Notes under the pieces: generated by a model
What the model was told of the DNA's origin: nothing
Databases searched by the model: none
The model's input: the letters and a program-made list of their open reading frames with translations, nothing else
Program-made: the position numbers and the translations under genes
Shown here: piece by piece, positions 1 to 64,000 of the stretch
Numbering within the stretch: position 1 is the stretch's first letter
How the letters are laid out: every line of letters begins with the position of its first letter
Source: Propionispira arboris
GTDB lineage: Bacteria > Bacillota > Negativicutes > Selenomonadales > Selenomonadaceae
Reading direction: 5' to 3'
NCBI RefSeq assembly: GCF_900109225.1
Contig: NZ_FNZK01000005.1
Location: 62,001 to 126,000 of the forward strand
Length of the DNA: 64,000 bases

Positions 1-410
1 TCGATTACATCACTGAGCATAGCAATATCGTCGAGGGTTACGGATACTGTATTATCCGCTGCGTACCCTGTAATCTCATTTGCATGATCGGTCGTAGTAT
101 TATTGTTATAAGTGGGATAAAATGTATAATTTTTTGTATGAATTTTATCTTTGGCGATGCCGAGTGCAGCTAAATTTGTTTGAATATCATTGGCAATTAC
201 AGCATTTTCTTGTGCGGCAATATTTGCCGTTGCTGCTGTAGTCGTTATACCAATCGAAATGTCAGCTTGATCTGGAGTTGCGGTAAGAGAGGAATTTCCC
301 TGTACGGAAATGGTGTGGATGGCGGTGTTTTCAACGCTTTCTGCCTGAACAGTACTAAGTGGCAGCCATAACAATGTGCATATAAACATTAAAAATGTAA
401 TTTTTTTCAT
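1..410 (-). CDS. SIMPL (DUF541) domain secreted protein, 3' part cut by window start
   Basis: The minus-strand frame opens at an ATG at 410, with an AAGGAG ribosome site just upstream, and runs off the window start, so only about 136 N-terminal residues are seen. The first 23 residues form a clear signal peptide (two Lys, a hydrophobic core, then VQA). The mature part starts with the SIMPL/DUF541 pattern: an ISVQGNSSLTATPDQADI-like strand, followed by a helix and a TKNYTFYPTY-like strand. Members are exported or periplasmic proteins of poorly known role. The family call is firm; no specific function is claimed. Confidence 0.8.
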   Translation of the reverse strand, partial: MKKITFLMFICTLLWLPLSTVQAESVENTAIHTISVQGNSSLTATPDQADISIGITTTAATANIAAQENAVIANDIQTNLAALGIAKDKIHTKNYTFYPTYNNNTTTDHANEITGYAADNTVSVTLDDIAMLSDVI

Positions 411-423
411 AATAAATCTCCTT

Positions 424-1140
424 TTATATAATTTGAAATATTTCGTGGCTGTGCTGTTTTAACCACAATTTGTGCTTTGCGTAATCTGGCTGATGGCTTT
501 GGACTAAATGCCAAAATTCTTTCGAATGGTTCATATAGTGACGGTGGGATACTTCGTGAATCACTAAATAATCAATCGTTTTCTCTGGAGCCATAATGAT
601 ACGCCAATTATAATTGATATTGCCCAAAGAAGAACAACTTCCCCAACGGGTTTTTTGTTCTCTAATGGTAATTTTCCCAACATTTGTATTGAGTCTTTGG
701 CACCAAAACTGGGTTTTTTGCAATAGAATTTTTTTCGCTTGCAGGATAAACCAAGTTTTTAGACAAGCTCGTAAATCTTGTGGTCGTGGTGCATATAAAT
801 TGACACATAATTCTTGCGCTGCTAAGGTAATGGCAGGCTTACAATAGGTTGATTTTACACGTAAGATGGTTTCATTTCCTTTAAATAACAAGATAGAACC
901 ATCTTTTAAATCGTTAAGAGGTGAGGCTTCTGTAAGTGGTTGCTTTTGTAATATATTATTTTTTTGTTGAATCCAATCTGCTTTTTGTTGAATAAATGCA
1001 AGAATTACATCCAAGTTTATGCTTTTTGGTGCTTTAATGGATAGCGTATCAATTGCTGTAAGCTGTAATTGCAGTGTCTTGCGGACTTGTCGTTGTAGTG
1101 TATATTGATAGATATGCTGTTTGATTGAAATAGATGCCAT
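424..1140 (-). CDS. YgjP/WLM-type zinc metalloprotease (SprT-like fold)
   Basis: Residues near the C-terminus carry the zinc motif HEVSH followed by a downstream HS, the layout of the YgjP-like metallopeptidase family (DUF45). The conserved RWGSC segment that precedes the motif in this family is also present. The frame extends upstream to a TTG at 1155, but the ATG at 1140 is preceded by a GGGGCAGG-like ribosome site and gives a natural start (MASISIKQ). No signal peptide is visible, so the protein is probably cytoplasmic. The substrate is unknown. It is divergent from the gene at 1353. Confidence 0.75.
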   Translation of the reverse strand: MASISIKQHIYQYTLQRQVRKTLQLQLTAIDTLSIKAPKSINLDVILAFIQQKADWIQQKNNILQKQPLTEASPLNDLKDGSILLFKGNETILRVKSTYCKPAITLAAQELCVNLYAPRPQDLRACLKTWFILQAKKILLQKTQFWCQRLNTNVGKITIREQKTRWGSCSSLGNINYNWRIIMAPEKTIDYLVIHEVSHRHYMNHSKEFWHLVQSHQPDYAKHKLWLKQHSHEIFQII

Positions 1141-1352
1141 GTTTACCTGCCCCAAAAATCAGATTCACTTGTATCATAGCGGTATTTGGTTGATTTGTAA
1201 AGTTTGAATTTTATAAAAAAGGATATAGTGTACCTCGGATTATACAAGATTACACAAGTTTTGCTTTATAAGGCTGGTTAAATATGATACTATAAGTAAG
1301 TAATCATAAATATTTATGTGGTAAAAAGATAGATACAAGGGAGAGATTTGCT

Positions 1353-1700
1353 ATGATGTCATTGAATTTCCAAGCGCAAAAACATGAAAAATTATTAATT
1401 GCCCGTCAAAAAAATTGTACGGTTCGACTCGGTGATGTTCGTAAACATTATCCGGAAAGTTCCATTGTGTGGATTACAACTGGTGCAAAATTGGAAACAA
1501 AACATAAGTTGTTTACAGCTTTTATTGATAAAACGCAGGTCAAAACAATGGCTGATTTAACATCGAATGATTTAGGCCATCAAAATCCGGAAATTAATTC
1601 ACGAGAAGAGCTCATTGCTGATTTTGAACGTATTTATAAAAAAAGAATTACCATGGATGATACTGTAACTGTAATTTATTTTTCAGAAGTAAATGAATAG
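1353..1700 (+). CDS. small ASCH/PUA-like protein
   Basis: A 115-residue soluble protein begins at an ATG-ATG pair behind a GGGAGAG ribosome site. The pattern (a short N-terminal helix, KNCTVRLGDVRKHY, a strand with IVWITTGAK, and a C-terminal VTVIYFSEV strand) resembles ASCH/PUA-like beta-barrel proteins, which often bind RNA. I assign the fold tentatively by pattern only. It is a single-gene unit closed by the terminator at 1753. Confidence 0.6.
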   Translation: MMSLNFQAQKHEKLLIARQKNCTVRLGDVRKHYPESSIVWITTGAKLETKHKLFTAFIDKTQVKTMADLTSNDLGHQNPEINSREELIADFERIYKKRITMDDTVTVIYFSEVNE

Positions 1701-1752
1701 AACGAAATAAGTTGTAAATCCTTTTCTTTAATATGGGTTAATAATTATGGCG

Positions 1753-1792
1753 AATATCGATGTTGACATTTTGTTGACATCGATATTTTTTT
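1753..1792 (+). terminator. rho-independent terminator
   Basis: Perfect 11-bp inverted repeat (AATATCGATGT / ACATCGATATT) around a 13-nt loop, followed by a run of T. It ends the ASCH-like gene. Confidence 0.85.
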
Positions 1793-2002
1793 GCTCATTT
1801 ATTTTGTGAATTAAGTTTCGGTAGTACGACAGGGCATAAAACGGGTGCTTGCTGGTAAAAAGCAAAGTGCTGACTTTCTATTTGCGATGATACCCTTTGC
1901 TTGATCTGTGTTATGATGGAGTAATGGAAAGTGAAAATTACTATTTGTGAAACTGGCGGGCCGCGCTCGTATTCATAACGGATGAAGCAAGGAGCTGAAA
2001 GC

Positions 2003-3850
2003 ATGTTTAATAAAATAAAGAAATTTGTTTTGGGAAAGTCGTTACGCAGTAAACAGCTGGGAGAGCAAAAGTTTAATGTGTTTTGGGGACTACCCATTCT
2101 TGCCAGTGATGCAATTTCTTCGGTTGCTTATGCGGGCGAAGAAATTCTTTATGTTTTGGTACCTATCGTCGCGCTAGCGGCTTATGCGCAAATGTTTTAT
2201 GTATCTTTAGCAATTGTGGCACTATTATGTATTTTAGTTTTTTCCTATCGCCAAACGATTGATGCATATCCTTGTGGCGGTGGCTCTTATATTGTAGCTC
2301 ATGATAATTTAGGCGTTATTCCGGGGTTGACTGCTGCGGCTACGTTGTCGATTGATTATGTTTTGACAGTTGCCGTTAGCGCTTGTGCCGGTACGGCTGC
2401 GATTACTTCGGCTCTGCCGAGTTTGCTGCCGCACAAAATTTTAATGACGTTGTTTTTTATTTTCATTTTAACGATTGGTAATTTGCGGGGCCTTAAAGAT
2501 TCATCGAAAATGTTTGGTGTTCCGACTTATACATTTATAATATCTATACTTATTATGATTGTTTATGGTGTCTTCAAAGTGAAAGTACTGGGCTTTGTGC
2601 CAGTTGATCTGGTGCAAATGCCGGAAGTTACTGGAGATCTTACCATTTTTTTAATTTTACGTGCTTTTGCCGCTGGCTGTACAGCTTTGACTGGTGTGGA
2701 AGCTGTAAGTAACGGGATTCCTAATTTTCGTGAGCCATCGCAAAAAAACGCGAAATTCGTTTTGGTTTTATTGGCATTGGTTGTTTTGGCTATTTTTAGT
2801 GGAACCTCTTATTTGGCAACTTTGTATCATGCGGTGCCCAATCCGGATCAGACGGTTATTGCACAAATTGCTATGCAGGTTTTTGGGAATGGCGTATTTT
2901 ATTATTTTATGCAGTTTACGACGGCACTGATTCTTATTATGGCGGCGAATACAGCCTTCAATGATTTTCCCTTACTCTTGTCGTTACTGGCTAAAGATTC
3001 ATATGTACCACGTCAATTTGCCCAACGGGGCGGACGGCTTAATTATTCAAATGGTATTGATTTCCTTGCCTTGGCAGCGGGTATTTTGGTCGTTGTTTTC
3101 AATGGTGAAACGCATTTACTATTACCATTATATGCAGTTGGGGTGTTTGCTTCGTTTACTCTGTCACAGTCTGGAATGTGGCTGCGCTGGGTCAAAAATA
3201 AAACGCCGGGGTGGCGATACAAAGCCTTCATTAATGGGCTCGGCGCTATGGTGACTTTTATTACGATGATTATATTGGGTGTAACTAAATTTATGACAGG
3301 TGCGTGGATTGTCTGTATTTTAGTTCCTATCTTTATTTATGGGATGCTGCAAATTAAATCCCATTATAATGTTGTGGCTGAACAACTGCGCCTGCCATTG
3401 CCAGAAGTTGCCAATGCAATGTCTTGGCGTGAAAGGGAAATTAATCATGTGATTGTCCCCGTGGCATCAATTAATAGGGCCTCCCTCAAAGCGTTGCTTT
3501 ACGCGAAAGAAATTTCAAAAAATCAAAATATTATTGCTTTTCATGTAGCGATGAATGAACAATTTGCCAAAGAACTGCGTGCCATGTGGGAAGATTTTCA
3601 GTTTGGAATCCCTTTGGTTATTTATGCATCTCCTTATAGAGATTCTGTTAAACCCCTGTTGGCGTTTATTGCATCACAAGAATACGCTGCTAAAAAAGAT
3701 GATATCATTACAATTGTTTTACCTGAAGTAATTGTGAATAAAAAATGGATGAATATTTTGCATAATCAGACCAGCTATTTTATGCGGGGAGAGCTGATTC
3801 ACGATCCGCGTATTGCCATTATTACAGTACCGTTTCAACTTAAGAAATAG
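2003..3850 (+). CDS. kimA: KimA-type potassium/proton importer (APC superfamily)
   Basis: This is a 615-residue membrane protein with about 12 hydrophobic segments and a soluble C-terminal domain of roughly 150 residues. It matches the remembered Bacillus subtilis KimA (YdaO) sequence along its whole length: an N-terminal IKKFVLGK block, SSVAYAGEEIL, FSYRQTIDAYP with a GGGSYIV loop, SALTGVEA, AANTAFNDFP, LPLYAVGVFASFTLSQ, and the C-terminal ILHNQTSY...PFQLKK. KimA proteins are K+ importers inhibited by c-di-AMP bound to the cytosolic domain. The ATG at 2003 follows AAGGAGCT; an upstream in-frame ATG at 1982 overlaps that site and is rejected. I could not recognise a ydaO c-di-AMP riboswitch in the leader. 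Confidence 0.88.
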   Translation: MFNKIKKFVLGKSLRSKQLGEQKFNVFWGLPILASDAISSVAYAGEEILYVLVPIVALAAYAQMFYVSLAIVALLCILVFSYRQTIDAYPCGGGSYIVAHDNLGVIPGLTAAATLSIDYVLTVAVSACAGTAAITSALPSLLPHKILMTLFFIFILTIGNLRGLKDSSKMFGVPTYTFIISILIMIVYGVFKVKVLGFVPVDLVQMPEVTGDLTIFLILRAFAAGCTALTGVEAVSNGIPNFREPSQKNAKFVLVLLALVVLAIFSGTSYLATLYHAVPNPDQTVIAQIAMQVFGNGVFYYFMQFTTALILIMAANTAFNDFPLLLSLLAKDSYVPRQFAQRGGRLNYSNGIDFLALAAGILVVVFNGETHLLLPLYAVGVFASFTLSQSGMWLRWVKNKTPGWRYKAFINGLGAMVTFITMIILGVTKFMTGAWIVCILVPIFIYGMLQIKSHYNVVAEQLRLPLPEVANAMSWREREINHVIVPVASINRASLKALLYAKEISKNQNIIAFHVAMNEQFAKELRAMWEDFQFGIPLVIYASPYRDSVKPLLAFIASQEYAAKKDDIITIVLPEVIVNKKWMNILHNQTSYFMRGELIHDPRIAIITVPFQLKK

Positions 3851-3991
3851 CTTGGTATAGAAATCTATATATAATGCAACTTAATATAGAAAATATTTGT
3901 TACGTTATATAAAATGATATTGATTTTCGTTATCATATATGTTATTCTATATGTATACCTCTTCATCAACATCTCCCTTATTAATACATCG

Positions 3992-4026
3992 AAAAATGCT
4001 CACCGATTTGGTGAGTATTTTTTATT
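3992..4026 (+). terminator. rho-independent terminator after kimA
   Basis: A 12-bp stem (AAAATGCTCACC / GGTGAGTATTTT, one G-U pair) with a 5-nt loop is followed by T. It sits about 140 nt after the kimA stop; the intervening stretch is AT-rich with no gene visible. Confidence 0.85.
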
Positions 4027-4121
4027 GTAGTTGGTGTAATGTTTACATAATGATTTTTGTATGGGATAATCATATTTAGGTTTTAGTTCGTGTACTTGAA
4101 TTTTATAGGGAGTTGAAATGT

Positions 4122-4745
4122 ATGTTTTTAGAAATTTTTGTAATTGGTATTTTAGCGGGAATGTCTCCGGGACCTGACTTTTTTATTGTAATGAAAAACA
4201 GTTTAGGGTTTGGGAAAAAAATAGGGATTGCATCGGCACTGGGTATAGGTGCAGCACTTATGATCCATGCAACATACACGGTTTTAGGTTTAGCTGTTAT
4301 CATACAGACGTATATATATGTTTTCAAAACAATACAAATAATTGGAGCTGCTTATTTGGCGTATTTAGGTGTACAGGCGTTACTTTCTCTATTTAAAAAA
4401 GAGAAGTTTACACTAGAAGCACAATTGGAGTCAGGAAATGGAAAGAGCTTTTGGCAAGGCTTTAAAAACGGATTTATATGTAATGTATTTAATCCAAAGG
4501 CATTTTTGTTTTTCCTTAGTGTATTTTCACAATTTTTTTCAGTGGATACACCAAAATGGATTGAGTGGGCTTATGGATTAGAAGTTGTGATGGCAGTTAC
4601 GGGGTGGTTTATATTTCTTTCCTTAATGATTTCGTCAAAATTTTTTCGATCATTGTATCAAAGAGGCCATAAGGTTCTAGATGGTTTTTTTGGTGGTATT
4701 TTATTATATTTTTCTTATCGATTATCTAAAAATATTTTTGACTGA
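4122..4745 (+). CDS. LysE/RhtB family amino-acid exporter
   Basis: A 207-residue protein with about six membrane segments and the LysE-family opening GILAGMSPGPDFFIVMKNSL. This family exports amino acids or related small molecules; the substrate cannot be told from sequence. The ATG at 4122 lies 9 nt after AGGGAG, so it is preferred over an in-frame TTG at 4113. Neighbours give no hint of the substrate. Confidence 0.85.
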   Translation: MFLEIFVIGILAGMSPGPDFFIVMKNSLGFGKKIGIASALGIGAALMIHATYTVLGLAVIIQTYIYVFKTIQIIGAAYLAYLGVQALLSLFKKEKFTLEAQLESGNGKSFWQGFKNGFICNVFNPKAFLFFLSVFSQFFSVDTPKWIEWAYGLEVVMAVTGWFIFLSLMISSKFFRSLYQRGHKVLDGFFGGILLYFSYRLSKNIFD

Positions 4746-4865
4746 TTTTTCTTTGTAGTTCTTTTTAGTTAAAAAGTATTGATTCTAAGCTTGAGATGCA
4801 GTATTATTAGAACATGTGTTTACTGGAAAATAAAGCCAGTTGATATACTGCAAGGTGGTGATAGA

Positions 4866-5012
4866 ATGAATATGGATGCGTTATTTAATACATTTTTACA
4901 TGGTATTGCATGGCATACTGGTGGAAAGTTAGTAAATATGTTTTTTGTGCCAATTCTTTTATGCTTTATAGCATATGGTATTTATAAATTCATTAAACGT
5001 AGAAAAGAGTAA
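4866..5012 (+). CDS. 48-residue single-span membrane peptide
   Basis: The ATG at 4866 follows AAGGTGGTGA. The peptide has a short amphipathic N-terminus, one hydrophobic span (MFFVPILLCFIAYGIY) and a basic tail KFIKRRKE, so it is predicted to sit in the membrane with its C-terminus inside. I recognise no family. The good ribosome site and clean domain layout argue that it is real. Confidence 0.55.
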   Translation: MNMDALFNTFLHGIAWHTGGKLVNMFFVPILLCFIAYGIYKFIKRRKE

Positions 5013-5074
5013 AATTTATAATCGTGAATTAAAAAATGCAGAGTTATGTCTGTCCACGGGGTTTTAGAAATCTT

Positions 5075-5111
5075 GCAAAAGTCGTACTTTAAGGGTACGG
5101 CTTTTGTTTTG
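5075..5111 (+). terminator. rho-independent terminator
   Basis: CAAAAGTCGTAC pairs with GTACGGCTTTTG (one G-U), followed by TTTT. It closes the small membrane peptide. From here to 5355 the sequence is AT-rich and I see no gene. Confidence 0.75.
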
Positions 5112-5355
5112 ACCGAGTAGGACGGTTATTTCGTTCTATGTTGTAGCTGTAGTTTCTCGAAGTACCGTTTTTCTGCAATAAATAAGTCATAGGTACTATA
5201 GGAAAAATAGGCTGTAAATTGCAGGAGAAGTGCTGGCTGTGTTATAATAATTGAGGAAGATTCGTTGTGACTGCCTATATAGTGGTAGCCTGCTATACAA
5301 AAATAATAGAATAATTTTATGTAAAACCTGGATTTAAAATTATTTTTATAATGTG

Positions 5356-5384
5356 TTGACAACCTGAAATTAAAATGGTATTAT
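5356..5384 (+). promoter_or_regulatory. sigma-A promoter of the tRNA-Leu pair
   Basis: TTGACA (5356-5361), 17 nt, TATTAT (5379-5384): a near-consensus stable-RNA promoter about 50 nt before the first tRNA. Confidence 0.85.
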
Positions 5385-5437
5385 ATTACATGTTCGGTAT
5401 GGCATTAATTGCTTTGCAGAATAATGAATAGGAACAT

Positions 5438-5524
5438 GCCGAAGTGGCGGAATTGGCAGACGCACTTGACTCAAAATCAAGCGATTTCCCAATCGTGCCG
5501 GTTCGAGTCCGGCCTTCGGCACCA
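5438..5524 (+). tRNA. tRNA-Leu (anticodon CAA), copy 1
   Basis: An 87-nt class II tRNA with encoded CCA. The acceptor GCCGAAG pairs with CTTCGGC; the anticodon loop is CTCAAAA; the long variable arm has stem CGAT/ATCG. It shares the upstream promoter with copy 2. Confidence 0.96.
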
Positions 5525-5557
5525 TTCAATAGTTCTATACTGTTTTAACTTTAATAT

Positions 5558-5644
5558 GCCGAAGTGGCGGAATTGGCAGACGCACTTGACTCAAAATCAA
5601 GCGTTTTCCCAAACGTGCCGGTTCGAGTCCGGCCTTCGGCACCA
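5558..5644 (+). tRNA. tRNA-Leu (anticodon CAA), copy 2
   Basis: Identical to copy 1 except in the variable arm, where the stem is CGTT/AACG, a paired (compensatory) change. It is also 87 nt with encoded CCA and lies 33 nt downstream of copy 1. Confidence 0.96.
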
Positions 5645-5654
5645 GTACATTCAA

Positions 5655-5687
5655 GCCTTCCAGGGGTTTCCTCGGGAGGCTTTTTTT
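5655..5687 (+). terminator. terminator of the tRNA-Leu unit
   Basis: GCCTTCC pairs with GGGAGGC (one G-U) around a 12-nt loop, followed by seven T. Confidence 0.85.
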
Positions 5688-5766
5688 AGTGCTTACTGTT
5701 ATGTGGATATTACGGTGACACTTATGTTTTTTTTAGATAGATTCTGTGGGGGAAAGAGATGTTTTT

Positions 5767-6858
5767 ATGTTAAAATATGTGTTTTTTGTTTTATGTTCTA
5801 TTTTGTTTTGTAACTCACTTAGTTCAACTGCTGAGGCAGCTGAACTGACGGGATTGCAGCAAACACATAAAATGAAAATTATGATTAATATACCAAGTCG
5901 ATTACTGACCTTGTTTTCGGATGGAAAGGCGGTTCGTATGTATGCGGTTGGAATTGGACGATTTGATGCACCGACACCAGTGGGGGAGTATCAAATTCTT
6001 TCAAAGGAAATCAATCCGACCTGGATTAAGCCGGGAGAAGAGGTTGTGAAGATTGAATCAGGCCCAGATAATCCTTTAGGTTATCGGTGGATGCAGATTG
6101 AGGGGAATTATGGGATTCATGGAACGAATCAGCCCAATTCAATTGGCGGGTACGTTTCGAGTGGCTGTATTCGGATGCGAGAAGCCGATGTTGAAGAATT
6201 ATATGATTTAGTGCCGATTGGCACGCCAGTAAGTATTCTTTATAAACGTTTAGTCATTGAAAAAAATCCAGATAAAGTCGTGACTTTTTATATTTATCCA
6301 GATGAATATCATTCACAGCCTTTGGATATTCAAGCTGTTAATAAAAAATTGGCTGAATTTGGTGTAGATCGTTTTGTCAGTGATGAAAAAATATCAGATA
6401 AACTGTTGGCAGCAAATGGTGAAGCTACATTTGTAGGAAAATCTTTTTCTATTATGGTAAATGAGCAGAAGCTTAATGTGGCTGGTGTCGTACAGAACGG
6501 TATGGTTTATTTGCCGGTGATACCGATTGCTTCTCAATTGAAAGTAGCTGTGACTTGGAATAAAGAGAGTGGATCATTGAATACTGCCTATGGAACGGTT
6601 CCAGGATATGTGAAAAAAGATATTCTGTATATGAATGCAAAAAATGTTGATCGTTTGTTTCATTTAGAACTTGATTGGCATGATAGTGATACTTTGTTTT
6701 TGAATCGAAAGATAAGTGTAGATACAGCTTTGCCAACACCACCAGTTACTTCAAGACCGGTTTCAAAAAACGATGTTGTCATGAAACGTGCTAATGAACC
6801 TACACACACTACACCGATGATGCCTGATTTTGGAAAAATGGATCAAGTAAAAAATTAA
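5767..6858 (+). CDS. L,D-transpeptidase (YkuD) with C-terminal copper-amine-oxidase-like domain
   Basis: Residues 1-28 are a signal peptide ending near AEAAE. Residues about 40-160 form the YkuD L,D-transpeptidase domain, with the HGTNQPNSIGG block and the catalytic SSGCIRM motif (Cys about residue 134). The enzyme makes 3-3 peptidoglycan cross-links or attaches proteins to peptidoglycan, outside the membrane. The C-terminal third (FSIMVNEQKLNVAG..., GMVYLPVIPIASQLKVAVTW) resembles the copper amine oxidase N-terminal-like domain that often serves as a wall or substrate-binding module. The ATG at 5767 follows GGGGGAAAGAG; an in-frame GTG at 5746 overlaps that site. Confidence 0.85.
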   Translation: MLKYVFFVLCSILFCNSLSSTAEAAELTGLQQTHKMKIMINIPSRLLTLFSDGKAVRMYAVGIGRFDAPTPVGEYQILSKEINPTWIKPGEEVVKIESGPDNPLGYRWMQIEGNYGIHGTNQPNSIGGYVSSGCIRMREADVEELYDLVPIGTPVSILYKRLVIEKNPDKVVTFYIYPDEYHSQPLDIQAVNKKLAEFGVDRFVSDEKISDKLLAANGEATFVGKSFSIMVNEQKLNVAGVVQNGMVYLPVIPIASQLKVAVTWNKESGSLNTAYGTVPGYVKKDILYMNAKNVDRLFHLELDWHDSDTLFLNRKISVDTALPTPPVTSRPVSKNDVVMKRANEPTHTTPMMPDFGKMDQVKN

Positions 6859-6957
6859 CCGATATTTAAACGAATGAATCGGCTGTGTTACAGTGGAATT
6901 GATTTTATAAAAAACTAGAGTGTTGCGTATAAGGTTGAATTTTTGGGAGTGAATTGT

Positions 6958-9567
6958 GTGCAAAAACGATTTATTATAATTGATGGAAGCAGTCTTATGT
7001 ATAGAGCATTTTATGCTTTACCGTTGCTGACAACAGCGAATGGCGAATACACAAACGCCGTATATGGCTTTGCGACCATGGTAACGAAATTGATTGATGA
7101 TTTGAAACCAGATTTATTGGTGATTGCCTTTGATAAGGGGAAAAAAACGTTTCGTAATGAAATGTTTGCTGAATATAAAGGTACACGAAAACCTACACCT
7201 ACAGAACTTTCGGTACAGATCCCTTTGATTCATGATTTGGCTGGTGCATTTGGTATAAAGTTAGTGGAAAAAGCTGGATTTGAAGCAGATGATATTATCG
7301 GGACATTGGCTAGCAAGGCAGCAGCTACTGGGCATGAATCCATTATCGTGACGGGAGATCGTGATGCATTACAGCTTGTTGGACCGAACCTTACGGTAAT
7401 GTTGACGAAAAAAGGTATCTCAGAACTGGAGAGTTTTGATGACGCAGCTATTATGGAGAAATATGGCTTATCACCGAATGCATTGATTGATTTAAAGGGT
7501 TTGATGGGAGATTCTTCCGATAATATTCCGGGAGTTCCAGGGGTTGGTGAAAAAACTGGCTTGAAGTTGCTTTTGGAATATGGTTCCTTGGAAAATGTTT
7601 TAGATCATATTGACGATGTTGCTGGTAAAAAATTAAAGGAACGTTTAACTGAAAATAAAGAGTTGGCGATTCTTTCGAAAAAGCTGGCAACTATTATTCG
7701 AGATATGGATATTCCTTTTGATGAAGACGAGTACAAGATTACGCCGGATGTTGCAAAACTTAAAAAATTTTGTTTGCGGTATGAATTTAAAAGTGTTGCG
7801 GCAAAAATAGAAAAATTATTTCCCGAAGTGGATGGTTTGGGCTTTGGTACAGTTGTAGAAAATTTATTGCCGACGTTTGAAAAAATAGATGACCCAGAAA
7901 ACCTTGTAATCATTGCAAGTGAAGTGGAATCTACAAAAAAAATGATTTTTTATCCAATCCTTATAGGGAAAATGCCAAAAATCGAGTTGAGGGGTATGGT
8001 TTTATGCCTTGAAGCAGGTATGGTTTATGTGGATGCGGCTCTGCGAAATTGGAATTTAATCATGGACTTGCTGGCTAATCCAAATGTTGTAAAGATAACG
8101 CATGATTTTAAACCTTTATACCATACAGGGCAAGTCATTGATGGTATGATTTTTGATACGATGCTGGCGGCTTATTTATTGGAACCGGCCGACACGAAAT
8201 ATGAAATTTCTACTTTGATGGAAAAATATCTTAATGAATTCAGCCAGCCTGAACAATGTGATGCTATTGAACATGGTGTTTGGGCCGGTTCTTGTATTCG
8301 TGATTTATATATTCCATTACAAGACGGACTTGAAAAAGCCCAATTAATGGATCTTTATCAAAAAATTGAAGCTCCCTTGTTGCGAGTTTTGGCAGAAATG
8401 GAACATAATGGAGTTTGTGTAAATCGCAACCATCTTGAAATGATGTCTGCTGAAATTGCTGTGCAGATTGATGAATTATTAAAAGAAATTCATGCTTTGG
8501 CAGGACTGGAATTCAATGTAAATTCACCGAAACAATTAGGTGAGGTGTTATTTGAACGGCTGCAATTGCCAGCGGTAAAAAAAACAAAGACAGGTTATTC
8601 AACGAATGCGGAAGTTCTTGAAGAACTTTTGCCGCAGCATCCCATTGTTGCAAAAGTTCTCGAATATCGTACATGGACAAAGCTAAAATCGACCTATTTA
8701 GATGGTTTGGTAGTTTTAATTGATCCAGAGACAAACCGTATCCATACGAGTTTCAATCAAATGGTTACAGCTACAGGGCGCCTTAGCAGTTCAGATCCGA
8801 ATCTGCAAAACATACCAGTTCGGACGGAAGCTGGTAAAAAGATCCGGGAATTATTTGAACCTGGAGTCGGTTATCAGTATCTTATGTCAGCGGATTATTC
8901 ACAAATTGAACTTCGTGTTTTGGCGCATATGTCTGAAGACAAAAATTTTGTGGAGGCTTTTACCCATAATCAGGATATTCATACGCGGACAGCTTCGGAA
9001 GTCTTTGGTATACCCATGGATGAAATGACACCGGAAATTAGAAATAAAGCAAAGGCCGTCAATTTTGGTATTGTATATGGGATTAGTGATTATGGTTTAT
9101 CACGTGATTTGCATATATCTCGCAAAGAGGCAGCCCTTTATATCGAAAGCTATTTTGATAAATGCAGTGGTGTTAAACATTTTATTGATCGAGTTGTCGA
9201 AGAGGCTCATACAAATGGTTATGTAACGACATTATTTGGCAGACGCAGAAATTTGCCGGATATCAACAGTTCAAACTATAATCATCGTACGCTGGCGGAA
9301 CGAATGGCGATGAATACGCCAATTCAAGGAACGGCAGCAGATATTATCAAAAAAGCGATGATTGAAGCATACCGTGAGCTTAAACAAAAAAATCTCAAGA
9401 GCCGTATCTTATTGCAAGTACACGATGAACTTGTTTTAGAGGTTATTGAAGAAGAGATTGAAATTGTTTCTTCTATATTAAAGAACACTATGCAAAATAC
9501 CGTAAAGCTGATTGTTCCGCTTACCATTGATATTAAAGTTGGGGTAAATTGGGCAAGAGCAAAATGA
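6958..9567 (+). CDS. polA: DNA polymerase I
   Basis: The 869-residue product has the full PolA layout. An N-terminal 5'-3' exonuclease domain (IIDGSSLMYRAFYALP, GFEADDIIGT, TGDRDALQL, GLMGDSSDNIPGVPGVGEKT) is followed by a degenerate 3'-5' exonuclease region and the polymerase domain with motifs A (DYSQIELRVLAHMS, Asp about 645), B (RNKAKAVNFGIVYGIS) and C (QVHDELVLEV). The 3'-5' domain lacks the DxE metal-binding motif, so proofreading is probably absent, as in Bacillus PolA. The start is taken as GTG 6958, eight nt after GGGAG. It is first in a compact group with mutM, coaE and the transglycosylase. Confidence 0.97.
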   Translation: MQKRFIIIDGSSLMYRAFYALPLLTTANGEYTNAVYGFATMVTKLIDDLKPDLLVIAFDKGKKTFRNEMFAEYKGTRKPTPTELSVQIPLIHDLAGAFGIKLVEKAGFEADDIIGTLASKAAATGHESIIVTGDRDALQLVGPNLTVMLTKKGISELESFDDAAIMEKYGLSPNALIDLKGLMGDSSDNIPGVPGVGEKTGLKLLLEYGSLENVLDHIDDVAGKKLKERLTENKELAILSKKLATIIRDMDIPFDEDEYKITPDVAKLKKFCLRYEFKSVAAKIEKLFPEVDGLGFGTVVENLLPTFEKIDDPENLVIIASEVESTKKMIFYPILIGKMPKIELRGMVLCLEAGMVYVDAALRNWNLIMDLLANPNVVKITHDFKPLYHTGQVIDGMIFDTMLAAYLLEPADTKYEISTLMEKYLNEFSQPEQCDAIEHGVWAGSCIRDLYIPLQDGLEKAQLMDLYQKIEAPLLRVLAEMEHNGVCVNRNHLEMMSAEIAVQIDELLKEIHALAGLEFNVNSPKQLGEVLFERLQLPAVKKTKTGYSTNAEVLEELLPQHPIVAKVLEYRTWTKLKSTYLDGLVVLIDPETNRIHTSFNQMVTATGRLSSSDPNLQNIPVRTEAGKKIRELFEPGVGYQYLMSADYSQIELRVLAHMSEDKNFVEAFTHNQDIHTRTASEVFGIPMDEMTPEIRNKAKAVNFGIVYGISDYGLSRDLHISRKEAALYIESYFDKCSGVKHFIDRVVEEAHTNGYVTTLFGRRRNLPDINSSNYNHRTLAERMAMNTPIQGTAADIIKKAMIEAYRELKQKNLKSRILLQVHDELVLEVIEEEIEIVSSILKNTMQNTVKLIVPLTIDIKVGVNWARAK

Positions 9568-9589
9568 AGAAATCATAGGGGGCTGCAAC

Positions 9590-10414
9590 ATGCCAGAGTT
9601 ACCGGAGGTCGAAATCATCAGACGGAGTTTGGTGGATAAATTAAAAAACAGACAGATTATCAATACGAAAATCGATTTACCACGTCTTATCAAGTGGCCA
9701 AACCTGACAGGGTTTCAGTCTAGGGTTATAGGGAGATCTATTGTTGATATGACGCGGCAGGGTAAATATTTACTTATTGCCCTTGATAATGGCAATTTAA
9801 TCGTGTTCCATCTGCGCATGACGGGTCGGCTGCGGTATCTTGATAGTGGAACCTCAGGTGATCCGTATACCAGGATTGTGTTCCAACTTGATAATGGGGC
9901 AATCCTGGTGTATGCAGACACTAGGACACTGGGAACTGTTTATGCGCTTTTACCAGGGGAAGCATGGCGTATATCCGGTCTTTCGACGATGGGGCCGGAA
10001 CCTTTGTCGGCTGAATTTACAATTGTTTACTTGACAAGTCTGTTAGAGAAAAGCCGTGGTAAGATTAAATCGTTTTTATTGAATCAGAAATATATTGGAG
10101 GTCTGGGGAACATTTATGCAGATGAATGTTTGGCTCTGGCAAAGATTTATCCGGAAAGAATCGGTGCTAGTCTCACGAGCGCGGAAATCACAGCCTTATA
10201 TGGGGCTATTAACCAAGTAATCACCGATGGTATTCGCGATGGCGGCACGACTTTTCGTGATTATCGGGATGGAAATGGTGAAAAAGGACATCATCAAGAG
10301 CACTTATTGGTTTATGGAAGAACCGGAAAACCTTGCCATAATTGTAATGCATTGATACAGAAGATTGAAGTGGGCGGCAGGGGCACGCATTTTTGTCCAC
10401 AGTGTCAAAAATAG
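9590..10414 (+). CDS. mutM: formamidopyrimidine-DNA glycosylase (Fpg)
   Basis: A 274-residue bifunctional glycosylase/AP lyase that removes 8-oxoguanine. It starts with the catalytic Pro-Glu of MPELPEVE, has the helix-two-turn-helix LLNQKYIGGLGNIYADE, and ends with the zinc finger (CHNC...CPQC). The ribosome site AGGGGG lies upstream. It sits 22 nt after polA, so base excision and repair synthesis are probably co-transcribed. Confidence 0.97.
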   Translation: MPELPEVEIIRRSLVDKLKNRQIINTKIDLPRLIKWPNLTGFQSRVIGRSIVDMTRQGKYLLIALDNGNLIVFHLRMTGRLRYLDSGTSGDPYTRIVFQLDNGAILVYADTRTLGTVYALLPGEAWRISGLSTMGPEPLSAEFTIVYLTSLLEKSRGKIKSFLLNQKYIGGLGNIYADECLALAKIYPERIGASLTSAEITALYGAINQVITDGIRDGGTTFRDYRDGNGEKGHHQEHLLVYGRTGKPCHNCNALIQKIEVGGRGTHFCPQCQK

Positions 10415-10431
10415 GAGGCGTAGTTTTAAAT

Positions 10432-11028
10432 ATGTTTGTTATTGGTTTAACCGGAGGTATTGCTAGCGGGAAAAGTACGGTTTCTAAAATTTTGGCGCAG
10501 GCAGGGGCCCATATTATTGATGCAGACAAGATAGCTCACGACGTCGTGATGCCAAACCAGCTGGCTTGGCAAAAAATTGTGAGTCATTTTGGTATGTCGA
10601 CAATTCTGGAGAACGGACAGTTAGACCGGGCTGCTCTGGGAGCAACGGTTTTTTCGAATCCGGCTCAGCGTAAATGGCTGGAAGAACTTATTCACCCGTT
10701 TGTTCGGGCGGCTATTGAAAAAAAAATTCAAGTCTGGAATGCAGAAAAAAAAGAAATTGTTGTTTTGGACATTCCACTTTTATATGAAGCTGGCTGGGAT
10801 ACCTTAGCAGATGAAACTTGGGTGGTCTCGGTAGATACAGCTACTCAGCTGAAACGGCTGGTGCAAAGAGATCGACTTTCTCTCATGCAGGCTCAAAAAA
10901 GAATTGATTCACAAATGCCGCTTATAGAAAAAGTGAAGCGCGCAGACTATGTGATTGATAATATGTTTGATTTGGCAAAGACAAGAGAACAGGTATTAAA
11001 ACGCTGGAATCAGATTCGAAAGAGGTGA
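10432..11028 (+). CDS. coaE: dephospho-CoA kinase
   Basis: Last step of CoA synthesis. The protein opens with MFVIGLTGGIASGKSTV (P-loop GIASGKS), followed by ADKIAHDVV and VLDIPLLYEAGW, all CoaE signatures. At 198 residues it has the usual length. The ATG at 10432 lies behind AGGAGG (10412-10416 region, slightly long spacing); the longer in-frame opening inside mutM has no ribosome site. Confidence 0.95.
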   Translation: MFVIGLTGGIASGKSTVSKILAQAGAHIIDADKIAHDVVMPNQLAWQKIVSHFGMSTILENGQLDRAALGATVFSNPAQRKWLEELIHPFVRAAIEKKIQVWNAEKKEIVVLDIPLLYEAGWDTLADETWVVSVDTATQLKRLVQRDRLSLMQAQKRIDSQMPLIEKVKRADYVIDNMFDLAKTREQVLKRWNQIRKR

Positions 11029-11037
11029 ACGGAGGCA

Positions 11038-11640
11038 ATGGATAATGTGATGAGTCGTAGTTCAAGAAGCCGTGCGGTTAAAATTTCAAGCCGCCGTGTT
11101 TTATTTATAAGCAGTGTGATTTTATTTATCTGTATATACCTTGGCGTTCAATCGAATTGGTTCCAAAAAAAATATGTATATCCATATCCTTATCAAAATG
11201 TGATTGCACAATATGCAAAGTCACATAATTTAGAAACACATTTAGTTGCTGGTGTTATTATGAGTGAAAGTAAATTTCAAGATGAAGTGCATTCAGATAC
11301 AGGGGCGATTGGTCTGATGCAGGTAATGCCTGAAACAGCAGAGTGGATTGCACAACAAATTGATGAACCGTCTTTTTCGGTTGAAAAATTACATGATCCT
11401 GATACAAATATTCGTTTTGGTACATGGTACTTGTCTTCTCTGCAAAAAGAATTTTGCGGGAATGAAGTTCTGATGCTGGCTGCCTACAATGCTGGGCGGG
11501 GGAATGTTCATGAATGGATGGATAAGTATGGTTGGGATATGAATTTTAAGGATATTAATCAGATTCCTTATCAGGAAACACGTGAGTATGTAACGCGTGT
11601 TTTGAAAAATGAAACGAAATATCGCAGCTTATATCGATAA
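11038..11640 (+). CDS. membrane-anchored lytic transglycosylase (SLT/GH23)
   Basis: The 200-residue protein has a basic N-terminus and one membrane anchor (about residues 20-40), followed by a soluble-lytic-transglycosylase domain. SLT motifs are present: the catalytic Glu in GVIMSESKF, AIGLMQVMPETA, and LMLAAYNAGRGNV. It cleaves peptidoglycan glycan strands outside the membrane. The ATG lies 5 nt after CGGAGG and 9 nt after coaE. Confidence 0.92.
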   Translation: MDNVMSRSSRSRAVKISSRRVLFISSVILFICIYLGVQSNWFQKKYVYPYPYQNVIAQYAKSHNLETHLVAGVIMSESKFQDEVHSDTGAIGLMQVMPETAEWIAQQIDEPSFSVEKLHDPDTNIRFGTWYLSSLQKEFCGNEVLMLAAYNAGRGNVHEWMDKYGWDMNFKDINQIPYQETREYVTRVLKNETKYRSLYR

Positions 11641-11644
11641 TGAA

Positions 11645-11673
11645 TTGACAATGGCTGTTTACCATGGTATTAT
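11645..11673 (+). promoter_or_regulatory. pyr operon promoter P1
   Basis: TTGACA (11645-11650), 17 nt, TATTAT (11668-11673). Transcription would begin just before the first PyrR-type leader. Confidence 0.75.
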
Positions 11674-11698
11674 GATAAAAGTATAATATTTGTAAGTG

Positions 11699-11731
11699 CC
11701 TTTAAGTATCGGTCCTGTGAGGCTGAGAAGG
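11699..11731 (+). promoter_or_regulatory. PyrR binding loop 1 (anti-antiterminator)
   Basis: The stretch contains CCTTTAAG, then GGTCCTGTGAGGCTG, then AAGG, matching the established PyrR recognition pattern ARUCCNGNGAGGYU within its flanking CCTTTAA/AAGG stem. PyrR with UMP would stabilise this hairpin, hide the GGAAAGCT antiterminator strand (about 11730-11737) and let the terminator at 11763 form. Confidence 0.85.
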
Positions 11732-11762
11732 AAAGCTTTTTTTATGTTAGTATAGCTTAGCT

Positions 11763-11798
11763 AGCTTTCTCATGTCTTCATATGGGAAAGCTTTTTTT
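11763..11798 (+). terminator. pyr attenuator terminator 1
   Basis: AGCTTTCTCAT pairs with ATGGGAAAGCT (one G-U), followed by seven T. Its 5' arm can instead pair with GGAAAGCT at 11730-11737 to form the antiterminator. Confidence 0.88.
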
Positions 11799-11827
11799 GT
11801 ATATTCATACAAAAAAATAGATTTTGG

Positions 11828-11857
11828 TTGAAAGTTTATGCACAAATAAGGTATAAT
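11828..11857 (+). promoter_or_regulatory. pyr operon promoter P2 (between attenuators)
   Basis: TTGAAA (11828-11833), 18 nt, TATAAT (11852-11857). It lies downstream of attenuator 1 and upstream of PyrR loop 2, so transcripts from it would meet only the second attenuator. Confidence 0.6.
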
Positions 11858-11933
11858 TATTTATAGTTCCTGTGAAGTAAGACCAATACGGTGAATAAAA
11901 AGTAGTTATAGCTTTATGATTGACAGATACGAT

Positions 11934-11964
11934 CCTTTAAGTGATCCAGAGAGGTTGGCTAAGG
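11934..11964 (+). promoter_or_regulatory. PyrR binding loop 2 (anti-antiterminator)
   Basis: A second PyrR motif: CCTTTAAG, then GATCCAGAGAGGTTG, then AAGG. Its 3' end (GGCTAAGGAG, 11957-11966) can pair with CTTCTTGCC of the next terminator (one bulge, one G-U), giving the antiterminator/anti-antiterminator switch. Confidence 0.87.
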
Positions 11965-12006
11965 AGTGTGTAGGGTAAGCAATTTCCAAAATTGCAGCAC
12001 CAATAT

Positions 12007-12039
12007 AACTTCTTGCCGCCGGTAAGAAGTTTATTTTTT
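12007..12039 (+). terminator. pyr attenuator terminator 2, before pyrB
   Basis: AACTTCTTGCC / GGTAAGAAGTT hairpin with a 3-nt loop, then TTATTTTTT. It ends 19 nt before the pyrB start and is the immediate gate to the operon. Confidence 0.88.
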
Positions 12040-12057
12040 ATTAGAGGAGTGATTGGT

Positions 12058-13017
12058 TTGAGTAAAAACAACGTATCCTTAAGTGGAAAAAGTATTCTTG
12101 GTTTAGAATATTTTAATGCAGATGAAATTCAGTTGGTGCTTGAAACAGCAAAGGAAATGAAAAATATCATCAATCGTGATATTAAAAAAGTTCCTACATT
12201 ACGTGGGAAATCAATTGTAAATTTATTTTATGAACCGAGTACAAGAACGAGAAGTTCCTTTGAATTAGCCGGCAAATATTTGGGGGCCGATGTCATTAAT
12301 ATCACCGCTGGCACAAGTAGTATCGTAAAAGGTGAAAGTCTCCGCGATACCTTGCTTACCGTTGAAGCCATGGGGGTAGATGCGATTGTAATGCGGCATA
12401 AATCAGAAGGTGCTGCAGAATATGCACATCAAGTCGTCAAACCAGCCATTATCAATGCGGGTGATGGAGCACATGCGCATCCATCACAAGGACTTTTGAA
12501 TTTATTTACAATTGCTCAGCATAAAAAAACCTTAAAAGGCTTGAAAGTCGCCATCCTTGGTGATATTTTACATAGCCGGGTAGCGCGTTCTGACATATGG
12601 GGAATGCGTAAGATGGGAATGGAAGTTCATCTTGCCGGACCGAAAACATTATTGCCGAGATTTTTAACCACAGAAAAAGGGCTTTTCGTCCATGATCGTA
12701 TTGAGGAAGCAATTGAGGCGGCCGATGTAATCAATGTACTTCGTATCCAGCTCGAAAGACAAAAATCAGGGTTGTTTCCATCACCTCGTGAATATGCAAG
12801 AATTTTTGGCTTGAATCGTGAACGGCTGGCTGGAGCGAAAGACGATGTACTTGTATTGCATCCGGGACCGATGAATAAAGGTCTTGAAATTTCACCCGAT
12901 GTCGCTTATTCAGATCATTCGGCAATTCAGGAACAAGTGCAAAATGGTGTTGCAGTCCGTATGGCTTTGTTGACTTTAGTTTTGATGGGAGGAAAAAATC
13001 TTGAAATTAATGCTTAA
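12058..13017 (+). CDS. pyrB: aspartate carbamoyltransferase catalytic subunit
   Basis: The enzyme condenses carbamoyl phosphate with aspartate. It carries the carbamoyl-phosphate motif FYEPSTRTRSSFE, the aspartate-side motif HPGPMNKGLEI, and the HPSQGLL block. The start is TTG 12058, eight nt after GAGGAG. The frame remains open upstream, but that region is the attenuator hairpin and is not coding. The product is about 319 residues. No pyrI regulatory subunit is visible. The 3' end overlaps pyrC by 17 nt, implying translational coupling. Confidence 0.96.
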   Translation: MSKNNVSLSGKSILGLEYFNADEIQLVLETAKEMKNIINRDIKKVPTLRGKSIVNLFYEPSTRTRSSFELAGKYLGADVINITAGTSSIVKGESLRDTLLTVEAMGVDAIVMRHKSEGAAEYAHQVVKPAIINAGDGAHAHPSQGLLNLFTIAQHKKTLKGLKVAILGDILHSRVARSDIWGMRKMGMEVHLAGPKTLLPRFLTTEKGLFVHDRIEEAIEAADVINVLRIQLERQKSGLFPSPREYARIFGLNRERLAGAKDDVLVLHPGPMNKGLEISPDVAYSDHSAIQEQVQNGVAVRMALLTLVLMGGKNLEINA

Positions 13018-14290
13018 GGGTGGACGCATAATCAATCCAGGTAAAAATTTTGATCAAATTGGTGATGTTTTAATAGAAAATGGAAAAATTAAAGAAATCG
13101 GTGTTGATTTAAAACCAGAGGATGCCACAATTATTGAAGCAGATGGTTTGGTTGTTACACCGGGCTTGATTGATATGCATGTACATTTGCGTGAACCTGG
13201 TCAGGAAGCAAAAGAAGATTTTTCTTCGGGATCAAAAGCGGCAGCTGCCGGTGGATATACGAGAATTGCTTGTATGCCAAATACAAAACCGGTTGTTGAT
13301 AATGCGATTTTAGTGAATGGATTAAAAGAAAGAGCGCGGCAGGCAGCGGTGGTTCATATTGATATCATTGGAGCTTTGACTAAAAATCAAAAAGGTACAG
13401 AACTTGCTGAAGTTGGGGATATGACACAAGCTGGGGCAGTGGCTTTTTCAGATGATGGACATTACGTACAAAGCTCTAAAGTCCTGCTAAATGGACTGGA
13501 TTATCTGCGTACGTTTGATAAACGAATTATTTCTCATGCGGAAGAAACTACTTTGGTAGAAGATGGTATTATGAATGAAGGCTATCGGTCAGCGATGCTC
13601 GGAATGAAAGGACGTCCAACTGTAGCCGAAGATATTGCTGTCGCCAGAGATATTTTACTCGCCGAATATGCGGATGCAAAAATCCATATCGCACATATTA
13701 GCTCGAAAAATGCAGTGGAAATTGTCCGCCAGGCGAAAAAACGCGGGGTGAAAGTTACAGCGGAAGTAACGCCGCAGCATCTTACGATGACAGATGATCT
13801 GGTAAATGCATTCAATACATCAACAAAAGTGAATCCCCCCCTTCGTTCGAAAGAACATTTGACAGCAATGCTTGAGGGGCTTAAAGATGGAACGATTGAT
13901 GCGATTGTAACCGATCATTCACCACATGCCTATGAAGAAAAAGATGTTGAATACAATTATGCACCAAGCGGATTTCCCGGACTTGAAACGGCAGTGGGGA
14001 TTTTGCTGACCGATTTGTATCATGAAGGAAAGCTGGATTTACCTAAAATTATTGAAAAAATGACGTATGGTCCAGCCCAAACCTTTGATTTAAACGCAGG
14101 TGTACTTGAAGTTGGCGCAGCAGCGGATGTCACCATCATTGATCCCAATCTGAACTGGACTGTTGATGCTGAAAAGTTTTATACACGCGGCACACATTCT
14201 CCCTTTGTTGGCAGACAATTAAAAGGAAAAGCAGTTATGACCATCGTTGATGGTAAGATTGTTATGAAAGATGGCAAAATTATCGATTGA
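13001..14290 (+). CDS. pyrC: dihydroorotase
   Basis: A 429-residue class I dihydroorotase of the amidohydrolase superfamily. It has the metal motif DMHVHLREPG, a FSDDGH block, HISS, and TDHSPH with the catalytic Asp. It starts at TTG 13001, eight nt after GGGAGG inside the end of pyrB. It cyclises carbamoyl-aspartate to dihydroorotate. Confidence 0.96.
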   Translation: MKLMLKGGRIINPGKNFDQIGDVLIENGKIKEIGVDLKPEDATIIEADGLVVTPGLIDMHVHLREPGQEAKEDFSSGSKAAAAGGYTRIACMPNTKPVVDNAILVNGLKERARQAAVVHIDIIGALTKNQKGTELAEVGDMTQAGAVAFSDDGHYVQSSKVLLNGLDYLRTFDKRIISHAEETTLVEDGIMNEGYRSAMLGMKGRPTVAEDIAVARDILLAEYADAKIHIAHISSKNAVEIVRQAKKRGVKVTAEVTPQHLTMTDDLVNAFNTSTKVNPPLRSKEHLTAMLEGLKDGTIDAIVTDHSPHAYEEKDVEYNYAPSGFPGLETAVGILLTDLYHEGKLDLPKIIEKMTYGPAQTFDLNAGVLEVGAAADVTIIDPNLNWTVDAEKFYTRGTHSPFVGRQLKGKAVMTIVDGKIVMKDGKIID

Positions 14291-14322
14291 GAATTCATTT
14301 AATAGAGTATGGAGGTGCTTTT

Positions 14323-15387
14323 TTGAAAGGAAAATTAATACTTGAAGATGGCAGTGTTTTTACTGGCAGCCTTCTTAATGATGCAAAAGCAACGGGTGAG
14401 GTTGTTTTTAATACAGGTATGACAGGTTATCAGGAAATTTTGACAGATCCATCATATTGCAGTCAGATTGTTACGTTGACGTATCCGATGATTGGCAATT
14501 ATGGGGTTGCTGAACTTTTCAATCAATCACGCAAACCTTTTGTCAATGGGTTTATTATCGGTGAATTGTGTGAAGAAGCCAGCAACTGGAAAATGCAGGG
14601 GAGTCTGCGTGAATTCTTAATCCAGCAGAAAATACCTTGTCTGTTTGATGTCGATACACGAGCGGTAACGAGGAAAATTCGCTCTTCGGGTACACTTCGT
14701 GGGGTGATTGTTCCAGACGATGTACCACAATCTGAAATTGATAAACTTCTGGCAATGCCGATCAAAATCGATGTTGTACAAGAAGTAACAACACCAGAAA
14801 CCTACACGATGGATGCGGATGGTCCGACTGTTGTGGTAATGGATTTTGGTATTAAACAAAATATCTTGAATTCACTCCATAAGTTAGGCTGTAATTTGAT
14901 TATTGTTCCAGCGGATACCACAGCGCAAGCAATTTTGGAACTCAACCCAGCTGGCGTTTTTTTATCAAATGGTCCTGGTGATCCTAAAGATTTACCACAG
15001 GTCATTGAAAACATCAAAGGTTTGATTGGTAAAAAACCTTTATTCGGAATCTGTTTAGGACATCAACTTTTAGCATTAGCCTTAGGTGCCGATACGTATA
15101 AATTAAAATTTGGTCATCGTGGTTCTAACCAGCCAGTTAAAAATCTGGCAACAGGAAGAGTGCACATTTCCTCACAGAATCATGGATATGCTGTAGCTGA
15201 AAAATCGTTGACTGGATTACCACTGAAAGTAACACATATTGCCGTAAATGATGATACCGTAGAAGGTATGCGTCATACAGAGCTGCCAATCTTTTCGATA
15301 CAATATCATCCAGAAGCTTCACCGGGACCGGATGATAATTTATATCTGTTTGACGAATTTTGGACAATGCTCACAAAGGGGGAATAA
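14323..15387 (+). CDS. carA: carbamoyl-phosphate synthase small (glutaminase) subunit
   Basis: The N-terminal CPSase small domain (LEDGSVFTG..., TGMTGYQEILTDPSY) is followed by a class I glutamine amidotransferase domain. That domain has the nucleophile motif GICLGHQLLALALG and the His/Glu pair in QYHPEASPGP. It supplies ammonia to CarB. The start is TTG 14323 behind GGAGGTG. The product is about 354 residues, normal length. Confidence 0.96.
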   Translation: MKGKLILEDGSVFTGSLLNDAKATGEVVFNTGMTGYQEILTDPSYCSQIVTLTYPMIGNYGVAELFNQSRKPFVNGFIIGELCEEASNWKMQGSLREFLIQQKIPCLFDVDTRAVTRKIRSSGTLRGVIVPDDVPQSEIDKLLAMPIKIDVVQEVTTPETYTMDADGPTVVVMDFGIKQNILNSLHKLGCNLIIVPADTTAQAILELNPAGVFLSNGPGDPKDLPQVIENIKGLIGKKPLFGICLGHQLLALALGADTYKLKFGHRGSNQPVKNLATGRVHISSQNHGYAVAEKSLTGLPLKVTHIAVNDDTVEGMRHTELPIFSIQYHPEASPGPDDNLYLFDEFWTMLTKGE

Positions 15388-15390
15388 TTA

Positions 15391-18300
15391 GTGCCGAAAA
15401 AAGAATATCTAAAAAAAGTTATGGTAATCGGATCCGGTCCAATTATTATTGGACAGGCCGCTGAGTTTGATTATGCAGGAACACAGGCCTGCCGCGCGTT
15501 AAAAGAAGAAGGCCTTGAGGTTGTACTGGTCAATAGCAATCCGGCAACAATTATGACCGATACACACATTGCAGATCGTGTATATATAGAACCACTTACT
15601 GTTGAATTTCTTGAAGAAATTATCAGCAAAGAAAAACCGGAAGGACTGCTGGCAACTTTGGGCGGGCAGGCTGGCTTGAATTTAGCGGTAAAACTTTCGG
15701 AGCAGGGAATTTTGCAAAAGTATAATGTTGAACTTTTGGGGACCTCCTTAGAAGCAATCAAAAAAGCGGAAGATCGTGAATTATTCAAAGAAACGATGCA
15801 GAAACTTGGCGAACCAATTCCAGCAAGTACAATTGTAGAAGATGTTGCGGCGGCGGTTCAATTTGCAAATGAAATCGGGTATCCGCTTATTGTGCGCCCG
15901 GCTTATACAATGGGCGGCAGCGGCGGCGGTATTGCCGATACAGAGGAAGAACTGATTGCCATTGTTATTCGTGGCATTAAGTATAGTATGATCGGTCAAG
16001 TTTTGATCGAACGCAGTGTTGCAGGTTGGAAAGAAATTGAATATGAAGTTATGCGTGACTCGAATGATAACTGTATTACAGTATGTAATATGGAAAACTT
16101 CGATCCGGTTGGCGTCCACACGGGGGACAGCATCGTCGTTGCTCCTTCACAGACGTTAAGTGATCATGAATATCAAATGCTTCGCAGCGCATCTTTGCGT
16201 ATTATCCGTGAACTCGGGATTGCCGGCGGTTGCAATGCACAATATGCACTTGATCCAGACAGCGACCAATATTATGTAATTGAAGTAAATCCGCGGGTAA
16301 GCCGCTCAAGTGCCCTGGCTTCTAAAGCAACTGGCTATCCGATTGCTAAGGTTTCGGCAAAAATCGCTATCGGTTATTCGCTCGATGAAATAACGAATGC
16401 AGTTACGCAGAAAACGAAAGCTTGCTTTGAACCGGCGCTTGATTATTGTGTTGTGAAATTCCCCCGCTGGCCATTTGATAAATTTATTTTTGCTGATCAT
16501 ACATTAGGTACACAGATGAAGGCAACTGGCGAAGTTATGTCGATTGATCGAAATTTCGAAGGTGCTATCTTAAAAGCAGTTCGTTCGCTTGAAATCGGTG
16601 TTAACCGTCTGCATATGGAAAAAATGGATGAATGGGACGATGCAAAAGTCCTTAAAAGTTTAAACCGCATCAATGATGAACGAATTTTTGTTGTGGCGGA
16701 AGCTCTGCGCCGCGGTATTGCGACCGTAGATGAAGTTCATACTGCGACGAAGATCGACGAATGGTTCTTGTCAAAAATCAAACATATCACGGATATGGAA
16801 AATCGTATTGTTGAAAGTGAACTTACGCCAAACTTGATGCTTGCAGCAAAAAAACTCGGGCTGGCAGATCGTTCTATTGCAGAAATTACCGGCAAAACAA
16901 TGGATGAAATCCGGGTTACGCGCAAAACAATGAACATTCTTCCTTGCTATAAGATGGTTGATACTTGTGCGGCCGAGTTTGAAGCGGCTACACCATATTA
17001 TTACTCTACTTTTTCGGCACAAGAAGATGAAGTTCTAACCTCTGATAAACGGAAAGTACTGGTACTGGGGTCTGGACCAATTCGTATTGGTCAAGGGGTC
17101 GAATTCGATTATTGTTCCGTTCATTCCGTATGGGCACTTCGCGAACTGGGTATTGAAGCCATTATTGTAAATAACAATCCGGAAACAGTTAGTACGGATT
17201 TTGATATTTCGGATCGACTTTATTTTGAAGCGCTTACGACCGAAGACGTATTAAATATTATTGATAAAGAAAAACCGGAAGGTGTCATTGTTCAGTTTGG
17301 TGGTCAAACGGCAATCAATCTTGCTGATTCTCTGCAAAAAGCAGGGGTCAAAGTTTTCGGTACATCGGTTGATGATATTGACCGTGCGGAAGATCGGGAA
17401 CGCTTTGATGAACTTCTGGAACAAACTGGAATTCCACGCCCGAATGGTGCCAGTGTAACCACTCCGGATGCTGCAATTACAGCTGCGAATCGAATTGGTT
17501 ATCCTGTAGTTGTTCGCCCTTCGTATGTACTAGGCGGCCGTGCTATGGAAATTGTTTATAACGAAGAAGAACTTAGGGATTATATGGGGCGTGCTGTGAA
17601 GGTAACACCAGAACATCCGGTCTTGGTTGATCGTTATATGCAAGGAACTGAAGTTGAAGTAGATGGTATCGCTGATGGTACAGATGTTGTTATACCAGGT
17701 ATTATGGAGCATATCGAACGAGCTGGTGTCCATTCGGGTGATAGCATCGCAGTTTATCCACCGCAGACTTTATCCGCAAAGGTAATTTACACAATTATTG
17801 ACTATACAAAACGGCTGGCACTTGGCCTGCATGTTAAGGGCTTGCTCAATATCCAATATGTTGTTATGAATGATGATGTTTATGTAATCGAAGTAAATCC
17901 ACGGTCAAGTCGTACGGTACCATTTTTAAGTAAAGTAACTAACATTAAAATGGTCAATCTTGCTACGCAGATTGCACTGGGAGCTACACTCAAAGAACTT
18001 GGTTATAAATCGGGCCTTGTGCCGCCGAAACCATATGTTGCGGTTAAAGCACCAGTTTTTTCGTTTGCTAAGATGCAGGATGTAGATATTTCGCTCGGAC
18101 CTGAAATGAAATCAACTGGCGAAGTTATGGGAATTGATTATCACTATGCCAGGGCTTTATACAAAGCTATTATCGGTGCTGGTATGAATATTCCAGTCGC
18201 GGGAACGATCTTATTTACAGTCGCTGATAAAGATAAAGAAGAAGTCAAACAACTTTCTAAAGCGTTTGCAGAACTTGGCTTTCATCTTGTAGCAACACAA

Positions 18301-18618
18301 GGAACCGCGCAGACGATCCAGTCCATCGGAATTGATGCCGATATTGTTGGCAAAGTACATGAAAGAAGCATTGATATCATTCAAATGATTAAAACAGGTA
18401 AAATTAATATGGTCATTAACACGTTAACGCAAGGTAAAGGTTCAGAACGCGATGGCTTCCAGATTCGTCGTGCAACAGTAGAACATGGAATTGCCTGTCT
18501 GACTTCGATGGATACCGCCTGGGAAGTGCTGCGCGTCTTAAACTTTATGCGGGAACGCCGTTTGATTTATTCGCTGGCCATTCAAGACTATGTTGGTGGA
18601 GGGGATACGCTTGCCTAA
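15391..18618 (+). CDS. carB: carbamoyl-phosphate synthase large subunit
   Basis: The 1,075-residue protein contains two homologous ATP-grasp halves ([17 protein letters not shown] near the start and [17 protein letters not shown] near residue 555) and a C-terminal MGS-like domain ([10 protein letters not shown]...). It makes carbamoyl phosphate from bicarbonate, ammonia and two ATP. It starts at GTG 15391, three nt after carA, with AAAGGGGG upstream. Length and motifs are complete. Confidence 0.97.
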
Positions 18619-19375
18619 GATTGCTATGGATGTAGTAGTACTTGAAAATAAACATCTTTCCGATGACGTAAAGGAACTTATTGTTTATGCCCCTGACATT
18701 GCAAAGCAAGCGATGCCGGGACAGTTTGTTCATCTGAAAGTAATAAAAAGTGAACCTCTTTTACGGCGTCCAATCAGTATTGCATCGGTTGATGAAGCAA
18801 AAGGTACTTTGAGCTTAATCTATCGTATTGTTGGGAAAGGTACTGCTGCTATAGCAGATCTTAAAGCAGAAAATCAGGTCAATTGCCTGGGCCCTTTAGG
18901 GCATGGGTTTGATTTGACATGTAAAAGACCCCTTCTTATTGGAGGGGGTATGGGAATTGCGCCGCTGATCTTTTTGGCTCAGCGGCTTTGCCCTGCAACA
19001 ACATCGATATTGATGGGTGGACGAAATAAAGCGGAACTGTTTTGGCAGAAACGTTATGAAGGGCTCGTTAATGAAATATTTATCACGACCGATGATGGTT
19101 CGCTCGGGGTTAAAGGATTTACCGTTACTTTACTGCCGGAACTACTCAAAACCAAACAATACGATCGTATTTTTGTTTGCGGTCCTGAAATCATGATGGC
19201 AGGGGTTGCCAAAATAGCACAAAGCCATGGTGTTGCCTGCCAGGTTTCGCTGGAAAAACACATGGCCTGCGGTCTTGGTGCCTGCTTATCTTGTACATGC
19301 GAAAGCAAGGATGGCAGTAAACGCAAAAAAGTCTGCAAAGATGGTCCTGTATTTTGGGCACAGGAGGTTTTTTAA
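18611..19375 (+). CDS. pyrK: dihydroorotate dehydrogenase B, electron-transfer subunit
   Basis: A ferredoxin-reductase-type protein that passes electrons from PyrD FMN via a 2Fe-2S cluster and FAD to NAD+. An FAD motif (RRPISIAS), a nucleotide-binding loop ([12 protein letters not shown]) and a C-terminal cysteine set ([13 protein letters not shown]...[10 protein letters not shown]) are visible. TTG 18611 follows GGAGGGG and overlaps the carB stop by 8 nt. Its presence makes the enzyme the NAD-dependent class 1B type. Confidence 0.95.
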
Positions 19376-20295
19376 TGAAACAAAATTCGAGGCTCGCTAC
19401 CGAAATTGCTGGAATCAAGATGAAGACTCCCGTAATGACAGCTTCGGGAACCTTTGGTTTTGGCGAAGAGTTTAGTGAATTTGTCGATCTCAATCAAATC
19501 GGAGCTATTGTGGTTAAAGGTACGACACTAAAACCACGTAGTGGTAATACTGGGGTTAGAATCGCAGAAACGCCAAGTGGCATGCTCAACTGCATTGGGT
19601 TGGAAAATCCTGGTATAGAATATTTTTTAACGGATATTTTGCCACGCATTTCGCACTATGATGCACCGATTATCGTTAATATATCAGGTAGTTCGGTTGA
19701 AGAATATGGTATTTTAGCCAAAAAGCTCGATATTCCAGAAATTGCGGCTATTGAACTTAATATTTCCTGTCCGAACGTCAAAGAAGGCGGGATTATTTTT
19801 GGGACAGATCCTCTTAGTGCTGCTGCGGTTGTAAAAGAAGCAAAAAAGAATACAAAAAAGCCGGTTATTGCAAAACTGTCTCCTAATGTAACAGATATTG
19901 TAGTTATGGCAAAAGCAGTGGAAGAAGCCGGTGCCGATGTGATTTCAATGATCAATACATTACTGGGAATGGCCATTAATATTAATAGCTGGAAACCAGT
20001 TCTTGGCAATGTGACAGGAGGGCTTTCTGGTCCGGCGGTAAAACCAATAGCCTTACGGATGGTTTGGCAGGTAGCGCAGGCAGTACATATCCCTATTATA
20101 GGTATGGGGGGGATTATGAAAGCAGAGGATGCTATTGAATTTTTCCTGGCAGGAGCTAGTGCGGTAGCTGTCGGCACAGCAAACTTTGTTAATCCATCTG
20201 CTGCCGAGGATGTTGCGAAAGGGATTATTAAATATCTTGAGAAAAAAAATGTAGAACATATCAGTCAATTGGTGGGGCAGCTAAAATGTAATTGA
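19375..20295 (+). CDS. pyrD: dihydroorotate dehydrogenase B, catalytic subunit
   Basis: An FMN-binding TIM-barrel enzyme oxidising dihydroorotate to orotate. It has the family motifs [19 protein letters not shown] (catalytic Cys) and [22 protein letters not shown]. The ATG overlaps the pyrK stop (TAATG) and is preceded by AGGAGG. At 306 residues it has the usual length. Confidence 0.96.
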
Positions 20296-20341
20296 CCTGT
20301 TTATTTGAATGATAGAAATAAAACGTGAGCGGAGGATGAAT

Positions 20342-21058
20342 ATGGCTGATGAAAGATTGATTGTTGCCTTGGACTTTCATGAAATGGATAAGGTACAAGC
20401 TTTAGTTGAAAATTTAGGAGATTGTGTATCTTATTATAAAGTTGGAATGGAATTGTTTTATAGTGTTGGTGTAGAAGTAATTACATATCTGAAACAACAA
20501 AACAAAGAAGTTTTTCTTGATCTGAAATTGCATGATATTCCAAATACAGCAGCCAGGGGCTTATGTTCTTTGGCACGGCTTGGTGTTTCAATCTTGAATG
20601 TCCATGCATCGGGCAGTTATACGATGATGAAGACAGCCATAGATCAATTAAGGCAAGAAACAGCTCGGACGGGTATACCTTGTCCAAAATTGATAGCAGT
20701 AACGGTTTTGACTAGTATCGACCAAACGGATTGGACGGCGATTGGACAAAAGACAAATATCCAGGAACAGGTGGTTCGTTTAGCGAAACTGACAAAACAA
20801 GCTGGACTCGATGGTGTAGTCGCTTCGCCGCAGGAAGCACAAGCGATTCGTCAGGCTTGTGGTGAGGAGTTTATGATTGTAACACCAGGCGTTCGTCCAT
20901 CTGGTGTGGCAACCAATGATCAGAGCCGCATTGCTGTGCCGATGCAGGCTCTTAAAAATGGTGCATCGCATTTGGTTATTGGCAGACCAATTACGGCAGC
21001 TAAAGATCCGCATGCGGCAGCTTTGGCAATTATAAAAGAAATGGAGATGGTGAGATAA
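20342..21058 (+). CDS. pyrF: orotidine 5'-phosphate decarboxylase
   Basis: The last enzyme to UMP. Motifs are LIVALDFHEMDK, the catalytic DLKLHDIPNTAARG, the TPGVRP loop and the HLVIGRPIT phosphate site. The ATG at 20342 lies six nt after GGAGG; an ATG at 20336 touches that site and is rejected. It is followed directly by pyrE. Confidence 0.97.
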   Translation: MADERLIVALDFHEMDKVQALVENLGDCVSYYKVGMELFYSVGVEVITYLKQQNKEVFLDLKLHDIPNTAARGLCSLARLGVSILNVHASGSYTMMKTAIDQLRQETARTGIPCPKLIAVTVLTSIDQTDWTAIGQKTNIQEQVVRLAKLTKQAGLDGVVASPQEAQAIRQACGEEFMIVTPGVRPSGVATNDQSRIAVPMQALKNGASHLVIGRPITAAKDPHAAALAIIKEMEMVR

Positions 21059-21634
21059 ATGACAGAAGCACAAGTAAAAGAGTTATTTATTAAAACAAAT
21101 GCAATCATGGAGGGACATTTTTTATTAACATCCGGGCTGCACAGCCCTATGTATGTAGAAAAGTTCAATGTTTTGCAGCATCCTGTTTATACAGAACAAT
21201 TATGTACAGCTTTAGCTGAAAAATTTGCTGATCAAAAGATTCAAACGGTTGTGGGTCCGGTAACGGGTGGTATTTTACTTGCACATGAAGTGGGGAAAGC
21301 TCTGGGAACAAGGGCTATTTTTACGGAACGAGAAAATGGGAAAATGGCATTTCGCCGTGGCTTTAAGCTGGAAAAAGGTGAACGAGTCCTCATTGTGGAA
21401 GATATTGTAACCACAGGCGGATCGGTTAAAGAAGTGATTGATGTTGTAAAAGCGCAGGGAGCAATCCCTGTGGCTGTGGGGATGCTTGTGGATCGAAGCG
21501 GTGGGGCGGCAAACTTCGCTGAAGTACCATACCAAGCTCTATTATATCTTGACGTTACAACATATCCGGCCGCCAGCTGTCCGCTTTGTGCAGCGGCTGT
21601 ACCGATGACAAAACGTGGTCGTACTGGTAAATAA
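21059..21634 (+). CDS. pyrE: orotate phosphoribosyltransferase
   Basis: A 191-residue PRTase with the PRPP-binding loop VLIVEDIVTTGGSV and the N-terminal GHFLLTSGLHSPMYVEKF. It converts orotate to OMP for PyrF. The ATG begins right after the pyrF stop. It is the last gene of the pyr operon. Confidence 0.97.
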   Translation: MTEAQVKELFIKTNAIMEGHFLLTSGLHSPMYVEKFNVLQHPVYTEQLCTALAEKFADQKIQTVVGPVTGGILLAHEVGKALGTRAIFTERENGKMAFRRGFKLEKGERVLIVEDIVTTGGSVKEVIDVVKAQGAIPVAVGMLVDRSGGAANFAEVPYQALLYLDVTTYPAASCPLCAAAVPMTKRGRTGK

Positions 21635-21655
21635 GCAGACTATAATCCATTAACA

Positions 21656-21694
21656 GAAAAAGCCTCAATACATTTTCGCGTATTGAGGCTTTTT
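21656..21694. terminator. bidirectional terminator between pyrE and the SAP gene
   Basis: A 16-bp stem, GAAAAAGCCTCAATAC / GTATTGAGGCTTTTTC, with A and T runs on both sides. It can stop both the pyr operon and the convergent gene at 21712. Confidence 0.9.
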
Positions 21695-21711
21695 CTTGTG
21701 TTGTGTTTTTG

Positions 21712-21900
21712 TTATTTTACTTTCAAGCAGTCGTGCAGCCATAGGCAGTCGGTTCGATCACAATGGTTATTGTCTGACAGTCCAAAACAAGGAATATTGT
21801 TTTCTGCTTTTTGAATTTCATGGATTAAATCAGCTTTTCTTAGATTTCGCGAAACGACTCCCAGTGATTTTGCTTTTACACGGATCTCTTTTAAGGTCAT
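21712..21900 (-). CDS. small SAP/Rho-N-like domain protein
   Basis: The 62-residue protein opens with a SAP-like helix-extended loop-helix (MTLKEIRVKAKSLGVVSR, then KADLIHEIQKAE). It ends with a conserved Cys-rich tail (CFG...CDRTDCLWLHDC). I recall similar short stand-alone SAP proteins in many anaerobes, with the same tail pattern. SAP domains bind nucleic acid; the actual role is unknown. The ATG follows AAGGAGT. Confidence 0.8.
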   Translation of the reverse strand: MTLKEIRVKAKSLGVVSRNLRKADLIHEIQKAENNIPCFGLSDNNHCDRTDCLWLHDCLKVK

Positions 21901-22118
21901 GCCCGTTCACTCCTTGATACAAAAATTTTAAATATATAAAATCTGGGAAAATAAGATTTATTCACGATACTTGGATACATTTCGTAGTAAAATAAATAGA
22001 TAAAAATACAAAGGGACAGATAAGTATCGTTAATGAGAAAAGTATATACTTTTTTGCAGGTTTTTGTCAAATTAAAAAGAATATTTACATATACGGGTTG
22101 TAGAAGTGGGGTAGAAAA

Positions 22119-22799
22119 GTGAAAGTAGAAACAAAAGAAAAAATTGAGGCGGAAATTCAAGATTGGCAATATATGAAGGATTTGCCTCCAATGTGGTTTG
22201 GCTTTGTCTTTACCTTGGAAATGAAAGTATATGGTGATGTCTATGATTTGTATAGTTATGAAAATGCAGCCATCCATCGAAAAATCACTGTGTATTATCA
22301 TGAAGAAACAAAAGAGTATAAAGTGCGTGTCTTGATCGGATTGACCGAATTTTGTAATATAGAATATATATCACCAACACGAGAGGGTTTAGAGAAAATT
22401 CTCTTGGAGCGTTTTGAAACGACATTGCAGTCACTGGCGAAATTTAATGCGAATACAGTCAGTTGTATTGTACTTGAAAAAAAAATATTAGAGTGGGATT
22501 ATGTTGCTAAACTTCCTGAGACAATTGAAGGATTCAAGCTTTTTATTAAACCAGATCAGCCGGTAAAGACAATCAATGGTTCTTATATTTTATTTGATTA
22601 CTGTGATTTTGCTACTGACAGCAATTTTATTATTTATTATAATGTATTTCGGGATGAATTTTTTGGCGAAGCCAAGATACGGAAAATACCAGAAGTGAAT
22701 TATGCTTTTGATTCGCATGAATTAATTGAACTAGAAGAAAAATTAGATGAGCATCTTTTGGAAAGATTAAAAGAAATTCGTTTGAGAATAGATCAATAA
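22119..22799 (+). CDS. hypothetical protein with two tandem related domains
   Basis: The 226-residue soluble acidic protein starts at GTG 22119 (weak GTGGGG-like ribosome site). I recognise no family. Two halves look alike: each begins with a W-x(n)-LP segment (WQYMKDLP near residue 14, WDYVAKLP near 126) and continues with beta-rich stretches. Each ends in an acidic helix with [16 protein letters not shown] or [16 protein letters not shown]. This suggests an internal duplication of a domain of about 100 residues. It lies 13 nt before thiD and is probably co-transcribed. Confidence 0.65.
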
Positions 22800-22812
22800 G
22801 GGGATATACATT

Positions 22813-23613
22813 ATGAAAACAGCATTGACGATAGCCGGTTCTGATTCAAGCGGCGGAGCAGGAATACAAGCAGATTTAAAAACATTTTCTGCTTTGGGAG
22901 TCTTTGGCATGAGTGTCATTACTGCCATTACTGCACAAAATACATGTGGTGTTACAGCAATACGAGAAATGGATACAGACATCATCAAGGCGCAAATCCA
23001 TGCAGTATATGATGATATTGAAGTAAATGCGGTAAAGATAGGGATGCTGTCTAGCTCGGCAATTATTAAAGAAGTAGCAGCCGGCATTGAAGCCTATACC
23101 ATTCCGAAGGTTGTATTAGATACCGTTATGATATCAAAAAGCGGGAGTTACTTACTGCAGAAAAATGCTGTACAGACATTGATTACAGATCTTATACCAA
23201 AGGCCTTTGTTGTTACACCGAATTTACATGAAGCAACTGCTCTGGTAGGATTTGAAGTTGTTGATCAGCCGACGATGCAAAAAGCGGCAAAAGTGATAAA
23301 AGATATGGGGGCAGAGTGTGTTGTCATCAAAGGTGGCCATTTAGAGGGGGATGCTTGTGATTTACTTTATGATGGAAAAACGATGGAGTTTTTTCCTAAT
23401 AAACGAATTCAGACCATTCATACACATGGAACAGGATGTACATTTTCGTCCGCAATTGCTGCTGGTTTGGCGAAAGGAATGGATGTATATAATGCTGTTG
23501 CTGAAGCTAAGAAGTATGTTACAATGGCAATACAACATGGGTTTCCGTTAGGAAAAGGGGTTGGACCTACAAACCATTTTTTTGCATTATATGAAAAAGC
23601 TGGAATACTTTAA
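22813..23613 (+). CDS. thiD: hydroxymethylpyrimidine/phosphomethylpyrimidine kinase
   Basis: A ribokinase-fold enzyme of thiamine synthesis. The N-terminus [22 protein letters not shown] and the C-terminal anion hole [19 protein letters not shown] are diagnostic. The ATG follows AAGGGG. At 266 residues it has normal length. No other thiamine gene is nearby. Confidence 0.95.
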
Positions 23614-23620
23614 AAAAGTA

Positions 23621-23649
23621 TTGACAAGATTAGGAAGCGTAGGTATAAT
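23621..23649 (+). promoter_or_regulatory. promoter of the tRNA Asp-Gly-Cys-Leu cluster
   Basis: Perfect consensus TTGACA (23621-23626), 17 nt, TATAAT (23644-23649), 57 nt before tRNA-Asp. Confidence 0.9.
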
Positions 23650-23705
23650 AGTATTTGTCGCTGAGATGAGCGGCAATGAAAAATGATTTTATTAAAGGAA
23701 AATAC

Positions 23706-23782
23706 GGCCCGGTAGTTTAGTTGGTTAGAATGCCGCCCTGTCACGGCGGAGGTCAGGGGTTCGAGTCCCCTTCGGGTCGCCA
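23706..23782 (+). tRNA. tRNA-Asp (GTC)
   Basis: A 77-nt cloverleaf with acceptor GGCCCGG/TCGGGTC, anticodon loop CTGTCAC and encoded CCA. Confidence 0.96.
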
Positions 23783-23783
23783 T

Positions 23784-23858
23784 GCGGAAATAGCTCAGCG
23801 GTAGAGCATCGCCTTGCCAAGGCGGGGGTCGCGAGTCCGAATCTCGTTTTCCGCTCCA
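23784..23858 (+). tRNA. tRNA-Gly (GCC), copy 1
   Basis: 75 nt, acceptor GCGGAAA/TTTCCGC, anticodon loop TTGCCAA, encoded CCA. The T loop reads TCCGAAT, so position 55 is C instead of the near-universal U. Confidence 0.95.
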
Positions 23859-23871
23859 ATTTAACTTTTAT

Positions 23872-23945
23872 GGCGACATAGCCAAGCGGTAAGGCAGAGG
23901 TCTGCAAAACCTTTATCCCCAGTTCGATTCTGGGTGTCGCCTCCA
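23872..23945 (+). tRNA. tRNA-Cys (GCA), copy 1
   Basis: 74 nt, acceptor GGCGACA/TGTCGCC, anticodon loop CTGCAAA, normal TTCGATT T loop, encoded CCA. Confidence 0.95.
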
Positions 23946-23959
23946 TAAAAGAATATATT

Positions 23960-24048
23960 GCCGGGGTGGCGGAACTGGCAGACGCACGGGACTTAAAATC
24001 CCGCGGTTGGTAACAACCGTACCGGTTCAATTCCGGTCCTCGGCACCA
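23960..24048 (+). tRNA. tRNA-Leu (TAA), copy 1
   Basis: 89-nt class II tRNA, acceptor GCCGGGG/CCTCGGC, anticodon loop CTTAAAA, long variable arm GGTTGGTAACAACC, encoded CCA. Confidence 0.95.
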
Positions 24049-24098
24049 TAATATAGTGCAAGTTGTCTTTTTTTGATTAGTTGAATATTGATATGCAT

Positions 24099-24173
24099 GC
24101 GGAAATAGCTCAGCGGTAGAGCATCGCCTTGCCAAGGCGGGGGTCGCGAGTCCGAATCTCGTTTTCCGCTCCA
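24099..24173 (+). tRNA. tRNA-Gly (GCC), copy 2
   Basis: Identical to copy 1, including the TCCGAAT T loop. It starts the second copy of the Gly-Cys-Leu block. Confidence 0.95.
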
Positions 24174-24186
24174 ATTTAATTTTTAT

Positions 24187-24260
24187 GGCGACATAGCCAA
24201 GCGGTAAGGCAGAGGTCTGCAAAACCTTTATCCCCAGTTCGATTCTGGGTGTCGCCTCCA
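24187..24260 (+). tRNA. tRNA-Cys (GCA), copy 2
   Basis: Identical to copy 1. The preceding spacer differs by a single C/T change. Confidence 0.95.
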
Positions 24261-24272
24261 TAAAAAATATAT

Positions 24273-24361
24273 GCCGGGGTGGCGGAACTGGCAGACGCAC
24301 GGGACTTAAAATCCCGCGGTTGGTAACAACCGTACCGGTTCAATTCCGGTCCTCGGCACCA
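24273..24361 (+). tRNA. tRNA-Leu (TAA), copy 2
   Basis: Identical to copy 1; last tRNA of the cluster. Confidence 0.95.
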
Positions 24362-24371
24362 TTTGCCAATT

Positions 24372-24399
24372 AAAGACACAAGCAGTTGTGTCTTTTTGT
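24372..24399 (+). terminator. terminator of the tRNA cluster
   Basis: AAAGACACAA / TTGTGTCTTT with a 4-nt loop and a T run. Confidence 0.88.
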
Positions 24400-24430
24400 T
24401 TTATAATACAATAATTTTATATATAGAAAC

Positions 24431-24473
24431 AAAAAAGCAATGTTTTTTCATTCGAAAAATACATTGCTTTTAA
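24431..24473 (-). terminator. terminator of the HD-domain gene
   Basis: On the minus strand AAAAGCAATGT pairs with ACATTGCTTTT and is followed by more T. It lies just past the stop of the gene at 24481. Confidence 0.8.
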
Positions 24474-24480
24474 TTTTAAA

Positions 24481-25044
24481 TCAATCGACGGCATCGCAAG
24501 AGCGCATGGCAAGAATTGTTTTGGTAATGAGTTCTTCAAGACTCCAGCCAAGCATTGCAGCACCACGTTCAATTACTTCACGTGAGCAGCCTGCCGCAAA
24601 ACCTGTCGATTTATACTTCTTTTTTACAGATTTGTATTCGAGGTCTTTGACACTTTTTGATGGTCGCATCAAAGCTGCGGCACCGATTAAGCCGGTTAAC
24701 TCATCCGTGGCATAGAGTATCTTTTCCATCATATGTTCGGGTTTAATATCCACGGTGATAGAATAGCCATGACTGGCGGTTGCGTGAATCATCCGTTCAT
24801 CGATATTGTTTTTTCGCATCAATTCCTGTCCTTTTATACAATGCTGGTCTGGATATTGCTCAAAATCAAGATCGTGAAGTAAACCTACAATGCCCCAAAA
24901 ATCTTCTTCATCGCCATACCCTAATTCTTTCGCAAAATAACGCATAACTCCTTCGACAATCAAAGCATGTTTTAAATGAAAGGCATCTTGATTGTATTCA
25001 TTTAATAATTGCCAAGCGGCATCTCTCGTAATGGCTGTACTCAT
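24481..25044 (-). CDS. HD-domain (HDIG-type) hydrolase
   Basis: A 187-residue soluble protein. The HD-superfamily metal ligands are visible: His in FHLKHALIVE, the HD pair in LLHDLDFEQ, a downstream His in ATASHGYS, and Asp in YATDELTG. Relatives are phosphohydrolases acting on nucleotides or unknown substrates. The ATG follows GAGGAGGT. It is a monocistronic unit convergent with the tRNA cluster. Confidence 0.85.
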   Translation of the reverse strand: MSTAITRDAAWQLLNEYNQDAFHLKHALIVEGVMRYFAKELGYGDEEDFWGIVGLLHDLDFEQYPDQHCIKGQELMRKNNIDERMIHATASHGYSITVDIKPEHMMEKILYATDELTGLIGAAALMRPSKSVKDLEYKSVKKKYKSTGFAAGCSREVIERGAAMLGWSLEELITKTILAMRSCDAVD

Positions 25045-25200
25045 GTGATAACCTCCTCGATATATAGACTGGAATGTATGATTTTTAAGACTCTGTAATA
25101 TACAATCTAGCCATTATCTTACGCGTGTAAAAAAGAAAAGTCAAATGACAGCTGTGGCGATTGTACGTTTGTACCTGTTTCGTTTTTTGCGGAGCCTTAT

Positions 25201-25229
25201 TTGATTTTGCCCAATGATTCGTCTATAAT
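25201..25229 (+). promoter_or_regulatory. promoter of the CxxC-protein gene
   Basis: TTGATT (25201-25206), 17 nt, TATAAT (25224-25229), about 80 nt before the ATG at 25308. Confidence 0.7.
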
Positions 25230-25245
25230 AAGTTTATTGGGAAAA

Positions 25246-25273
25246 TGCTCATGAGCGATCAGGAGCTTTTTTT
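25246..25273 (+). terminator. leader hairpin with T run (possible attenuator)
   Basis: GCTCATGA pairs with TCAGGAGC (one mismatch) followed by seven T. It lies between the promoter at 25201 and the gene at 25308, so it would terminate within the leader unless relieved. Confidence 0.6.
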
Positions 25274-25307
25274 ATGGAAAATACCTGAAAGTAAATAGGG
25301 GTGTGAC

Positions 25308-26222
25308 ATGGAAAATCAAGTACAACCAGAAAATATTACAAATCAGTTATTGAATGTGTTCAATTATGCATTTGTGGAGTCAGCACCATATAGTTTTTTT
25401 GTGCCAAAGAAAGAAAAATACGTTGCCGTTCATGTAACGAAAAAAATATACACTTGTTTAGCTTGTGCGAAGCAGGTTGAAGTCAAATACCACGAAGCTG
25501 GTGTTGTGTATTTTTCGAAAGAGCGTTTTGAAAAGCAGCGGGCTGTATATGAAAAAAAAGCCCTGCCGTTTTTAAGTGAAAAAGATTTACAGGCGGAAAA
25601 AGAATTTATTTATCAAGAAACAGGGTATTGTGAGCAGTGTGCACCTAAGGTCCTTTTAACAGGCGATGCAAAACAAAAAATTTATAATATATGCCAAGAT
25701 ATTCATAAAGAAGATGAACTTCTTTTAGTAGAGGCTAAGGTTTGTATGGAAAATCAACTTAAAAAATGGCTAAATACATTTATGAAACCTTCACAAATTA
25801 CACAATATGACCTATCGAGTTATAGTGCTCTTAAAGATTTAGTATGTGCGGCAATTTTGGATGATACAATTGGAGTGGAAAACTGTCTGATTTCTTATAA
25901 AAACAAAATAGGAAAAATGATTGCGGATACAGAAAAACTACTAGTCGATATGCCGGAAAAATGGTCTATTCATGCAGCTAGATCAACGGCGATTTACGAA
26001 TCCATGTCGGATGAACTGTATCATGAATACACGGTTGTTTTCCCTGAGAAAAATACCATACCGCAGGATTTCTTTATTCAGCGTGCTATTGAAAAAATAC
26101 GGATTGAGATGTTTTTAAAACAAAGCAGAGTCTCAAGTGTTGAACAATTGATGCTTGAAGCAGGTTTTGAGAATGCTTGGATTGATTTGCTTATTGACCA
26201 TATTGCAACATTCGAGAAATAA
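25308..26222 (+). CDS. hypothetical protein with two CxxC pairs
   Basis: A 304-residue soluble protein, starting at an ATG after AGGGGTGTG. I recognise no family. A CLAC pair (about residue 49) and a CEQC pair (about residue 108) could together bind one zinc, as in treble-clef or rubredoxin-like knuckles. The rest is mainly helical and charged. It ends at the terminator at 26228 and is separate from rmuC. Function unknown. Confidence 0.7.
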   Translation: MENQVQPENITNQLLNVFNYAFVESAPYSFFVPKKEKYVAVHVTKKIYTCLACAKQVEVKYHEAGVVYFSKERFEKQRAVYEKKALPFLSEKDLQAEKEFIYQETGYCEQCAPKVLLTGDAKQKIYNICQDIHKEDELLLVEAKVCMENQLKKWLNTFMKPSQITQYDLSSYSALKDLVCAAILDDTIGVENCLISYKNKIGKMIADTEKLLVDMPEKWSIHAARSTAIYESMSDELYHEYTVVFPEKNTIPQDFFIQRAIEKIRIEMFLKQSRVSSVEQLMLEAGFENAWIDLLIDHIATFEK

Positions 26223-26227
26223 AAAAG

Positions 26228-26250
26228 GCTCTCTGTTGAGAGCTTTTTTT
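26228..26250 (+). terminator. rho-independent terminator
   Basis: GCTCTC-TGTT-GAGAGC followed by seven T. Confidence 0.88.
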
Positions 26251-26301
26251 ATGAAATAGGATACGAACAAATGTTTATTATAAAGAGGAGGTCATTTGGA
26301 A

Positions 26302-27651
26302 ATGGAAACTGTTCTTATAGTATTAGCTATTTTACAGCTGATACTAATGTTTTGCATTTTACTGTATTTAGTTAAAACGCAAGATAAAAATAAAGATATG
26401 AACCGGAATTTCACTGCATTGCAAGACACTTTTTTACAGATGAATCATTTGCTGCGTGATGAAATGAAAGAAACGCGTGCTGAAAACAAGGCGGACATTA
26501 GATCCTTTCGCGAAGAACTTGGACAAACTATGAACCAGTTTAATGAATCCGTTATTACGAGGATTTATGAAAATAGTACGAATCAGTTAAAACAGCTTGA
26601 CAGTTTTTCACAGCAATTGTCACAATTGACGCAACTCAATGAGACTAAATTTGAAAAGCTGCGAGAAACAGTCGAACGTCATTTGAATCAGTTGCGTCTT
26701 GATAATCAAATGAAATTGGAAGAAATGCGAAAAACGGTTGATGAAAAATTAAATGATACATTGGAAAAACGACTGGGAGAAAGTTTTCGTATGGTGAGTG
26801 AAAAACTGGAACAAGTACATCGTGGACTGGGCGAAATGCAAACACTGGCGATTGGTGTTGGCGATCTAAAAAAAGTATTATCAAATGTTAAGACCCGTGG
26901 TATTTGGGGAGAAATCCAGCTGGGTAATTTGCTGGAACAAATTTTGATACCGGAACAATATGCAACGAATATTGCTACTGTACCCAATAGCAATGAACGG
27001 GTAGAATTTGCTTTAAAACTTCCAGGGCGAGACGAAAAAGGTACACCGGTATGGATGCCAATTGATGCGAAATTTCCGCAGGAAGATTATCAAAGACTCT
27101 TGATTGCACAGGAGAATGCAGCAGTGGTTGAAGCAGAAGAATCGGCGAAGGCACTTGAGGTTCGAATAAAAGCAGAAGCGAAGGATATCCATACGAAATA
27201 TATTAGTGTTCCATATACGACTGATTTTGGTATCTTGTTTTTACCAATTGAAGGGCTATATGCGGAAGTTTTACGTCGACCAGGTCTTTGCGAATACATT
27301 ATGACAACGTATCATGTCGTTGTGGCAGGACCAACAACACTGGCGGCACTTCTCAATAGCTTGCAAATGGGATTTCGAACTTTAGCAATCGAAAAACGCA
27401 GTTCGGAAGTTTGGTCGATTTTAAGTGCGGTAAAAACAGAGTTTGGCAAATTTGGTGATTTGTTAGATAAAACTCATAAAAAATTACAAGAAGCAAGTAA
27501 TTCGATTGACACGGCAGCCCGAAAAACAAGAACTATTGAACGTAAATTAAAAAATGTTCAGGAGCTGCCACAAAATGAAACAGCCGCTGTTTTTCAAATA
27601 GACGAAACAGAAGAAGATGATGTAGATGAAAATAAAACAAATGTTGAATAA
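26302..27651 (+). CDS. rmuC: RmuC-family DNA recombination protein
   Basis: The N-terminus is a membrane span (VLIVLAILQLILMFCILLYLV). Residues about 30-190 form a long coiled coil, and the RmuC nuclease-like domain follows (GIWGEIQLGNLLEQIL, ERVEFALKLPG, MPIDAKFPQEDYQRLL, PTTLAALLNSLQMGFRTL). RmuC proteins limit inversions and act on DNA ends; the biochemistry is not settled. The start is ATG 26302, ten nt after AGGAGG; TTG 26296 is an alternative only 4 nt away. Confidence 0.92.
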   Translation: METVLIVLAILQLILMFCILLYLVKTQDKNKDMNRNFTALQDTFLQMNHLLRDEMKETRAENKADIRSFREELGQTMNQFNESVITRIYENSTNQLKQLDSFSQQLSQLTQLNETKFEKLRETVERHLNQLRLDNQMKLEEMRKTVDEKLNDTLEKRLGESFRMVSEKLEQVHRGLGEMQTLAIGVGDLKKVLSNVKTRGIWGEIQLGNLLEQILIPEQYATNIATVPNSNERVEFALKLPGRDEKGTPVWMPIDAKFPQEDYQRLLIAQENAAVVEAEESAKALEVRIKAEAKDIHTKYISVPYTTDFGILFLPIEGLYAEVLRRPGLCEYIMTTYHVVVAGPTTLAALLNSLQMGFRTLAIEKRSSEVWSILSAVKTEFGKFGDLLDKTHKKLQEASNSIDTAARKTRTIERKLKNVQELPQNETAAVFQIDETEEDDVDENKTNVE

Positions 27652-27697
27652 ATTTGCAAAATATAGCCTTTAAATTTTTGTATACATGAAAAAGACC

Positions 27698-27727
27698 TAG
27701 ACAAATATTGCGGAAATGTGTTATTAT
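27698..27727 (+). promoter_or_regulatory. probable promoter of the glutamine synthetase leader
   Basis: TAGACA (27698-27703), 18 nt, TATTAT (27722-27727). The transcript would start near 27734, just before the ANTAR-type hairpin. Confidence 0.5.
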
Positions 27728-27752
27728 ATGGCTGTAAGAAATACCAGAATAT

Positions 27753-27838
27753 TGGCAATGGAGCCATATGATAGGGCATATTCTATTATGCGTGTGCATT
27801 TGTACTTGTATAGTAAAGTGCAGTCATATGGTTTTTTT
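27753..27838 (+). promoter_or_regulatory. ANTAR-type antitermination leader before glutamine synthetase
   Basis: A hairpin TGGC-AATGGA-GCCA (27753-27766) has a six-nt loop with A at 1 and G at 4, the known requirement for ANTAR regulators. Its 3' arm is also the 5' arm of a terminator: CCATATGA (27764-27771) pairs with TCATATGG (27824-27831), followed by seven T. The two structures are mutually exclusive. The second (upstream) hairpin usual in these leaders is not clear. Confidence 0.7.
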
Positions 27839-27907
27839 ATCGTTGAAATTTTGTTGTCATTAAAATTCTACATATAATATTAAAAAAATTTAAAGGTGGT
27901 ACAAAAG

Positions 27908-29794
27908 ATGAGTGATTTATTGTATGTGATTCCTGCAGATTCCAAGAAAGAAGACGTACTTGAGCTGCTTAAAACGCATCCGGAAATTAAATTTGTTTCA
28001 TTAGTGGGTATTGATCTTGCCGGAAATGATACAGATGAAAAAATTCCAATGAGTTTATTCTTAAAAGATATCGATGATTTTTATGCGGGTACGGCTGTTC
28101 AAACAGATGGATCGTCTGTTGTATTAACAGGTATTGCCGTATTGAACAATGCAAAAGTAGATATGCCAATTGACCCAAGTGTGAATTGGTTTGTTGATTA
28201 TAACGTTGAACATTATGATGAAGAATTAGAAAAACCAGTTGGTACTTTGCGTATTCCAGCGTTTTTGATTCATGAAGGCAAACGTGTGGATTCACGTGCT
28301 GTTCTTGCTGAAACATTAGTTCATGTTAAAAAAGAACTTTTAGAATTATTCAAAAAACATCCAAAAGTTTCTGGTCTTGAACATATTGATGGTGCTGATA
28401 TAGCAGATATCTTATTTACATCAGCTACCGAACTTGAATTTTGGGTAAAAACTCCACTTGTTGAAGCTGAAATTGCTGAAATGTCTGCTTCTCAGGTTAT
28501 GCAGGAACAATACTGGCAGCGTACTCGTGGGGCTGTTCGTACTGCACTTGAACAATGCGTATTGACAATGGATCAATATGGATTGGGTACAGAAATGGGT
28601 CATAAAGAAGTTGGCGGCATCAAAGCTCATATTGATGAAGCTGGTAATTTGACACATGTTTGTGAACAAATTGAAATTGACTGGAGATTTGCGGATGCTT
28701 TGCAAGCAGCAGATAATGAACTCTTAGTTCGTATTCTGGTTAAAGAAATATTTAGAGAAAACGGTTTAGAAGTGAATTTCAAAGCCAAACCAATGATTGG
28801 TCTTGCCGGTAATGGTGAACATACTCATATTGGTATGGCAGCAAAATTGAAATCGGGTAAAATTGTAAACTTGTTCTCTCCAACTAAAATGGATAAAGAT
28901 TTCATGAGTGCTGTTGGTTATGGTGCAATCATGGGTTTACTTAAAAATTATGAAGTAGTTAATCCGTTTGTTTCGGCAACGAATGACTCTTTAAATCGTT
29001 TAAAACCTGGGTTTGAAGCTCCTGTATGTATTGTTACATCTCTTGGTCATACACCAGCAATTCCATCGCGTAACCGCACAATCTTAGCAGGTCTTGTACG
29101 TGATTTGAATAATCCGTATGCAACAAGATTTGAACTTAGAGCTTGTAATCCTTATACAAATACGTATATTGTTTTAGCTGCTATTTATACCGTTATTCTT
29201 GATGGTGTTAGAGCTGCTATTACAAAAACTACCGATGAACTTTTAACCGAACTTTCCAAAAATGCTGGTGAAGAAGGCTTCTACCTTGAAAAAGACAGAG
29301 CATATCGTAGTGAAGAAGATGTTTTCGAAGATTATACAGAAGAAGAACGTAATCGTTTGTTTGGTGCGCCTCCTGCAACTGTATGGGAAAATATCAATAG
29401 TATTGAAAATCATCCAGATAAACGTGCTGTTCTTACGTCGGGCGGAGCTTTATCGGATACGATTATCAATGCGTTTTCAGCAGGGGCTTTGCTTCGTTGG
29501 AAAACAGAAATTATCAGCCGTATCATCCCTGAAAATCTTGACATTGTAAGAGGCAGTAAAGAAATTCACTCTACTTATGTAACGGATCAGGATTCTTATA
29601 CTTGGAATAAAATTAATAATATTCGCTGTTACTTAGCAAAAGACAGTATTGATGAAAAATCCTTGTTTACTTTACTGATTAATTCATTAAATGAAGGCGA
29701 TTATGCCACAGCTTCTGGACTCCAAGTTGAAATGTATGATAAAGTACAAGAGCTAAAAGCTTTGTATGTTGCTTATAAGAAAAATATGATTTAA
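27908..29794 (+). CDS. glnA: glutamine synthetase, large (about 630-residue) clostridial type
   Basis: ATP-dependent synthesis of glutamine from glutamate and ammonia. The catalytic beta-grasp/GS domain shows ATELEFWV (metal Glu residues), KAKPMIGLAGNGEHTHIGM (ATP and metal site, about residues 295-311) and NPYATRFELRACNPYTNTY. At 628 residues it is much longer than GSI (about 450), because of an extra C-terminal helical region; similar long enzymes are known from clostridia. ATG 27908 follows AAAGGTGG. The leader carries an ANTAR-type antiterminator, which fits reports of ANTAR proteins next to clostridial glnA. Confidence 0.9.
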   Translation: MSDLLYVIPADSKKEDVLELLKTHPEIKFVSLVGIDLAGNDTDEKIPMSLFLKDIDDFYAGTAVQTDGSSVVLTGIAVLNNAKVDMPIDPSVNWFVDYNVEHYDEELEKPVGTLRIPAFLIHEGKRVDSRAVLAETLVHVKKELLELFKKHPKVSGLEHIDGADIADILFTSATELEFWVKTPLVEAEIAEMSASQVMQEQYWQRTRGAVRTALEQCVLTMDQYGLGTEMGHKEVGGIKAHIDEAGNLTHVCEQIEIDWRFADALQAADNELLVRILVKEIFRENGLEVNFKAKPMIGLAGNGEHTHIGMAAKLKSGKIVNLFSPTKMDKDFMSAVGYGAIMGLLKNYEVVNPFVSATNDSLNRLKPGFEAPVCIVTSLGHTPAIPSRNRTILAGLVRDLNNPYATRFELRACNPYTNTYIVLAAIYTVILDGVRAAITKTTDELLTELSKNAGEEGFYLEKDRAYRSEEDVFEDYTEEERNRLFGAPPATVWENINSIENHPDKRAVLTSGGALSDTIINAFSAGALLRWKTEIISRIIPENLDIVRGSKEIHSTYVTDQDSYTWNKINNIRCYLAKDSIDEKSLFTLLINSLNEGDYATASGLQVEMYDKVQELKALYVAYKKNMI

Positions 29795-29805
29795 TTTTTT
29801 GGAGT

Positions 29806-29840
29806 AAAGTCGCTCTCTTTTTTGGGAGAGCGGCTTTTTT
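29806..29840 (+). terminator. terminator of glutamine synthetase
   Basis: AAGTCGCTCTC pairs with GAGAGCGGCTT (one G-U), followed by T. Confidence 0.88.
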
Positions 29841-29938
29841 AAAATAAAAAGATTGAATTGTCTGAAAATGCTGTTTTTTTGACGCAACGTTTTGTCCATA
29901 GTATAATAATATATAAATATTTTTTTGAGGTGATGCTA

Positions 29939-30520
29939 TTGAAGAAAAGATTTTGTGTATTGATTACAGCCGGAATGTTTGTTTTTATGATGCATACAGT
30001 TGTTTTTGCGTCTGCTTTTCTTGTGAAATCAGGTATGCAGGGAGAAAATGTTAAAATTGTACAGAACTTACTTGTTGAATTGGGATATTCCCCAGGGTCT
30101 GTTGACGGGGTCTGTGGTTCAGCAACAGTAGCCGCTATCAAGAATTTTCAATCAACCCAGGGCTTAATCGTTGATGGTGTTGTAGGTGATCTTACCTATT
30201 CCTATTTGACTCGGTCTGTACCAGACAGCGACAGAGGAGGACAGCGGACACTTTATATGTCAGCATCAGCTTACAGTGCACACGATCCAGGAAATTCAAA
30301 TCGTACAGCTACCGGGAAATTGGTCAAAAAAGGATTGGTTGCAGTAGATCCTAATGTGATTCCTTTAGGAACACATTTATATATCCCAGGCTATGGTGAA
30401 GCCATAGCAGCGGATGTTGGGTCCTCCATTCAGGGGAATCGCATTGATATCGCCTTTGATACACACGAAGAGGCTATCGATTTTGGCCGGCAGTCTATTA
30501 CTGTATACATAATAGATTAA
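29939..30520 (+). CDS. secreted peptidoglycan-binding / 3D-domain protein
   Basis: A signal peptide (MKKRFCVLITAG... ending near VFA) is followed by a PG_binding_1 repeat (VKIVQNLLVELGYSPGSVDGVCGSATVAAIKNFQ). A C-terminal 3D domain (SASAYSAHDPG..., ATGKLVKKGLVAVDPNVIPLGT, AADVGSSI, RIDIAFDTHEEA) carries its conserved aspartates. 3D domains belong to lytic-transglycosylase-like wall enzymes (YocH/MltA fold). TTG 29939 lies eight nt after GAGG; the ATG at 29933 is only two nt from it. Function: probable wall remodelling. Confidence 0.88.
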   Translation: MKKRFCVLITAGMFVFMMHTVVFASAFLVKSGMQGENVKIVQNLLVELGYSPGSVDGVCGSATVAAIKNFQSTQGLIVDGVVGDLTYSYLTRSVPDSDRGGQRTLYMSASAYSAHDPGNSNRTATGKLVKKGLVAVDPNVIPLGTHLYIPGYGEAIAADVGSSIQGNRIDIAFDTHEEAIDFGRQSITVYIID

Positions 30521-30554
30521 GTTGCAGTTTTCAGTTGCCATGCTATTTACTAAC

Positions 30555-30584
30555 TTGACATCTCTTTTTATAACGTAGTATACT
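30555..30584 (+). promoter_or_regulatory. promoter of the terC leader
   Basis: TTGACA (30555-30560), 18 nt, TATACT (30579-30584). Confidence 0.8.
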
Positions 30585-30610
30585 ATATAGGTAATTGAAT
30601 ATCGTTGTAT

Positions 30611-30760
30611 GACCTGAGAGGGAGTAACTAGAGAATTACTGTCAACAAATATGTTGTGTTTTATGCAGCTGGCAGTAGTGTTAAATAGTAAATATTTAAT
30701 TAGTGAGACTTTTAATGTAGTGATTAGTACATAAAATCATTATAATAAGAGTCTTTTTTT
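30611..30760 (+). promoter_or_regulatory. probable yybP-ykoY (Mn2+) riboswitch with terminator
   Basis: The leader has a GAGGGAGTAAC segment, a TTACTGTCAACA segment and a GCAGCTGGCAGTA segment, resembling the yybP-ykoY aptamer as I remember it. A long terminator stem follows (30706-30725 with 30734-30753 region), ending AGAGTCT and seven T. The gene is a TerC/YkoY-family protein, the classic partner of this riboswitch. A covariance search was not possible. Confidence 0.7.
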
Positions 30761-30830
30761 GTTGCTGCAGCGTATAGAGTTGCGCTTGAATCAGTATAGT
30801 ATAGTAAATTAAAATTAAAGGGAGATTGAA

Positions 30831-31499
30831 ATGGAGATTTTATCAGTACAATTTTTAATGGCATTAGGATCGATTATTATATTGGATTTGGTTTTGGCAG
30901 GTGACAATGCCGTTGTTATTGCACTAGCATCGAGGTCTTTGCCAGATGAATTACGGCAAAAAGCCATCTATATTGGTACAGTGGGAGCCATTGGTATTCG
31001 TATGCTGATGACAATCGTAGCCGTATGGATCTTAACAATTCCTTTTTTACAAGCAGTGGGTGGTCTGGTTTTGATTCCAATTGCGATAAAATTATTAAAA
31101 CATGAAGATTCAAGTGCAAATGTTGAGTCGGCTCATGACTTTTGGGGTGCGATCAAGACAATTATTGTTGCGGATGCGGCTATGGGGATTGATAATGTTT
31201 TAGCTATTGCTGGTGCTGCCCATGGAAATTTTATATTGGTCTTTATGGGATTGCTGATTAGTGTGCCAATTGTGGTTTGGGGCAGTCAGCTGATCGGTAC
31301 GCTTATGCAAAAATATCCAGTGTTAATTTATTTGGGTTCGGGGATTTTGGGCTGGACGGCCGGCACAATGGTTATACATGATAAAATCATTGGCGCTTAT
31401 ATTACGGCTATATCACCAATACTCCTTTATGGATTACCAGCATTTATTACGGCTATTGTTTTACTTAGCGGTTGGATGCTTGCTAAAAAGACCGCATAA
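30831..31499 (+). CDS. TerC/YkoY-family integral membrane protein (probable Mn2+ exporter)
   Basis: A 222-residue protein with about seven membrane spans and the TerC motifs LDLVLAGDNAVVIALA and VADAAMGIDNVLAIAGAA, both with acidic residues inside the membrane. TerC proteins of this type export manganese, often to load secreted metalloenzymes. ATG 30831 follows AGGGAG. The upstream Mn-type riboswitch supports the role. Confidence 0.88.
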   Translation: MEILSVQFLMALGSIIILDLVLAGDNAVVIALASRSLPDELRQKAIYIGTVGAIGIRMLMTIVAVWILTIPFLQAVGGLVLIPIAIKLLKHEDSSANVESAHDFWGAIKTIIVADAAMGIDNVLAIAGAAHGNFILVFMGLLISVPIVVWGSQLIGTLMQKYPVLIYLGSGILGWTAGTMVIHDKIIGAYITAISPILLYGLPAFITAIVLLSGWMLAKKTA

Positions 31500-31537
31500 G
31501 ATATATGAAGTTGTACGAGACTTTCTTAAAAAAACAC

Positions 31538-31566
31538 TTGCATTTGCAATTGAAAAGAGTTAATAT
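31538..31566 (+). promoter_or_regulatory. promoter of tRNA-Lys copy 1
   Basis: TTGCAT (31538-31543), 17 nt, TAATAT (31561-31566). Confidence 0.6.
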
Positions 31567-31601
31567 AGATAAGTAAGTTAAGCGACTTGCGAATCTTGTA
31601 T

Positions 31602-31677
<76 letters not shown>

Positions 31678-31786
31678 TGTAAATTCAACGTGTTCAGGGT
31701 TTTGGGCACAGTTTAATCAATGGGGCTTGAGCACAATTAAATAATAATTGTGTCTGCAGGGTCTTTATAAAAGTAAATAATGTGCA

Positions 31787-31826
31787 AATAGGTCCGACGG
31801 AAATTTTATCGTCGGATTTATTTGTG
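31787..31826 (+). terminator. hairpin after tRNA-Lys
   Basis: TCCGACG / CGTCGGA core, extended by AAATA / TATTT. The T run is weak, so it may be a terminator or a remnant of one. Confidence 0.5.
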
Positions 31827-31939
31827 TTAAAAAGCGTGCTTGATTTAATAAGGTGATGACCATATCTCGGAGATTGATGACTTTTGTGAACATCACTTGG
31901 CACTATCATTAGTTGGAATAAATATATGTTTTCTTAATA

Positions 31940-31980
31940 AAAGTCAGTAATGTCAGCAGATAGTTGATATTACTGGCTTT
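31940..31980 (+). terminator. hairpin, possible terminator
   Basis: AAAGTCAGTAAT pairs with ATTACTGGCTTT (one G-U). Only a short T run follows. Confidence 0.4.
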
Positions 31981-31993
31981 ATTGATATGAAAA

Positions 31994-32191
31994 GTGAGGG
32001 CTGCAGAAATTGCGATTCCAAATTTCTGTATTCACGAACATCATCAAAAAACGTTATTGCCAGAATATGCTGAGTTGTGTACATAACTATCAGCCAATTA
32101 GGGGCGTTATACGGTTCCTGAACTTCTGGAAATTGGACAGGATTTTACAGAAAAAGTATACCAAAATTCAGATCGAATTTTGGTAAAGTAA
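31994..32191 (+). pseudogene. C-terminal remnant of an enolase-superfamily (mandelate racemase type) dehydratase
   Basis: One frame reads AEIAIPNFCIHEHHQKTLL near its start and GRYTVPELLEIGQDF, then YQNSDRILVK at its end, interrupted by two in-frame stops (around 32085 and 32100). The AIPNF-H-E start, the Y-x-VP...G segment and the final RVxVK-like end match the C-terminus of sugar-acid dehydratases of the mandelate racemase family. The rest of the gene is gone. The stretch around it (31840-31930) holds no intact gene. Confidence 0.5.
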
Positions 32192-32326
32192 CTGTAAAAA
32201 GTTTTATTTGTCGAATTGAATGGTGGCAGCTGATCAGAAATACAGAAGACTAGTGTATATAAAATGTATCGTATACGATGGAGCGGATATACTTATCAAC
32301 TAAGTACTTGCTTTTTATAATACGTG

Positions 32327-32373
32327 AAAAAGACCTACAAAATTCATGATGTGAATTTTTGTAGGTCTTTTTT
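32327..32373. terminator. bidirectional terminator
   Basis: AAAAAGACCTACAAAATTCA pairs with GTGAATTTTTGTAGGTCTTTTTT. It is downstream of the 5'-nucleotidase on the minus strand and can also act on the plus strand. Confidence 0.85.
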
Positions 32374-32442
32374 AGTTAAAAATGCTATTTATCCTTATTT
32401 CATGCGAGCTTAAAGGTTTTTGGAGGAATTTTTGCTTTATTG

Positions 32443-34020
32443 TTAAGCCGCAATCGGCAGTGTTAGAGCGGCTGAAGCTTTGATGGTAGTGAATCTATCA
32501 TCTGGTTGGAAATCAATAATTTGTAGTTTTTTTATCAATTCGATAAACACATCTCTTAATGGTTTATTTGTGTCAACAAAGTTTTTACCAGCTTTAAATG
32601 TAGTATATTTATCACCGCCTGCAGCCATGAAATCATTTGTTACGACTTTATAAGTTTTATTCAAATCAAGCGGAGTTTCGTCAAGCATAGTAACTGACAC
32701 GATTTGTTGACCAAATGGCTTCGAAGGATCAGCTTTGACTTTAATACCAGAGAACTGCAGCATACCAATTTGGGCATTCAGGATACCGTGATTAAGAACT
32801 TCCATTACTTGCGCACCAGTCAGGTCTACCGTATATAAAGTATTGTCAAATGGCATTACTTCATATAAGAGTCCCGTGGTAATGCTGCCAGATGGAATAC
32901 TGACTCTGAGACCACCACCATTCTCGAAGGCAATATCGGCATGAACTGTTTGTCGCATAACATCAGTACACCATTGACCCAAGGGTGATTCTATAGTTCC
33001 GTTTTCATGGCCATGGTTCAAATCAGTAACAGTCTTACCAAGCACGACATTTTTAATAGGATCAATTTCACTTTTGGAGCTGTCAACGATCGACTGGACT
33101 TCAGAATCAGCAGTCAGCTCTGCTGGTTCTAGTGGAATGGAACTGACATTTGAAACAATTACCTGCTTAGCACTTTTGTCATAGGTAAGCTCAATTTTAC
33201 CAACATAACGACCAAAGTGATCTGCTTGGACAATTGGTATGTTATTCACCTTACCAGCGACAATTGTATGCGTATGCCCAGATACGATGGCATCAATCCC
33301 TCTTGTATTCATCGCTAAAGTTGCTGAGTCGTTGCTAATTAGACCATCTTTATTCTGAATTGCGCCCAAATGACCGACTACGATAATCACTTCAGCACCT
33401 TTTTGTTTAAGTTCAGGAACTAAGGTATTGACAATCTTGGCAGGGTCTTCGAAGTCATATGCACCAACTACTCTAGGGTTCGACTTAAAGGCTGTTTCCG
33501 GAGTAGCGATACCGATAATGCCGATTTTCAGACCAGCTTTTTCAATGATGATATATGGTGTTGAAAAGTCCGCCAACTTGCCGGTCTTCTTGTCAATAAT
33601 ATTAGCTGCGAGATACGGAAAGGTTGATTGAGCAATCTTGGCTTTCAAGATATCGATACCCCAGTCAAACTCATGATTACCAATAGCCATAGCATCAAAA
33701 TTAAGAGCATTCATGACTTCAACCACAGTTTTACCATATAGCAGATTGGAATCGACGCTGCCCTGGAACATATCGCCAGCACTCAAAAGTAACGTATTAT
33801 TCGGGTCTTGAGCGATAATACGTTTTAAATATTGCGCCATTTTTGCAGCGCCAGGGTTCTTGCCATTCTCAATCAAAGCGCCATGAAAATCATTAATGCT
33901 AAGAATTTTTAGAGTGACAATATTTGAATTCTCGGCAGCCCGGATCGGACTGGCAAACATAACAAAAGAAAATAACATTGTTAACACTACTAACACATTT
34001 ACATAATTGAGCCTCTTCAT
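32443..34020 (-). CDS. secreted 5'-nucleotidase / UshA-family metallophosphatase
   Basis: The 525-residue protein has a signal peptide (MKRLNYVNVLVVLTMLFSF... ending IRA). The metallophosphatase domain follows, with ILSINDFHG, SAGDMFQGS, AIGNHEFDWG, VVGHLG and SGHTH. The C-terminal 5'-nucleotidase substrate domain has ENGGGLR and MPFDNTLY. It hydrolyses extracellular nucleotides, providing nucleosides and phosphate. ATG 34020 follows AGGAGG; longer upstream frames have no ribosome site. No LPxTG or repeat anchor is seen. Confidence 0.92.
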   Translation of the reverse strand: MKRLNYVNVLVVLTMLFSFVMFASPIRAAENSNIVTLKILSINDFHGALIENGKNPGAAKMAQYLKRIIAQDPNNTLLLSAGDMFQGSVDSNLLYGKTVVEVMNALNFDAMAIGNHEFDWGIDILKAKIAQSTFPYLAANIIDKKTGKLADFSTPYIIIEKAGLKIGIIGIATPETAFKSNPRVVGAYDFEDPAKIVNTLVPELKQKGAEVIIVVGHLGAIQNKDGLISNDSATLAMNTRGIDAIVSGHTHTIVAGKVNNIPIVQADHFGRYVGKIELTYDKSAKQVIVSNVSSIPLEPAELTADSEVQSIVDSSKSEIDPIKNVVLGKTVTDLNHGHENGTIESPLGQWCTDVMRQTVHADIAFENGGGLRVSIPSGSITTGLLYEVMPFDNTLYTVDLTGAQVMEVLNHGILNAQIGMLQFSGIKVKADPSKPFGQQIVSVTMLDETPLDLNKTYKVVTNDFMAAGGDKYTTFKAGKNFVDTNKPLRDVFIELIKKLQIIDFQPDDRFTTIKASAALTLPIAA

Positions 34021-34349
34021 GGTGGGCCTCCTCATATTTTGTTTACAAGGACATTTTATCATTGTGTCCAACAGAGTTCTAGTAAATTTAGCGTAATTTT
34101 ACATAAACATAATATAGTCGGCTTATTTTTTACCATGGTTTTCGATAGTTCAAGGTCAATCGCGATTCAGCCAAAACGAACTCGTCATTACGTATGTATC
34201 GAATACTGTAGATTCTAGTGGGATGTACATATGTTTTCCCAAATATACAATATCTCGATTATGGTGTGAATTCTTTCAAAGATGCGCACATAAATAGAGG
34301 GAGGGGACGTGTCAAACTTTTGATTGTATCTATAATTTAATGTATTTCT

Positions 34350-34378
34350 TGACTGCGGAATTCTATAGTAGTATACTG
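34350..34378 (+). promoter_or_regulatory. promoter of the DUF3311/SSS leader
   Basis: TTGACT (34350-34355), 17 nt, TATACT (34373-34378), almost 290 nt before the first gene. The region 34080-34345 upstream shows no gene that I can support. Confidence 0.75.
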
Positions 34379-34399
34379 AAATCAAAGCTTTATCAAGGG

Positions 34400-34439
34400 A
34401 GATCATGGTTGCGAAAACAGCTATGATCTTTTCTTTTTT
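34400..34439 (+). terminator. leader terminator 1
   Basis: AGATCATGGTTG pairs with CAGCTATGATCT (G-U pairs), followed by TTTTCTTTTTT. It starts about 15 nt after the likely transcription start. Confidence 0.75.
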
Positions 34440-34458
34440 AGGGATAAAAAATGGGAAT

Positions 34459-34624
34459 TTGATATGGCTTCTAATATCAAGACCAAAATATTTTGAAACG
34501 CCATCAGAGGGGCATTTTCATGAATGCGATTCAATAATGCTCACCTCAGCACAAATCAAATTGTCAATATAAAGAGTAAGGCACTGCTGCCGTGGAGATT
34601 TTGCATCTCTTGGCGGCTTTTTTT
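34459..34624 (+). promoter_or_regulatory. structured leader RNA with second terminator, before DUF3311/SSS genes
   Basis: Hairpin TTGATAT/ATATCAA (34459-34480). GAGG (34507-34510) can pair with CCTC (34544-34547), and GCATT (34512-34516) with either of two AATGC copies (34523-34527, 34536-34540), suggesting alternative folds. A terminator follows at 34586-34624 (GCTGCC...GGCGGC, seven T). I recognise no known riboswitch class or T-box sequence here. Confidence 0.55.
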
Positions 34625-34665
34625 GTATGAAATGATAAACTTAATTGCACGAGGGAGGAGATATT

Positions 34666-34863
34666 ATGATGTTAGTGAAAATAATTCTAACAGCTATTCC
34701 TTTTATATGGACGATTGGCATGGTTCCTTTTGTCAATCAAGTAAAACCACTTGTCTTCGGGATTCCTTTTTTTGCTTTTTGGATGATTGCGGGGATCTTT
34801 GTTTGTTTTCTCTGTATTAATGGTTTGTACTATATTGATAATAAAAAAAATAGAGCCCGATAG
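34666..34863 (+). CDS. DUF3311-type small membrane protein
   Basis: A 65-residue protein with two hydrophobic spans separated by FVNQVKPLVFGIPFFAFWM, ending in a basic tail. This matches the small partner (YhjC/DUF3311) commonly encoded directly before SSS-family transporters. ATG 34666 follows GGGAGGAG. It is presumed to be an accessory subunit of the transporter at 34897. Confidence 0.8.
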   Translation: MMLVKIILTAIPFIWTIGMVPFVNQVKPLVFGIPFFAFWMIAGIFVCFLCINGLYYIDNKKNRAR

Positions 34864-34896
34864 CTCAATAAAAAGGACTAAAGAGGTGATACTATT

Positions 34897-36378
34897 ATGT
34901 CAGATCAAACAGCAGCATTGCTCATTATTTTTTTATTTGTTATTGGCGTAACCGTTCTGGGTATGATTCCAGGGATGAGAGATCATACAAAAGGTGGTAT
35001 GAAATTAGAGGATTGGGCTGTCGGCGGTAGGAATTTTGGACGTTGGCTCAACTGGTTTGTTTTGGCTGGGGAAATTTATACAGCGTTTGCTTTTCTTGGT
35101 GCCAGTGGTTGGGCTTATGCACGAGGTGGACCAACCTTTTATATTTTGGGTTATGGTGCATTGGCTTATTTAGTTGGTTATTATATTTTACCAAGTATGT
35201 CGCCGATTGGGCGTAAATATAATCTTATGACACAACCCGATTTAATTGAACACTTATATGGCAGTAAAACATTAGGTATTTTGACAGCGGTCATTGGTAT
35301 TGCTTTTTTGTTGCCGTATCTCCAACTTCAACTTACAGGATTGGGTTTAATTATTGAAACCTGTTCGTATGGACAAATTACTCGTGTTCCAGCCATGCTT
35401 ATTGCTTTTATGATGGTTGCTGCTTTTGTCTATTTTAGTGGGTTAAAAGGGGTGGCAACAACAGCTGTCGTAAAAGATGTTATTATGATTATTGCCATTT
35501 TATTCTTTGGAATTTATCTTCCTACGCATTATTTTGGCAGTGTTGGAGGAATGTTTGAAGCCCTGGATACGGCTAAGCCTGGTTTTCTATCCTTGCCAGG
35601 AGGAACAAAAAATCTTGATGTATCATGGGTCATGTCGACGCTTGTGGTGACAAGTCTTGGTTTTTATATGTGGCCTCATTTTGCAACGAATAGCTTTAGT
35701 GCAAAAAATCCGGATGTGTTACGACATAATGCCGTTTATCTTCCTCTTTATCAAATATGTTTGTTATTCCCCATGCTAGTTGGGTTTACAGCTCTATTGA
35801 TATTGGCCGAACCGCTTAAAACACCAGATATGGCGTTCATGGTAATTGTTCAACAACTTTTTCCGGCATGGGTATTAGGTTTAGTTGGTGGTGCTGGAGC
35901 TTTGGCCTGTATGGTTCCAGCAGGGGATCTACTGCTTTCGACATCAATGTTATTTACCCGAAATGTATACGGACGGACTTTTGGAAAAGAACTTACTCCT
36001 TATGGACAAGCCCGTATGGCAAGATTTGTGGTGCTGGGGCTTACCGCTATTGCACTTAGTTTAGCTATTTTTTTACCTAATATGCTGGTTAATTTACTTT
36101 TAACGGGTTATTCTGGCGTAACACAATTTTTTCCAATGATTGTTTTAGGACTTTTTTGGGGGAAAGCGACTCGTCTCGGCGCTTATGCAGGGCTTATTGT
36201 AGGTGAAATTCTTGTTTTTGGTCTAATTCTTGGCAAGATGGATCCTTTAGCTATAGGCGGGATGAATTTAAATGCTGGTTTTGTTGCTTTGTTTTTCAAC
36301 TTTATTATTTATGTTGCTATATCTTTATTAAGTAGTTCGGATAAACATCTTGTCAGTGATAAGGCACAAGATTTATAA
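34897..36378 (+). CDS. sodium:solute symporter (SSS family)
   Basis: A 493-residue protein with about 13 membrane spans and the SSS pattern (DWAVGGRNFGRWLNWFVLAGEIYTAFAFLG, GLKGVATTAVVKD). The layout with a DUF3311 protein matches YhjB-type transporters. The substrate is unknown, though the M20 hydrolase downstream suggests an organic acid or an acyl/amino conjugate. ATG 34897 follows AAAGAGGTGA. Confidence 0.88.
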   Translation: MSDQTAALLIIFLFVIGVTVLGMIPGMRDHTKGGMKLEDWAVGGRNFGRWLNWFVLAGEIYTAFAFLGASGWAYARGGPTFYILGYGALAYLVGYYILPSMSPIGRKYNLMTQPDLIEHLYGSKTLGILTAVIGIAFLLPYLQLQLTGLGLIIETCSYGQITRVPAMLIAFMMVAAFVYFSGLKGVATTAVVKDVIMIIAILFFGIYLPTHYFGSVGGMFEALDTAKPGFLSLPGGTKNLDVSWVMSTLVVTSLGFYMWPHFATNSFSAKNPDVLRHNAVYLPLYQICLLFPMLVGFTALLILAEPLKTPDMAFMVIVQQLFPAWVLGLVGGAGALACMVPAGDLLLSTSMLFTRNVYGRTFGKELTPYGQARMARFVVLGLTAIALSLAIFLPNMLVNLLLTGYSGVTQFFPMIVLGLFWGKATRLGAYAGLIVGEILVFGLILGKMDPLAIGGMNLNAGFVALFFNFIIYVAISLLSSSDKHLVSDKAQDL

Positions 36379-36506
36379 GAAGTGTTTATCATCTAAGTGC
36401 AACAGCAGAACATTAGTTAGCACCTGAAAATTTTCTTGGACGGTTATAGGGCAGCATGTATATTCGCCAGATTAAATATTGTTATTCAAGTACGGAGGTT
36501 ACTACT

Positions 36507-37703
36507 ATGAATTTATTACACGATTTAGTAAAAAAACATCAGCAAGAAGTCGTTAATCTACGGCGTTATTTTCATACTCATCCTGAAATAAGTAAAAAAG
36601 AATTTAATACGCAAAAAAAAATCATGGAAAAATTGACTGCCTTAGGATTGAAGCCAAAAGTCATTGCAAATACAGGGGTCATGGCTGAATTAACTGGTGC
36701 TAAACGAGGAAAACGCATTGCCATTCGTGCCGATATTGATGCCTTAGAATTACAAGATGAGTGTGGAAAATCATATCAATCGGTTAATCGTGGTGCTTGC
36801 CACGCTTGCGGACATGATGGCCATATTTCGATGCTTCTCGGAGTCGCAAACGTCCTAACTGACTACCGTGAGAATATAGCAGGTACGATCCGGTTTCTTT
36901 TTCAACCAACAGAAGAACGTTTTCCTGGTGGTGCACTTAGTATGATTGAAGAAGGTGCTTTAGATGGAGTCGATGCCATTATTGGTGCACATTTGTGGCA
37001 GCCTATTCCAATCGGTACCGTCGGAATTAAGTCTGGACGATTCATGGCCTCCCCTGATGAATTTTCTATTGCGATTCAAGGACGAGGTGGTCATGCTTCT
37101 ATGCCTCATCAAACAGTGGATGCGTTGCTTACAGCCTCACAAATCGTGTTGGCTTTAAATACAATCGTTAGTCGTGGTGTCGATCCTTTAGAACAGGCGG
37201 TTGTGTCGATTGGTTCTTTGCATAGTGGAGATACATTTAATATTATTCCTGATACAGCTATTTTGCAGGGAACGGTACGTTCTTTTGAAGAAAATATTCG
37301 ACAACTGATTTTTGAACGTATTGAAACTATTACCAGAGGCATCTGCGAAGCAGCTGGTGCAACTTATAAAATAGAAAAAATTTTAGGATTCCCCCCGGTT
37401 ATCAATGAACTAAGCTGTACGAATGTCGTGATGTCAGCTATAAAAGAATCTCTTGGCGAGAATAAAGTTTTTGCCGTGAATCCAAGTATGGGAGGGGAAG
37501 ATTTTTCGTATTACCTTAAAAAAGTTCCCGGCGCGTTCATGTTCGTAGGTGTTGGAAATGATGCTAAAGGCATTATCTATCCGCAGCATCACCCTAAGTA
37601 TGATATTGATGAAGATGCTTTAGCCTATGGTACGGAAGTCATGGCTCGCACAGCTGTTCATTTATCTGCAATGGAAGAACCATTTCCTGTAGTTAATAAT
37701 TGA
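36507..37703 (+). CDS. M20D-family amidohydrolase (N-acyl-amino-acid type)
   Basis: A 398-residue zinc/manganese hydrolase. The motifs RRYFHTHPEIS, CHACGHDGHISMLLG, FQPTEE, GAHLW and GGHASMPH are those of the M20D (AmaA/HipO/IAA-hydrolase) group, which cleaves acyl or aryl amino-acid amides. ATG 36507 follows ACGGAGGT. It probably acts on what the upstream SSS transporter imports. Confidence 0.9.
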   Translation: MNLLHDLVKKHQQEVVNLRRYFHTHPEISKKEFNTQKKIMEKLTALGLKPKVIANTGVMAELTGAKRGKRIAIRADIDALELQDECGKSYQSVNRGACHACGHDGHISMLLGVANVLTDYRENIAGTIRFLFQPTEERFPGGALSMIEEGALDGVDAIIGAHLWQPIPIGTVGIKSGRFMASPDEFSIAIQGRGGHASMPHQTVDALLTASQIVLALNTIVSRGVDPLEQAVVSIGSLHSGDTFNIIPDTAILQGTVRSFEENIRQLIFERIETITRGICEAAGATYKIEKILGFPPVINELSCTNVVMSAIKESLGENKVFAVNPSMGGEDFSYYLKKVPGAFMFVGVGNDAKGIIYPQHHPKYDIDEDALAYGTEVMARTAVHLSAMEEPFPVVNN

Positions 37704-37779
37704 GCTTTTAAATCAAGAAAGGGTGAGAATATTGCAGGGGAGACTTATAAGCACAATGACTGTGAATTCTTACTGTATA

Positions 37780-38193
37780 CTAAACTGTTTTTTCGGTGCA
37801 AACTTCAATGCCATTTTCTTTAAGCAATTTTGTAAAAAGACCATCTCCAGTAATTAAACGACCAGAAAATGTACCGTCATAAATAGTACCACAGCCACAG
37901 GTAGGTGAATTGGATTTCAAAATCGCTTTCTTACAGTGAATTAACAAGGCGATTTTTAATGCTATTGTTGAACCCAATAAATAATCGGCAGTTTGATCAG
38001 TACCATTTTCTGAAAGAATGCTTCCCTTTTGTTGCTCTGCCGGGGGACGAGGTGTTGGCAATCCGGCAAGTAATTCTGGACAAATGGGTATAGCTTTACC
38101 CGTTTTAACCATTTCAATTATTTTTGGTATTGTATGTGAAGTATTATTATATCTACATTCCACACCTGCTAAACAAGCACTTACTACGATCAT
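37780..38193 (-). CDS. DUF523 family protein
   Basis: A 137-residue protein with the DUF523 pattern: MIVVSACLAGVECRYN at the start, CPELLAGLPTPRPPAE in the middle, and LKSNSPTCGCGTIYDGTFSG with conserved cysteines. The function is unknown. ATG 38193 follows AAGGAGT; the longer frame to 38229 is not needed. It is convergent with the M20 gene. Confidence 0.88.
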   Translation of the reverse strand: MIVVSACLAGVECRYNNTSHTIPKIIEMVKTGKAIPICPELLAGLPTPRPPAEQQKGSILSENGTDQTADYLLGSTIALKIALLIHCKKAILKSNSPTCGCGTIYDGTFSGRLITGDGLFTKLLKENGIEVCTEKTV

Positions 38194-38310
38194 ATATTCG
38201 ACTCCTTCATTATAAAGTGTTTTAAACAAGGAAGATTGCTGACTCCTGTAAGATCGATTATAGCTTTTTTGAGCATAAAAAAATAGTTGTGGTTCAAGTG
38301 GATTTTAGCG

Positions 38311-38325
38311 AATCTGCTGCAGATT
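38311..38325. promoter_or_regulatory. 15-nt perfect palindrome
   Basis: AATCTGC-T-GCAGATT, a dyad about 120 nt upstream of the PPK2 gene. It could be a regulator site; no regulator is known. Confidence 0.3.
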
Positions 38326-38441
38326 ATGCAAATTTTTAAGTCGGTTAGAAAAGAATGGCTCTTTGTTAAAATACTCTTGTTGTAAATGAAACGATATAAT
38401 AGTAGAATGGCAATAAAGATAAAAGTTAGTGGGGGATAAAG

Positions 38442-39311
38442 ATGAAAATTGATTCTAAAGATTTTCGTGTTCCCAAAAACGCGAAAATTAAATTAAAAAA
38501 ATGGCCAACTAAAGTTAAACCGTGCTTTGAGTCCAAAGAAGAGTATCAGAATATTTTGGAAAATCATGTCCATGAATTGAGCGATTGGCAGCGGTTGTTG
38601 GAGTCAGACCATCACTATTCTTTGCTGCTGATTTTTCAAGGAATGGATACTGCTGGTAAAGATGGTGCAATTCGACATGTGATGTCGGGTGTAAATCCGC
38701 AGGGCTGTCAGGTATATAGTTTCAAAAGCCCTAGTGCGGTAGAACTGGGGCATGATTTTCTTTGGCGAACCACCTGCCAGCTACCAGAACGCGGGCGAAT
38801 TGGCATTTTCAATCGTTCTTATTATGAAGAGGTGCTTATTGTCCGTGTCCACCCCGATATTCTCGCCGGTGAGAATCTGCCTGAAGAAGCTTTGGATAAA
38901 AAAAATATTTGGAAGAACCGTTATCGCTCTATTGTTAATCTGGAAAAGCATTTGCATTGTAATGGTACGAGGGTCATCAAATTTTTTCTGCATCTTTCTA
39001 AAGATGAGCAGCGTAAACGTTTTTTAGAACGAATTGATGATCCCGATAAAAATTGGAAACTGACTCGTGACGATATTGAAGAACGTCAATATTGGGATGA
39101 TTATATGGAAGCCTATGAGGAGTGCTTGGGGGCGACGAGTACGAAGGAGTCGCCGTGGTATATTGTACCAGCGGATGATAAGGAAAATAGCCGATTAATC
39201 ATTTCAACGATTATACTGGATACGTTGAATAAAATGAAACTGAGTTATCCGGAAACAGATGCTAAACGTCGTGAGGAACTGCAAGTGATTCGTAAGTCGC
39301 TTACTGAATAA
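38442..39311 (+). CDS. polyphosphate kinase 2 family protein
   Basis: A 289-residue PPK2-family phosphotransferase with Walker [20 protein letters not shown] (about residues 65-83), [16 protein letters not shown], and the lid with [14 protein letters not shown]. It transfers phosphate between polyphosphate and nucleotides (ADP/AMP); class and direction cannot be told here. ATG 38442 follows GTGGGGGA. Confidence 0.92.
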
Positions 39312-39428
39312 ATAGTAATACATCTCTTTTATCTACTGAAATAGCGAAACCAACTTATTGAATATGGGAATAAACCAGCAAAAATGAATTAGAAAAATAA
39401 AATTTATATGAATTTTAGCGGATAAAGC

Positions 39429-39478
39429 AAAAAAATAATCGTTCAACTTAAAAGGAGTTGACGATTATTTTTTATTTT
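39429..39478. terminator. bidirectional terminator
   Basis: AATAATCGTTCAACT pairs with AGTTGACGATTATT (one bulge), with A and T runs on both flanks. It is shared by the convergent PPK2 and TauE genes. Confidence 0.85.
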
Positions 39479-39479
39479 A

Positions 39480-40232
39480 TTAGAACGAGTTATTTGTTTT
39501 CATGAACAGACCTATTGTTAAGCAGAAGCCGAGTGTAATAATACAAATTCGCAAGGCTTTTTCATTTACCTTTTGTAAGGCAAATGCTCCGACTTGACCG
39601 CCTGCAATTGCAGCAATCCCTGCAACGGCGACTTGTGTCCACGCAACCTCATTAGAGAATAAAAAAATAAAGACAGCTGAAGCATTCATGACACCAGCTA
39701 ATACATTTTTTGTGGCACCAGCTTTTCGTACAGCCAAACCAGCAATGGTTAAGGCCGCTAACATTAATATTCCAATGCCGCCGCCAAAATAACCACCGTA
39801 AATTGAGATGACAATTTGACTAAGAATTGTTTTATTGCGACTTAATGTCTTGGAATTTTCATCGATTTTACGAAAAAAACTGCCCCATAAAAAAACCAGG
39901 GTAGCAAATAAAACGAGCCACGGCACAAGTGCTTCGAACAAAGAAATTGGTGTTGCCAATAATAAAATTGCACCGATGATTCCACCGAGTAAACTGATAA
40001 TAAATAAAGCTTTAAAAGATAATTGCGGTAAATCGGAAACATTTTTGCGTCCGGCAAATCCTGTGGTGATTTGTCCGGGAAAAAGTGCAACGGTGGATGT
40101 AATATTGGCTGCACGGGCATCAAGTCCGGTAAACATCAAAGCTGGAAGGGTAAGAAATGATCCACCGCCAGCTAATGCATTTTGAATTCCAGCAAAAAAT
40201 GCAACAATAAAAAGAATGATTAAAGTCATCAT
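39480..40232 (-). CDS. TauE/SafE (DUF81) family membrane permease
   Basis: A 250-residue protein with about eight membrane spans. It contains the TauE/SafE signature FFAGIQNALAGGGSFLTLPAL and the repeat-half motif GGYFGGGIGILMLAAL. The family exports sulfite, sulfoacetate and similar anions; the substrate here is unknown. The start is ATG 40232 (or 40229) after AGGTGG. Confidence 0.88.
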   Translation of the reverse strand: MMTLIILFIVAFFAGIQNALAGGGSFLTLPALMFTGLDARAANITSTVALFPGQITTGFAGRKNVSDLPQLSFKALFIISLLGGIIGAILLLATPISLFEALVPWLVLFATLVFLWGSFFRKIDENSKTLSRNKTILSQIVISIYGGYFGGGIGILMLAALTIAGLAVRKAGATKNVLAGVMNASAVFIFLFSNEVAWTQVAVAGIAAIAGGQVGAFALQKVNEKALRICIITLGFCLTIGLFMKTNNSF

Positions 40233-40352
40233 CTGTAAAATACCACCTGTTCGTACAAAACATAATCTCATGGTTTATATTACAGGAACTTGAAATCCTT
40301 GTCTAGCATATTCTAAGAATCAATAAATTATCATAAAACTATTTAAGATTGA

Positions 40353-41447
40353 TTAAGAAGCCGCTGCTTCGATACTTTTATTATACTTTTCGAGTTCAAG
40401 AATGGCTTCACGAATCATGGCTTGTGTGATTTTATAGGGAACATGAACAAGATCATTTGTTTCACTGGCTTTTTGGATGAGTGCTTCTAAATCTGTTTGC
40501 TTAAGGATATCAAGATCGGCTAATTTTGTTGGTAATCCTATACTTTTATTGAAGTTAAAAATGCGATCTCTTTCTTTTGCTTGCTGATCAAGCGTAAGTA
40601 ACACAAGCACGCCATAGGATACAATTTCACCGTGTAGATGTTTTTCTGCAGCTTTTCCTAAACTGGTTACGCCATAGTAGACGGCGTGTGCCAATGAACT
40701 ATTATAATCATTATCTACCAGATTCGAAACCAGACCTGTACTTATGATAATCGATAAAACGGTTTGTTCAAGTTCAGGACTTGGTGTATTGGCTATGCAG
40801 TCACGCATGGCTTTTTTCCCATATTTTACAAGTGGATCAACGCTTAAACTGCTTATGTTTATGCCAAGGGCATTGAAGTGTTCAAGTTCATCGCCGCGAG
40901 AGGAAAAAGTTGATTCATAATGCTTGGCTAATGTATCACCGATACCAGCCCATAGATATAAGTCTGGTGCTTCGGCGATGATTTTTGTTGAGATGAAAAT
41001 ATGTTTAGCAGGAATATTAGATAAATAAAGACCGCGAAATTCACCGTTTGGATAGTATTGAACTGCTACACCGGTACAGGCTGCACACGTACTGGCTATT
41101 GTTGGAAAAGTGAAAAATGGTTTTTCCAAGTCATGGGCGGTCATTTTGCAGGTATCAATCGCTCGTCCACCACCAATACCAAAAAGCATATCAGCATTTT
41201 GGATCGACGAATTTTGTTTAAGCATTTCGACATTTTCGGGTGTTGAATCACCACCATACCAAATGATATCCAGTATTTCAAGTCCTGATCCCGTAAGGGC
41301 AGCTTTAATTTCATTTTGCACCTTATGTAAGGCGGTTTTGCCACCGATAATAGCGATTTTTTTACCGTAAGGACGACATATTTCAGGTATTTTTGTATAA
41401 GAATCGACTCCGACTGTGTAATTTGGAAACATAACATGATAACTCAT
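40353..41447 (-). CDS. iron-containing alcohol dehydrogenase (glycerol dehydrogenase-like)
   Basis: A 364-residue NAD(P)-dependent metal alcohol dehydrogenase. It has the nucleotide loop GIGGGRAID, FPTIASTCAACTG, and metal ligands Asp in GIGDTLAKHYE and two His in SLAHAVYYG...KHLHGEIV. It resembles the GldA branch; the substrate could be glycerol, a hydroxyacid or an alcohol. ATG 41447 follows GGAGGTTATC. It is divergent from the ethanolamine regulon, so a role in reducing acetaldehyde is possible but not shown. Confidence 0.85.
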   Translation of the reverse strand: MSYHVMFPNYTVGVDSYTKIPEICRPYGKKIAIIGGKTALHKVQNEIKAALTGSGLEILDIIWYGGDSTPENVEMLKQNSSIQNADMLFGIGGGRAIDTCKMTAHDLEKPFFTFPTIASTCAACTGVAVQYYPNGEFRGLYLSNIPAKHIFISTKIIAEAPDLYLWAGIGDTLAKHYESTFSSRGDELEHFNALGINISSLSVDPLVKYGKKAMRDCIANTPSPELEQTVLSIIISTGLVSNLVDNDYNSSLAHAVYYGVTSLGKAAEKHLHGEIVSYGVLVLLTLDQQAKERDRIFNFNKSIGLPTKLADLDILKQTDLEALIQKASETNDLVHVPYKITQAMIREAILELEKYNKSIEAAAS

Positions 41448-41629
41448 AGTGATAACCTCCATTGTAATGTAATGCTTGTCTCTTTGAAAAGGATATTGAT
41501 ATATAGTATACAACTTTACACAATATAAAACAATATGGATATGACAAAAAATGGATTATAAAAAAGACTAGTTTCTTATAGACAGTTTTTCATCAATATA
41601 GTACACTAAAGTTAACTTTATAGTTTGTT

Positions 41630-41683
41630 AGGCAATGAAGCCCTATAATTTACAGAAAATCACTGTGAATGATAGGGCTTTTT
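41630..41683 (+). promoter_or_regulatory. ANTAR-type antitermination leader before eutW
   Basis: Hairpin GGC-AATGAA-GCC (41631-41642) has the A1/G4 hexaloop. The 3' arm is also the start of a 17-position terminator stem (41639-41655 with 41663-41679 region; outer AGCCCTAT/ATAGGGCT, inner TTTACAG/CTGTGAA), followed by T. A regulator bound to the hairpin would block the terminator. Confidence 0.82.
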
Positions 41684-41704
41684 CTATGTGTTGGAGATGA
41701 TGAA

Positions 41705-43162
41705 ATGGAAGATCAGGCAAGGATACGCAAGCTGTGTTTAGAATATACGGCACTGCTAGACACGGATATTTGCCAATTAGAAGCCTTGGGAAAGCAATTA
41801 TTAATGATCGCAACGCTGAATGATACGGATATTTTTATTGATGCACCGTTAGAAGAAGGCAGTGCTAGTATTGTTTTAGCCTGGGCTCATGCCGATACAC
41901 TGTCGTCCTTATATAAAAAAAGTGTTGTTGGTGAAATTGCCTACGCAGAATGTGAACCAGCGGTTTATCGAGCAGCTTTATTCGGGGAAAAAAGTACAAA
42001 TGTGCGTGGCCTGAGTCAGGAGGGGGTACCCATTGCCCAGACCGTGGTTCCAATTCAAAATGCCAAAGGGGAAATTATTGGTGCTTTAATTATGGAAAAA
42101 GATATTTCGGCAAAAATAGAGCAGGAAAAACAGGTCGAGTTTTTGACACAGACAGCAGATCATTTAAGTCAGACATTGATGTCGTTAGCGAAAACTGGCT
42201 GTGGATGGGATGACTGGAATGTTGGCGGTATTTTTGTTTTAAATCCTGAGGGGAATATAACGTATGCAAATCGACAGGGAAGTGTGATTGCAAGAAATTT
42301 GTGGCAAGGCGATGTTATGCAGAAAAATTTACAGAAATTTTTAGGCTACCAGTCGTTGACTTCCCTGGTGGAAGATTTGTGGGACACAAAAAATATGCAA
42401 TATGGATCAGCAAGTTATATTTTTCGTGCCTATTCACTTATTTCTCAGGGAATTCTAAGTGGCTGTGTTGTGTCCGTTCAGGATGTAACGGAACTTCGTG
42501 AAAAAGAACGTCGTATTGATATGCAGTCTGTCATTATTGAAGAAATTAATCATCGAGTCAAAAACACTCTGCAAAATGTAATTTCTTTGTTGTATATGCA
42601 AATGCGGCGAACCGGAGAGGAAAAAGTTAAGGAAGAATTTTTGGCATGTATTAATCGTATTTTATCGATTGCTAAAGTTTATGAAGTTTTTACGTATCAG
42701 GCAAAAGATGTAGTCAATTTAAAAGAACTAGCCGGATATATTATGGAAAAAATCATCGAGAGTGGTACTTTGCCAGAACAACAAGTAAAAACGAACGTGC
42801 TGGGGTCGACCGTGTTTCTTCAGGCGAAGCAGGCTGTTCCCATTGCCTTGGTCCTAAATGAACTCTTATCTAATGCTGTAAAACATGGCTTGAAAAATTG
42901 TGTACATAGTGGTGAAGTAAATATTACAATCAGCGAAGATTCAGGTATGGTTATGATTCGTATTGAAAACAATGGGGACGAAATAAAAGAAAAAGAGACA
43001 AAGAAAGAACGGAAAAAATTAGGACTTTATTTGGTGAAGCTTTTGATATGTGAACAAATGGGCGGAAAATTTGAACTGATGCAGGAAAAAGGAATTGTTG
43101 TGGCAAACATTTTCTTCCCTTTACGTGAACTAACAACGGATAAGGAGGCAAAAGCGGTATGA
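41705..43162 (+). CDS. eutW: ethanolamine-type sensor histidine kinase (EutW-like)
   Basis: This 485-residue cytosolic kinase has an N-terminal sensor domain of about 145 residues and a PAS-like domain (GGIFVLNPEGNITYANRQG). A HisKA_2 dimer/phosphoacceptor segment (EEINHRVKNTLQNVISL, His about 283) and an HATPase domain (LVLNELLSNAVKHG) follow. This is the EutW layout partnered with ANTAR regulators. ATG 41705 is eight nt after GGAG; the frame is open upstream but through the terminator. The stop overlaps eutV by 4 nt. Confidence 0.87.
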   Translation: MEDQARIRKLCLEYTALLDTDICQLEALGKQLLMIATLNDTDIFIDAPLEEGSASIVLAWAHADTLSSLYKKSVVGEIAYAECEPAVYRAALFGEKSTNVRGLSQEGVPIAQTVVPIQNAKGEIIGALIMEKDISAKIEQEKQVEFLTQTADHLSQTLMSLAKTGCGWDDWNVGGIFVLNPEGNITYANRQGSVIARNLWQGDVMQKNLQKFLGYQSLTSLVEDLWDTKNMQYGSASYIFRAYSLISQGILSGCVVSVQDVTELREKERRIDMQSVIIEEINHRVKNTLQNVISLLYMQMRRTGEEKVKEEFLACINRILSIAKVYEVFTYQAKDVVNLKELAGYIMEKIIESGTLPEQQVKTNVLGSTVFLQAKQAVPIALVLNELLSNAVKHGLKNCVHSGEVNITISEDSGMVMIRIENNGDEIKEKETKKERKKLGLYLVKLLICEQMGGKFELMQEKGIVVANIFFPLRELTTDKEAKAV

Positions 43163-43740
43163 AGACCTTGTCGATTTTATTGGCCGAAGATGAAATTTTG
43201 ATTCGCGCGGATATGAAAGAGGCTTTAGAAGAAGCCGGACATATTGTTTGTGCTGAATGTGATAATGGGAAAAAAGCGATTGAACAGGCTAAACAAATGC
43301 AGCCAGAATTAGCCATTTTAGATATTATGATGCCCGAATTAAATGGTTTAGAGACAGCTCAAATGATGCATGAACTAAACATTCCCGTTATTATGGTGAC
43401 AGCAAATAGCCAGGCAAAACTCATTCAACGAGCCGAAAAAGTTCATGTTTATGGTTATATTATCAAACCTGTTTCAGAACAAAATCTTTTAGCCGCGGTG
43501 CAGATTGCCTATGCGCGTTGGGCTGAGATGGATTGTACGAGCAATGAATTGCAAAAAATGCAGGCAGCTTTATGTGCGCAAAAAACGATTAGTAAGGCAC
43601 GATCTTTGATTCAAGATCGTCTGGGGATTTCAGCGCAAGAGGCGCATCGCCGCCTTTCACAGGAAGCCATGAAACGGCAGATGACATTGGCTGCTCTTGC
43701 GGAAAAAATTTTACAGCAAATGACTTGCAAAAACAAATAG
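43159..43740 (+). CDS. eutV: ANTAR-domain response regulator (EutV-like)
   Basis: A 193-residue protein with a receiver domain (AEDE acidic pair, phospho-Asp55 in LAILDIMMPE, Lys in YIIKPV) and a C-terminal ANTAR domain (residues about 135-190, ISKARSLIQDRLGISAQEA...AMKRQMTLAALAEKIL). ANTAR proteins bind hexaloop RNA hairpins and prevent termination. Three such hairpins occur in this window. ATG 43159 overlaps the kinase stop and follows AAGGAGG. Confidence 0.92.
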   Translation: MKTLSILLAEDEILIRADMKEALEEAGHIVCAECDNGKKAIEQAKQMQPELAILDIMMPELNGLETAQMMHELNIPVIMVTANSQAKLIQRAEKVHVYGYIIKPVSEQNLLAAVQIAYARWAEMDCTSNELQKMQAALCAQKTISKARSLIQDRLGISAQEAHRRLSQEAMKRQMTLAALAEKILQQMTCKNK

Positions 43741-43795
43741 GATGATGTAAGATAAGAATGAAATCAGAAATATTTGGTTTTACAATGGAATAATA

Positions 43796-43852
43796 GGCAA
43801 TAACGCCCAATAGATCGTCAGGTTTTCTGACTTTTATTTGGGCGTTTTTTTT
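43796..43852 (+). terminator. terminator after eutV, overlapped by a non-consensus hexaloop hairpin
   Basis: AACGCCCAAT pairs with ATTTGGGCGTT, then a T run; an inner TCAG/CTGA hairpin lies in the loop. The 5' arm overlaps GGC-AATAAC-GCC (43796-43807), which has A1 but A instead of G at loop position 4. Confidence 0.75.
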
Positions 43853-43909
43853 ATTCTATTGGACGTTGTGACCGGAAAAATAAAGTCATGGATAATCTAA
43901 AAAAATTAA

Positions 43910-43965
43910 AGGCAATGAAGCCTGACAGTAACTGTAGTTTAGTATGCAGTCTGTCAGGCTTTTTT
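43910..43965 (+). promoter_or_regulatory. ANTAR-type antitermination leader before the ethanolamine permease
   Basis: Hairpin AGGC-AATGAA-GCCT (43910-43923) has the A1/G4 hexaloop. Its 3' arm starts a perfect 11-bp terminator stem, AAGCCTGACAG (43918-43928) with CTGTCAGGCTT (43951-43961), then T. The permease start codon lies 25 nt downstream. Confidence 0.85.
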
Positions 43966-43989
43966 ATTGCAAAAAGGGAGGAAATATTT

Positions 43990-45360
43990 ATGGAAGTTAG
44001 TAAAAGTGTAGCTTTAGAGGCAACCCCAGAAGAAGCAAGTCTATCGAGAGTTTTGAAACCAATCCATTTATGGGCATTGACCGTTGGTCTCGTTATTTCT
44101 GGTAATTATTTTGGCTGGAGTTATGGTTTTGCCGCAGGTGGAGTTATGGGATTAGCGCTGGCACTGGTTCCCGTTACAATTTTTTATGTGACCTTTATTT
44201 TATCTTATTCGGAACTTGCTACAGCGATTCCACATGCCGGTGGTCCGTCTGCCTATGCACGGCGAGCTTTGGGGAAATTTGGTGGTTATATGAATGGCAT
44301 CAGCTGTCTGATTGAATTTGTATTTGCACCACCAGCAATCGCCCTTGCTGTAGGTGGTTATGTTCATGCAATGGTACCGGGCATCGATGTTATGGCAGCA
44401 ACCGTTGCAGCATTTTTGTTTTTTATCTTTTTAAATTATCTAGGTATGAAAGTTTCTGCGACATTTGAACTAACCGTAACGATTATTGCTTTAGTCGGAC
44501 TTGTTATATATTGGATATTGGCGCTGCCTCATTTTGAACTTTCTCGGGTTATGGTGGAACCATATTTTCCAAATGGATTTCAAGGCGTTATGGCAGCGGT
44601 ACCTTTTGCCATATGGTTTTATTTAGCAATTGAAGGTGGAGCCATGAATGCTGAAGAAATGGTAAATCCGCAAAAAGACATTTCAAAAGGTTTTTTAACG
44701 GGGATGGGAAGCCTCATGGTTATGGCTTTTTTAACTTTATTCCTTACTGCTGGAATTGCCGATACGAACTTGATTGATTCTGTTGATTTCCCTTTGCCAC
44801 TTGCATTGAGTGCGGTTTTTGGTGATGGATCTTTTCCTGTTTTACTTATGAGTGGTGTTGGCTTATTTGGTTTAGTAGCTTCACTGCATGGCATTATTTT
44901 AGGGTACTCACGTCAAACTTATGCAATGGCACGCACGGGTTATTTACCAAAATTTTTGGCTAAGTTAGATAAAAAACATCATACCCCAGTGTGGTCCTTG
45001 ATTTTACCAGGTTTAATTTGTTTAGGAACGGCTTTGACAGGACTTACGGATGTTGTTATTACGATTTCAGCTTTTGGTTCGGTTGTTATGTACATTATCA
45101 GTTTAACGAGTTTGTTCGTTCTGCGTAAAAAAGAACCAGAATTAAAACGGCCATTTCGGGTATATTATCCGATTGTACCAATCATTAGTATACTAATGGC
45201 TGTCTTTTGCTTAGTTAGTTTATTGATTGCATCTAGTGATGTATTGCCTTATGTACTCGGCATTTATGTAGTGGCTATTCTTTATTATTTTATTTGGGGG
45301 AATAAAAATATTCGACCATTTGAAGAAGAATTTGGCGTTTTAGATGAGCTTGATCAATAA
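43990..45360 (+). CDS. eat: ethanolamine permease (APC superfamily)
   Basis: A 456-residue transporter with about 12 membrane spans. It carries the ethanolamine-permease signature ISGNYFGWSYGFAAGGVMGL and an AIPHAGGPSAYARRALG block. It imports ethanolamine in place of EutH. ATG 43990 follows AGGGAGGA; the upstream open frame runs through the ANTAR leader and is not coding. The context with EutW/V and eutABC fits. Confidence 0.9.
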   Translation: MEVSKSVALEATPEEASLSRVLKPIHLWALTVGLVISGNYFGWSYGFAAGGVMGLALALVPVTIFYVTFILSYSELATAIPHAGGPSAYARRALGKFGGYMNGISCLIEFVFAPPAIALAVGGYVHAMVPGIDVMAATVAAFLFFIFLNYLGMKVSATFELTVTIIALVGLVIYWILALPHFELSRVMVEPYFPNGFQGVMAAVPFAIWFYLAIEGGAMNAEEMVNPQKDISKGFLTGMGSLMVMAFLTLFLTAGIADTNLIDSVDFPLPLALSAVFGDGSFPVLLMSGVGLFGLVASLHGIILGYSRQTYAMARTGYLPKFLAKLDKKHHTPVWSLILPGLICLGTALTGLTDVVITISAFGSVVMYIISLTSLFVLRKKEPELKRPFRVYYPIVPIISILMAVFCLVSLLIASSDVLPYVLGIYVVAILYYFIWGNKNIRPFEEEFGVLDELDQ

Positions 45361-45398
45361 TTTGTGAGGCGAAAAATAGAAAATAAGAATGAGTTAAG

Positions 45399-45428
45399 GC
45401 AGATGTGCTATAACGTGGGCATATCTGC
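45399..45428 (+). other. inverted repeat between permease and eutA
   Basis: GCAGATGTGC / GCATATCTGC (one G-U) with a 10-nt loop and no T run. It is possibly an mRNA processing or stabilising hairpin. Confidence 0.4.
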
Positions 45429-45457
45429 TAAATTCATACACACGAGGTTTATCTAAT

Positions 45458-46846
45458 ATGAGACAGGAAATTTTGAGCGTAGGAATTGATTTGGGAACGA
45501 CAACATCGCAAGTGATTTTCAGCCGAATTGCAATTGAAAGCTTGGCTTTGACAGCGATTCCCGAAGTTAAAATCACCGATAAAACGATTATCTATCGAAG
45601 TGAAATTTATTTTACACCTATGAAAAATATCGGGGTAATTGATGTCGAGCAGTTGAAGCAAATCATTCTTGCCGAATATGAAATGGCGGGAATACGTAAA
45701 GAAGATATTGTTACAGGGGCAATTATTATTACGGGTGAAACAGCTCGTAAAGAGAATGCGGCGGATGTACTTAATGTTCTGTCTGATTTCGCTGGAGATT
45801 TTGTCGTAGCAACAGCCGGACCGGATTTAGAGTCAGTTTTAGCTGGCTATGGAGCTGGCGCAGCTGGGTTGTCAGAGCAGTTGCCGGAAAAAATAATTAA
45901 TTTTGATATCGGTGGTGGAACAACAAATGCTGTGGTATTTGTTGGCGGACAAGTTCTCGATGCTTTTGCGTTAGATATTGGTGGTCGACTGATTTGTTTG
46001 GACGAACAACATCGGATCACGTATATATCAGAAAAAATTAAAGCCTTGATTCAAACATTAGGTTTAGTACTGGCAATTGGCGCACGGGCAGATTTATTGG
46101 AATTGGTCAAATTGACAGATGCTTTCGCTAGGATGTTTTTGCAAATCTCTTTAGGGGAAATATTGGATGAGGAAACAAAAGACCTTTTTATTGAACATTT
46201 ACATCAAGGCTGGCAACTGCAAAATCTGATGTTTTCCGGTGGTGTAGCAGAATTTATTTATAATGAACATGAAATAAAAACGTTAGAAGACGTCAATCTC
46301 TTTGGTGATATTGGACCGTTACTGGGGTGGTCCATTCGGAAACATTTGAAAAATATGCCGCTTACGCTGCACGTGGCGAAAGAAAAAATACGTGCTACGG
46401 TTATAGGGGCAGGAAGTTATTCCTTACATATCAGTGGAAGTACGGTACTATTTGATGATACGATCGTGCCGCTTAAAAATTTACCTGTATTAAAAATTAA
46501 AAATATCAAGTCAATGCAAGAAGAAATTATAAATAAGCGCTGCTTGTTTCCGGGGCAAATGATTGCGATTGCTTTTGCTGGAGCGGCGGCGCCCACATAT
46601 TTTCAAATTAAGGAAATGGCGACAGCTATTATTGCTGGCTTACAAGGGGCTGAACAACCATTTATTGTAGTCGTTGAACATGACTTTGCGAAAGCTTTGG
46701 GGCAAACCCTGCAACGTTTAGCTGGGAATAAAAGCGTGATTTGTTTAGATTGCATTAAGACCGAAATGGGTGATTACATTGATATTGGTAAGTCTGTGGC
46801 CAATGTGGTGCCCGTGGTAGTTAAAACGTTGTTGTTTAAAAATTGA
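45458..46846 (+). CDS. eutA: ethanolamine ammonia-lyase reactivase EutA
   Basis: A 462-residue actin-fold ATPase that exchanges inactivated cobalamin on EutBC. The N-terminal phosphate loop VGIDLGTTTSQVIFSR and a second motif IINFDIGGGTTNAVVF are characteristic. It starts at ATG 45458 after a CGAGG site. It stands directly before eutB, as usual. Confidence 0.93.
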   Translation: MRQEILSVGIDLGTTTSQVIFSRIAIESLALTAIPEVKITDKTIIYRSEIYFTPMKNIGVIDVEQLKQIILAEYEMAGIRKEDIVTGAIIITGETARKENAADVLNVLSDFAGDFVVATAGPDLESVLAGYGAGAAGLSEQLPEKIINFDIGGGTTNAVVFVGGQVLDAFALDIGGRLICLDEQHRITYISEKIKALIQTLGLVLAIGARADLLELVKLTDAFARMFLQISLGEILDEETKDLFIEHLHQGWQLQNLMFSGGVAEFIYNEHEIKTLEDVNLFGDIGPLLGWSIRKHLKNMPLTLHVAKEKIRATVIGAGSYSLHISGSTVLFDDTIVPLKNLPVLKIKNIKSMQEEIINKRCLFPGQMIAIAFAGAAAPTYFQIKEMATAIIAGLQGAEQPFIVVVEHDFAKALGQTLQRLAGNKSVICLDCIKTEMGDYIDIGKSVANVVPVVVKTLLFKN

Positions 46847-46903
46847 AAATTGTAATGGTGATAGATAGAATGTGTTTGAGAGCACAAGGAGGCAGGCGGC
46901 AAA

Positions 46904-48265
46904 ATGAAGTTGAAAACAAGCTTATTTGGAAACGTGTATTCGTTTCGCGATGTGAAAGATGTGCTGGCTAAAGCAAATGAAGAAAAATCTGGTGATGTGC
47001 TGGCAGGTATTGCGGCACAAAATACAGTTGAGCGCGTTGCGGCAAAAGTGGTTTTGGCGGATATGACGTTGGAGAATCTGAGGAAAAATCCTGTTGTTCC
47101 CTATGAAATAGATGATGTTACCCGAGCAGATCAGGACGCACTGGATATAGAGGTCTTTCAAAAAATAAAGTCATTAACCGTAGGGGAGTTTCGTGAGTTT
47201 TTACTCAGTGCTGACGAAGCCGATATAGCGGCAATACGTCCCGGACTTACGGCAGAAATGATCGCAGGCGTTGCAAAACTTATGAGCAATATGGATCTTG
47301 TTTGTGCATCTGCTAAAATGCATGTCACAGCAACCTGTAATACAACCATTGGGCGAGCGGGAACTTTATCGGCTCGTTTACAGCCAAATCATGCTACGGA
47401 TAATATATCTGGCATCATGGCTTCCCTAATGGAAGGTCTAAGTTATGGTGTGGGCGATGCAGTCATTGGGTTAAATCCAGCGGTTGACTCTATTGGCAGC
47501 GTAGCTGCCGTACTAACCGAGTTTAAAAATTTCATGAATAAATGGAAAATCCCAACACAAAACTGCGTGTTGTCGCACGTCACGACGCAGATGAAAATTT
47601 TAGAAAAAAATGCAGCACCAATGGATCTGATGTTTCAAAGTTTGGCGGGTTCGGAAATTGCCAGCAGGGCTTTTGGCATCAATGTTAAACTCATGGATGA
47701 AGCTTATGCGATGATGAAAGAGCGGAAAAGTTCATTGGGACCTAATTTCATGTACTTTGAAACAGGTCAGGGGTCTGAACTTTCATCCGATGGACATCAT
47801 GGAGCCGATCAATTAGTTATGGAGGCACGCTGTTATGCGTTTGCAAAACGCTATAATCCTTTTCTTGTAAATACAGTAGTTGGGTTTATTGGTCCGGAAT
47901 ATCTTTATGATGGGCGTCAGATGATTCGGGCGGGACTTGAAGATCATTTTATGGGAAAACTTACTGGTCTGTCGATGGGGGTTGATGTATGTTATACAAA
48001 CCATATGAAGGCAGATCAGAACGACTTAGAGAATTTAGCAATGATGCTGACTTTGGCCGATTGCAATTATATTATGGGAATACCGGGAGGTGATGATGTT
48101 ATGCTCATGTATCAGACGACGAGTTATCATGATGCAGCAGCTTTGAGAAAAATCGGACACAAAAAAACGATTGCAGAATTTGATCAACGTATGGAAGAAT
48201 TGGGTATCTTTAAAAATGGTCAATTGACCGAAAAAGCTGGAGATCCATCTATATTCATGGTGTAA
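46904..48265 (+). CDS. eutB: ethanolamine ammonia-lyase large subunit
   Basis: A 453-residue TIM-barrel subunit carrying the substrate site. It splits ethanolamine to acetaldehyde and ammonia with adenosylcobalamin. EutB blocks such as ANEEKSGDVLAGIAA, GRAGTLSARLQPNHATDNI, FETGQGSELSSDGHHG and NYIMGIPGGDDVMLMYQT are present. ATG 46904 follows AAGGAGG. Confidence 0.97.
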   Translation: MKLKTSLFGNVYSFRDVKDVLAKANEEKSGDVLAGIAAQNTVERVAAKVVLADMTLENLRKNPVVPYEIDDVTRADQDALDIEVFQKIKSLTVGEFREFLLSADEADIAAIRPGLTAEMIAGVAKLMSNMDLVCASAKMHVTATCNTTIGRAGTLSARLQPNHATDNISGIMASLMEGLSYGVGDAVIGLNPAVDSIGSVAAVLTEFKNFMNKWKIPTQNCVLSHVTTQMKILEKNAAPMDLMFQSLAGSEIASRAFGINVKLMDEAYAMMKERKSSLGPNFMYFETGQGSELSSDGHHGADQLVMEARCYAFAKRYNPFLVNTVVGFIGPEYLYDGRQMIRAGLEDHFMGKLTGLSMGVDVCYTNHMKADQNDLENLAMMLTLADCNYIMGIPGGDDVMLMYQTTSYHDAAALRKIGHKKTIAEFDQRMEELGIFKNGQLTEKAGDPSIFMV

Positions 48266-48327
48266 TATGGATTGCAATAAACGAAAAATATGCTCATACT
48301 TTGAGCACCAGAAAGGTATGATTAAAA

Positions 48328-49095
48328 ATGGAAGAATTCGTTCGAGATATCTCTTTACCGGAAATAAAAGAAAAAGTGTTGGTCGATAAGCCAGTTAGTA
48401 TGGAGAATTGTCAGCGACTTAAAAAGACAACCAATGCTCGTATTTGTGTGGGAAGAGCCGGCGAACGATTTAAAACGGAAACCTTATTGAAATTTCGTGC
48501 GGATCATGCAATTGCAATGGATACCGTATGGTCCTATGTTGATGAAAAAATTGTTGATCGGTTGGGTTTTTATAAAATACAAACAATGGTAAAAGACAAA
48601 GAAGAGTATATTCGTCGCCCTGACTTAGGTCGGATTTTTGCACCGGAAACGATGCAGGCAATCAAGAAAGATTGTATTCAGCAGCCCGATGTGCAAATTA
48701 TTGCTGCAGATGGGTTGAGTGCCTATGCAATTAATGCCAATTTAGAAGATATTTATTCGATTATGCTGGATGGTTTTGTGGAAAAAGGTTATTCGGTGGG
48801 GACGCCTATTTTTGTGAAATATAGTAGAGTGGCAACAATGGATAAGATCAGTGAGGCTTTGGGGGCTAAGGTAACCATTCAATTCATTGGTGAACGACCA
48901 GGTCTGGCTACCGGTGAAAGTATGAGTGTCTACATGGCTTATGAAGCCAGTTCACAAAAACCGGAATCGCAGCGTACGGTTGTATCCAATATCTATAAAG
49001 ATGGGATTCCGTCGGTGGAGGCTGGTGCGCAAATTGTTTATCTGACAGAAGTTTTAATGCGGGAAAAGAAAAGCGGTGTCGAGCTTAAAATATAA
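48328..49095 (+). CDS. eutC: ethanolamine ammonia-lyase small subunit
   Basis: A 255-residue cobalamin-binding subunit. It has RICVGRAGERFKTETLL, ADGLSAYAINAN and FIGERPGLATGESMSVYM blocks. Length is in the shorter range, without the N-terminal extension that targets some EutC proteins into microcompartments, which agrees with the absence of shell genes here. ATG 48328. Confidence 0.95.
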   Translation: MEEFVRDISLPEIKEKVLVDKPVSMENCQRLKKTTNARICVGRAGERFKTETLLKFRADHAIAMDTVWSYVDEKIVDRLGFYKIQTMVKDKEEYIRRPDLGRIFAPETMQAIKKDCIQQPDVQIIAADGLSAYAINANLEDIYSIMLDGFVEKGYSVGTPIFVKYSRVATMDKISEALGAKVTIQFIGERPGLATGESMSVYMAYEASSQKPESQRTVVSNIYKDGIPSVEAGAQIVYLTEVLMREKKSGVELKI

Positions 49096-49113
49096 GAGTT
49101 TGAGGTGCTGAAA

Positions 49114-50142
49114 ATGAGTATAGAAGAACGAGCGAATCGGTTGATTGATGAGATGGCCATACCGAAAAATAGTTTGGGGCTGTTGGAGAAACAAACTAAA
49201 AAGATTTTTTGCTGCTGGGGGAAAATGCAGACGGAGATACGGCCGCTTCACTTGATTTTTGCAGCCGATAATGGCGTGGTTGTAGAGTCTGTAGTAAAGC
49301 AGTCACAAGAAATCACGTATTTGCAGGCAAAAAATATGATTGCTGGCAGAGCGACGATTAGTTGTTTTTGCCAAAGCAACAATATTCCCTATAAGGTAAT
49401 TGATGTGGGAATTCGTAATAAAAATTCGGTTGGCATTAATCGTAAAGCTGCATATGGAACAAGGAATTTTTTGCAAGAACCAGCGATGTCCGTTGTTGAA
49501 TTTGCGAAAGCTTTTGCAGCAGGTAAAGAAATGGTTCGTACTGCGAAGCAGGAAAACTATAATTTGCTGTCATTTGGTGAGATGGGAATCGGCAACACGA
49601 CAACTTCATCCGCAGTGTTGTATGCTTTAACGGATGTACAGCCCGAATTTATTGTTGGTTATGGCGCCAATAAAAAAAATCCAGAAGTGATTAAACGAAA
49701 ATGCGAAGTCATTGCGAAAGGGGTGCGTCTTCACCGTGATGAAATGCACACGGTTGAAGATTTGATCCGATTTGTTGGCGGCTTTGATATTGCAGCACTT
49801 TGTGGAGCTATGATAGAATGTCGGCAGCAAAATATGCCATTTGTATTAGATGGATTTATTACAGCTGTAGCTTTTGCCTGTGCGGTACAAATGGATGCAA
49901 GCGTTGCAGATTTTGGTATTGCTTCCCATTTGTCACGCGAACCGGGAATGTTTTATGCTTTGGCTCTGGGGGGGATTGAATCAGACGATGTTCCCATTCG
50001 TGCAGACTTAGCCTTAGGTGAAGGAACGGGGGCTGTTTTATTTCTCGTAATGTTAAAAACGATGATGGATGCAGTTTGGCATGTGGCTAAAATGGCGGAA
50101 CTTGAAGAGCAGGTTGGCAAAACTGTTGGCGAAGCATTATAA
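49114..50142 (+). CDS. cobT: nicotinate-nucleotide:dimethylbenzimidazole phosphoribosyltransferase
   Basis: A 342-residue enzyme that makes alpha-ribazole phosphate for the lower ligand of B12. Motifs are IPKNSLGLLE, FAADNGVVVE, GEMGIGNTTTSSAVL and the catalytic-Glu loop ALGEGTGAVL. ATG 49114 is eight nt after GAGG; an in-frame GTG at 49105 overlaps that site. It lies 18 nt after eutC, so lyase and cofactor genes are one unit. Confidence 0.95.
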   Translation: MSIEERANRLIDEMAIPKNSLGLLEKQTKKIFCCWGKMQTEIRPLHLIFAADNGVVVESVVKQSQEITYLQAKNMIAGRATISCFCQSNNIPYKVIDVGIRNKNSVGINRKAAYGTRNFLQEPAMSVVEFAKAFAAGKEMVRTAKQENYNLLSFGEMGIGNTTTSSAVLYALTDVQPEFIVGYGANKKNPEVIKRKCEVIAKGVRLHRDEMHTVEDLIRFVGGFDIAALCGAMIECRQQNMPFVLDGFITAVAFACAVQMDASVADFGIASHLSREPGMFYALALGGIESDDVPIRADLALGEGTGAVLFLVMLKTMMDAVWHVAKMAELEEQVGKTVGEAL

Positions 50143-50161
50143 AATAGAAGCAGGTGAAAAA

Positions 50162-50914
50162 ATGAAGGCATGTATCTTAATGATTCAATTTTTTACAAGA
50201 ATCCCTATCTATACACAGCTTACGGTTAAAATAGAAGATTTTCCACGCAGTATTTGTTATTTACCGATTGTTGGTCTTTTATTGGGGCTATTGAATGTTA
50301 TATTTTTTGCTTTAGCTTATCAGGTATTTGCCCAAAACGTGGCTATAACTTTAGTACTGATTTCAAACGTTTGCCTGACGGGAGCTTTTCATCTCGATGG
50401 TCTTGCGGATACCTGCGACGGAATATTTTCTGGTCGCAGCCGAGAACGCATTTTAGAAATCATGCATGACAGCCGAATTGGAACAAATGGAGCTGTAGCA
50501 GTTGGTCTGGATTTTCTCTTGCGTTTTGCCTGTCTGAGTTCGTTGGATCTGCAGCAAACGATTCTGGTTTTGCTTTCTGCACCGATACTGTCAAGGTCTT
50601 TGAATCCAATTCTTATGCGAGCGAAATATGCACGAGAAGAAGGACTGGGCAATTTGTTTATCGGCAAGATCGAACCTATAAATCTTTATAAAAGCTTGTT
50701 CTTGGGGGGCTTCTTTGTTGTAGTCCTGAATGGGATTCTTTGTGGCAGTATACTTTATTTCGCCAGTCTAGGCTTTGTTTTTTGCTACAAGTGGTATATA
50801 GTACGGTTACTAGACGGCATGACGGGTGATACACTTGGTGCTGGTAATGAACTTGGTGAAATTGTGGTCATGCTTCTTTTTTCAGGTCTTGTAAGACAGG
50901 GGCTGTTATCATGA
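50162..50914 (+). CDS. cobS: cobalamin synthase (adenosylcobinamide-GDP ribazoletransferase)
   Basis: A 250-residue membrane enzyme joining adenosylcobinamide-GDP with alpha-ribazole. It has the CobS motif GAFHLDGLADTCDGIFSGR and HDSRIGTNGA, plus about six membrane spans. ATG 50162 follows GCAGGTG. The stop overlaps cobC (ATGA). Confidence 0.95.
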   Translation: MKACILMIQFFTRIPIYTQLTVKIEDFPRSICYLPIVGLLLGLLNVIFFALAYQVFAQNVAITLVLISNVCLTGAFHLDGLADTCDGIFSGRSRERILEIMHDSRIGTNGAVAVGLDFLLRFACLSSLDLQQTILVLLSAPILSRSLNPILMRAKYAREEGLGNLFIGKIEPINLYKSLFLGGFFVVVLNGILCGSILYFASLGFVFCYKWYIVRLLDGMTGDTLGAGNELGEIVVMLLFSGLVRQGLLS

Positions 50915-51471
50915 ATATCTATGTAGTTCGCCATGGAGAAACAGAATATAATCGACGCAAGGTATATTTCGGTTGGTCGGATATTTGTCTGAATGAAACA
51001 GGCCGTAAGCAATGTATAACATTAAAAGAAGAATTGACCTATGTTAAATTTGATGAAATATGGGCAAGTCCATCCATACGAACAATGGAAACAGCCAAAA
51101 TCATTACGAGAGGGCAGGCACTAAAAATAGAGGATCGCTTTCGTGAATTGAATTTTGGTGAATGGGAGGGCTTGCATTATTTGACGATTGAAAAACAATA
51201 TCCTGTAGAATGGAAAGCTTGGGGCGATGATTGGCAGCATTACTGTCTGCCGGGCGGTGAAAGTTTTATGGATTTTTATGAGCGGGTGAAAAATGCCTGG
51301 AATGAGCTAAAAAGCCAAGTTGTAAGACAAAAAGAAATAAAAAATGTTTTATTAACGGTTCATGGTGGAACCTTGAAAGTCATCACTCTTCTTGAAAAAA
51401 AGCTTCCGTTGAAAGCTTATTGGCAGATAAAATTTCCGCTGGCAACATATGATATATTTAAGATAGAGTAA
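50911..51471 (+). CDS. cobC: alpha-ribazole phosphatase (histidine phosphatase family)
   Basis: A 186-residue phosphatase with the catalytic VVRHGETEYN loop, the ELNFGEWEG motif and the second His in TVHGGTLK. The context after cobT and cobS indicates alpha-ribazole phosphatase rather than a general phosphoglycerate mutase. ATG 50911 overlaps the cobS stop. A cobU gene is not in the window. Confidence 0.9.
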   Translation: MNIYVVRHGETEYNRRKVYFGWSDICLNETGRKQCITLKEELTYVKFDEIWASPSIRTMETAKIITRGQALKIEDRFRELNFGEWEGLHYLTIEKQYPVEWKAWGDDWQHYCLPGGESFMDFYERVKNAWNELKSQVVRQKEIKNVLLTVHGGTLKVITLLEKKLPLKAYWQIKFPLATYDIFKIE

Positions 51472-51566
51472 GAGCCTTTTTTGCAATGTAAGTTTGGTAT
51501 CCTTGGCGCAAATCATCCGTCAAAATTCAGCAGCTTTCCATATTAAGCAATTCATCGGGCTGGTGC

Positions 51567-51595
51567 TTGACAAAGTTACCTATAACTGGTAATAT
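51567..51595 (+). promoter_or_regulatory. promoter of tRNA-Lys copy 2
   Basis: TTGACA (51567-51572), 17 nt, TAATAT (51590-51595), about 70 nt before the tRNA. Confidence 0.78.
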
Positions 51596-51667
51596 AGTCA
51601 ACGTAGTCAGTGAACTGATTATGCCTTAATGCAAAAAATGTTTATAACATTAAAAAATCATTTTTAC

Positions 51668-51743
<76 letters not shown>

Positions 51744-51756
51744 AATTAATAATTCA

Positions 51757-51786
51757 AGGTTCTCTCCTTCGGGAAGAGCCTTTTTT
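51757..51786 (+). terminator. terminator of tRNA-Lys copy 2
   Basis: AGGTTCT pairs with AGAGCCT (one G-U), loop CTCCTTCGGGA, six T. Confidence 0.85.
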
Positions 51787-51884
51787 CGTTTTCAGGGATT
51801 TTTGCGGGTGGTTAAGGCGCATTCTACAAAGTGTAATACCTAAATGGTTTTTAAATCTATATTTTGAATTTATTAGGGTGGAAA

Positions 51885-51913
51885 TTGACAACAAAGGTTA
51901 TAGACAATATAAA
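51885..51913 (+). promoter_or_regulatory. strong promoter just before a terminator
   Basis: TTGACA (51885-51890), 17 nt, TATAAA (51908-51913). Transcription would start about 51920, seven nt before the hairpin at 51927. Confidence 0.6.
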
Positions 51914-51926
51914 AATATAATAGCAG

Positions 51927-51962
51927 GAAAAGTGGCACCAGCATTATGTTGATGCCACTTTT
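51927..51962 (+). terminator. terminator / attenuator upstream of the chromate transporter
   Basis: AAAAGTGGCA pairs with TGCCACTTTT, extended by CAGC/GTTG, then TTTT-CG. It is about 280 nt before the transporter start. Confidence 0.75.
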
Positions 51963-52103
51963 CGTTTATAGTAGACGTAACGAATTTTTTAGGGGGACAA
52001 GAAGAACCATGGGGATGTATCTTTTTTGTCAATAAAAGGCTTATACTATAAGAAAAAGAATCCGGTTTGATGTGGAGAGGGGTTGGCTTCACAACCGATA
52101 AAC

Positions 52104-52230
52104 ATGAAGAGGAAAAAAAGTACCTGTAATTGTGGTTGCGAACATTCAAAAAAAATTGACGGGTAGCACAAATAAATGCAGTAAAGAACAGATTGAGGGC
52201 TCCGTAAATAAATTTTATCAAATTACTAGG
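52104..52230 (+). other. possible broken small cysteine-rich ORF
   Basis: ATG 52104 opens a short frame MKRKKSTCNCGCEHSKKIDG, then a stop. A second frame, shifted by one, continues with STNKCSKEQIEGSVNKFYQ up to about 52230. Read together they look like one small protein with a frameshift, but no family is recognised and there is no clear ribosome site. The rest of 51963-52240 shows nothing else. Confidence 0.25.
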
Positions 52231-52240
52231 GGATGATAGT

Positions 52241-53461
52241 ATGATTACCACAACGCCAAGTTCGTCAGGATTAGTCATTCGATCAATTTCACTTTGGCAA
52301 TTATTCTGGATTTATCTTAAAATCGGTCTGACAGGTTTTGGACCAGCACTTGCTGGCGAAACAAAAAAACACTTGGTAACCAGACTAAAGTGGCTTAGTG
52401 AGGATGATTTTGTCAATGGGTTGGCATTAGCGCAGCTTCTTCCTGGAGCCACCTGGGTATCTCTTACGGTTTATGTTGGCTATAAAATACGAGGTATAGT
52501 CGGGGCGTTGACTTGCTTTTTTTCTTTTATTTTACCACCATTTAGTATTATGCTGTTGTTTTCTTATATATATTTTACCTATGGTTCAGTAGCGGGGGTT
52601 AGTATCTTGTTTAAGGGTATGGCTGTAGTAGTTGTTGGTCTTGTTGCACACGCAGTCATCGAAATTGGTAAATCGGCTATAATGGACTGTAAAGGAATAG
52701 TTATTGCATTAGCTTCGGTTGGCATTATGTTATATCGCACTAATATTTTTATACTGTTATTTTTCGCAGCGCTCACTGGTATCCTGCTTTACTATCACTC
52801 TCTAAAGCAACAGGACATGACTGCTCTAGGGAGAAATCTACACAAAAATGCAGGTGTAGTGAATATTCCCATTAAAAAGATTATGCTGCTTGCTATTGTG
52901 TTAGTGGCTATAGCTTTTGCTGCTTCAGAACAACCTATTTTATTGCAACTTGGCTCGGTGTTTTTTCGCATGGGAGCACTGTTATTTGGTGGTGGCTTTT
53001 CCATGATTCCTTTTATTCAGCAGGAAGTTGTGTCACACTATCATTGGTTAACGCTCGATGAATTTCTGGTTGGCATCGCACTGGGACAAGTTACTCCGGG
53101 ACCGATCCTCATTACAGCGACATTTGTCGGATATAAAGTGGCTAATGTCAGTGGGGCTATTGCAGCGACATTGGGAATTTTTTCACCGTCTTTATTTTTA
53201 GTTATAGTGACGGCGGAAGTTCATCAAAAAATCAGAAATAATATCTGGGTGAAATCCGCCATCAAAGGAATCGCCGCAGCTTTTGTGGGCATGATGTTGG
53301 TTGTGGCTATAGACCTGGCGCGGTATTCTTTGGTTAACATATTGTCAATCGTTATTGCTTTGGCGGCTTTCGGGACGTTACGGCTCGGCAAGCTAGATAC
53401 AGTTTGGGTGGTCATCAGCGGGACGATGATTTATTGGCTCTTGAGTATGTATTATTGCTGA
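52241..53461 (+). CDS. chrA: chromate-type ion transporter (CHR family, two-domain)
   Basis: A 406-residue membrane protein made of two homologous halves. Each begins with a CHR block: IGLTGFGPALAGE...LAQLLPGATWVSLTVYVGYKIRG in the first half, and MGALLFGGGFSMIPFIQQEV...GQVTPGPILITATFVGYKVA in the second. This is the long-chain ChrA layout. Proven members export chromate in exchange for sulfate or protons; the substrate here is not proven. ATG 52241 follows TAGGGGATGA. Confidence 0.88.
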   Translation: MITTTPSSSGLVIRSISLWQLFWIYLKIGLTGFGPALAGETKKHLVTRLKWLSEDDFVNGLALAQLLPGATWVSLTVYVGYKIRGIVGALTCFFSFILPPFSIMLLFSYIYFTYGSVAGVSILFKGMAVVVVGLVAHAVIEIGKSAIMDCKGIVIALASVGIMLYRTNIFILLFFAALTGILLYYHSLKQQDMTALGRNLHKNAGVVNIPIKKIMLLAIVLVAIAFAASEQPILLQLGSVFFRMGALLFGGGFSMIPFIQQEVVSHYHWLTLDEFLVGIALGQVTPGPILITATFVGYKVANVSGAIAATLGIFSPSLFLVIVTAEVHQKIRNNIWVKSAIKGIAAAFVGMMLVVAIDLARYSLVNILSIVIALAAFGTLRLGKLDTVWVVISGTMIYWLLSMYYC

Positions 53462-53630
53462 AATCATTGCAGCATTTCTATCTTTATTGCATGTTGAAAA
53501 TTTCATCATGCAAGTATAAAATTCTATACCTGACTATGTTTTGAATTTTTGTATAAATGAGTTGCTAACAAATTTTATAAGTAGTACAATTCATACTAAG
53601 TGATAACGATGTAAAACAAGAGGTGAGTAT

Positions 53631-54488
53631 ATGCTTACTAATTTCAGTAGAACCTGCGAACTAGCTGACGGACAAGAATCTGAATACCTCAAGCTTTTGT
53701 ATTATGACCTTTCCCCAATGAATGCTGATTATAAAACATATGAATCCCATAGACTTTGTACCATCCTGGCTGGCTCGAAGCATATTTCTGTTAATGGGGA
53801 TTTGAATTTCACTTATTATCCTGGACAATTTATATTGCTGCCACCTTATTCAAAAGTTCAAATGAAAATTGATACTTCGACAAAAGCACTGGTTTTTGTG
53901 TTGAGCAAGGAACTACTTAAAAAAGTAACTGAGAAAATAAGTATTGATCTAAATACCGATTATGATTTGCTAGCTGAAAGCAGATTCTTTCACGGTGATA
54001 TCACGAATGAAATGGGGATCTGTCTGAACAAGTTTCCCGGTATTGCTACAATTTATAATAAAAACAAAGAATTCCTACTTGATCTTTACGCGCAGGAATT
54101 GATTTATTATTTAGTAAAAATAAAAGGTGTCCAACAGGTGATTAACCTTGAACATGATAATCCTATATATAAGGCAATCAAATATATTCAGAATAACATT
54201 AAACATCCGATCAGTATTAATCAGCTAGCACATGATTTGAATATGTCGGAGAGTAATTTTTCTAATTCATTCAAAAAAATCATGAATATTACACCTAGTG
54301 AATATATTAGAAATCTTAAGCTTATTACAGCAAAAGAAATGCTGAAAACTCAAAATGTTACGGAAGTGGCATATAATTTAGGTTATGATAATATTTCACA
54401 CTTTATAGCAATTTTTAAGAATAAATATGGCATCACACCAAAACAGTATCAAAGCATTGGTGTTGGACCCGTAATTTTTAAAACTTGA
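53631..54488 (+). CDS. AraC-family transcriptional regulator
   Basis: The 285-residue protein has an N-terminal cupin-like sensing domain (GSKHISVNGDLNFTYYPGQFILLPPYS) and a C-terminal pair of helix-turn-helix motifs (ISINQLAHDLNMSESNFSNSFKK and VTEVAYNLGYDNISHFIAIFKNKYGITPKQY). It lies just upstream of the AOR-hydrogenase locus in the same direction and may control it, though a terminator and 350 nt separate them. ATG 53631 follows AGAGGTGA. Confidence 0.9.
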   Translation: MLTNFSRTCELADGQESEYLKLLYYDLSPMNADYKTYESHRLCTILAGSKHISVNGDLNFTYYPGQFILLPPYSKVQMKIDTSTKALVFVLSKELLKKVTEKISIDLNTDYDLLAESRFFHGDITNEMGICLNKFPGIATIYNKNKEFLLDLYAQELIYYLVKIKGVQQVINLEHDNPIYKAIKYIQNNIKHPISINQLAHDLNMSESNFSNSFKKIMNITPSEYIRNLKLITAKEMLKTQNVTEVAYNLGYDNISHFIAIFKNKYGITPKQYQSIGVGPVIFKT

Positions 54489-54552
54489 GGCAGAGGCACT
54501 CCTGGTAATATACTTAGGTTTTGCATCAAAATTTTTAGATAGATTATTACAC

Positions 54553-54602
54553 AAAATCGCCCGAAAAATTCGTGAGATCACGTTTTTAGGACGATTTTTT
54601 TT
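54553..54602 (+). terminator. terminator of the AraC gene
   Basis: AAAATCG...CGTGA pairs with TCACG...CGATTTT in a long imperfect stem, followed by T. Confidence 0.8.
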
Positions 54603-54800
54603 ATTAGAAACTAATTTTACAGATTATCGCAAAATGAATCAACAAATTCTCGGCAATTGATCATTCATGAGCATACCTGGAAATCGACTTTCACTTTTCT
54701 GCGGTCATACTATAGCAAAGTTTTTGCGGGTATTTTAACCAAGGCCATATAAATACAACTTTAATAAAAATAGGGCTATATTTCAAAAGATATCGTTAGA

Positions 54801-54814
54801 TTTCTACATAGAAA
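54801..54814. promoter_or_regulatory. 14-nt inverted repeat upstream of the AOR operon
   Basis: TTTCTA-CA-TAGAAA, a perfect dyad in the 54603-54914 intergenic stretch. That stretch otherwise shows no gene and no clear consensus promoter. It is a candidate operator, for example for the AraC-type neighbour. Confidence 0.3.
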
Positions 54815-54957
54815 CCATTGTAATATAAGTATAGTCGAAATATTCAAAGAAATAGATAGTTAAAATCAATAATATGTACAGTTTTCAACAGCGCCAGTAT
54901 TTTTAACGTTTAGAAGGAGGTGAAACTGGTATCGCAAGTGTGATAACCAGAACAATT

Positions 54958-55434
54958 ATGGGTAAAATATTAACAATTTCTCCTGACAAGTGCACAAACT
55001 GTAGAAGTTGCGAATTAGCCTGTTCTTTTAATAAAATAGGTGAATTCAACCCGAGAGAATCAGCGGTAAATGTCTTGTTTTATGAAGAAGCCGCAATTTC
55101 AGTGCCTATCATGTGCATGCAGTGCGAAGACCCGGCATGTGCAAAGGTATGCCCGGTAGGAGCATTTTCAAGAGATAAAAACGGGGCTGTTATATCTGAT
55201 CCGAAAAAATGCATCGTTTGCAAACTATGTATCAGTGCCTGTCCTATGGGGAATATCTCCGTTAGCTCTGCTACGAAAAAAATTGTCAAGTGCACCCTGT
55301 GCGACGGTGATCCGTCATGTGCAAAAGTATGCCCTTCCGGGGCAATTAAGTATGAAGATGCAAATACGGGCAACATAAGCAAGAAAAAAATTATTGCAGA
55401 AAAGTTTAAAGACTTGTTTGCGGAGGTGGAATAA
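54958..55434 (+). CDS. AOR-associated polyferredoxin (four [4Fe-4S] clusters)
   Basis: A 158-residue soluble protein with four cysteine groups: [37 protein letters not shown] and [15 protein letters not shown]. This is typical for the electron-transfer subunit encoded directly before tungsten aldehyde oxidoreductases. It would carry electrons from AOR to a partner, plausibly the hydrogenase downstream. The start is uncertain: the excellent AAGGAGG (54914-54920) lies 37 nt before ATG 54958 and 19 nt before GTG 54940. An ATC codon at 54931 in the same frame has ideal spacing. Confidence 0.85.
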
Positions 55435-55436
55435 TA

Positions 55437-57239
55437 ATGTACGGTTGGATGGGAAAACTCATACGCGTTAATTTGGCAAAAGGCACCATTTCAACGGAGC
55501 CTTTGAATATGCAGGATGCGAAGCTCTATGTTGGGGGCAGGGGTCTTGGTACAAAAATCTATATGAATGAAGTTGATCCCAAAGTGGATCCGCTAAGTCC
55601 CGAAAACAAGATGATCTTTATAACCGGACCACTAACGGGAACTCTTGCCGCATGTGCTGGTAGATATGAGGTAGTGGCAAAGGCACCGTTGACGGGTACA
55701 ATCGGAGCGTGTAACTCTGGTGGACATTTTGGACCTGAATTGAAGTTTGCGGGGTATGACGGAATTATCTTTGAAGGCAAAGCCGAGAAGCCTGTTTACT
55801 TGTATATCAATGATGATCAAATTGAGCTTAGAGACGCAAGTCATCTTTGGGGCAAAGAAGTTCCCGCAACGACAGACGAAGTGATCAAAGAAACCGATGA
55901 AGATGTTAAAGTTGCCTGTATTGGACCAGCGGGTGAAAAGCTGGTATTATTTGCTGTAATTATGAACGATAAAAACCGCGCGGCAGGACGTTCCGGGCTT
56001 GGTGCTGTAATGGGCTCCAAAAACCTGAAGGCGATTGCTGTAAGAGGCACAAAATCAATTAAGGTTGCACAACAAAAAGAATTTATGGATCATTGTTTGA
56101 AATCAAAGCAAATGATGAAAGACAATCCAGTCACGGGCGCGGGGTTACCTGCCTACGGAACACAGATACTGGTAAATATTCTGAACCAGTCAGGGGCACA
56201 TCCAACGAGGAACTGGCAGCATTCTTACTATGACAAAGCGGACGACATCAGCGGCGAAACACTTGCAAAGAAACATCTTGTACGGAACAGAGGCTGTTTT
56301 GACTGCTCGATTGGCTGCGGCCGGGTTACGAAAATTGAGAGATCACAGTTTACTAACTTTGGTGAAGGTCCTGAATATGAGGCAGGCTGGTCGTTTGGGT
56401 CGGACTGTGACAACAATGATTTACAATCTGTCTGTGAAGCAAATTTTTTGTGCAATGAAATCGGTATGGATCCTATTACAATGGGCGCAACTATAGCATG
56501 CGCCATGGAACTGTACGAACAAGGTTATATCACCAAAAAAGACATTGGCATGGATTTACCTTTTGGTAATGCTGAAGCGGTTGTTAAGCTTACGAAAATG
56601 ACCGGCTACCGGGAAGGATTCGGAGACAAGTTAGCACTGGGGTCATACAGAATGGCGGATGGATTCGGACATCCAGAACTATCAATGTCTGTTAAAAAGC
56701 AAGAAATGCCGGCCTACGATGGGCGTGCTATGCAGGGAATGGGTCTTGAATACGCTACTTCCAACCGAGGCGGCTGTCATGTCCGAGGGTATATGACATC
56801 TCCTGAAATTCTTGGAATACCTGTTAAGATGGATCCGCTGGTAACGGAAGGCAAGGCAGCAACGCTTAAAATTTTTCAGGATTTAACGGCGGTTGTAGAT
56901 TCTGTAGGAATGTGCCTTTTTACCACATTCGCAATCGGCTTGCCAGAGATTGCAGACATGTATAGGACTTGTACAGGTTTGGATTATACCGATGAAGAAG
57001 TGCTCCAGATTGGTGAACGAATTTGGAATCTCGAGAAAATCTTCAACCTGAAAAGTGGCTTTTCAAAAAAGGATGACACCCTGCCGCCGCGTCTTTTAAA
57101 GGAGCCTGTTGCCGAGGGCCCTGCAAAAGGGATGGTAACTAAGTTGGATGTTATGCTTCCTGAATACTATGAACTAAGAGGCTGGGATAAGGAAGGTGTC
57201 CCAACAGAAGCAAAGAAAAAAGAGCTTGGCATAGTATAA
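55437..57239 (+). CDS. aor: tungsten-dependent aldehyde ferredoxin oxidoreductase (AOR family)
   Basis: The 600-residue protein oxidises aldehydes to carboxylic acids with a tungstopterin. The N-terminal AOR domain has [47 protein letters not shown] and [19 protein letters not shown]. The cluster ligands are C287-x2-C290-x3-C294 (GCFDCSIGC) and C493 (GMCLF). Substrate range is not determinable: acetaldehyde, aromatic aldehydes or others. ATG 55437 follows CGGAGGTG and is two nt after the polyferredoxin gene. Confidence 0.94.
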
Positions 57240-57248
57240 CTTAGATAT

Positions 57249-57294
57249 TTTACCGGCAGGTTTCATACAACTGCGTATATGCCTGCCGGTAAAT
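57249..57294 (+). terminator. strong hairpin after aor
   Basis: TTTACCGGCAGG pairs with CCTGCCGGTAAA over a loop of about 20 nt. There is no T run on the plus strand, so termination may be partial and the hydrogenase genes could still be read through. Confidence 0.6.
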
Positions 57295-57400
57295 TCCATC
57301 TATTATATTTTTTCATAGTTAACAGATATCCAACTTTTTGAATTGAGAGAAAATCAGTCTTTTTTTGTATATGATATTTAGACAAAGGGGGGTAACGGGA

Positions 57401-60400
57401 TTGAACGTATTGTCATTATTCGGCGTAATACTGCTATTGATTTTCGAAGTTTTGGCAGTAATGAAGACAAAAAAATTAATGCAATTACTGATCTATTCTT
57501 CAATTGCGGAAGTAGGATATATCTTGCTTGGAATCGGCAGCAATACATTTTCCGGTCAGACGGGCGGAATCTTACATCTGGAATATCAAATTCTAATGAG
57601 GGGTTTGGTATTTTTGGTAGCTTTTGTGCTCATCAAACGCAATGGAACGCAGTATATAGATAAGCTAAAGGGAGTAGGAACAACATCGCCGTATATGGCT
57701 ACGATGTTTGCGTTTGGCGTTTTTTCGGTAATGGGTCTATCACCGTTTAAGGGAGCTGTCAGCAAATTTCTGATTGTGTATTCCAATATTGAGGTTGGCA
57801 ATTATCTCTTTGCCGCCATTGCTGTATTGGGAAGCATTATAGAAGCATGGTATTTCATTTGTATTTTACACATTATTTGTTTTGCTGAAGCAGAAGGAAA
57901 AGTGCAGAACAACGATTCTACTTCTGTTTTGTTTCAAAGAGTTACCAATGTTATTGTAACAATTCTTGTAGTTTTGACAGCGCTAACTTCACTCTTCCCG
58001 GATACGCTGATTCATTTCAGTGAGAATTTGGCGAAACTTTTGTTTGGAGCTGCAAATTTAACCGAATTACCAGTTTTTGATACCCCGTGGCCGTTGGTGG
58101 TTTTGATACCTTATATCGGTGCTTTTGCCGTATTTCTGATTGGCTATTTTCTACCGAAGCTGAGAGGAATCTCTGCGGTCGGTGTCAGCGCAGCAACGGT
58201 AGTCTGCATTTTGCTGGATGGGAATATCGACGGACTATCCAAGTTGTTTGCGCTGATTATATCAGTTATTATCTTTTTGGTTTCCCTGTATTCCATTGGA
58301 TATTTCAAAGGGGAGTCACACAATAACCGCTACTTTTTCTTCCTGCTGCTGACGTTGGGCAGTCTGATCGGTGTTGCCACGAGTACACAGTTCGGCAATT
58401 TCTATGTGTTTTGGGAATTGATGACGTGGTCATCTTATCTGCTAATCGTGCAGGAACCTTCGGAGAAAGCTCTTAAAGCCGGTTTCAAGTACTTTATGAT
58501 GTGTACTTCTGGTGCTTATGTCATGCAGTACGGGATTCTGCTTTTGCAAAAGAATACCGGTACGCTGGACATGCAGGCTGTTTCCAGACAACTGTCTACT
58601 CTGCCCCCTGGTCTGCTGATTTTAATTTTGATTTTGTTTCTGATTGGTACCGGCGTTAAAGCGGGTCTTGTCCCGCTTCATAGTTGGCTTCCAGAAGCAC
58701 ATCCCGCGGCTCCGTCGCCGGTTTCATCGCTTCTATCTGGTATCCTGACTAAGATCGGTGTTTATGGGATTATTCGTGTATTGTTTGTCGTTTTCGGAGT
58801 AGGGCTTCTCAACCAATTGGGATCCATAGGTGAATATTCTTATGTTGGGATGGCAATCTCCCTTGTGGGATTGATTACGTTGTTTTACGGCGAGATTATG
58901 GCATTGCTTCAGAAAGATGCGAAACGGCTGCTTGCTTATTCCACGATGGCTCAGATTGGTGAGATTATTACCACTCTTGGGCTGGGTACTTATTTAAGTA
59001 TCGTTGCCAGTCTGTATCACGTCATGAATCATGCCATTATGAAAGGATTGCTGTTCCTTGCCATAGGCGCGTTGGTTTATCGCCTGAAAACACGGGAAAT
59101 TAAAGCGTTTAAAGGAATTGGCAGAGCAATGCCGGTAACGGCTGGATGTATGTCAATCGGGCTCATGGCAATCATGGGCTTGCCTCCGTTTAACGGATTC
59201 ATCAGTAAATTTCTGATGCTTTATGCCGCTGTCAATGCCGGGTACTGGTATATTGCAGCTTTGATTCTTCTTGGAAGTGTGATTGCGGCAGTTTACTATA
59301 TTAAGTTGATTAGAACGGTGTTTTTTGAAAAATATGAAGGGCCTTCTGTTAAGGAAGCACCTTTAATCATGTTGATTCCAATGGGTTTGCTTACCAGTCT
59401 GGTTGTTTTCAATGGGCTGTTTCCACAATATGGACTGGAGCTGGTTGTTCCCGCGGCAAATTATGTTGCGGCACAAGGCGGCATGGCGATTGTGGCGATT
59501 CCCCAGATACAGGTGACTTGGCCGGTTATCATTGCCATTCCGATGCTCGGCGGTTTGCTGGTCTACTTTTTGGGCAAACGTTCCCCGCAGGTCGCAGGTT
59601 GGATTTCTGTGGCTGTGATGTCTGCTACACTTGTAGCGATTGCAGTTTCTCGCGCGGATTTTGATGTTTATTCTTTGAGTTTTGCCCTTTTAATTGCATT
59701 TGTCGGGTTGTTGAATCTCCTGTATTCTTTGGGATATATGGGACATGGTCATGCACAGAACCGCTATTATATGTTCTTCTTAATGATGATCGGCGGATTA
59801 ATTGGCGTGGCAACCAGCAAAGACTTTTTCTCATTTTTCATCTTTTGGGAAATTATGAGTAGCTGGACGCTGTATTTTTCCATCATCCACGAGGAAACGG
59901 AGGGTGCGCTCAAAGAAGGTTTCAAATATTTTATTTTTAACTATATTGGAGCAAGCATCGCGTTTTTGGGTATTCTGATTCTTACCTCGAATACAGGCGT
60001 CTTTGACATGATGACGCTTGCAAAACGCATGCAAGAAATGGATCTTGGCACGGCAGGTTTCGGCATTGCTCTCATTACTGTCGGATTTTTGATGAAAGCC
60101 GCTGCGCTTCCTTTTCGCATCGACTATCAAATGCATCCGTCGACGGCTCCGACCCCTGTCAGTGGATATATATCATCCGTCCTTCTGAAAAGCGCTCCAT
60201 ATGGGCTCATTAAGCTGTTCTTTATCATGGGTGGCACCGCTGTTGTCGCACGGCTTGGATTGCTCGGCGGCAGTCCGGTTATGCTGAATGTAGTCGCTTG
60301 GATTGCTGGTCTTACGATTCTATATGCAGGTGCGATGGCATTGGCTCAGAGGGGAATTAAACGGCTGTTGATTTACAGCACCGTCAGCCAAATCGGCTAT

Positions 60401-61210
60401 ATTGTCCTTGGTTTGAGCCTTGATTCCACGCTCGGATTAACGGGTGCGCTGCTGCATTTTGTCAATCATATGTTTTTCAAGGATCTATTGTTCCTTGCAG
60501 CGGGCGCAATTATGGTACAGGCTCATGCCAAAAATTTGGATGACGTTACTGGTTTGGGAAGAAAGATGCCCGTTACGCTAACCTTTTTTATGGTAGGCGC
60601 TTTGTCGCTGGCTGGTGTACCGCCGTTCAGTGGTTTCACATCCAAATGGGTTATTTACGAAGCCTGTATGCAGAATGGACAGGTCGTCCTCGCAATCCTG
60701 TCACTGGTCGGAAGTGTCTTTACTATGGCATATTTTGTTAAATTCATGCATTCTGCTTTCTTTGGTATTCCATCAAAGAATTCCGAGAACGTGAAGGAAG
60801 CTCCGTGGACGATGCTGGTTCCCATGGGAGTACTGTCAGCCGTAAGCATTGTTTTCGGCATTATGCCCGGAATTCCAATATCTGTCATATCACAAGTGCT
60901 GGCTTTGGCAGGAATTGCTGCACCATCTTATTCGTTGTTTCAGGTCGATACACCGCTTGGTACATGGCAGGCTGGCACAATTACGATGATTCTCCTGTTG
61001 GCATTTCTTGTCGGTCTGGTATTCTTGTTTTCTGGAAATAAGAAGGTTCGGTATACGGATGCTTATACCTGCGGCGTAACTGACCTTGATCCGGATCAGA
61101 TCAATCCGGCCGCTCAGAATTTGTTTGAAACTCCTGTAAAACTGGTAAAAAAAATGCACAAGGCAATTGTTTCAATTTTTGGTAATGACGAGGAGGCAGA
61201 GGAAAAATGA
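57401..61210 (+). CDS. giant fused antiporter-like subunit of the membrane hydrogenase (about 2.5 NuoL/MrpD-type modules)
   Basis: A 1,269-residue membrane protein. Residues 1 to about 215 resemble only the C-terminal half of a NuoN/MrpD antiporter (LLIYSSIAEVGYILLGI, LSPFKGAVSKFL with Lys122). Residues about 226-690 are a full module with Glu339 (FWELMTW), Lys420 (GVKAGLVPLHSWLPEAHP) and Lys603 (GFISKFL). Residues about 705-1190 are another with Glu817 (FWEIMSSW), Lys899 (LMKAAALPF) and Lys1082 (GFTSKWV). A hydrophilic tail follows. These are the proton/sodium channel residues of complex I. TTG 57401 is eight nt after AGGGGGG. The stop overlaps the next gene. Confidence 0.88.
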   Translation: MNVLSLFGVILLLIFEVLAVMKTKKLMQLLIYSSIAEVGYILLGIGSNTFSGQTGGILHLEYQILMRGLVFLVAFVLIKRNGTQYIDKLKGVGTTSPYMATMFAFGVFSVMGLSPFKGAVSKFLIVYSNIEVGNYLFAAIAVLGSIIEAWYFICILHIICFAEAEGKVQNNDSTSVLFQRVTNVIVTILVVLTALTSLFPDTLIHFSENLAKLLFGAANLTELPVFDTPWPLVVLIPYIGAFAVFLIGYFLPKLRGISAVGVSAATVVCILLDGNIDGLSKLFALIISVIIFLVSLYSIGYFKGESHNNRYFFFLLLTLGSLIGVATSTQFGNFYVFWELMTWSSYLLIVQEPSEKALKAGFKYFMMCTSGAYVMQYGILLLQKNTGTLDMQAVSRQLSTLPPGLLILILILFLIGTGVKAGLVPLHSWLPEAHPAAPSPVSSLLSGILTKIGVYGIIRVLFVVFGVGLLNQLGSIGEYSYVGMAISLVGLITLFYGEIMALLQKDAKRLLAYSTMAQIGEIITTLGLGTYLSIVASLYHVMNHAIMKGLLFLAIGALVYRLKTREIKAFKGIGRAMPVTAGCMSIGLMAIMGLPPFNGFISKFLMLYAAVNAGYWYIAALILLGSVIAAVYYIKLIRTVFFEKYEGPSVKEAPLIMLIPMGLLTSLVVFNGLFPQYGLELVVPAANYVAAQGGMAIVAIPQIQVTWPVIIAIPMLGGLLVYFLGKRSPQVAGWISVAVMSATLVAIAVSRADFDVYSLSFALLIAFVGLLNLLYSLGYMGHGHAQNRYYMFFLMMIGGLIGVATSKDFFSFFIFWEIMSSWTLYFSIIHEETEGALKEGFKYFIFNYIGASIAFLGILILTSNTGVFDMMTLAKRMQEMDLGTAGFGIALITVGFLMKAAALPFRIDYQMHPSTAPTPVSGYISSVLLKSAPYGLIKLFFIMGGTAVVARLGLLGGSPVMLNVVAWIAGLTILYAGAMALAQRGIKRLLIYSTVSQIGYIVLGLSLDSTLGLTGALLHFVNHMFFKDLLFLAAGAIMVQAHAKNLDDVTGLGRKMPVTLTFFMVGALSLAGVPPFSGFTSKWVIYEACMQNGQVVLAILSLVGSVFTMAYFVKFMHSAFFGIPSKNSENVKEAPWTMLVPMGVLSAVSIVFGIMPGIPISVISQVLALAGIAAPSYSLFQVDTPLGTWQAGTITMILLLAFLVGLVFLFSGNKKVRYTDAYTCGVTDLDPDQINPAAQNLFETPVKLVKKMHKAIVSIFGNDEEAEEK

Positions 61211-62175
61211 ATGTAGCAGAATTTTTCGTTAATGTTTTTATTTTTCCCGGCGGCCTTTTTGCTATCATGCTTGGTTTACTTCTGACCGGTCTTGACCGTA
61301 AAATCTATGCCCGTCTGCAAAGACGCGTAGGGCCACCGATTTATCAGCCGTGGCTCGATGTCGTGAAACTTTCCCAGAAGGAGACGATCATTCCAAAAAC
61401 TGCCAACTACACTGCTTTTCGGTTGGCTCCATTGCTTGGTTTTGCGGGTATGCTGGCGGCGATAGCCATTATTCCGGTCACGGGGATTTATTCCGGGCTT
61501 TATCAGTCGGGCGACCTGCTGGTGGTCTTGTATCTGCTTTCTGCACCGGCGTTGGCGCTTGCCATGGGGGCCGCTGCCTCCGGTTCACCGTATAGTTCAA
61601 TTGGCCTTTCCCGAGAAATTTCGATCATGTTAGCGTATGAAATCCCTATGCTGATTGTTTTCTTAACGGTAGGAATGCGGGTCGGAATGGAGATCGGCGG
61701 CACAGCGATTTTCTCGCTGAGCAGCATTGTAAATTTTCAATTAAGCCAAGGCTCGTTGCTTCTGGATTTGCCGATGCTGCCCGCATTTTTGGCGTTCTTA
61801 ATATGCATTCCCGGTATCCTCGGAGTGGTGCCGTTCGATATTCCGGAAGCGGAAACAGAAATAACGGAAGGGCCTCTTTTGGAATATTCGGGCAGTGGGC
61901 TCGCCATGTTTAAGCTAACTGGTGGATTGAAAATGTTGGTTCTTTCGGCGCTCACCGTCGCCTTGTTTTTTCCGATGGGACTCGGAAGTTTTTGGCTGGT
62001 CAATCTTTTATGGTTCATTTTTAAGTGTGTAGTTATTATGTTCTTTACGACTACGCTGATTCGGGCGATGCAGGCAAGAATGCGGATTGAGCAGGCCTAC
62101 AAGTTTTACCTGCTGTTTCCGACTGCATTGGCGCTTATAAGTTTGGTTTTAACGGCGATATCTTTCAGAATATAG
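61207..62175 (+). CDS. group 4 hydrogenase membrane subunit (NuoH/HycD/EchB-like)
   Basis: A 322-residue protein with about eight membrane spans. It has the complex I subunit 1 motifs GLDRKIYARLQRRVGPPIYQPWLDVVKL, SREISIMLAYEIP and FDIPEAETEITEGPLLEYSG, the acidic loop that contacts the peripheral arm. It links the [NiFe] module to the antiporter subunit. ATG 61207 overlaps the preceding stop (ATGA). Confidence 0.93.
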   Translation: MNVAEFFVNVFIFPGGLFAIMLGLLLTGLDRKIYARLQRRVGPPIYQPWLDVVKLSQKETIIPKTANYTAFRLAPLLGFAGMLAAIAIIPVTGIYSGLYQSGDLLVVLYLLSAPALALAMGAAASGSPYSSIGLSREISIMLAYEIPMLIVFLTVGMRVGMEIGGTAIFSLSSIVNFQLSQGSLLLDLPMLPAFLAFLICIPGILGVVPFDIPEAETEITEGPLLEYSGSGLAMFKLTGGLKMLVLSALTVALFFPMGLGSFWLVNLLWFIFKCVVIMFFTTTLIRAMQARMRIEQAYKFYLLFPTALALISLVLTAISFRI

Positions 62176-62195
62176 GTTAGGGAGGCGAATTGATT

Positions 62196-62627
62196 ATGGG
62201 GGAATTGCTTCAAAATATCGTAAAGAAATCGCCCTGGATTTACCGCATCAATGCCGGCTCCTGCAATGGGTGTGACGTGGAAATGGCAACTACGGCATTG
62301 ATTCCCCGGTACGATGTGGAACGGCTCGGGTGCCGCTACTGCGGCAGTCCGAAACATGCGGATATTGTCCTGATTTCTGGACCGGTTACAGCGGTTGTGA
62401 AGGATAAGGTTTTGCGTGTTTATGATGAAATTCCAAATCCAAAGGTCGTTGTGGCGGTTGGCATATGTCCTATATCGGGCGGTGTTTTCCGTGAGAGTTA
62501 TTCCATTGCGAACCAGCTGGATGCATATATTCCCGTAGACGTGAATGTTCCCGGATGTCCTCCGCGGCCGCAGGCAATTATCGACGGGATTGCCATGGCA
62601 ATCGAAATCTGGAGAAAGAAGTTCTAA
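62196..62627 (+). CDS. group 4 [NiFe] hydrogenase small subunit (NuoB/EchC-like)
   Basis: A 143-residue subunit holding the proximal [4Fe-4S] cluster next to the NiFe site. The ligand pattern is seen as GSCNGCDVE, VGICPISGG and PGCPPRP. An extra CRYCGSP pair is present, as in several energy-converting hydrogenases. ATG 62196 is ten nt after GGAGG; TTG 62190 is closer and less likely. Confidence 0.93.
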   Translation: MGELLQNIVKKSPWIYRINAGSCNGCDVEMATTALIPRYDVERLGCRYCGSPKHADIVLISGPVTAVVKDKVLRVYDEIPNPKVVVAVGICPISGGVFRESYSIANQLDAYIPVDVNVPGCPPRPQAIIDGIAMAIEIWRKKF

Positions 62628-62639
62628 GGAGGGATATAC

Positions 62640-63152
62640 TTGAGTAAATTTTTAAAAGTCATTCTCAAAAATCTCATCAAAGGCCCGTCTACTATCAAAT
62701 ATCCCTTTGAAGATTCCCCCGCGCCCGAAAAACTGCGGGGAAAGATCGTGCATAATGCTGATGCCTGTGTGGCCTGCCATCTGTGTGAATATGTCTGCGC
62801 GGGCGGAGCCATCAAGATGCAGGAGTCAGAAGATAAAAAAGGTATTGATTTTGTTGTGTGGCACGATACCTGCACCTTCTGTGGCCTTTGTGAATATTAC
62901 TGTCCAACCAAAGCGATTCATCTGACAAATGATTATCATACCGCGCATTTGCAAGCGGATAAATACAATTATGTTGAAAAGACTTTTGTTAAAAAGCAGC
63001 CCTGTACCTGCTGCGGAGAACCGATTGTGCCGATTTCACTGGCAATGGTGGAACAAATTTACGGCAAGGAAGGCGACATCAGAGGTTTGAGCAAAATGTG
63101 TCCACAATGCCGCAGGAAAATTCTATGGAAAGGTGGCGTGTCCAAACTATGA
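62640..63152 (+). CDS. group 4 hydrogenase ferredoxin subunit (NuoI/EchF-like)
   Basis: A 170-residue protein with two [4Fe-4S] motifs, CVACHLCEYVC and CTFCGLCEYYCP, forming the electron wire from ferredoxin. The C-terminus has a further CTCCGEP...CPQCRRK set that could bind zinc or an additional cluster. TTG 62640 follows AAGGAGGG. Confidence 0.92.
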   Translation: MSKFLKVILKNLIKGPSTIKYPFEDSPAPEKLRGKIVHNADACVACHLCEYVCAGGAIKMQESEDKKGIDFVVWHDTCTFCGLCEYYCPTKAIHLTNDYHTAHLQADKYNYVEKTFVKKQPCTCCGEPIVPISLAMVEQIYGKEGDIRGLSKMCPQCRRKILWKGGVSKL

Positions 63153-63739
63153 AAAAAGAGGCAATGGATCAGTTTCAGAGCCTGTTGACGCAGACTTTAG
63201 GAGAAACATTCGAGCTGAAGTGGGATATCGACCGAAAAGGCGTTGTTTGTGGTTGGTGCAAATTGGCAGCTCCAGATGATATTGTAATAGTTGCGGAAGT
63301 TGTGGCAGAGCTCAAAGGGAGAGTCATGACGATTTCTCCGCTTAATACCCCGTCGCCGTTAGTTGAACAAGTGCCAGTCGATTCAGAAAATATGGAACAG
63401 GGAAAATCGATTCAGGTTGTCATAAATTATCATTTCTACTTTAATGAGATTAATTTGACGGCGGCGATCACCTTGCCGGATGACCAGAGAACCGTGAACT
63501 CAATTACTCCAATACTGCGCAGCGCAGATTGGCATGAGCGGGAAATGCAGGAGCTTTTCAATATCAAGCTTCAGGGGCATCCAAATCCGAAACGTTTGTT
63601 TCTGGATAAAGATATTTATATGCAAGACCATACGATGATTCCTCTGTCAGAAGCATTGAATGGTGCCAGCACCAATACTTTATGGGAACGGATTATGGAA
63701 GCCAACCAGAAGGGGGCGAATTCCGATGAGCACTTATAA
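63149..63739 (+). CDS. group 4 hydrogenase NuoC/EchD-like subunit
   Basis: A 196-residue soluble subunit. The 30-kDa complex I signature appears as LRSADWHEREMQELFNIKLQGHPNPKRLFLD near residues 130-165, with a ligand-free connecting domain before it. ATG 63149 overlaps the preceding stop (ATGA) and follows AAGGTGG; the longer upstream frame inside the ferredoxin gene is not needed. It overlaps the large-subunit gene by 14 nt. Confidence 0.9.
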   Translation: MKKEAMDQFQSLLTQTLGETFELKWDIDRKGVVCGWCKLAAPDDIVIVAEVVAELKGRVMTISPLNTPSPLVEQVPVDSENMEQGKSIQVVINYHFYFNEINLTAAITLPDDQRTVNSITPILRSADWHEREMQELFNIKLQGHPNPKRLFLDKDIYMQDHTMIPLSEALNGASTNTLWERIMEANQKGANSDEHL

Positions 63740-64000
63740 TATCCCCATTGGACCGATCCATGTGGTATTGGAAGAACCTATTTATTTTAAACTTCAGGTG
63801 GACGGGGAAACCGTTGTCGGTCTTGATATCAACGCGGGCCATGTACACCGTGGAATTGAATTTCTCACGATGCAGAGAAACTTTTATCAGAATCTGACGC
63901 TGACGGAACGAGTTTGTTCCCTTTGCTCCAATAACCATCCCTTTACCTATTGTATGGCATTGGAAAAGCTGGCAGGCATCCAGATACCGGTAAGAGCCGA
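63726..64000 (+). CDS. group 4 [NiFe] hydrogenase large subunit (NuoD/EchE-like), 3' end beyond window
   Basis: Only the first 91 residues are seen. The N-terminus IPIGPIHVVLEEPIYFKLQVD and VDINAGHVHRGIE-like segment match the NuoD/EchE family. The motif ERVCSLCSNNHP provides the first pair of NiFe-ligand cysteines (CxxC), which true complex I lacks. This favours a genuine group 4 [NiFe] hydrogenase over a NiFe-free relative. The C-terminal CxxC needed to prove it is outside the window. ATG 63726 lies inside the preceding gene's end. Confidence 0.9.
   Translation, partial: MSTYNIPIGPIHVVLEEPIYFKLQVDGETVVGLDINAGHVHRGIEFLTMQRNFYQNLTLTERVCSLCSNNHPFTYCMALEKLAGIQIPVRA

Follow-up and report, generated by a model that had tools for sequence, protein, structure and literature searches.

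Terminator-linked single hexaloops, predicted to be ANTAR targets, in the ethanolamine gene leaders of Propionispira arboris and other Negativicutes

The ethanolamine locus of Propionispira arboris was analysed within a 64,000-nucleotide stretch of contig NZ_FNZK01000005.1 (positions 62,001 to 126,000 of the forward strand), which we refer to as the window and whose own numbering is used throughout. The genes run in the order PdtaS-like kinase, receiver-ANTAR regulator, eat, eutA, eutB and eutC, followed by cobT/cobS/cobC. These genes, the hairpins and terminators in their leaders, and a related module at a glutamine synthetase gene in the same window are as follows.

27753..27838, + strand: module TGGC-AATGGA-GCCA with terminator in the glutamine synthetase leader, of the same single-hexaloop design
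27908..29794, + strand: glutamine synthetase gene
41579..41607, + strand: promoter-like site before eutW, TAGACA-17-TACACT, a consensus match only, 23 nt upstream of the hexaloop stem
41631..41642, + strand: type A hexaloop hairpin GGC-AATGAA-GCC, eutW leader
41640..41683, + strand: eutW-leader intrinsic terminator with U-tract, whose 5' arm is the 3' arm of the hexaloop hairpin
41705..43162, + strand: eutW-like sensor kinase gene (domains GAF_PdtaS, HisKA_2, HATPase_c)
43159..43740, + strand: receiver-ANTAR regulator gene, 'EutV' by synteny (Pfam ANTAR 38.6 bits, cut-off 27.3)
43784..43792, + strand: linear AANGRAATA box of the type B module
43796..43807, + strand: type B hexaloop hairpin GGC-AATAAC-GCC, with A at loop position 4
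43805..43852, + strand: terminator with U-tract of the type B module
43910..43923, + strand: type A hexaloop hairpin AGGC-AATGAA-GCCT, permease leader
43920..43965, + strand: terminator with U-tract of the second permease-leader module
43990..45360, + strand: eat, ethanolamine permease (TIGR00908)
45458..46846, + strand: eutA, lyase reactivating factor
46904..48265, + strand: eutB, ethanolamine ammonia-lyase large subunit
48328..49095, + strand: eutC, ethanolamine ammonia-lyase small subunit

A search of the P. arboris genome for a shell-protein gene (PF00936) found none, and ethanolamine would therefore be used without a microcompartment. Input from a cobalamin riboswitch, which E. faecalis has, was also considered and dropped, since the window's eut region matched nothing in Rfam, even among hits with E up to 1, and 11 loci of relatives gave no match at gathering scores. 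No Rfam family covers the hairpin-terminator element itself. Elsewhere in the window, a tRNA cluster (23706-24358) appears to be a tandem duplication with three tRNAs per copy and equal scores.

The sequence GGCAATGAAGCC occurs exactly twice in the window, at 41631-41642 and 43911-43922, and the ANTAR gene lies between the two copies, as the sequence-only reading had noticed. At both sites the 3' arm of the hairpin begins a strong terminator, which makes the two pairings mutually exclusive, and the whole leaders fold at −22.7 and −26.3 kcal/mol (z −4.3 and −6.2). Such an overlap between a hexaloop and the 5' base of an intrinsic terminator is characteristic of canonical ANTAR targets. The hairpin sequence by itself is a weak signal (9 window matches with up to 2 mismatches, 6.25 expected), and it is the coupling to a terminator that is rare. 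With the loop left unfiltered, 16 terminator-opening hexaloops were found on the + strand of the window, four of which carry A at loop position 1 and G at position 4 (A1 and G4). Three are leader candidates, namely eutW (41634), eat (43914) and glutamine synthetase (27757), and the fourth (42175) lies inside eutW.

The eut genes possess a third module, with its own terminator, between eutV and the permease gene (43796-43843). Both GGCAATGAAGCC sites count as an A1-G4 hexaloop on at least 3 bp; the 43796 site, having A4, does not. The eutW and glutamine synthetase leaders each hold a lone hexaloop with no second one nearby, and the eat leader holds two, 115 nt apart. Therefore, of the 'two canonical target hairpins' first proposed, the terminator-linked hexaloops stand; their number is three, and 'canonical' does not apply to sites that lack the upstream P1 hairpin and of which one lacks G4. 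Promoter scores between the two eat modules were the same as those of shuffles, and an internal promoter there was rejected. Purine-rich, GGAGG-like stretches with no obvious start codon were seen between type B and type A modules in L131, L132, L136, L143, L152 and L154.

The hairpin-terminator design is kept across the class of the window, the Negativicutes. EutV homologues with more than 50% identity were found in 12 of the 99 relatives searched, the P. arboris genome apart. Of 380 class genomes, 35 have eat, and a search of 34 genomes for eutW found it in 20. With G001 set aside, 17 eat loci of EutV-bearing genomes were fetched and all 17 carry modules, part of them found with the loop left unfiltered. 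These precede eat irrespective of gene order, as in G069 and G086, where eat comes before eutW. Modules with G4 were found in 11 of 21 eutW leaders; a search for the eutW module in six genomes (G305, G306, G310, G316, G081 and G091) found none, which weakens the case for single-hexaloop control by the ANTAR protein. The P2 stem, which is the hexaloop stem, and the terminator base both co-vary (12 and 20 both-side cells, reached by 0/500 shuffles each), although the pairing of the terminator base is partly by construction, because the search itself required a terminator-opening hexaloop stem with three or more pairs, and the rows are phylogenetically related, so that p-values overstate. The sequence-only reading had proposed this covariation check and had named loss of the hexaloop from orthologous leaders as a result that would count against it; the hexaloops are conserved there, and it therefore passes its own test. 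Dropped from the sets were the eutW site of G077 (AATTGT), an overlapping GCAATG reading in G165, CTTTTT in G173, GGCAGG in G034, GCCAGT in G090 and GACAGA in G316. The EutV of G071, a genome of another family, is 93% identical to the window's protein, whereas that of G034, the only genome of the P. arboris family outside the genus to have EutV, is at 63%; the contrast suggests a possible transfer of the gene.

In E. faecalis, deletion of P1 from the eutP leader abolished induction, and P1 and P2 are separated by a linker of 5-12 nt (PMC3369931). Known ANTAR targets are defined as dual hairpins in the passages cited from that paper, and a survey of actinobacterial ANTAR RNAs again demands dual stem-loops (PMC8164766). 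P1 was searched for as an A1-G4 hexaloop on at least 3 pairs ending 2-16 nt upstream of P2. Canonical EutV loci of named genomes served as the positive control (18 of 80 loci, with all + strand A1-G4 matches taken), giving 35 modules of which 30 are non-redundant. The rule found P1 in 29 of the 35 canonical modules versus 2 of 118 modules from the class: 1/26 of type A, 1/21 of type B, 0/22 at eat in EutV-lacking genomes, 0/19 at glutamine synthetase and 0/30 at amtB. Because shuffled sequences give a rate of 4-5%, the class figure is that of chance, and P1 is absent from the class modules. None of the three eut sites of the window has one, in agreement with the initial remark that P1 was not obvious there.

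A P1 that exists but is too weak or altered for such a search, leaving control canonical and dual-hexaloop, is unlikely on these data. Such a P1 would fit the E. faecalis genetics (PMC3369931), which also weigh against single-hexaloop control, and the AANGGA stretch at type B sites resembles a P1 loop. A further candidate lies at 41609-41626, where AAGTTA-ACTTTA-TAGTTT could form a 6-bp hexaloop hairpin, with A1 and without G4, which overlaps the predicted eutW start; it pairs in G071 as well, with loop AATATA (both by eye), and it too counts against the single-hexaloop model. So do upstream A1 hexaloop hairpins of at least 4 bp, present at 7 of 26 type A sites where about 3.4 would be expected. 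However, P1 occurs at the chance rate in all five class sets under a search that recovers most canonical ones, and shuffled sequences have as much structure as the 32 nt upstream of P2 (class mean z 0.05, −0.09, −0.05 and −0.23, versus −1.69 for canonical modules). No excess of A1-G4 hexaloops was found downstream of modules, tandem amtB modules excepted.

The distance from promoter to P2 speaks against a hidden P1 as well. In amtB leaders with TTGACA-17-TATAAT-like promoters the −10 element lies 16-26 nt before P2 in 22 of 24, and at the first eat modules of genomes without EutV it lies 17-23 nt before P2 in 10/10, compared with 27-40 nt in the canonical leaders whose promoters scored 10.5 or more (n=10). 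The predicted promoters of amtB and glutamine synthetase leave scant space for P1. This argument rests on the amtB, glutamine synthetase and EutV-lacking eat leaders, since promoter scores at type A EutV sites equal those of shuffles (8.15 versus 8.04), with a fair promoter at eutW only (23 nt).

Two modules in series precede eat in most EutV-bearing genomes and at 10 of 12 eat loci of EutV-lacking genomes, and modules are also tandem in 6 of the 24 amtB leaders that have them (30 class loci examined). The hexaloops of two successive terminators might thus act together as one dual-hexaloop target. We regard this as slightly less probable even than a hidden P1: lone modules are common (eutW, glutamine synthetase and 18 of the 24 amtB leaders), and successive modules lie about 50-200 nt apart, far more than the 5-12 nt that separate P1 and P2 in E. 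faecalis.

The class modules at EutV loci fall into two types, which were sorted by hand with position and loop already known. Type A has G4 and comprises the eutW site and whichever site is closest to eat; type B, the farther eat site or the site behind eutV, has A4 in 19 of 21 and U4 in 2 of 21, and G4 in 26/26 versus 0/21 is therefore a description and not a test. A linear AANGRAATA box lies 1-6 nt before the stem in all 21 type B sites. None of the 26 type A, 35 canonical and 19 glutamine synthetase modules has it, and 5 of the 12 second eat modules from EutV-lacking genomes do. The combined box-hairpin pattern has one match in the P. arboris genome, at 43784. In 22 EutV-bearing genomes it has 71 matches versus 29 for the reversed control, and in 22 EutV-lacking class genomes 21 versus 20. 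These matches yielded three further eutV-eat or eutV-eutA sites outside the set, in G071, G164 and G069. The sole held-out site not chosen by its box, L043:7905 in G081 (loop AACAAC, omitted from the sets by oversight), has AATGAAATA one base before the stem.

The box may stand in for P1. It does not appear to be a stem-forming P1, as its flanks show no consistent pairing by eye. On inspection, pairing of the box with the U-tract or with sequence behind the terminator stands out in the window and in both G034 and G311; over 21 sites the mean z is −0.67, with values below −2 in 4/21, which is what A-rich against U-rich sequence gives by chance, and this idea was rejected. A looser RRATA box is enriched but weak at amtB and glutamine synthetase (15/22 and 9/16 non-redundant leaders), and we make no claim for it.

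The regulator itself also departs from the canonical protein. Its synteny and domains, a receiver and an ANTAR domain adjoining a HisKA_2 kinase and eut genes, support the initial label 'EutV-type', but identity to E. faecalis EutV is 28%. Class EutV forms a clade of its own (support 100/100), whose placement with nitrogen-type ANTAR proteins has support of 54/35 and is neither established nor rejected by it. When the class and canonical EutV proteins are forced together, the tree loses 13.1 log units (p-AU 0.037, with long branches), which weakly rejects their union in one clade, and the name 'EutV' is therefore used here by synteny.

The structure of EutV bound to RNA shows base G4 stacked on Tyr164, with Arg142, Lys149 and Glu160 holding it in place (PMC8934654). 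These four residues are kept in 13/13 canonical EutV proteins, and the pocket is also kept in 10/10 second, nitrogen-type ANTAR proteins of the class, with Y or F at 164. In E. faecalis numbering the window protein has R142Q, K149R, E160A and Y164H, and among 21 class EutV proteins H164 is found in 21, Q, H or L at 142 in 21, R149 in 18 and A or V at 160 in 16. The changed G4-contact residues are a further respect in which 'EutV-type' does not hold. An Ectobacillus ANTAR protein (L066:10572) has His at the Tyr164 position too, and directly behind its gene lies a hexaloop terminator with no obvious P1.

Among the leaders examined, A4 loops occur only in genomes with a His164 protein, and the 12 eat loci fetched from genomes whose only ANTAR is the nitrogen type have 22 modules, every one with G4. 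Loop position 4 could thus be a specificity code, the nitrogen ANTAR reading G4 only and the His164 'EutV' also A4, though we hold this as a speculative suggestion. On such a code, the His164 protein would read A4 through its rebuilt pocket together with the linear AANGRAAUA box in place of P1. If true, the first eat terminator would need ethanolamine and the second would be helped by nitrogen status, forming an RNA gate with two ANTAR inputs.

The modules extend beyond ethanolamine genes. In the P. arboris genome GGCAANGNNGCC has 28 matches, of which 5 open a terminator, and these five terminator-coupled sites precede eutW, eat, glutamine synthetase, amtB and a DUF3100 gene. The single-hexaloop terminator modules before amtB and before the DUF3100 membrane-protein gene lie at L285 (G000:C10:46036) and L292 (G000:C21:116286). 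Of 30 glutamine synthetase leaders fetched from the class, the window's included, 19 have the module. Exactly one ANTAR gene was found in 14/14 EutV-lacking, eat-bearing genomes tested and two in 8/8 EutV-bearing genomes tested; the glutamine synthetase module is probably a target of the second ANTAR. That regulator has its own kinase at L045:6782-8932, where the kinase leader carries CATTC-AATGGA-GAATG and a terminator. This leader was rejected as a general target, being found at just 2 of 30 loci, both in the host genus.

The location of all five P. arboris sites before nitrogen genes or the DUF3100 gene favours ANTAR control through single hexaloops. It also counts against plain attenuators or operon terminators, untouched by ANTAR, in which the hexaloop would be a by-product of GC-rich terminator bases. 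Such a by-product would account for two glutamine synthetase modules (L194 and L196) in genomes of one genus, G030 and G051, where no ANTAR gene was found, which weakens the single-hexaloop model. It would not account for loop position 1, which is A in nearly all leader matches with the loop unfiltered, or for G4 in 41/41 EutV-lacking eat and glutamine synthetase modules, sets filtered on A1 only. We consider this explanation very unlikely, the least probable of the alternatives.

The best reading, to which we assign a probability of about 0.72, is that the eutW and eat leaders are ANTAR-controlled attenuators with one hexaloop per site instead of a P1-P2 pair. In the absence of signal, the nascent leader would fold into the terminator. 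The sensor kinase would phosphorylate the receiver-ANTAR protein, the signal probably being ethanolamine by analogy with E. faecalis. The activated protein would then hold the GGC-N6-GCC hairpin and block the 5' arm of the terminator, allowing transcription to continue. The eutW site would render the regulator pair autoinducible, and eat-eutABC would lie behind two terminators in series, first type B (A4 and AANGRAAUA box) and then type A (G4). Autoregulation of eutWV and attenuation of eat-eutABC, both anticipated by the sequence-only reading, fit the retention of hexaloops in orthologous leaders.

This arrangement shares with the E. faecalis EutV-EutW system, which acts on the eutP, eutG, eutS and eutA leaders, a receiver-ANTAR protein and kinase at the ethanolamine locus, a hexaloop overlapping an intrinsic terminator, and, in type A loops, A1 and G4 (PMC3369931). 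Unlike that system as described in the cited passages, it has no P1, A4 type B loops with a linear box, a changed pocket, a separate clade and no PF00936 gene. With the nitrogen ANTAR regulons of the same paper (ammonium transporter, glutamine/glutamate synthase, nitrogenase) it shares amtB, glutamine synthetase and the hexaloop with terminator, and several attenuators per transcription unit are reported there too; there, however, the dual hairpin was both the search target and the definition of a match (PMC3369931).

The 2022 paper on structure 6WW6 describes a single hexaloop as the minimal ANTAR binding motif and calls for work on single sites, bioinformatic tests included (PMC8934654), and one hexaloop is likewise the predicted binding unit here. 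In the passages cited, it still takes P1 as needed in vivo for antitermination and expects single sites where polymerase sets no time limit, whereas the sites described here sit on terminators. In open-licence PMC papers we found no literature on single-hexaloop antitermination or on ANTAR switches of this class.

The E. faecalis genetics say that P1 is intrinsically needed, whereas the structure presents a lone hexaloop as what the protein binds. Natural test objects for the need of P1 are available in an entire class whose nitrogen genes carry terminator-coupled sites lacking P1. Furthermore, a clade without the G4-stacking tyrosine and with A4 targets would allow the recognition code to be tested by exchanging residues and bases. 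Regulons of this kind are expected to escape searches based on the dual-hairpin model.

Follow-up and report, generated by a model that had tools for sequence, protein, structure and literature searches.

The membrane subunit CooM of the CO-linked hydrogenase CooMKLXUH has been described from Rhodospirillum rubrum, Rubrivivax gelatinosus, Carboxydothermus, and Citrobacter Y19, where it is a single giant protein of approximately 1255–1263 aa (PMC4257681, PMC5371261). The Rubrivivax protein is 1255 aa long with 29–33 predicted transmembrane (TM) segments (PMC4257681), and that of Citrobacter Y19 is encoded by 3789 bp and runs at 136 kDa on gels (PMC5371261). Tungsten oxidoreductases were sorted in 2026 into five classes, none of which has a hydrogenase (PMC13328260). 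The window analyzed here, a 64,000-nucleotide stretch of Propionispira arboris DNA, carries genes of both kinds (Table 1). While CooM and its fusion are known, a Coo hydrogenase beside a tungsten aldehyde oxidoreductase (AOR) instead of a CO dehydrogenase (CODH) looks new; no description of an AOR-Coo hydrogenase operon was found in the open-access literature.

Reading frame and identity of the 1269-residue protein

The frame at 57401–61210 (+ strand) is open from its TTG start, immediately preceded by the Shine-Dalgarno-like AAAGGGGGG, through 1269 codons to the stop. The first-pass annotation had described it as two and a half antiporter modules in one uninterrupted frame, and its coordinates and frame proved exact. 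It also expected two full matches and one partial match to PF00361, and the search gave these: three stretches (whole-protein E-value 2.6e-125) at profile positions 142–293 (partial, E 4e-17), 6–293 (E 3e-62), and 1–294 (E 1e-52). The stop-to-stop frame is just 1287 aa, which leaves no room upstream for a first half of the N-terminal module; approximately 160 bp lie between AorB and CooM. A frameshift or assembly artefact was ruled out because the same architecture, which the annotation suggested looking for elsewhere, is intact in independent genomes (83, 72, 69, and 54–59% identity). Open-frame lengths of 978–1761 aa pointed to still longer fusions, but the 1761-aa case (L123) turned out to be separate tandem genes. 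No plasmid copy of CooM was full length.

CooM is followed by NuoH-, NuoB-, NuoI-, NuoC-, and NuoD-like genes, then by HypA and a fused HypC-HypD. This order, M-K-L-X-U-H and then hypA, is that of a CO-linked group 4 hydrogenase. It identifies the 1269-residue protein as CooM and thus as the membrane pump of a group 4 [NiFe] hydrogenase of the CooMKLXUH type, in agreement with the hydrogenase-linked complex first proposed. The NuoD-like CooH keeps both NiFe-binding Cys pairs (RVCSLC, and DPCISCTER at the extreme C-terminus), a pattern seen in 31/31 CooH sequences, which marks it as a hydrogenase and not a quinone enzyme. Wherever their contigs extend far enough, all 25 full-length CooM orthologs have K-L-X-U-H next to them. 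Similar to the classical system in subunit size and operon order, the window locus differs in having AorA-AorB upstream instead of CooF-CooS, in a genome with no detected CODH, and in the fused HypC/HypD downstream. The fused protein (425 aa; L010 1694–2971, just past the window end) also occurs at L040 and L042 and, by match span, at L061 and L112.

Table 1. Features of the AOR-Coo locus, in window coordinates.
Feature	Coordinates	Strand	Remarks
AraC-family regulator beside operon	53631..54488	+	66–77% identity in L040, L042, L043
AorA-type polyferredoxin (WorS), 16 Cys; probable electron link, CooF counterpart	54958..55434	+	matches 9mqx_E, 8c0z_C
AorB, aldehyde:ferredoxin oxidoreductase large subunit (WorL, tungsten family)	55437..57239	+	PF01314/PF02730; 9mqx_D, 1aor, 8c0z_A; same position in L040, L042
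CooM, antiporter-like membrane subunit, 1269 aa	57401..61210	+	TTG start, stop included; orthologs L040-L046, L052, L060, L061, L104-L122
CooM N-terminal half-module, ~residues 1–200, ~TM10–14 of NuoL/MrpD module	57401..58000	+	Q63/R67 replace TM11 His/Lys; TM12 K122 kept; MbhH 284–476
CooM full module M1, residues 229–695	58085..59485	+	complete channel residue set; predicted fold
CooM full module M2, residues 703–1165	59507..60895	+	complete channel residue set; retained in natural 1.5-module CooMs
CooM C-terminal tail, residues 1166–1269	60896..61207	+	conservation lower
CooK, NuoH-like membrane subunit	61207..62175	+	PF00146; syntenic in all Coo loci
CooL, NuoB-like hydrogenase small subunit	62190..62627	+	PF01058; 64–95% identity to other CooL
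CooX, NuoI-like	62640..63152	+	two [4Fe-4S] motifs
CooU, NuoC-like	63098..63739	+	PF00329
CooH, [NiFe] large subunit, start; past window end, whole in L010 227–1309	63726..64000	+	RVCSLC, C-terminal DPCISCTER

Modules homologous to those of CooM, and with the same Glu/Lys/His residues in the channel, occur in EchA, HycC, HyfB, HyfD, HyfF, MbhH, NuoL, NuoM, NuoN, MrpA, and MrpD, but with one module per polypeptide, whereas CooM has 2.5 (or 1.5) per chain; among solved structures, MbhH matches both the whole of CooM and its half-module best. In complex I and Mrp the antiporter modules are separate subunits, in contrast to the single chain of CooM. The first-pass annotation was correct on this point, and in the window genome, too, the modules of complex I and of a Hyf-like hydrogenase are encoded by separate genes. 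That Hyf-like hydrogenase belongs to a second group 4-type operon of the same genome (L012, contig C14, ~6388–13902). The annotation went too far, however, in treating the fusion as something unusual: the published sizes show it to be how a known protein ordinarily occurs (PMC4257681, PMC5371261), found across Bacillota, Thermodesulfobacteriota, and Campylobacterota. More unusual than the fusion is what lies directly upstream: genes for a tungsten-type aldehyde oxidoreductase, whereas in the CO system the partner is CODH.

The distribution of CooM is sporadic, with full-length relatives in Selenomonadaceae, Bacillaceae, other Bacillota, Desulfovibrionaceae, and Campylobacterales. An even sample of the query's phylum (398 genomes) yielded full-length CooM in the query genome and nine others, while among 299 genomes of the order of Bacillus DNRA2, and among 391 of the class of L041, it was present in the queried genome only.

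Aldehyde oxidoreductase genes in place of CO dehydrogenase

AorA and AorB have the same two-subunit core as the class II tungsten oxidoreductases (WorL+WorS) and Aromatoleum AorABC, and both match chains of solved AORs. The sequence features of the class II core are present: AorB has AFOR_N, AFOR_C, and the [4Fe-4S] motif C287xxCxxxC, and AorA has four clusters with 16 Cys. Unlike those systems, the window has no NAD-binding AorC/WorN, and the pair adjoins a [NiFe] energy-converting hydrogenase. The order AorA-AorB-CooMKLXUH-HypA-HypCD is conserved in three genomes from Selenomonadaceae and Bacillaceae (the window genome, Megamonas UBA1799, and Bacillus DNRA2). The AOR-linked arrangement was found only in these three, plus one genome (L043/L062) with the related AOR on another contig; the AraC regulator is common to the AOR-linked loci and L043. 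At L041 (612–6732, some bases masked), an AorA-like ferredoxin, a Mo aldehyde/xanthine-oxidase-type enzyme, a GltD-like protein, and a CCG protein precede CooM, and this Mo enzyme is a third partner type for the Coo hydrogenase.

Downstream of the operon lie MoeB-, MoaA-, MOSC-, TupABC-, and MoeA-like genes, named from reading their translations. They include two different tandem MoeA-type genes downstream of a tungstate-type ABC transporter (L010 7890–11066). The presence of two MoeA copies has been read as pointing to the use of both W and Mo cofactors (PMC13328260). The transporter and the two MoeA genes are suggestive only, and would fit tungsten as the active-site metal of AorB. Ethanolamine ammonia-lyase-like genes (46904–49095; EutB and EutC by sequence reading) lie approximately 6 kb upstream of the AOR genes; as a source of (acet)aldehyde they were rejected, the genes not being found at related loci.

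At 12 sampled loci the coo operon runs on into CooF and CooS. The tree places the window clade inside the CODH-linked Coo hydrogenases, the fork joining it to two CODH-linked loci being supported at 100/100, so the partner was swapped, and horizontal transfer was probably involved. Two loci in the comparison show further variation: the CODH-type coo operon of L108 has no CooS match after CooF (after 13820), unlike its close relative L109, and at L046 (13140–14419, Campylobacterales) a second CooH-like gene with HypC-like and HypA-like genes lies downstream of the operon. In the window genome no CODH was detected, the only prismane-family match being hydroxylamine reductase. TIGR01702 remained below its cut-off in the window genome (G000), Megamonas UBA1799 (G024), and Bacillus DNRA2, with none in the genome of L041. 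The water-gas-shift arrangement, with CooS in the genome and CooF adjoining the hydrogenase, is replaced here by AorA-AorB upstream.

Because no CODH was found, AorA/AorB lie directly upstream in three genomes, and the clade is nested within CODH-linked CooMs, we propose an aldehyde-oxidizing, H2-evolving ion pump, and judge with some confidence that this hydrogenase most likely takes its input from a tungsten aldehyde oxidoreductase and not from CODH. The model is built on gene content and order, residue conservation, the lack of a detectable CODH, and the nesting among CODH-linked relatives. AorB would oxidize aldehyde to acid, and electrons would pass from AorB to AorA, in CooF's place, and on to CooX, CooL, and CooH, a path that we infer by homology together with its presumed direction. 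CooH would then reduce protons to H2, and the released energy would, again by homology, drive ion export via CooK and the two complete CooM channels. A stronger form of this proposal would be a membrane-bound aldehyde:hydrogen lyase, with the W-AOR wired directly into the CooMKLXUH proton pump. Here CODH, W-AOR, and Mo-hydroxylase-type enzymes would be exchangeable inputs, and CooM would have 1.5 or 2.5 modules, always with a half-module cap. For this stronger form we consider the chances about even.

Adjacency of the AorAB and Coo genes is no proof of one complex; free ferredoxin could instead be the electron acceptor of AorAB. The two enzymes might then share a locus and not a complex, the hydrogenase acting as a general ferredoxin-driven Ech, or in reverse, with H2 giving reduced ferredoxin for AorAB to convert acid to aldehyde. 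Class II tungsten oxidoreductases have been described as ferredoxin-dependent (PMC13328260), and acid reduction by the Aromatoleum AOR can draw its electrons from H2 (PMC9295118); moreover, Desulfovibrio-type Coo loci have no adjoining dehydrogenase, and the Coo genes and AOR of L043 are on different contigs. Nevertheless, AorA stands where CooF, the linker of the CODH complex, would be, and AorA, AorB, and CooM remain neighbors in both Selenomonadaceae and Bacillaceae. We regard such a separation of the two enzymes as unlikely, though worth keeping in mind. As for CODH itself, the window assembly is 97% complete in 40 contigs, so a missing CooS would be possible on this genome alone, but the near relative Megamonas UBA1799, scored 100% complete, is also without CooS. 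That a classical CO-driven hydrogenase has lost its CODH to gaps in the assembly, as its 40 contigs and the nesting of the hydrogenase genes among CODH-linked ones might allow, is highly improbable, given that no CODH exceeded the family cut-off in any of the genomes searched with TIGR01702 and that AOR genes occupy the operon instead.

Channel residues and the N-terminal half-module

The two full modules have the complete channel Glu/Lys sets ascribed to them in the first-pass annotation. In M1 the channel residues are E339 (TM5), K420 (TM7), K451 (TM8), H540/H544/K548 (TM11), and K603 (TM12), and in M2 they are E817, K899, K930, H1019/H1023/K1027, and K1082. The positions checked in each full module were the TM5 Glu and the Lys of TM6, TM7, TM8, TM11, and TM12, and all twelve (six each in M1 and M2) are invariant in 25/25 CooM orthologs. 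The TM labels follow the homology with NuoL/NuoM. AlphaFold2 models of CooM had a mean pLDDT of 80.6 (residues 1–700) and 75.3 (residues 1–1199). M1 is predicted to fold as a complete module, and MrpD, NuoM, and NuoN match it with Z 40–46 and rmsd 2.1–2.5 over ~440 residues; in the comparison of residues 1–1199, the matches listed cover mostly 229–835 and barely include M2 or the half-module. In a quick module tree with weak deep support, the M1s form one clade and the M2s another, and the two are not sisters; a recent internal duplication from M1 to M2 was rejected on this basis, weak deep branches notwithstanding.

The half-module, approximately TM10–14, has MbhH 284–476 as its best match. 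Q63 and R67 occupy its TM11 His and Lys positions in 25/25 orthologs, and K122 of TM12 is kept, in line with the earlier description of a module retaining only the distal Lys; across the orthologs this position is Lys in 19/25 and Arg in 6/25. Natural CooMs of 1.5 modules (793–823 aa) occur at L043 (9902–12373), L047, L049, L050, and L051, in two separate lineages, and the tree requires two CooM length changes. The L043 protein (823 aa) corresponds to window residues 480–1268 at 71% identity and belongs to the window's clade, and Desulfobulbales-type loci have CooMs of 793–811 aa. In both short lineages CooM starts at the same TM10 boundary, its exposed half no longer has the His/Lys pair of TM11, and the full module that remains is M2. 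From this retention and the common boundary we infer that M2 adjoins CooK and that the half-module caps the distal end.

Most likely the half-module does not pump but caps the membrane arm at its far end: it has neither the first half-channel nor the His/Lys pair of TM11, and all terminal half-modules, those of the two 1.5-module lineages among them, have lost this pair. It could instead be a functionless, degenerate relic of a third full module, as its lower conservation (0.23–0.77 identity to the window CooM, vs 0.46–0.85 for M1/M2) and the change of the TM12 Lys to Arg in 6/25 sequences would allow. We think this improbable, since Q63 and R67 are invariant in all 25 orthologs and two 1.5-module lineages share both the TM10 start and the loss of the TM11 pair, which suggests that the end piece is required.

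Energy yield and module number

The potential of the benzoate/benzaldehyde couple is −505 mV, vs −414 mV for H+/H2 (PMC9295118). Evolution of H2 from aldehyde would thus be downhill by approximately 18 kJ/mol under standard conditions. CO-driven H2 evolution yields a similar ~20 kJ/mol. Exporting a single proton costs about as much as these ~18 kJ/mol, so the presence of two full channels does not imply that two ions move per H2. The proposal that the fusion would fix the stoichiometry of ion channels per hydrogenase holds for the number of modules, which is fixed; the number of ions per H2 need not follow from it, and natural 1.5-module CooMs exist.

If the AOR-driven model is correct, anaerobes would conserve energy from aldehyde oxidation via H2 made directly at the membrane, and a group of tungsten oxidoreductases with almost no assigned physiological role would gain one. 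The constant half-module is a possible structural end cap, of a form absent from complex I and Mrp. Finally, the natural 1.5- and 2.5-module CooMs offer a direct handle on the number of ions pumped per antiporter module, a long-standing question for complex I-type enzymes.
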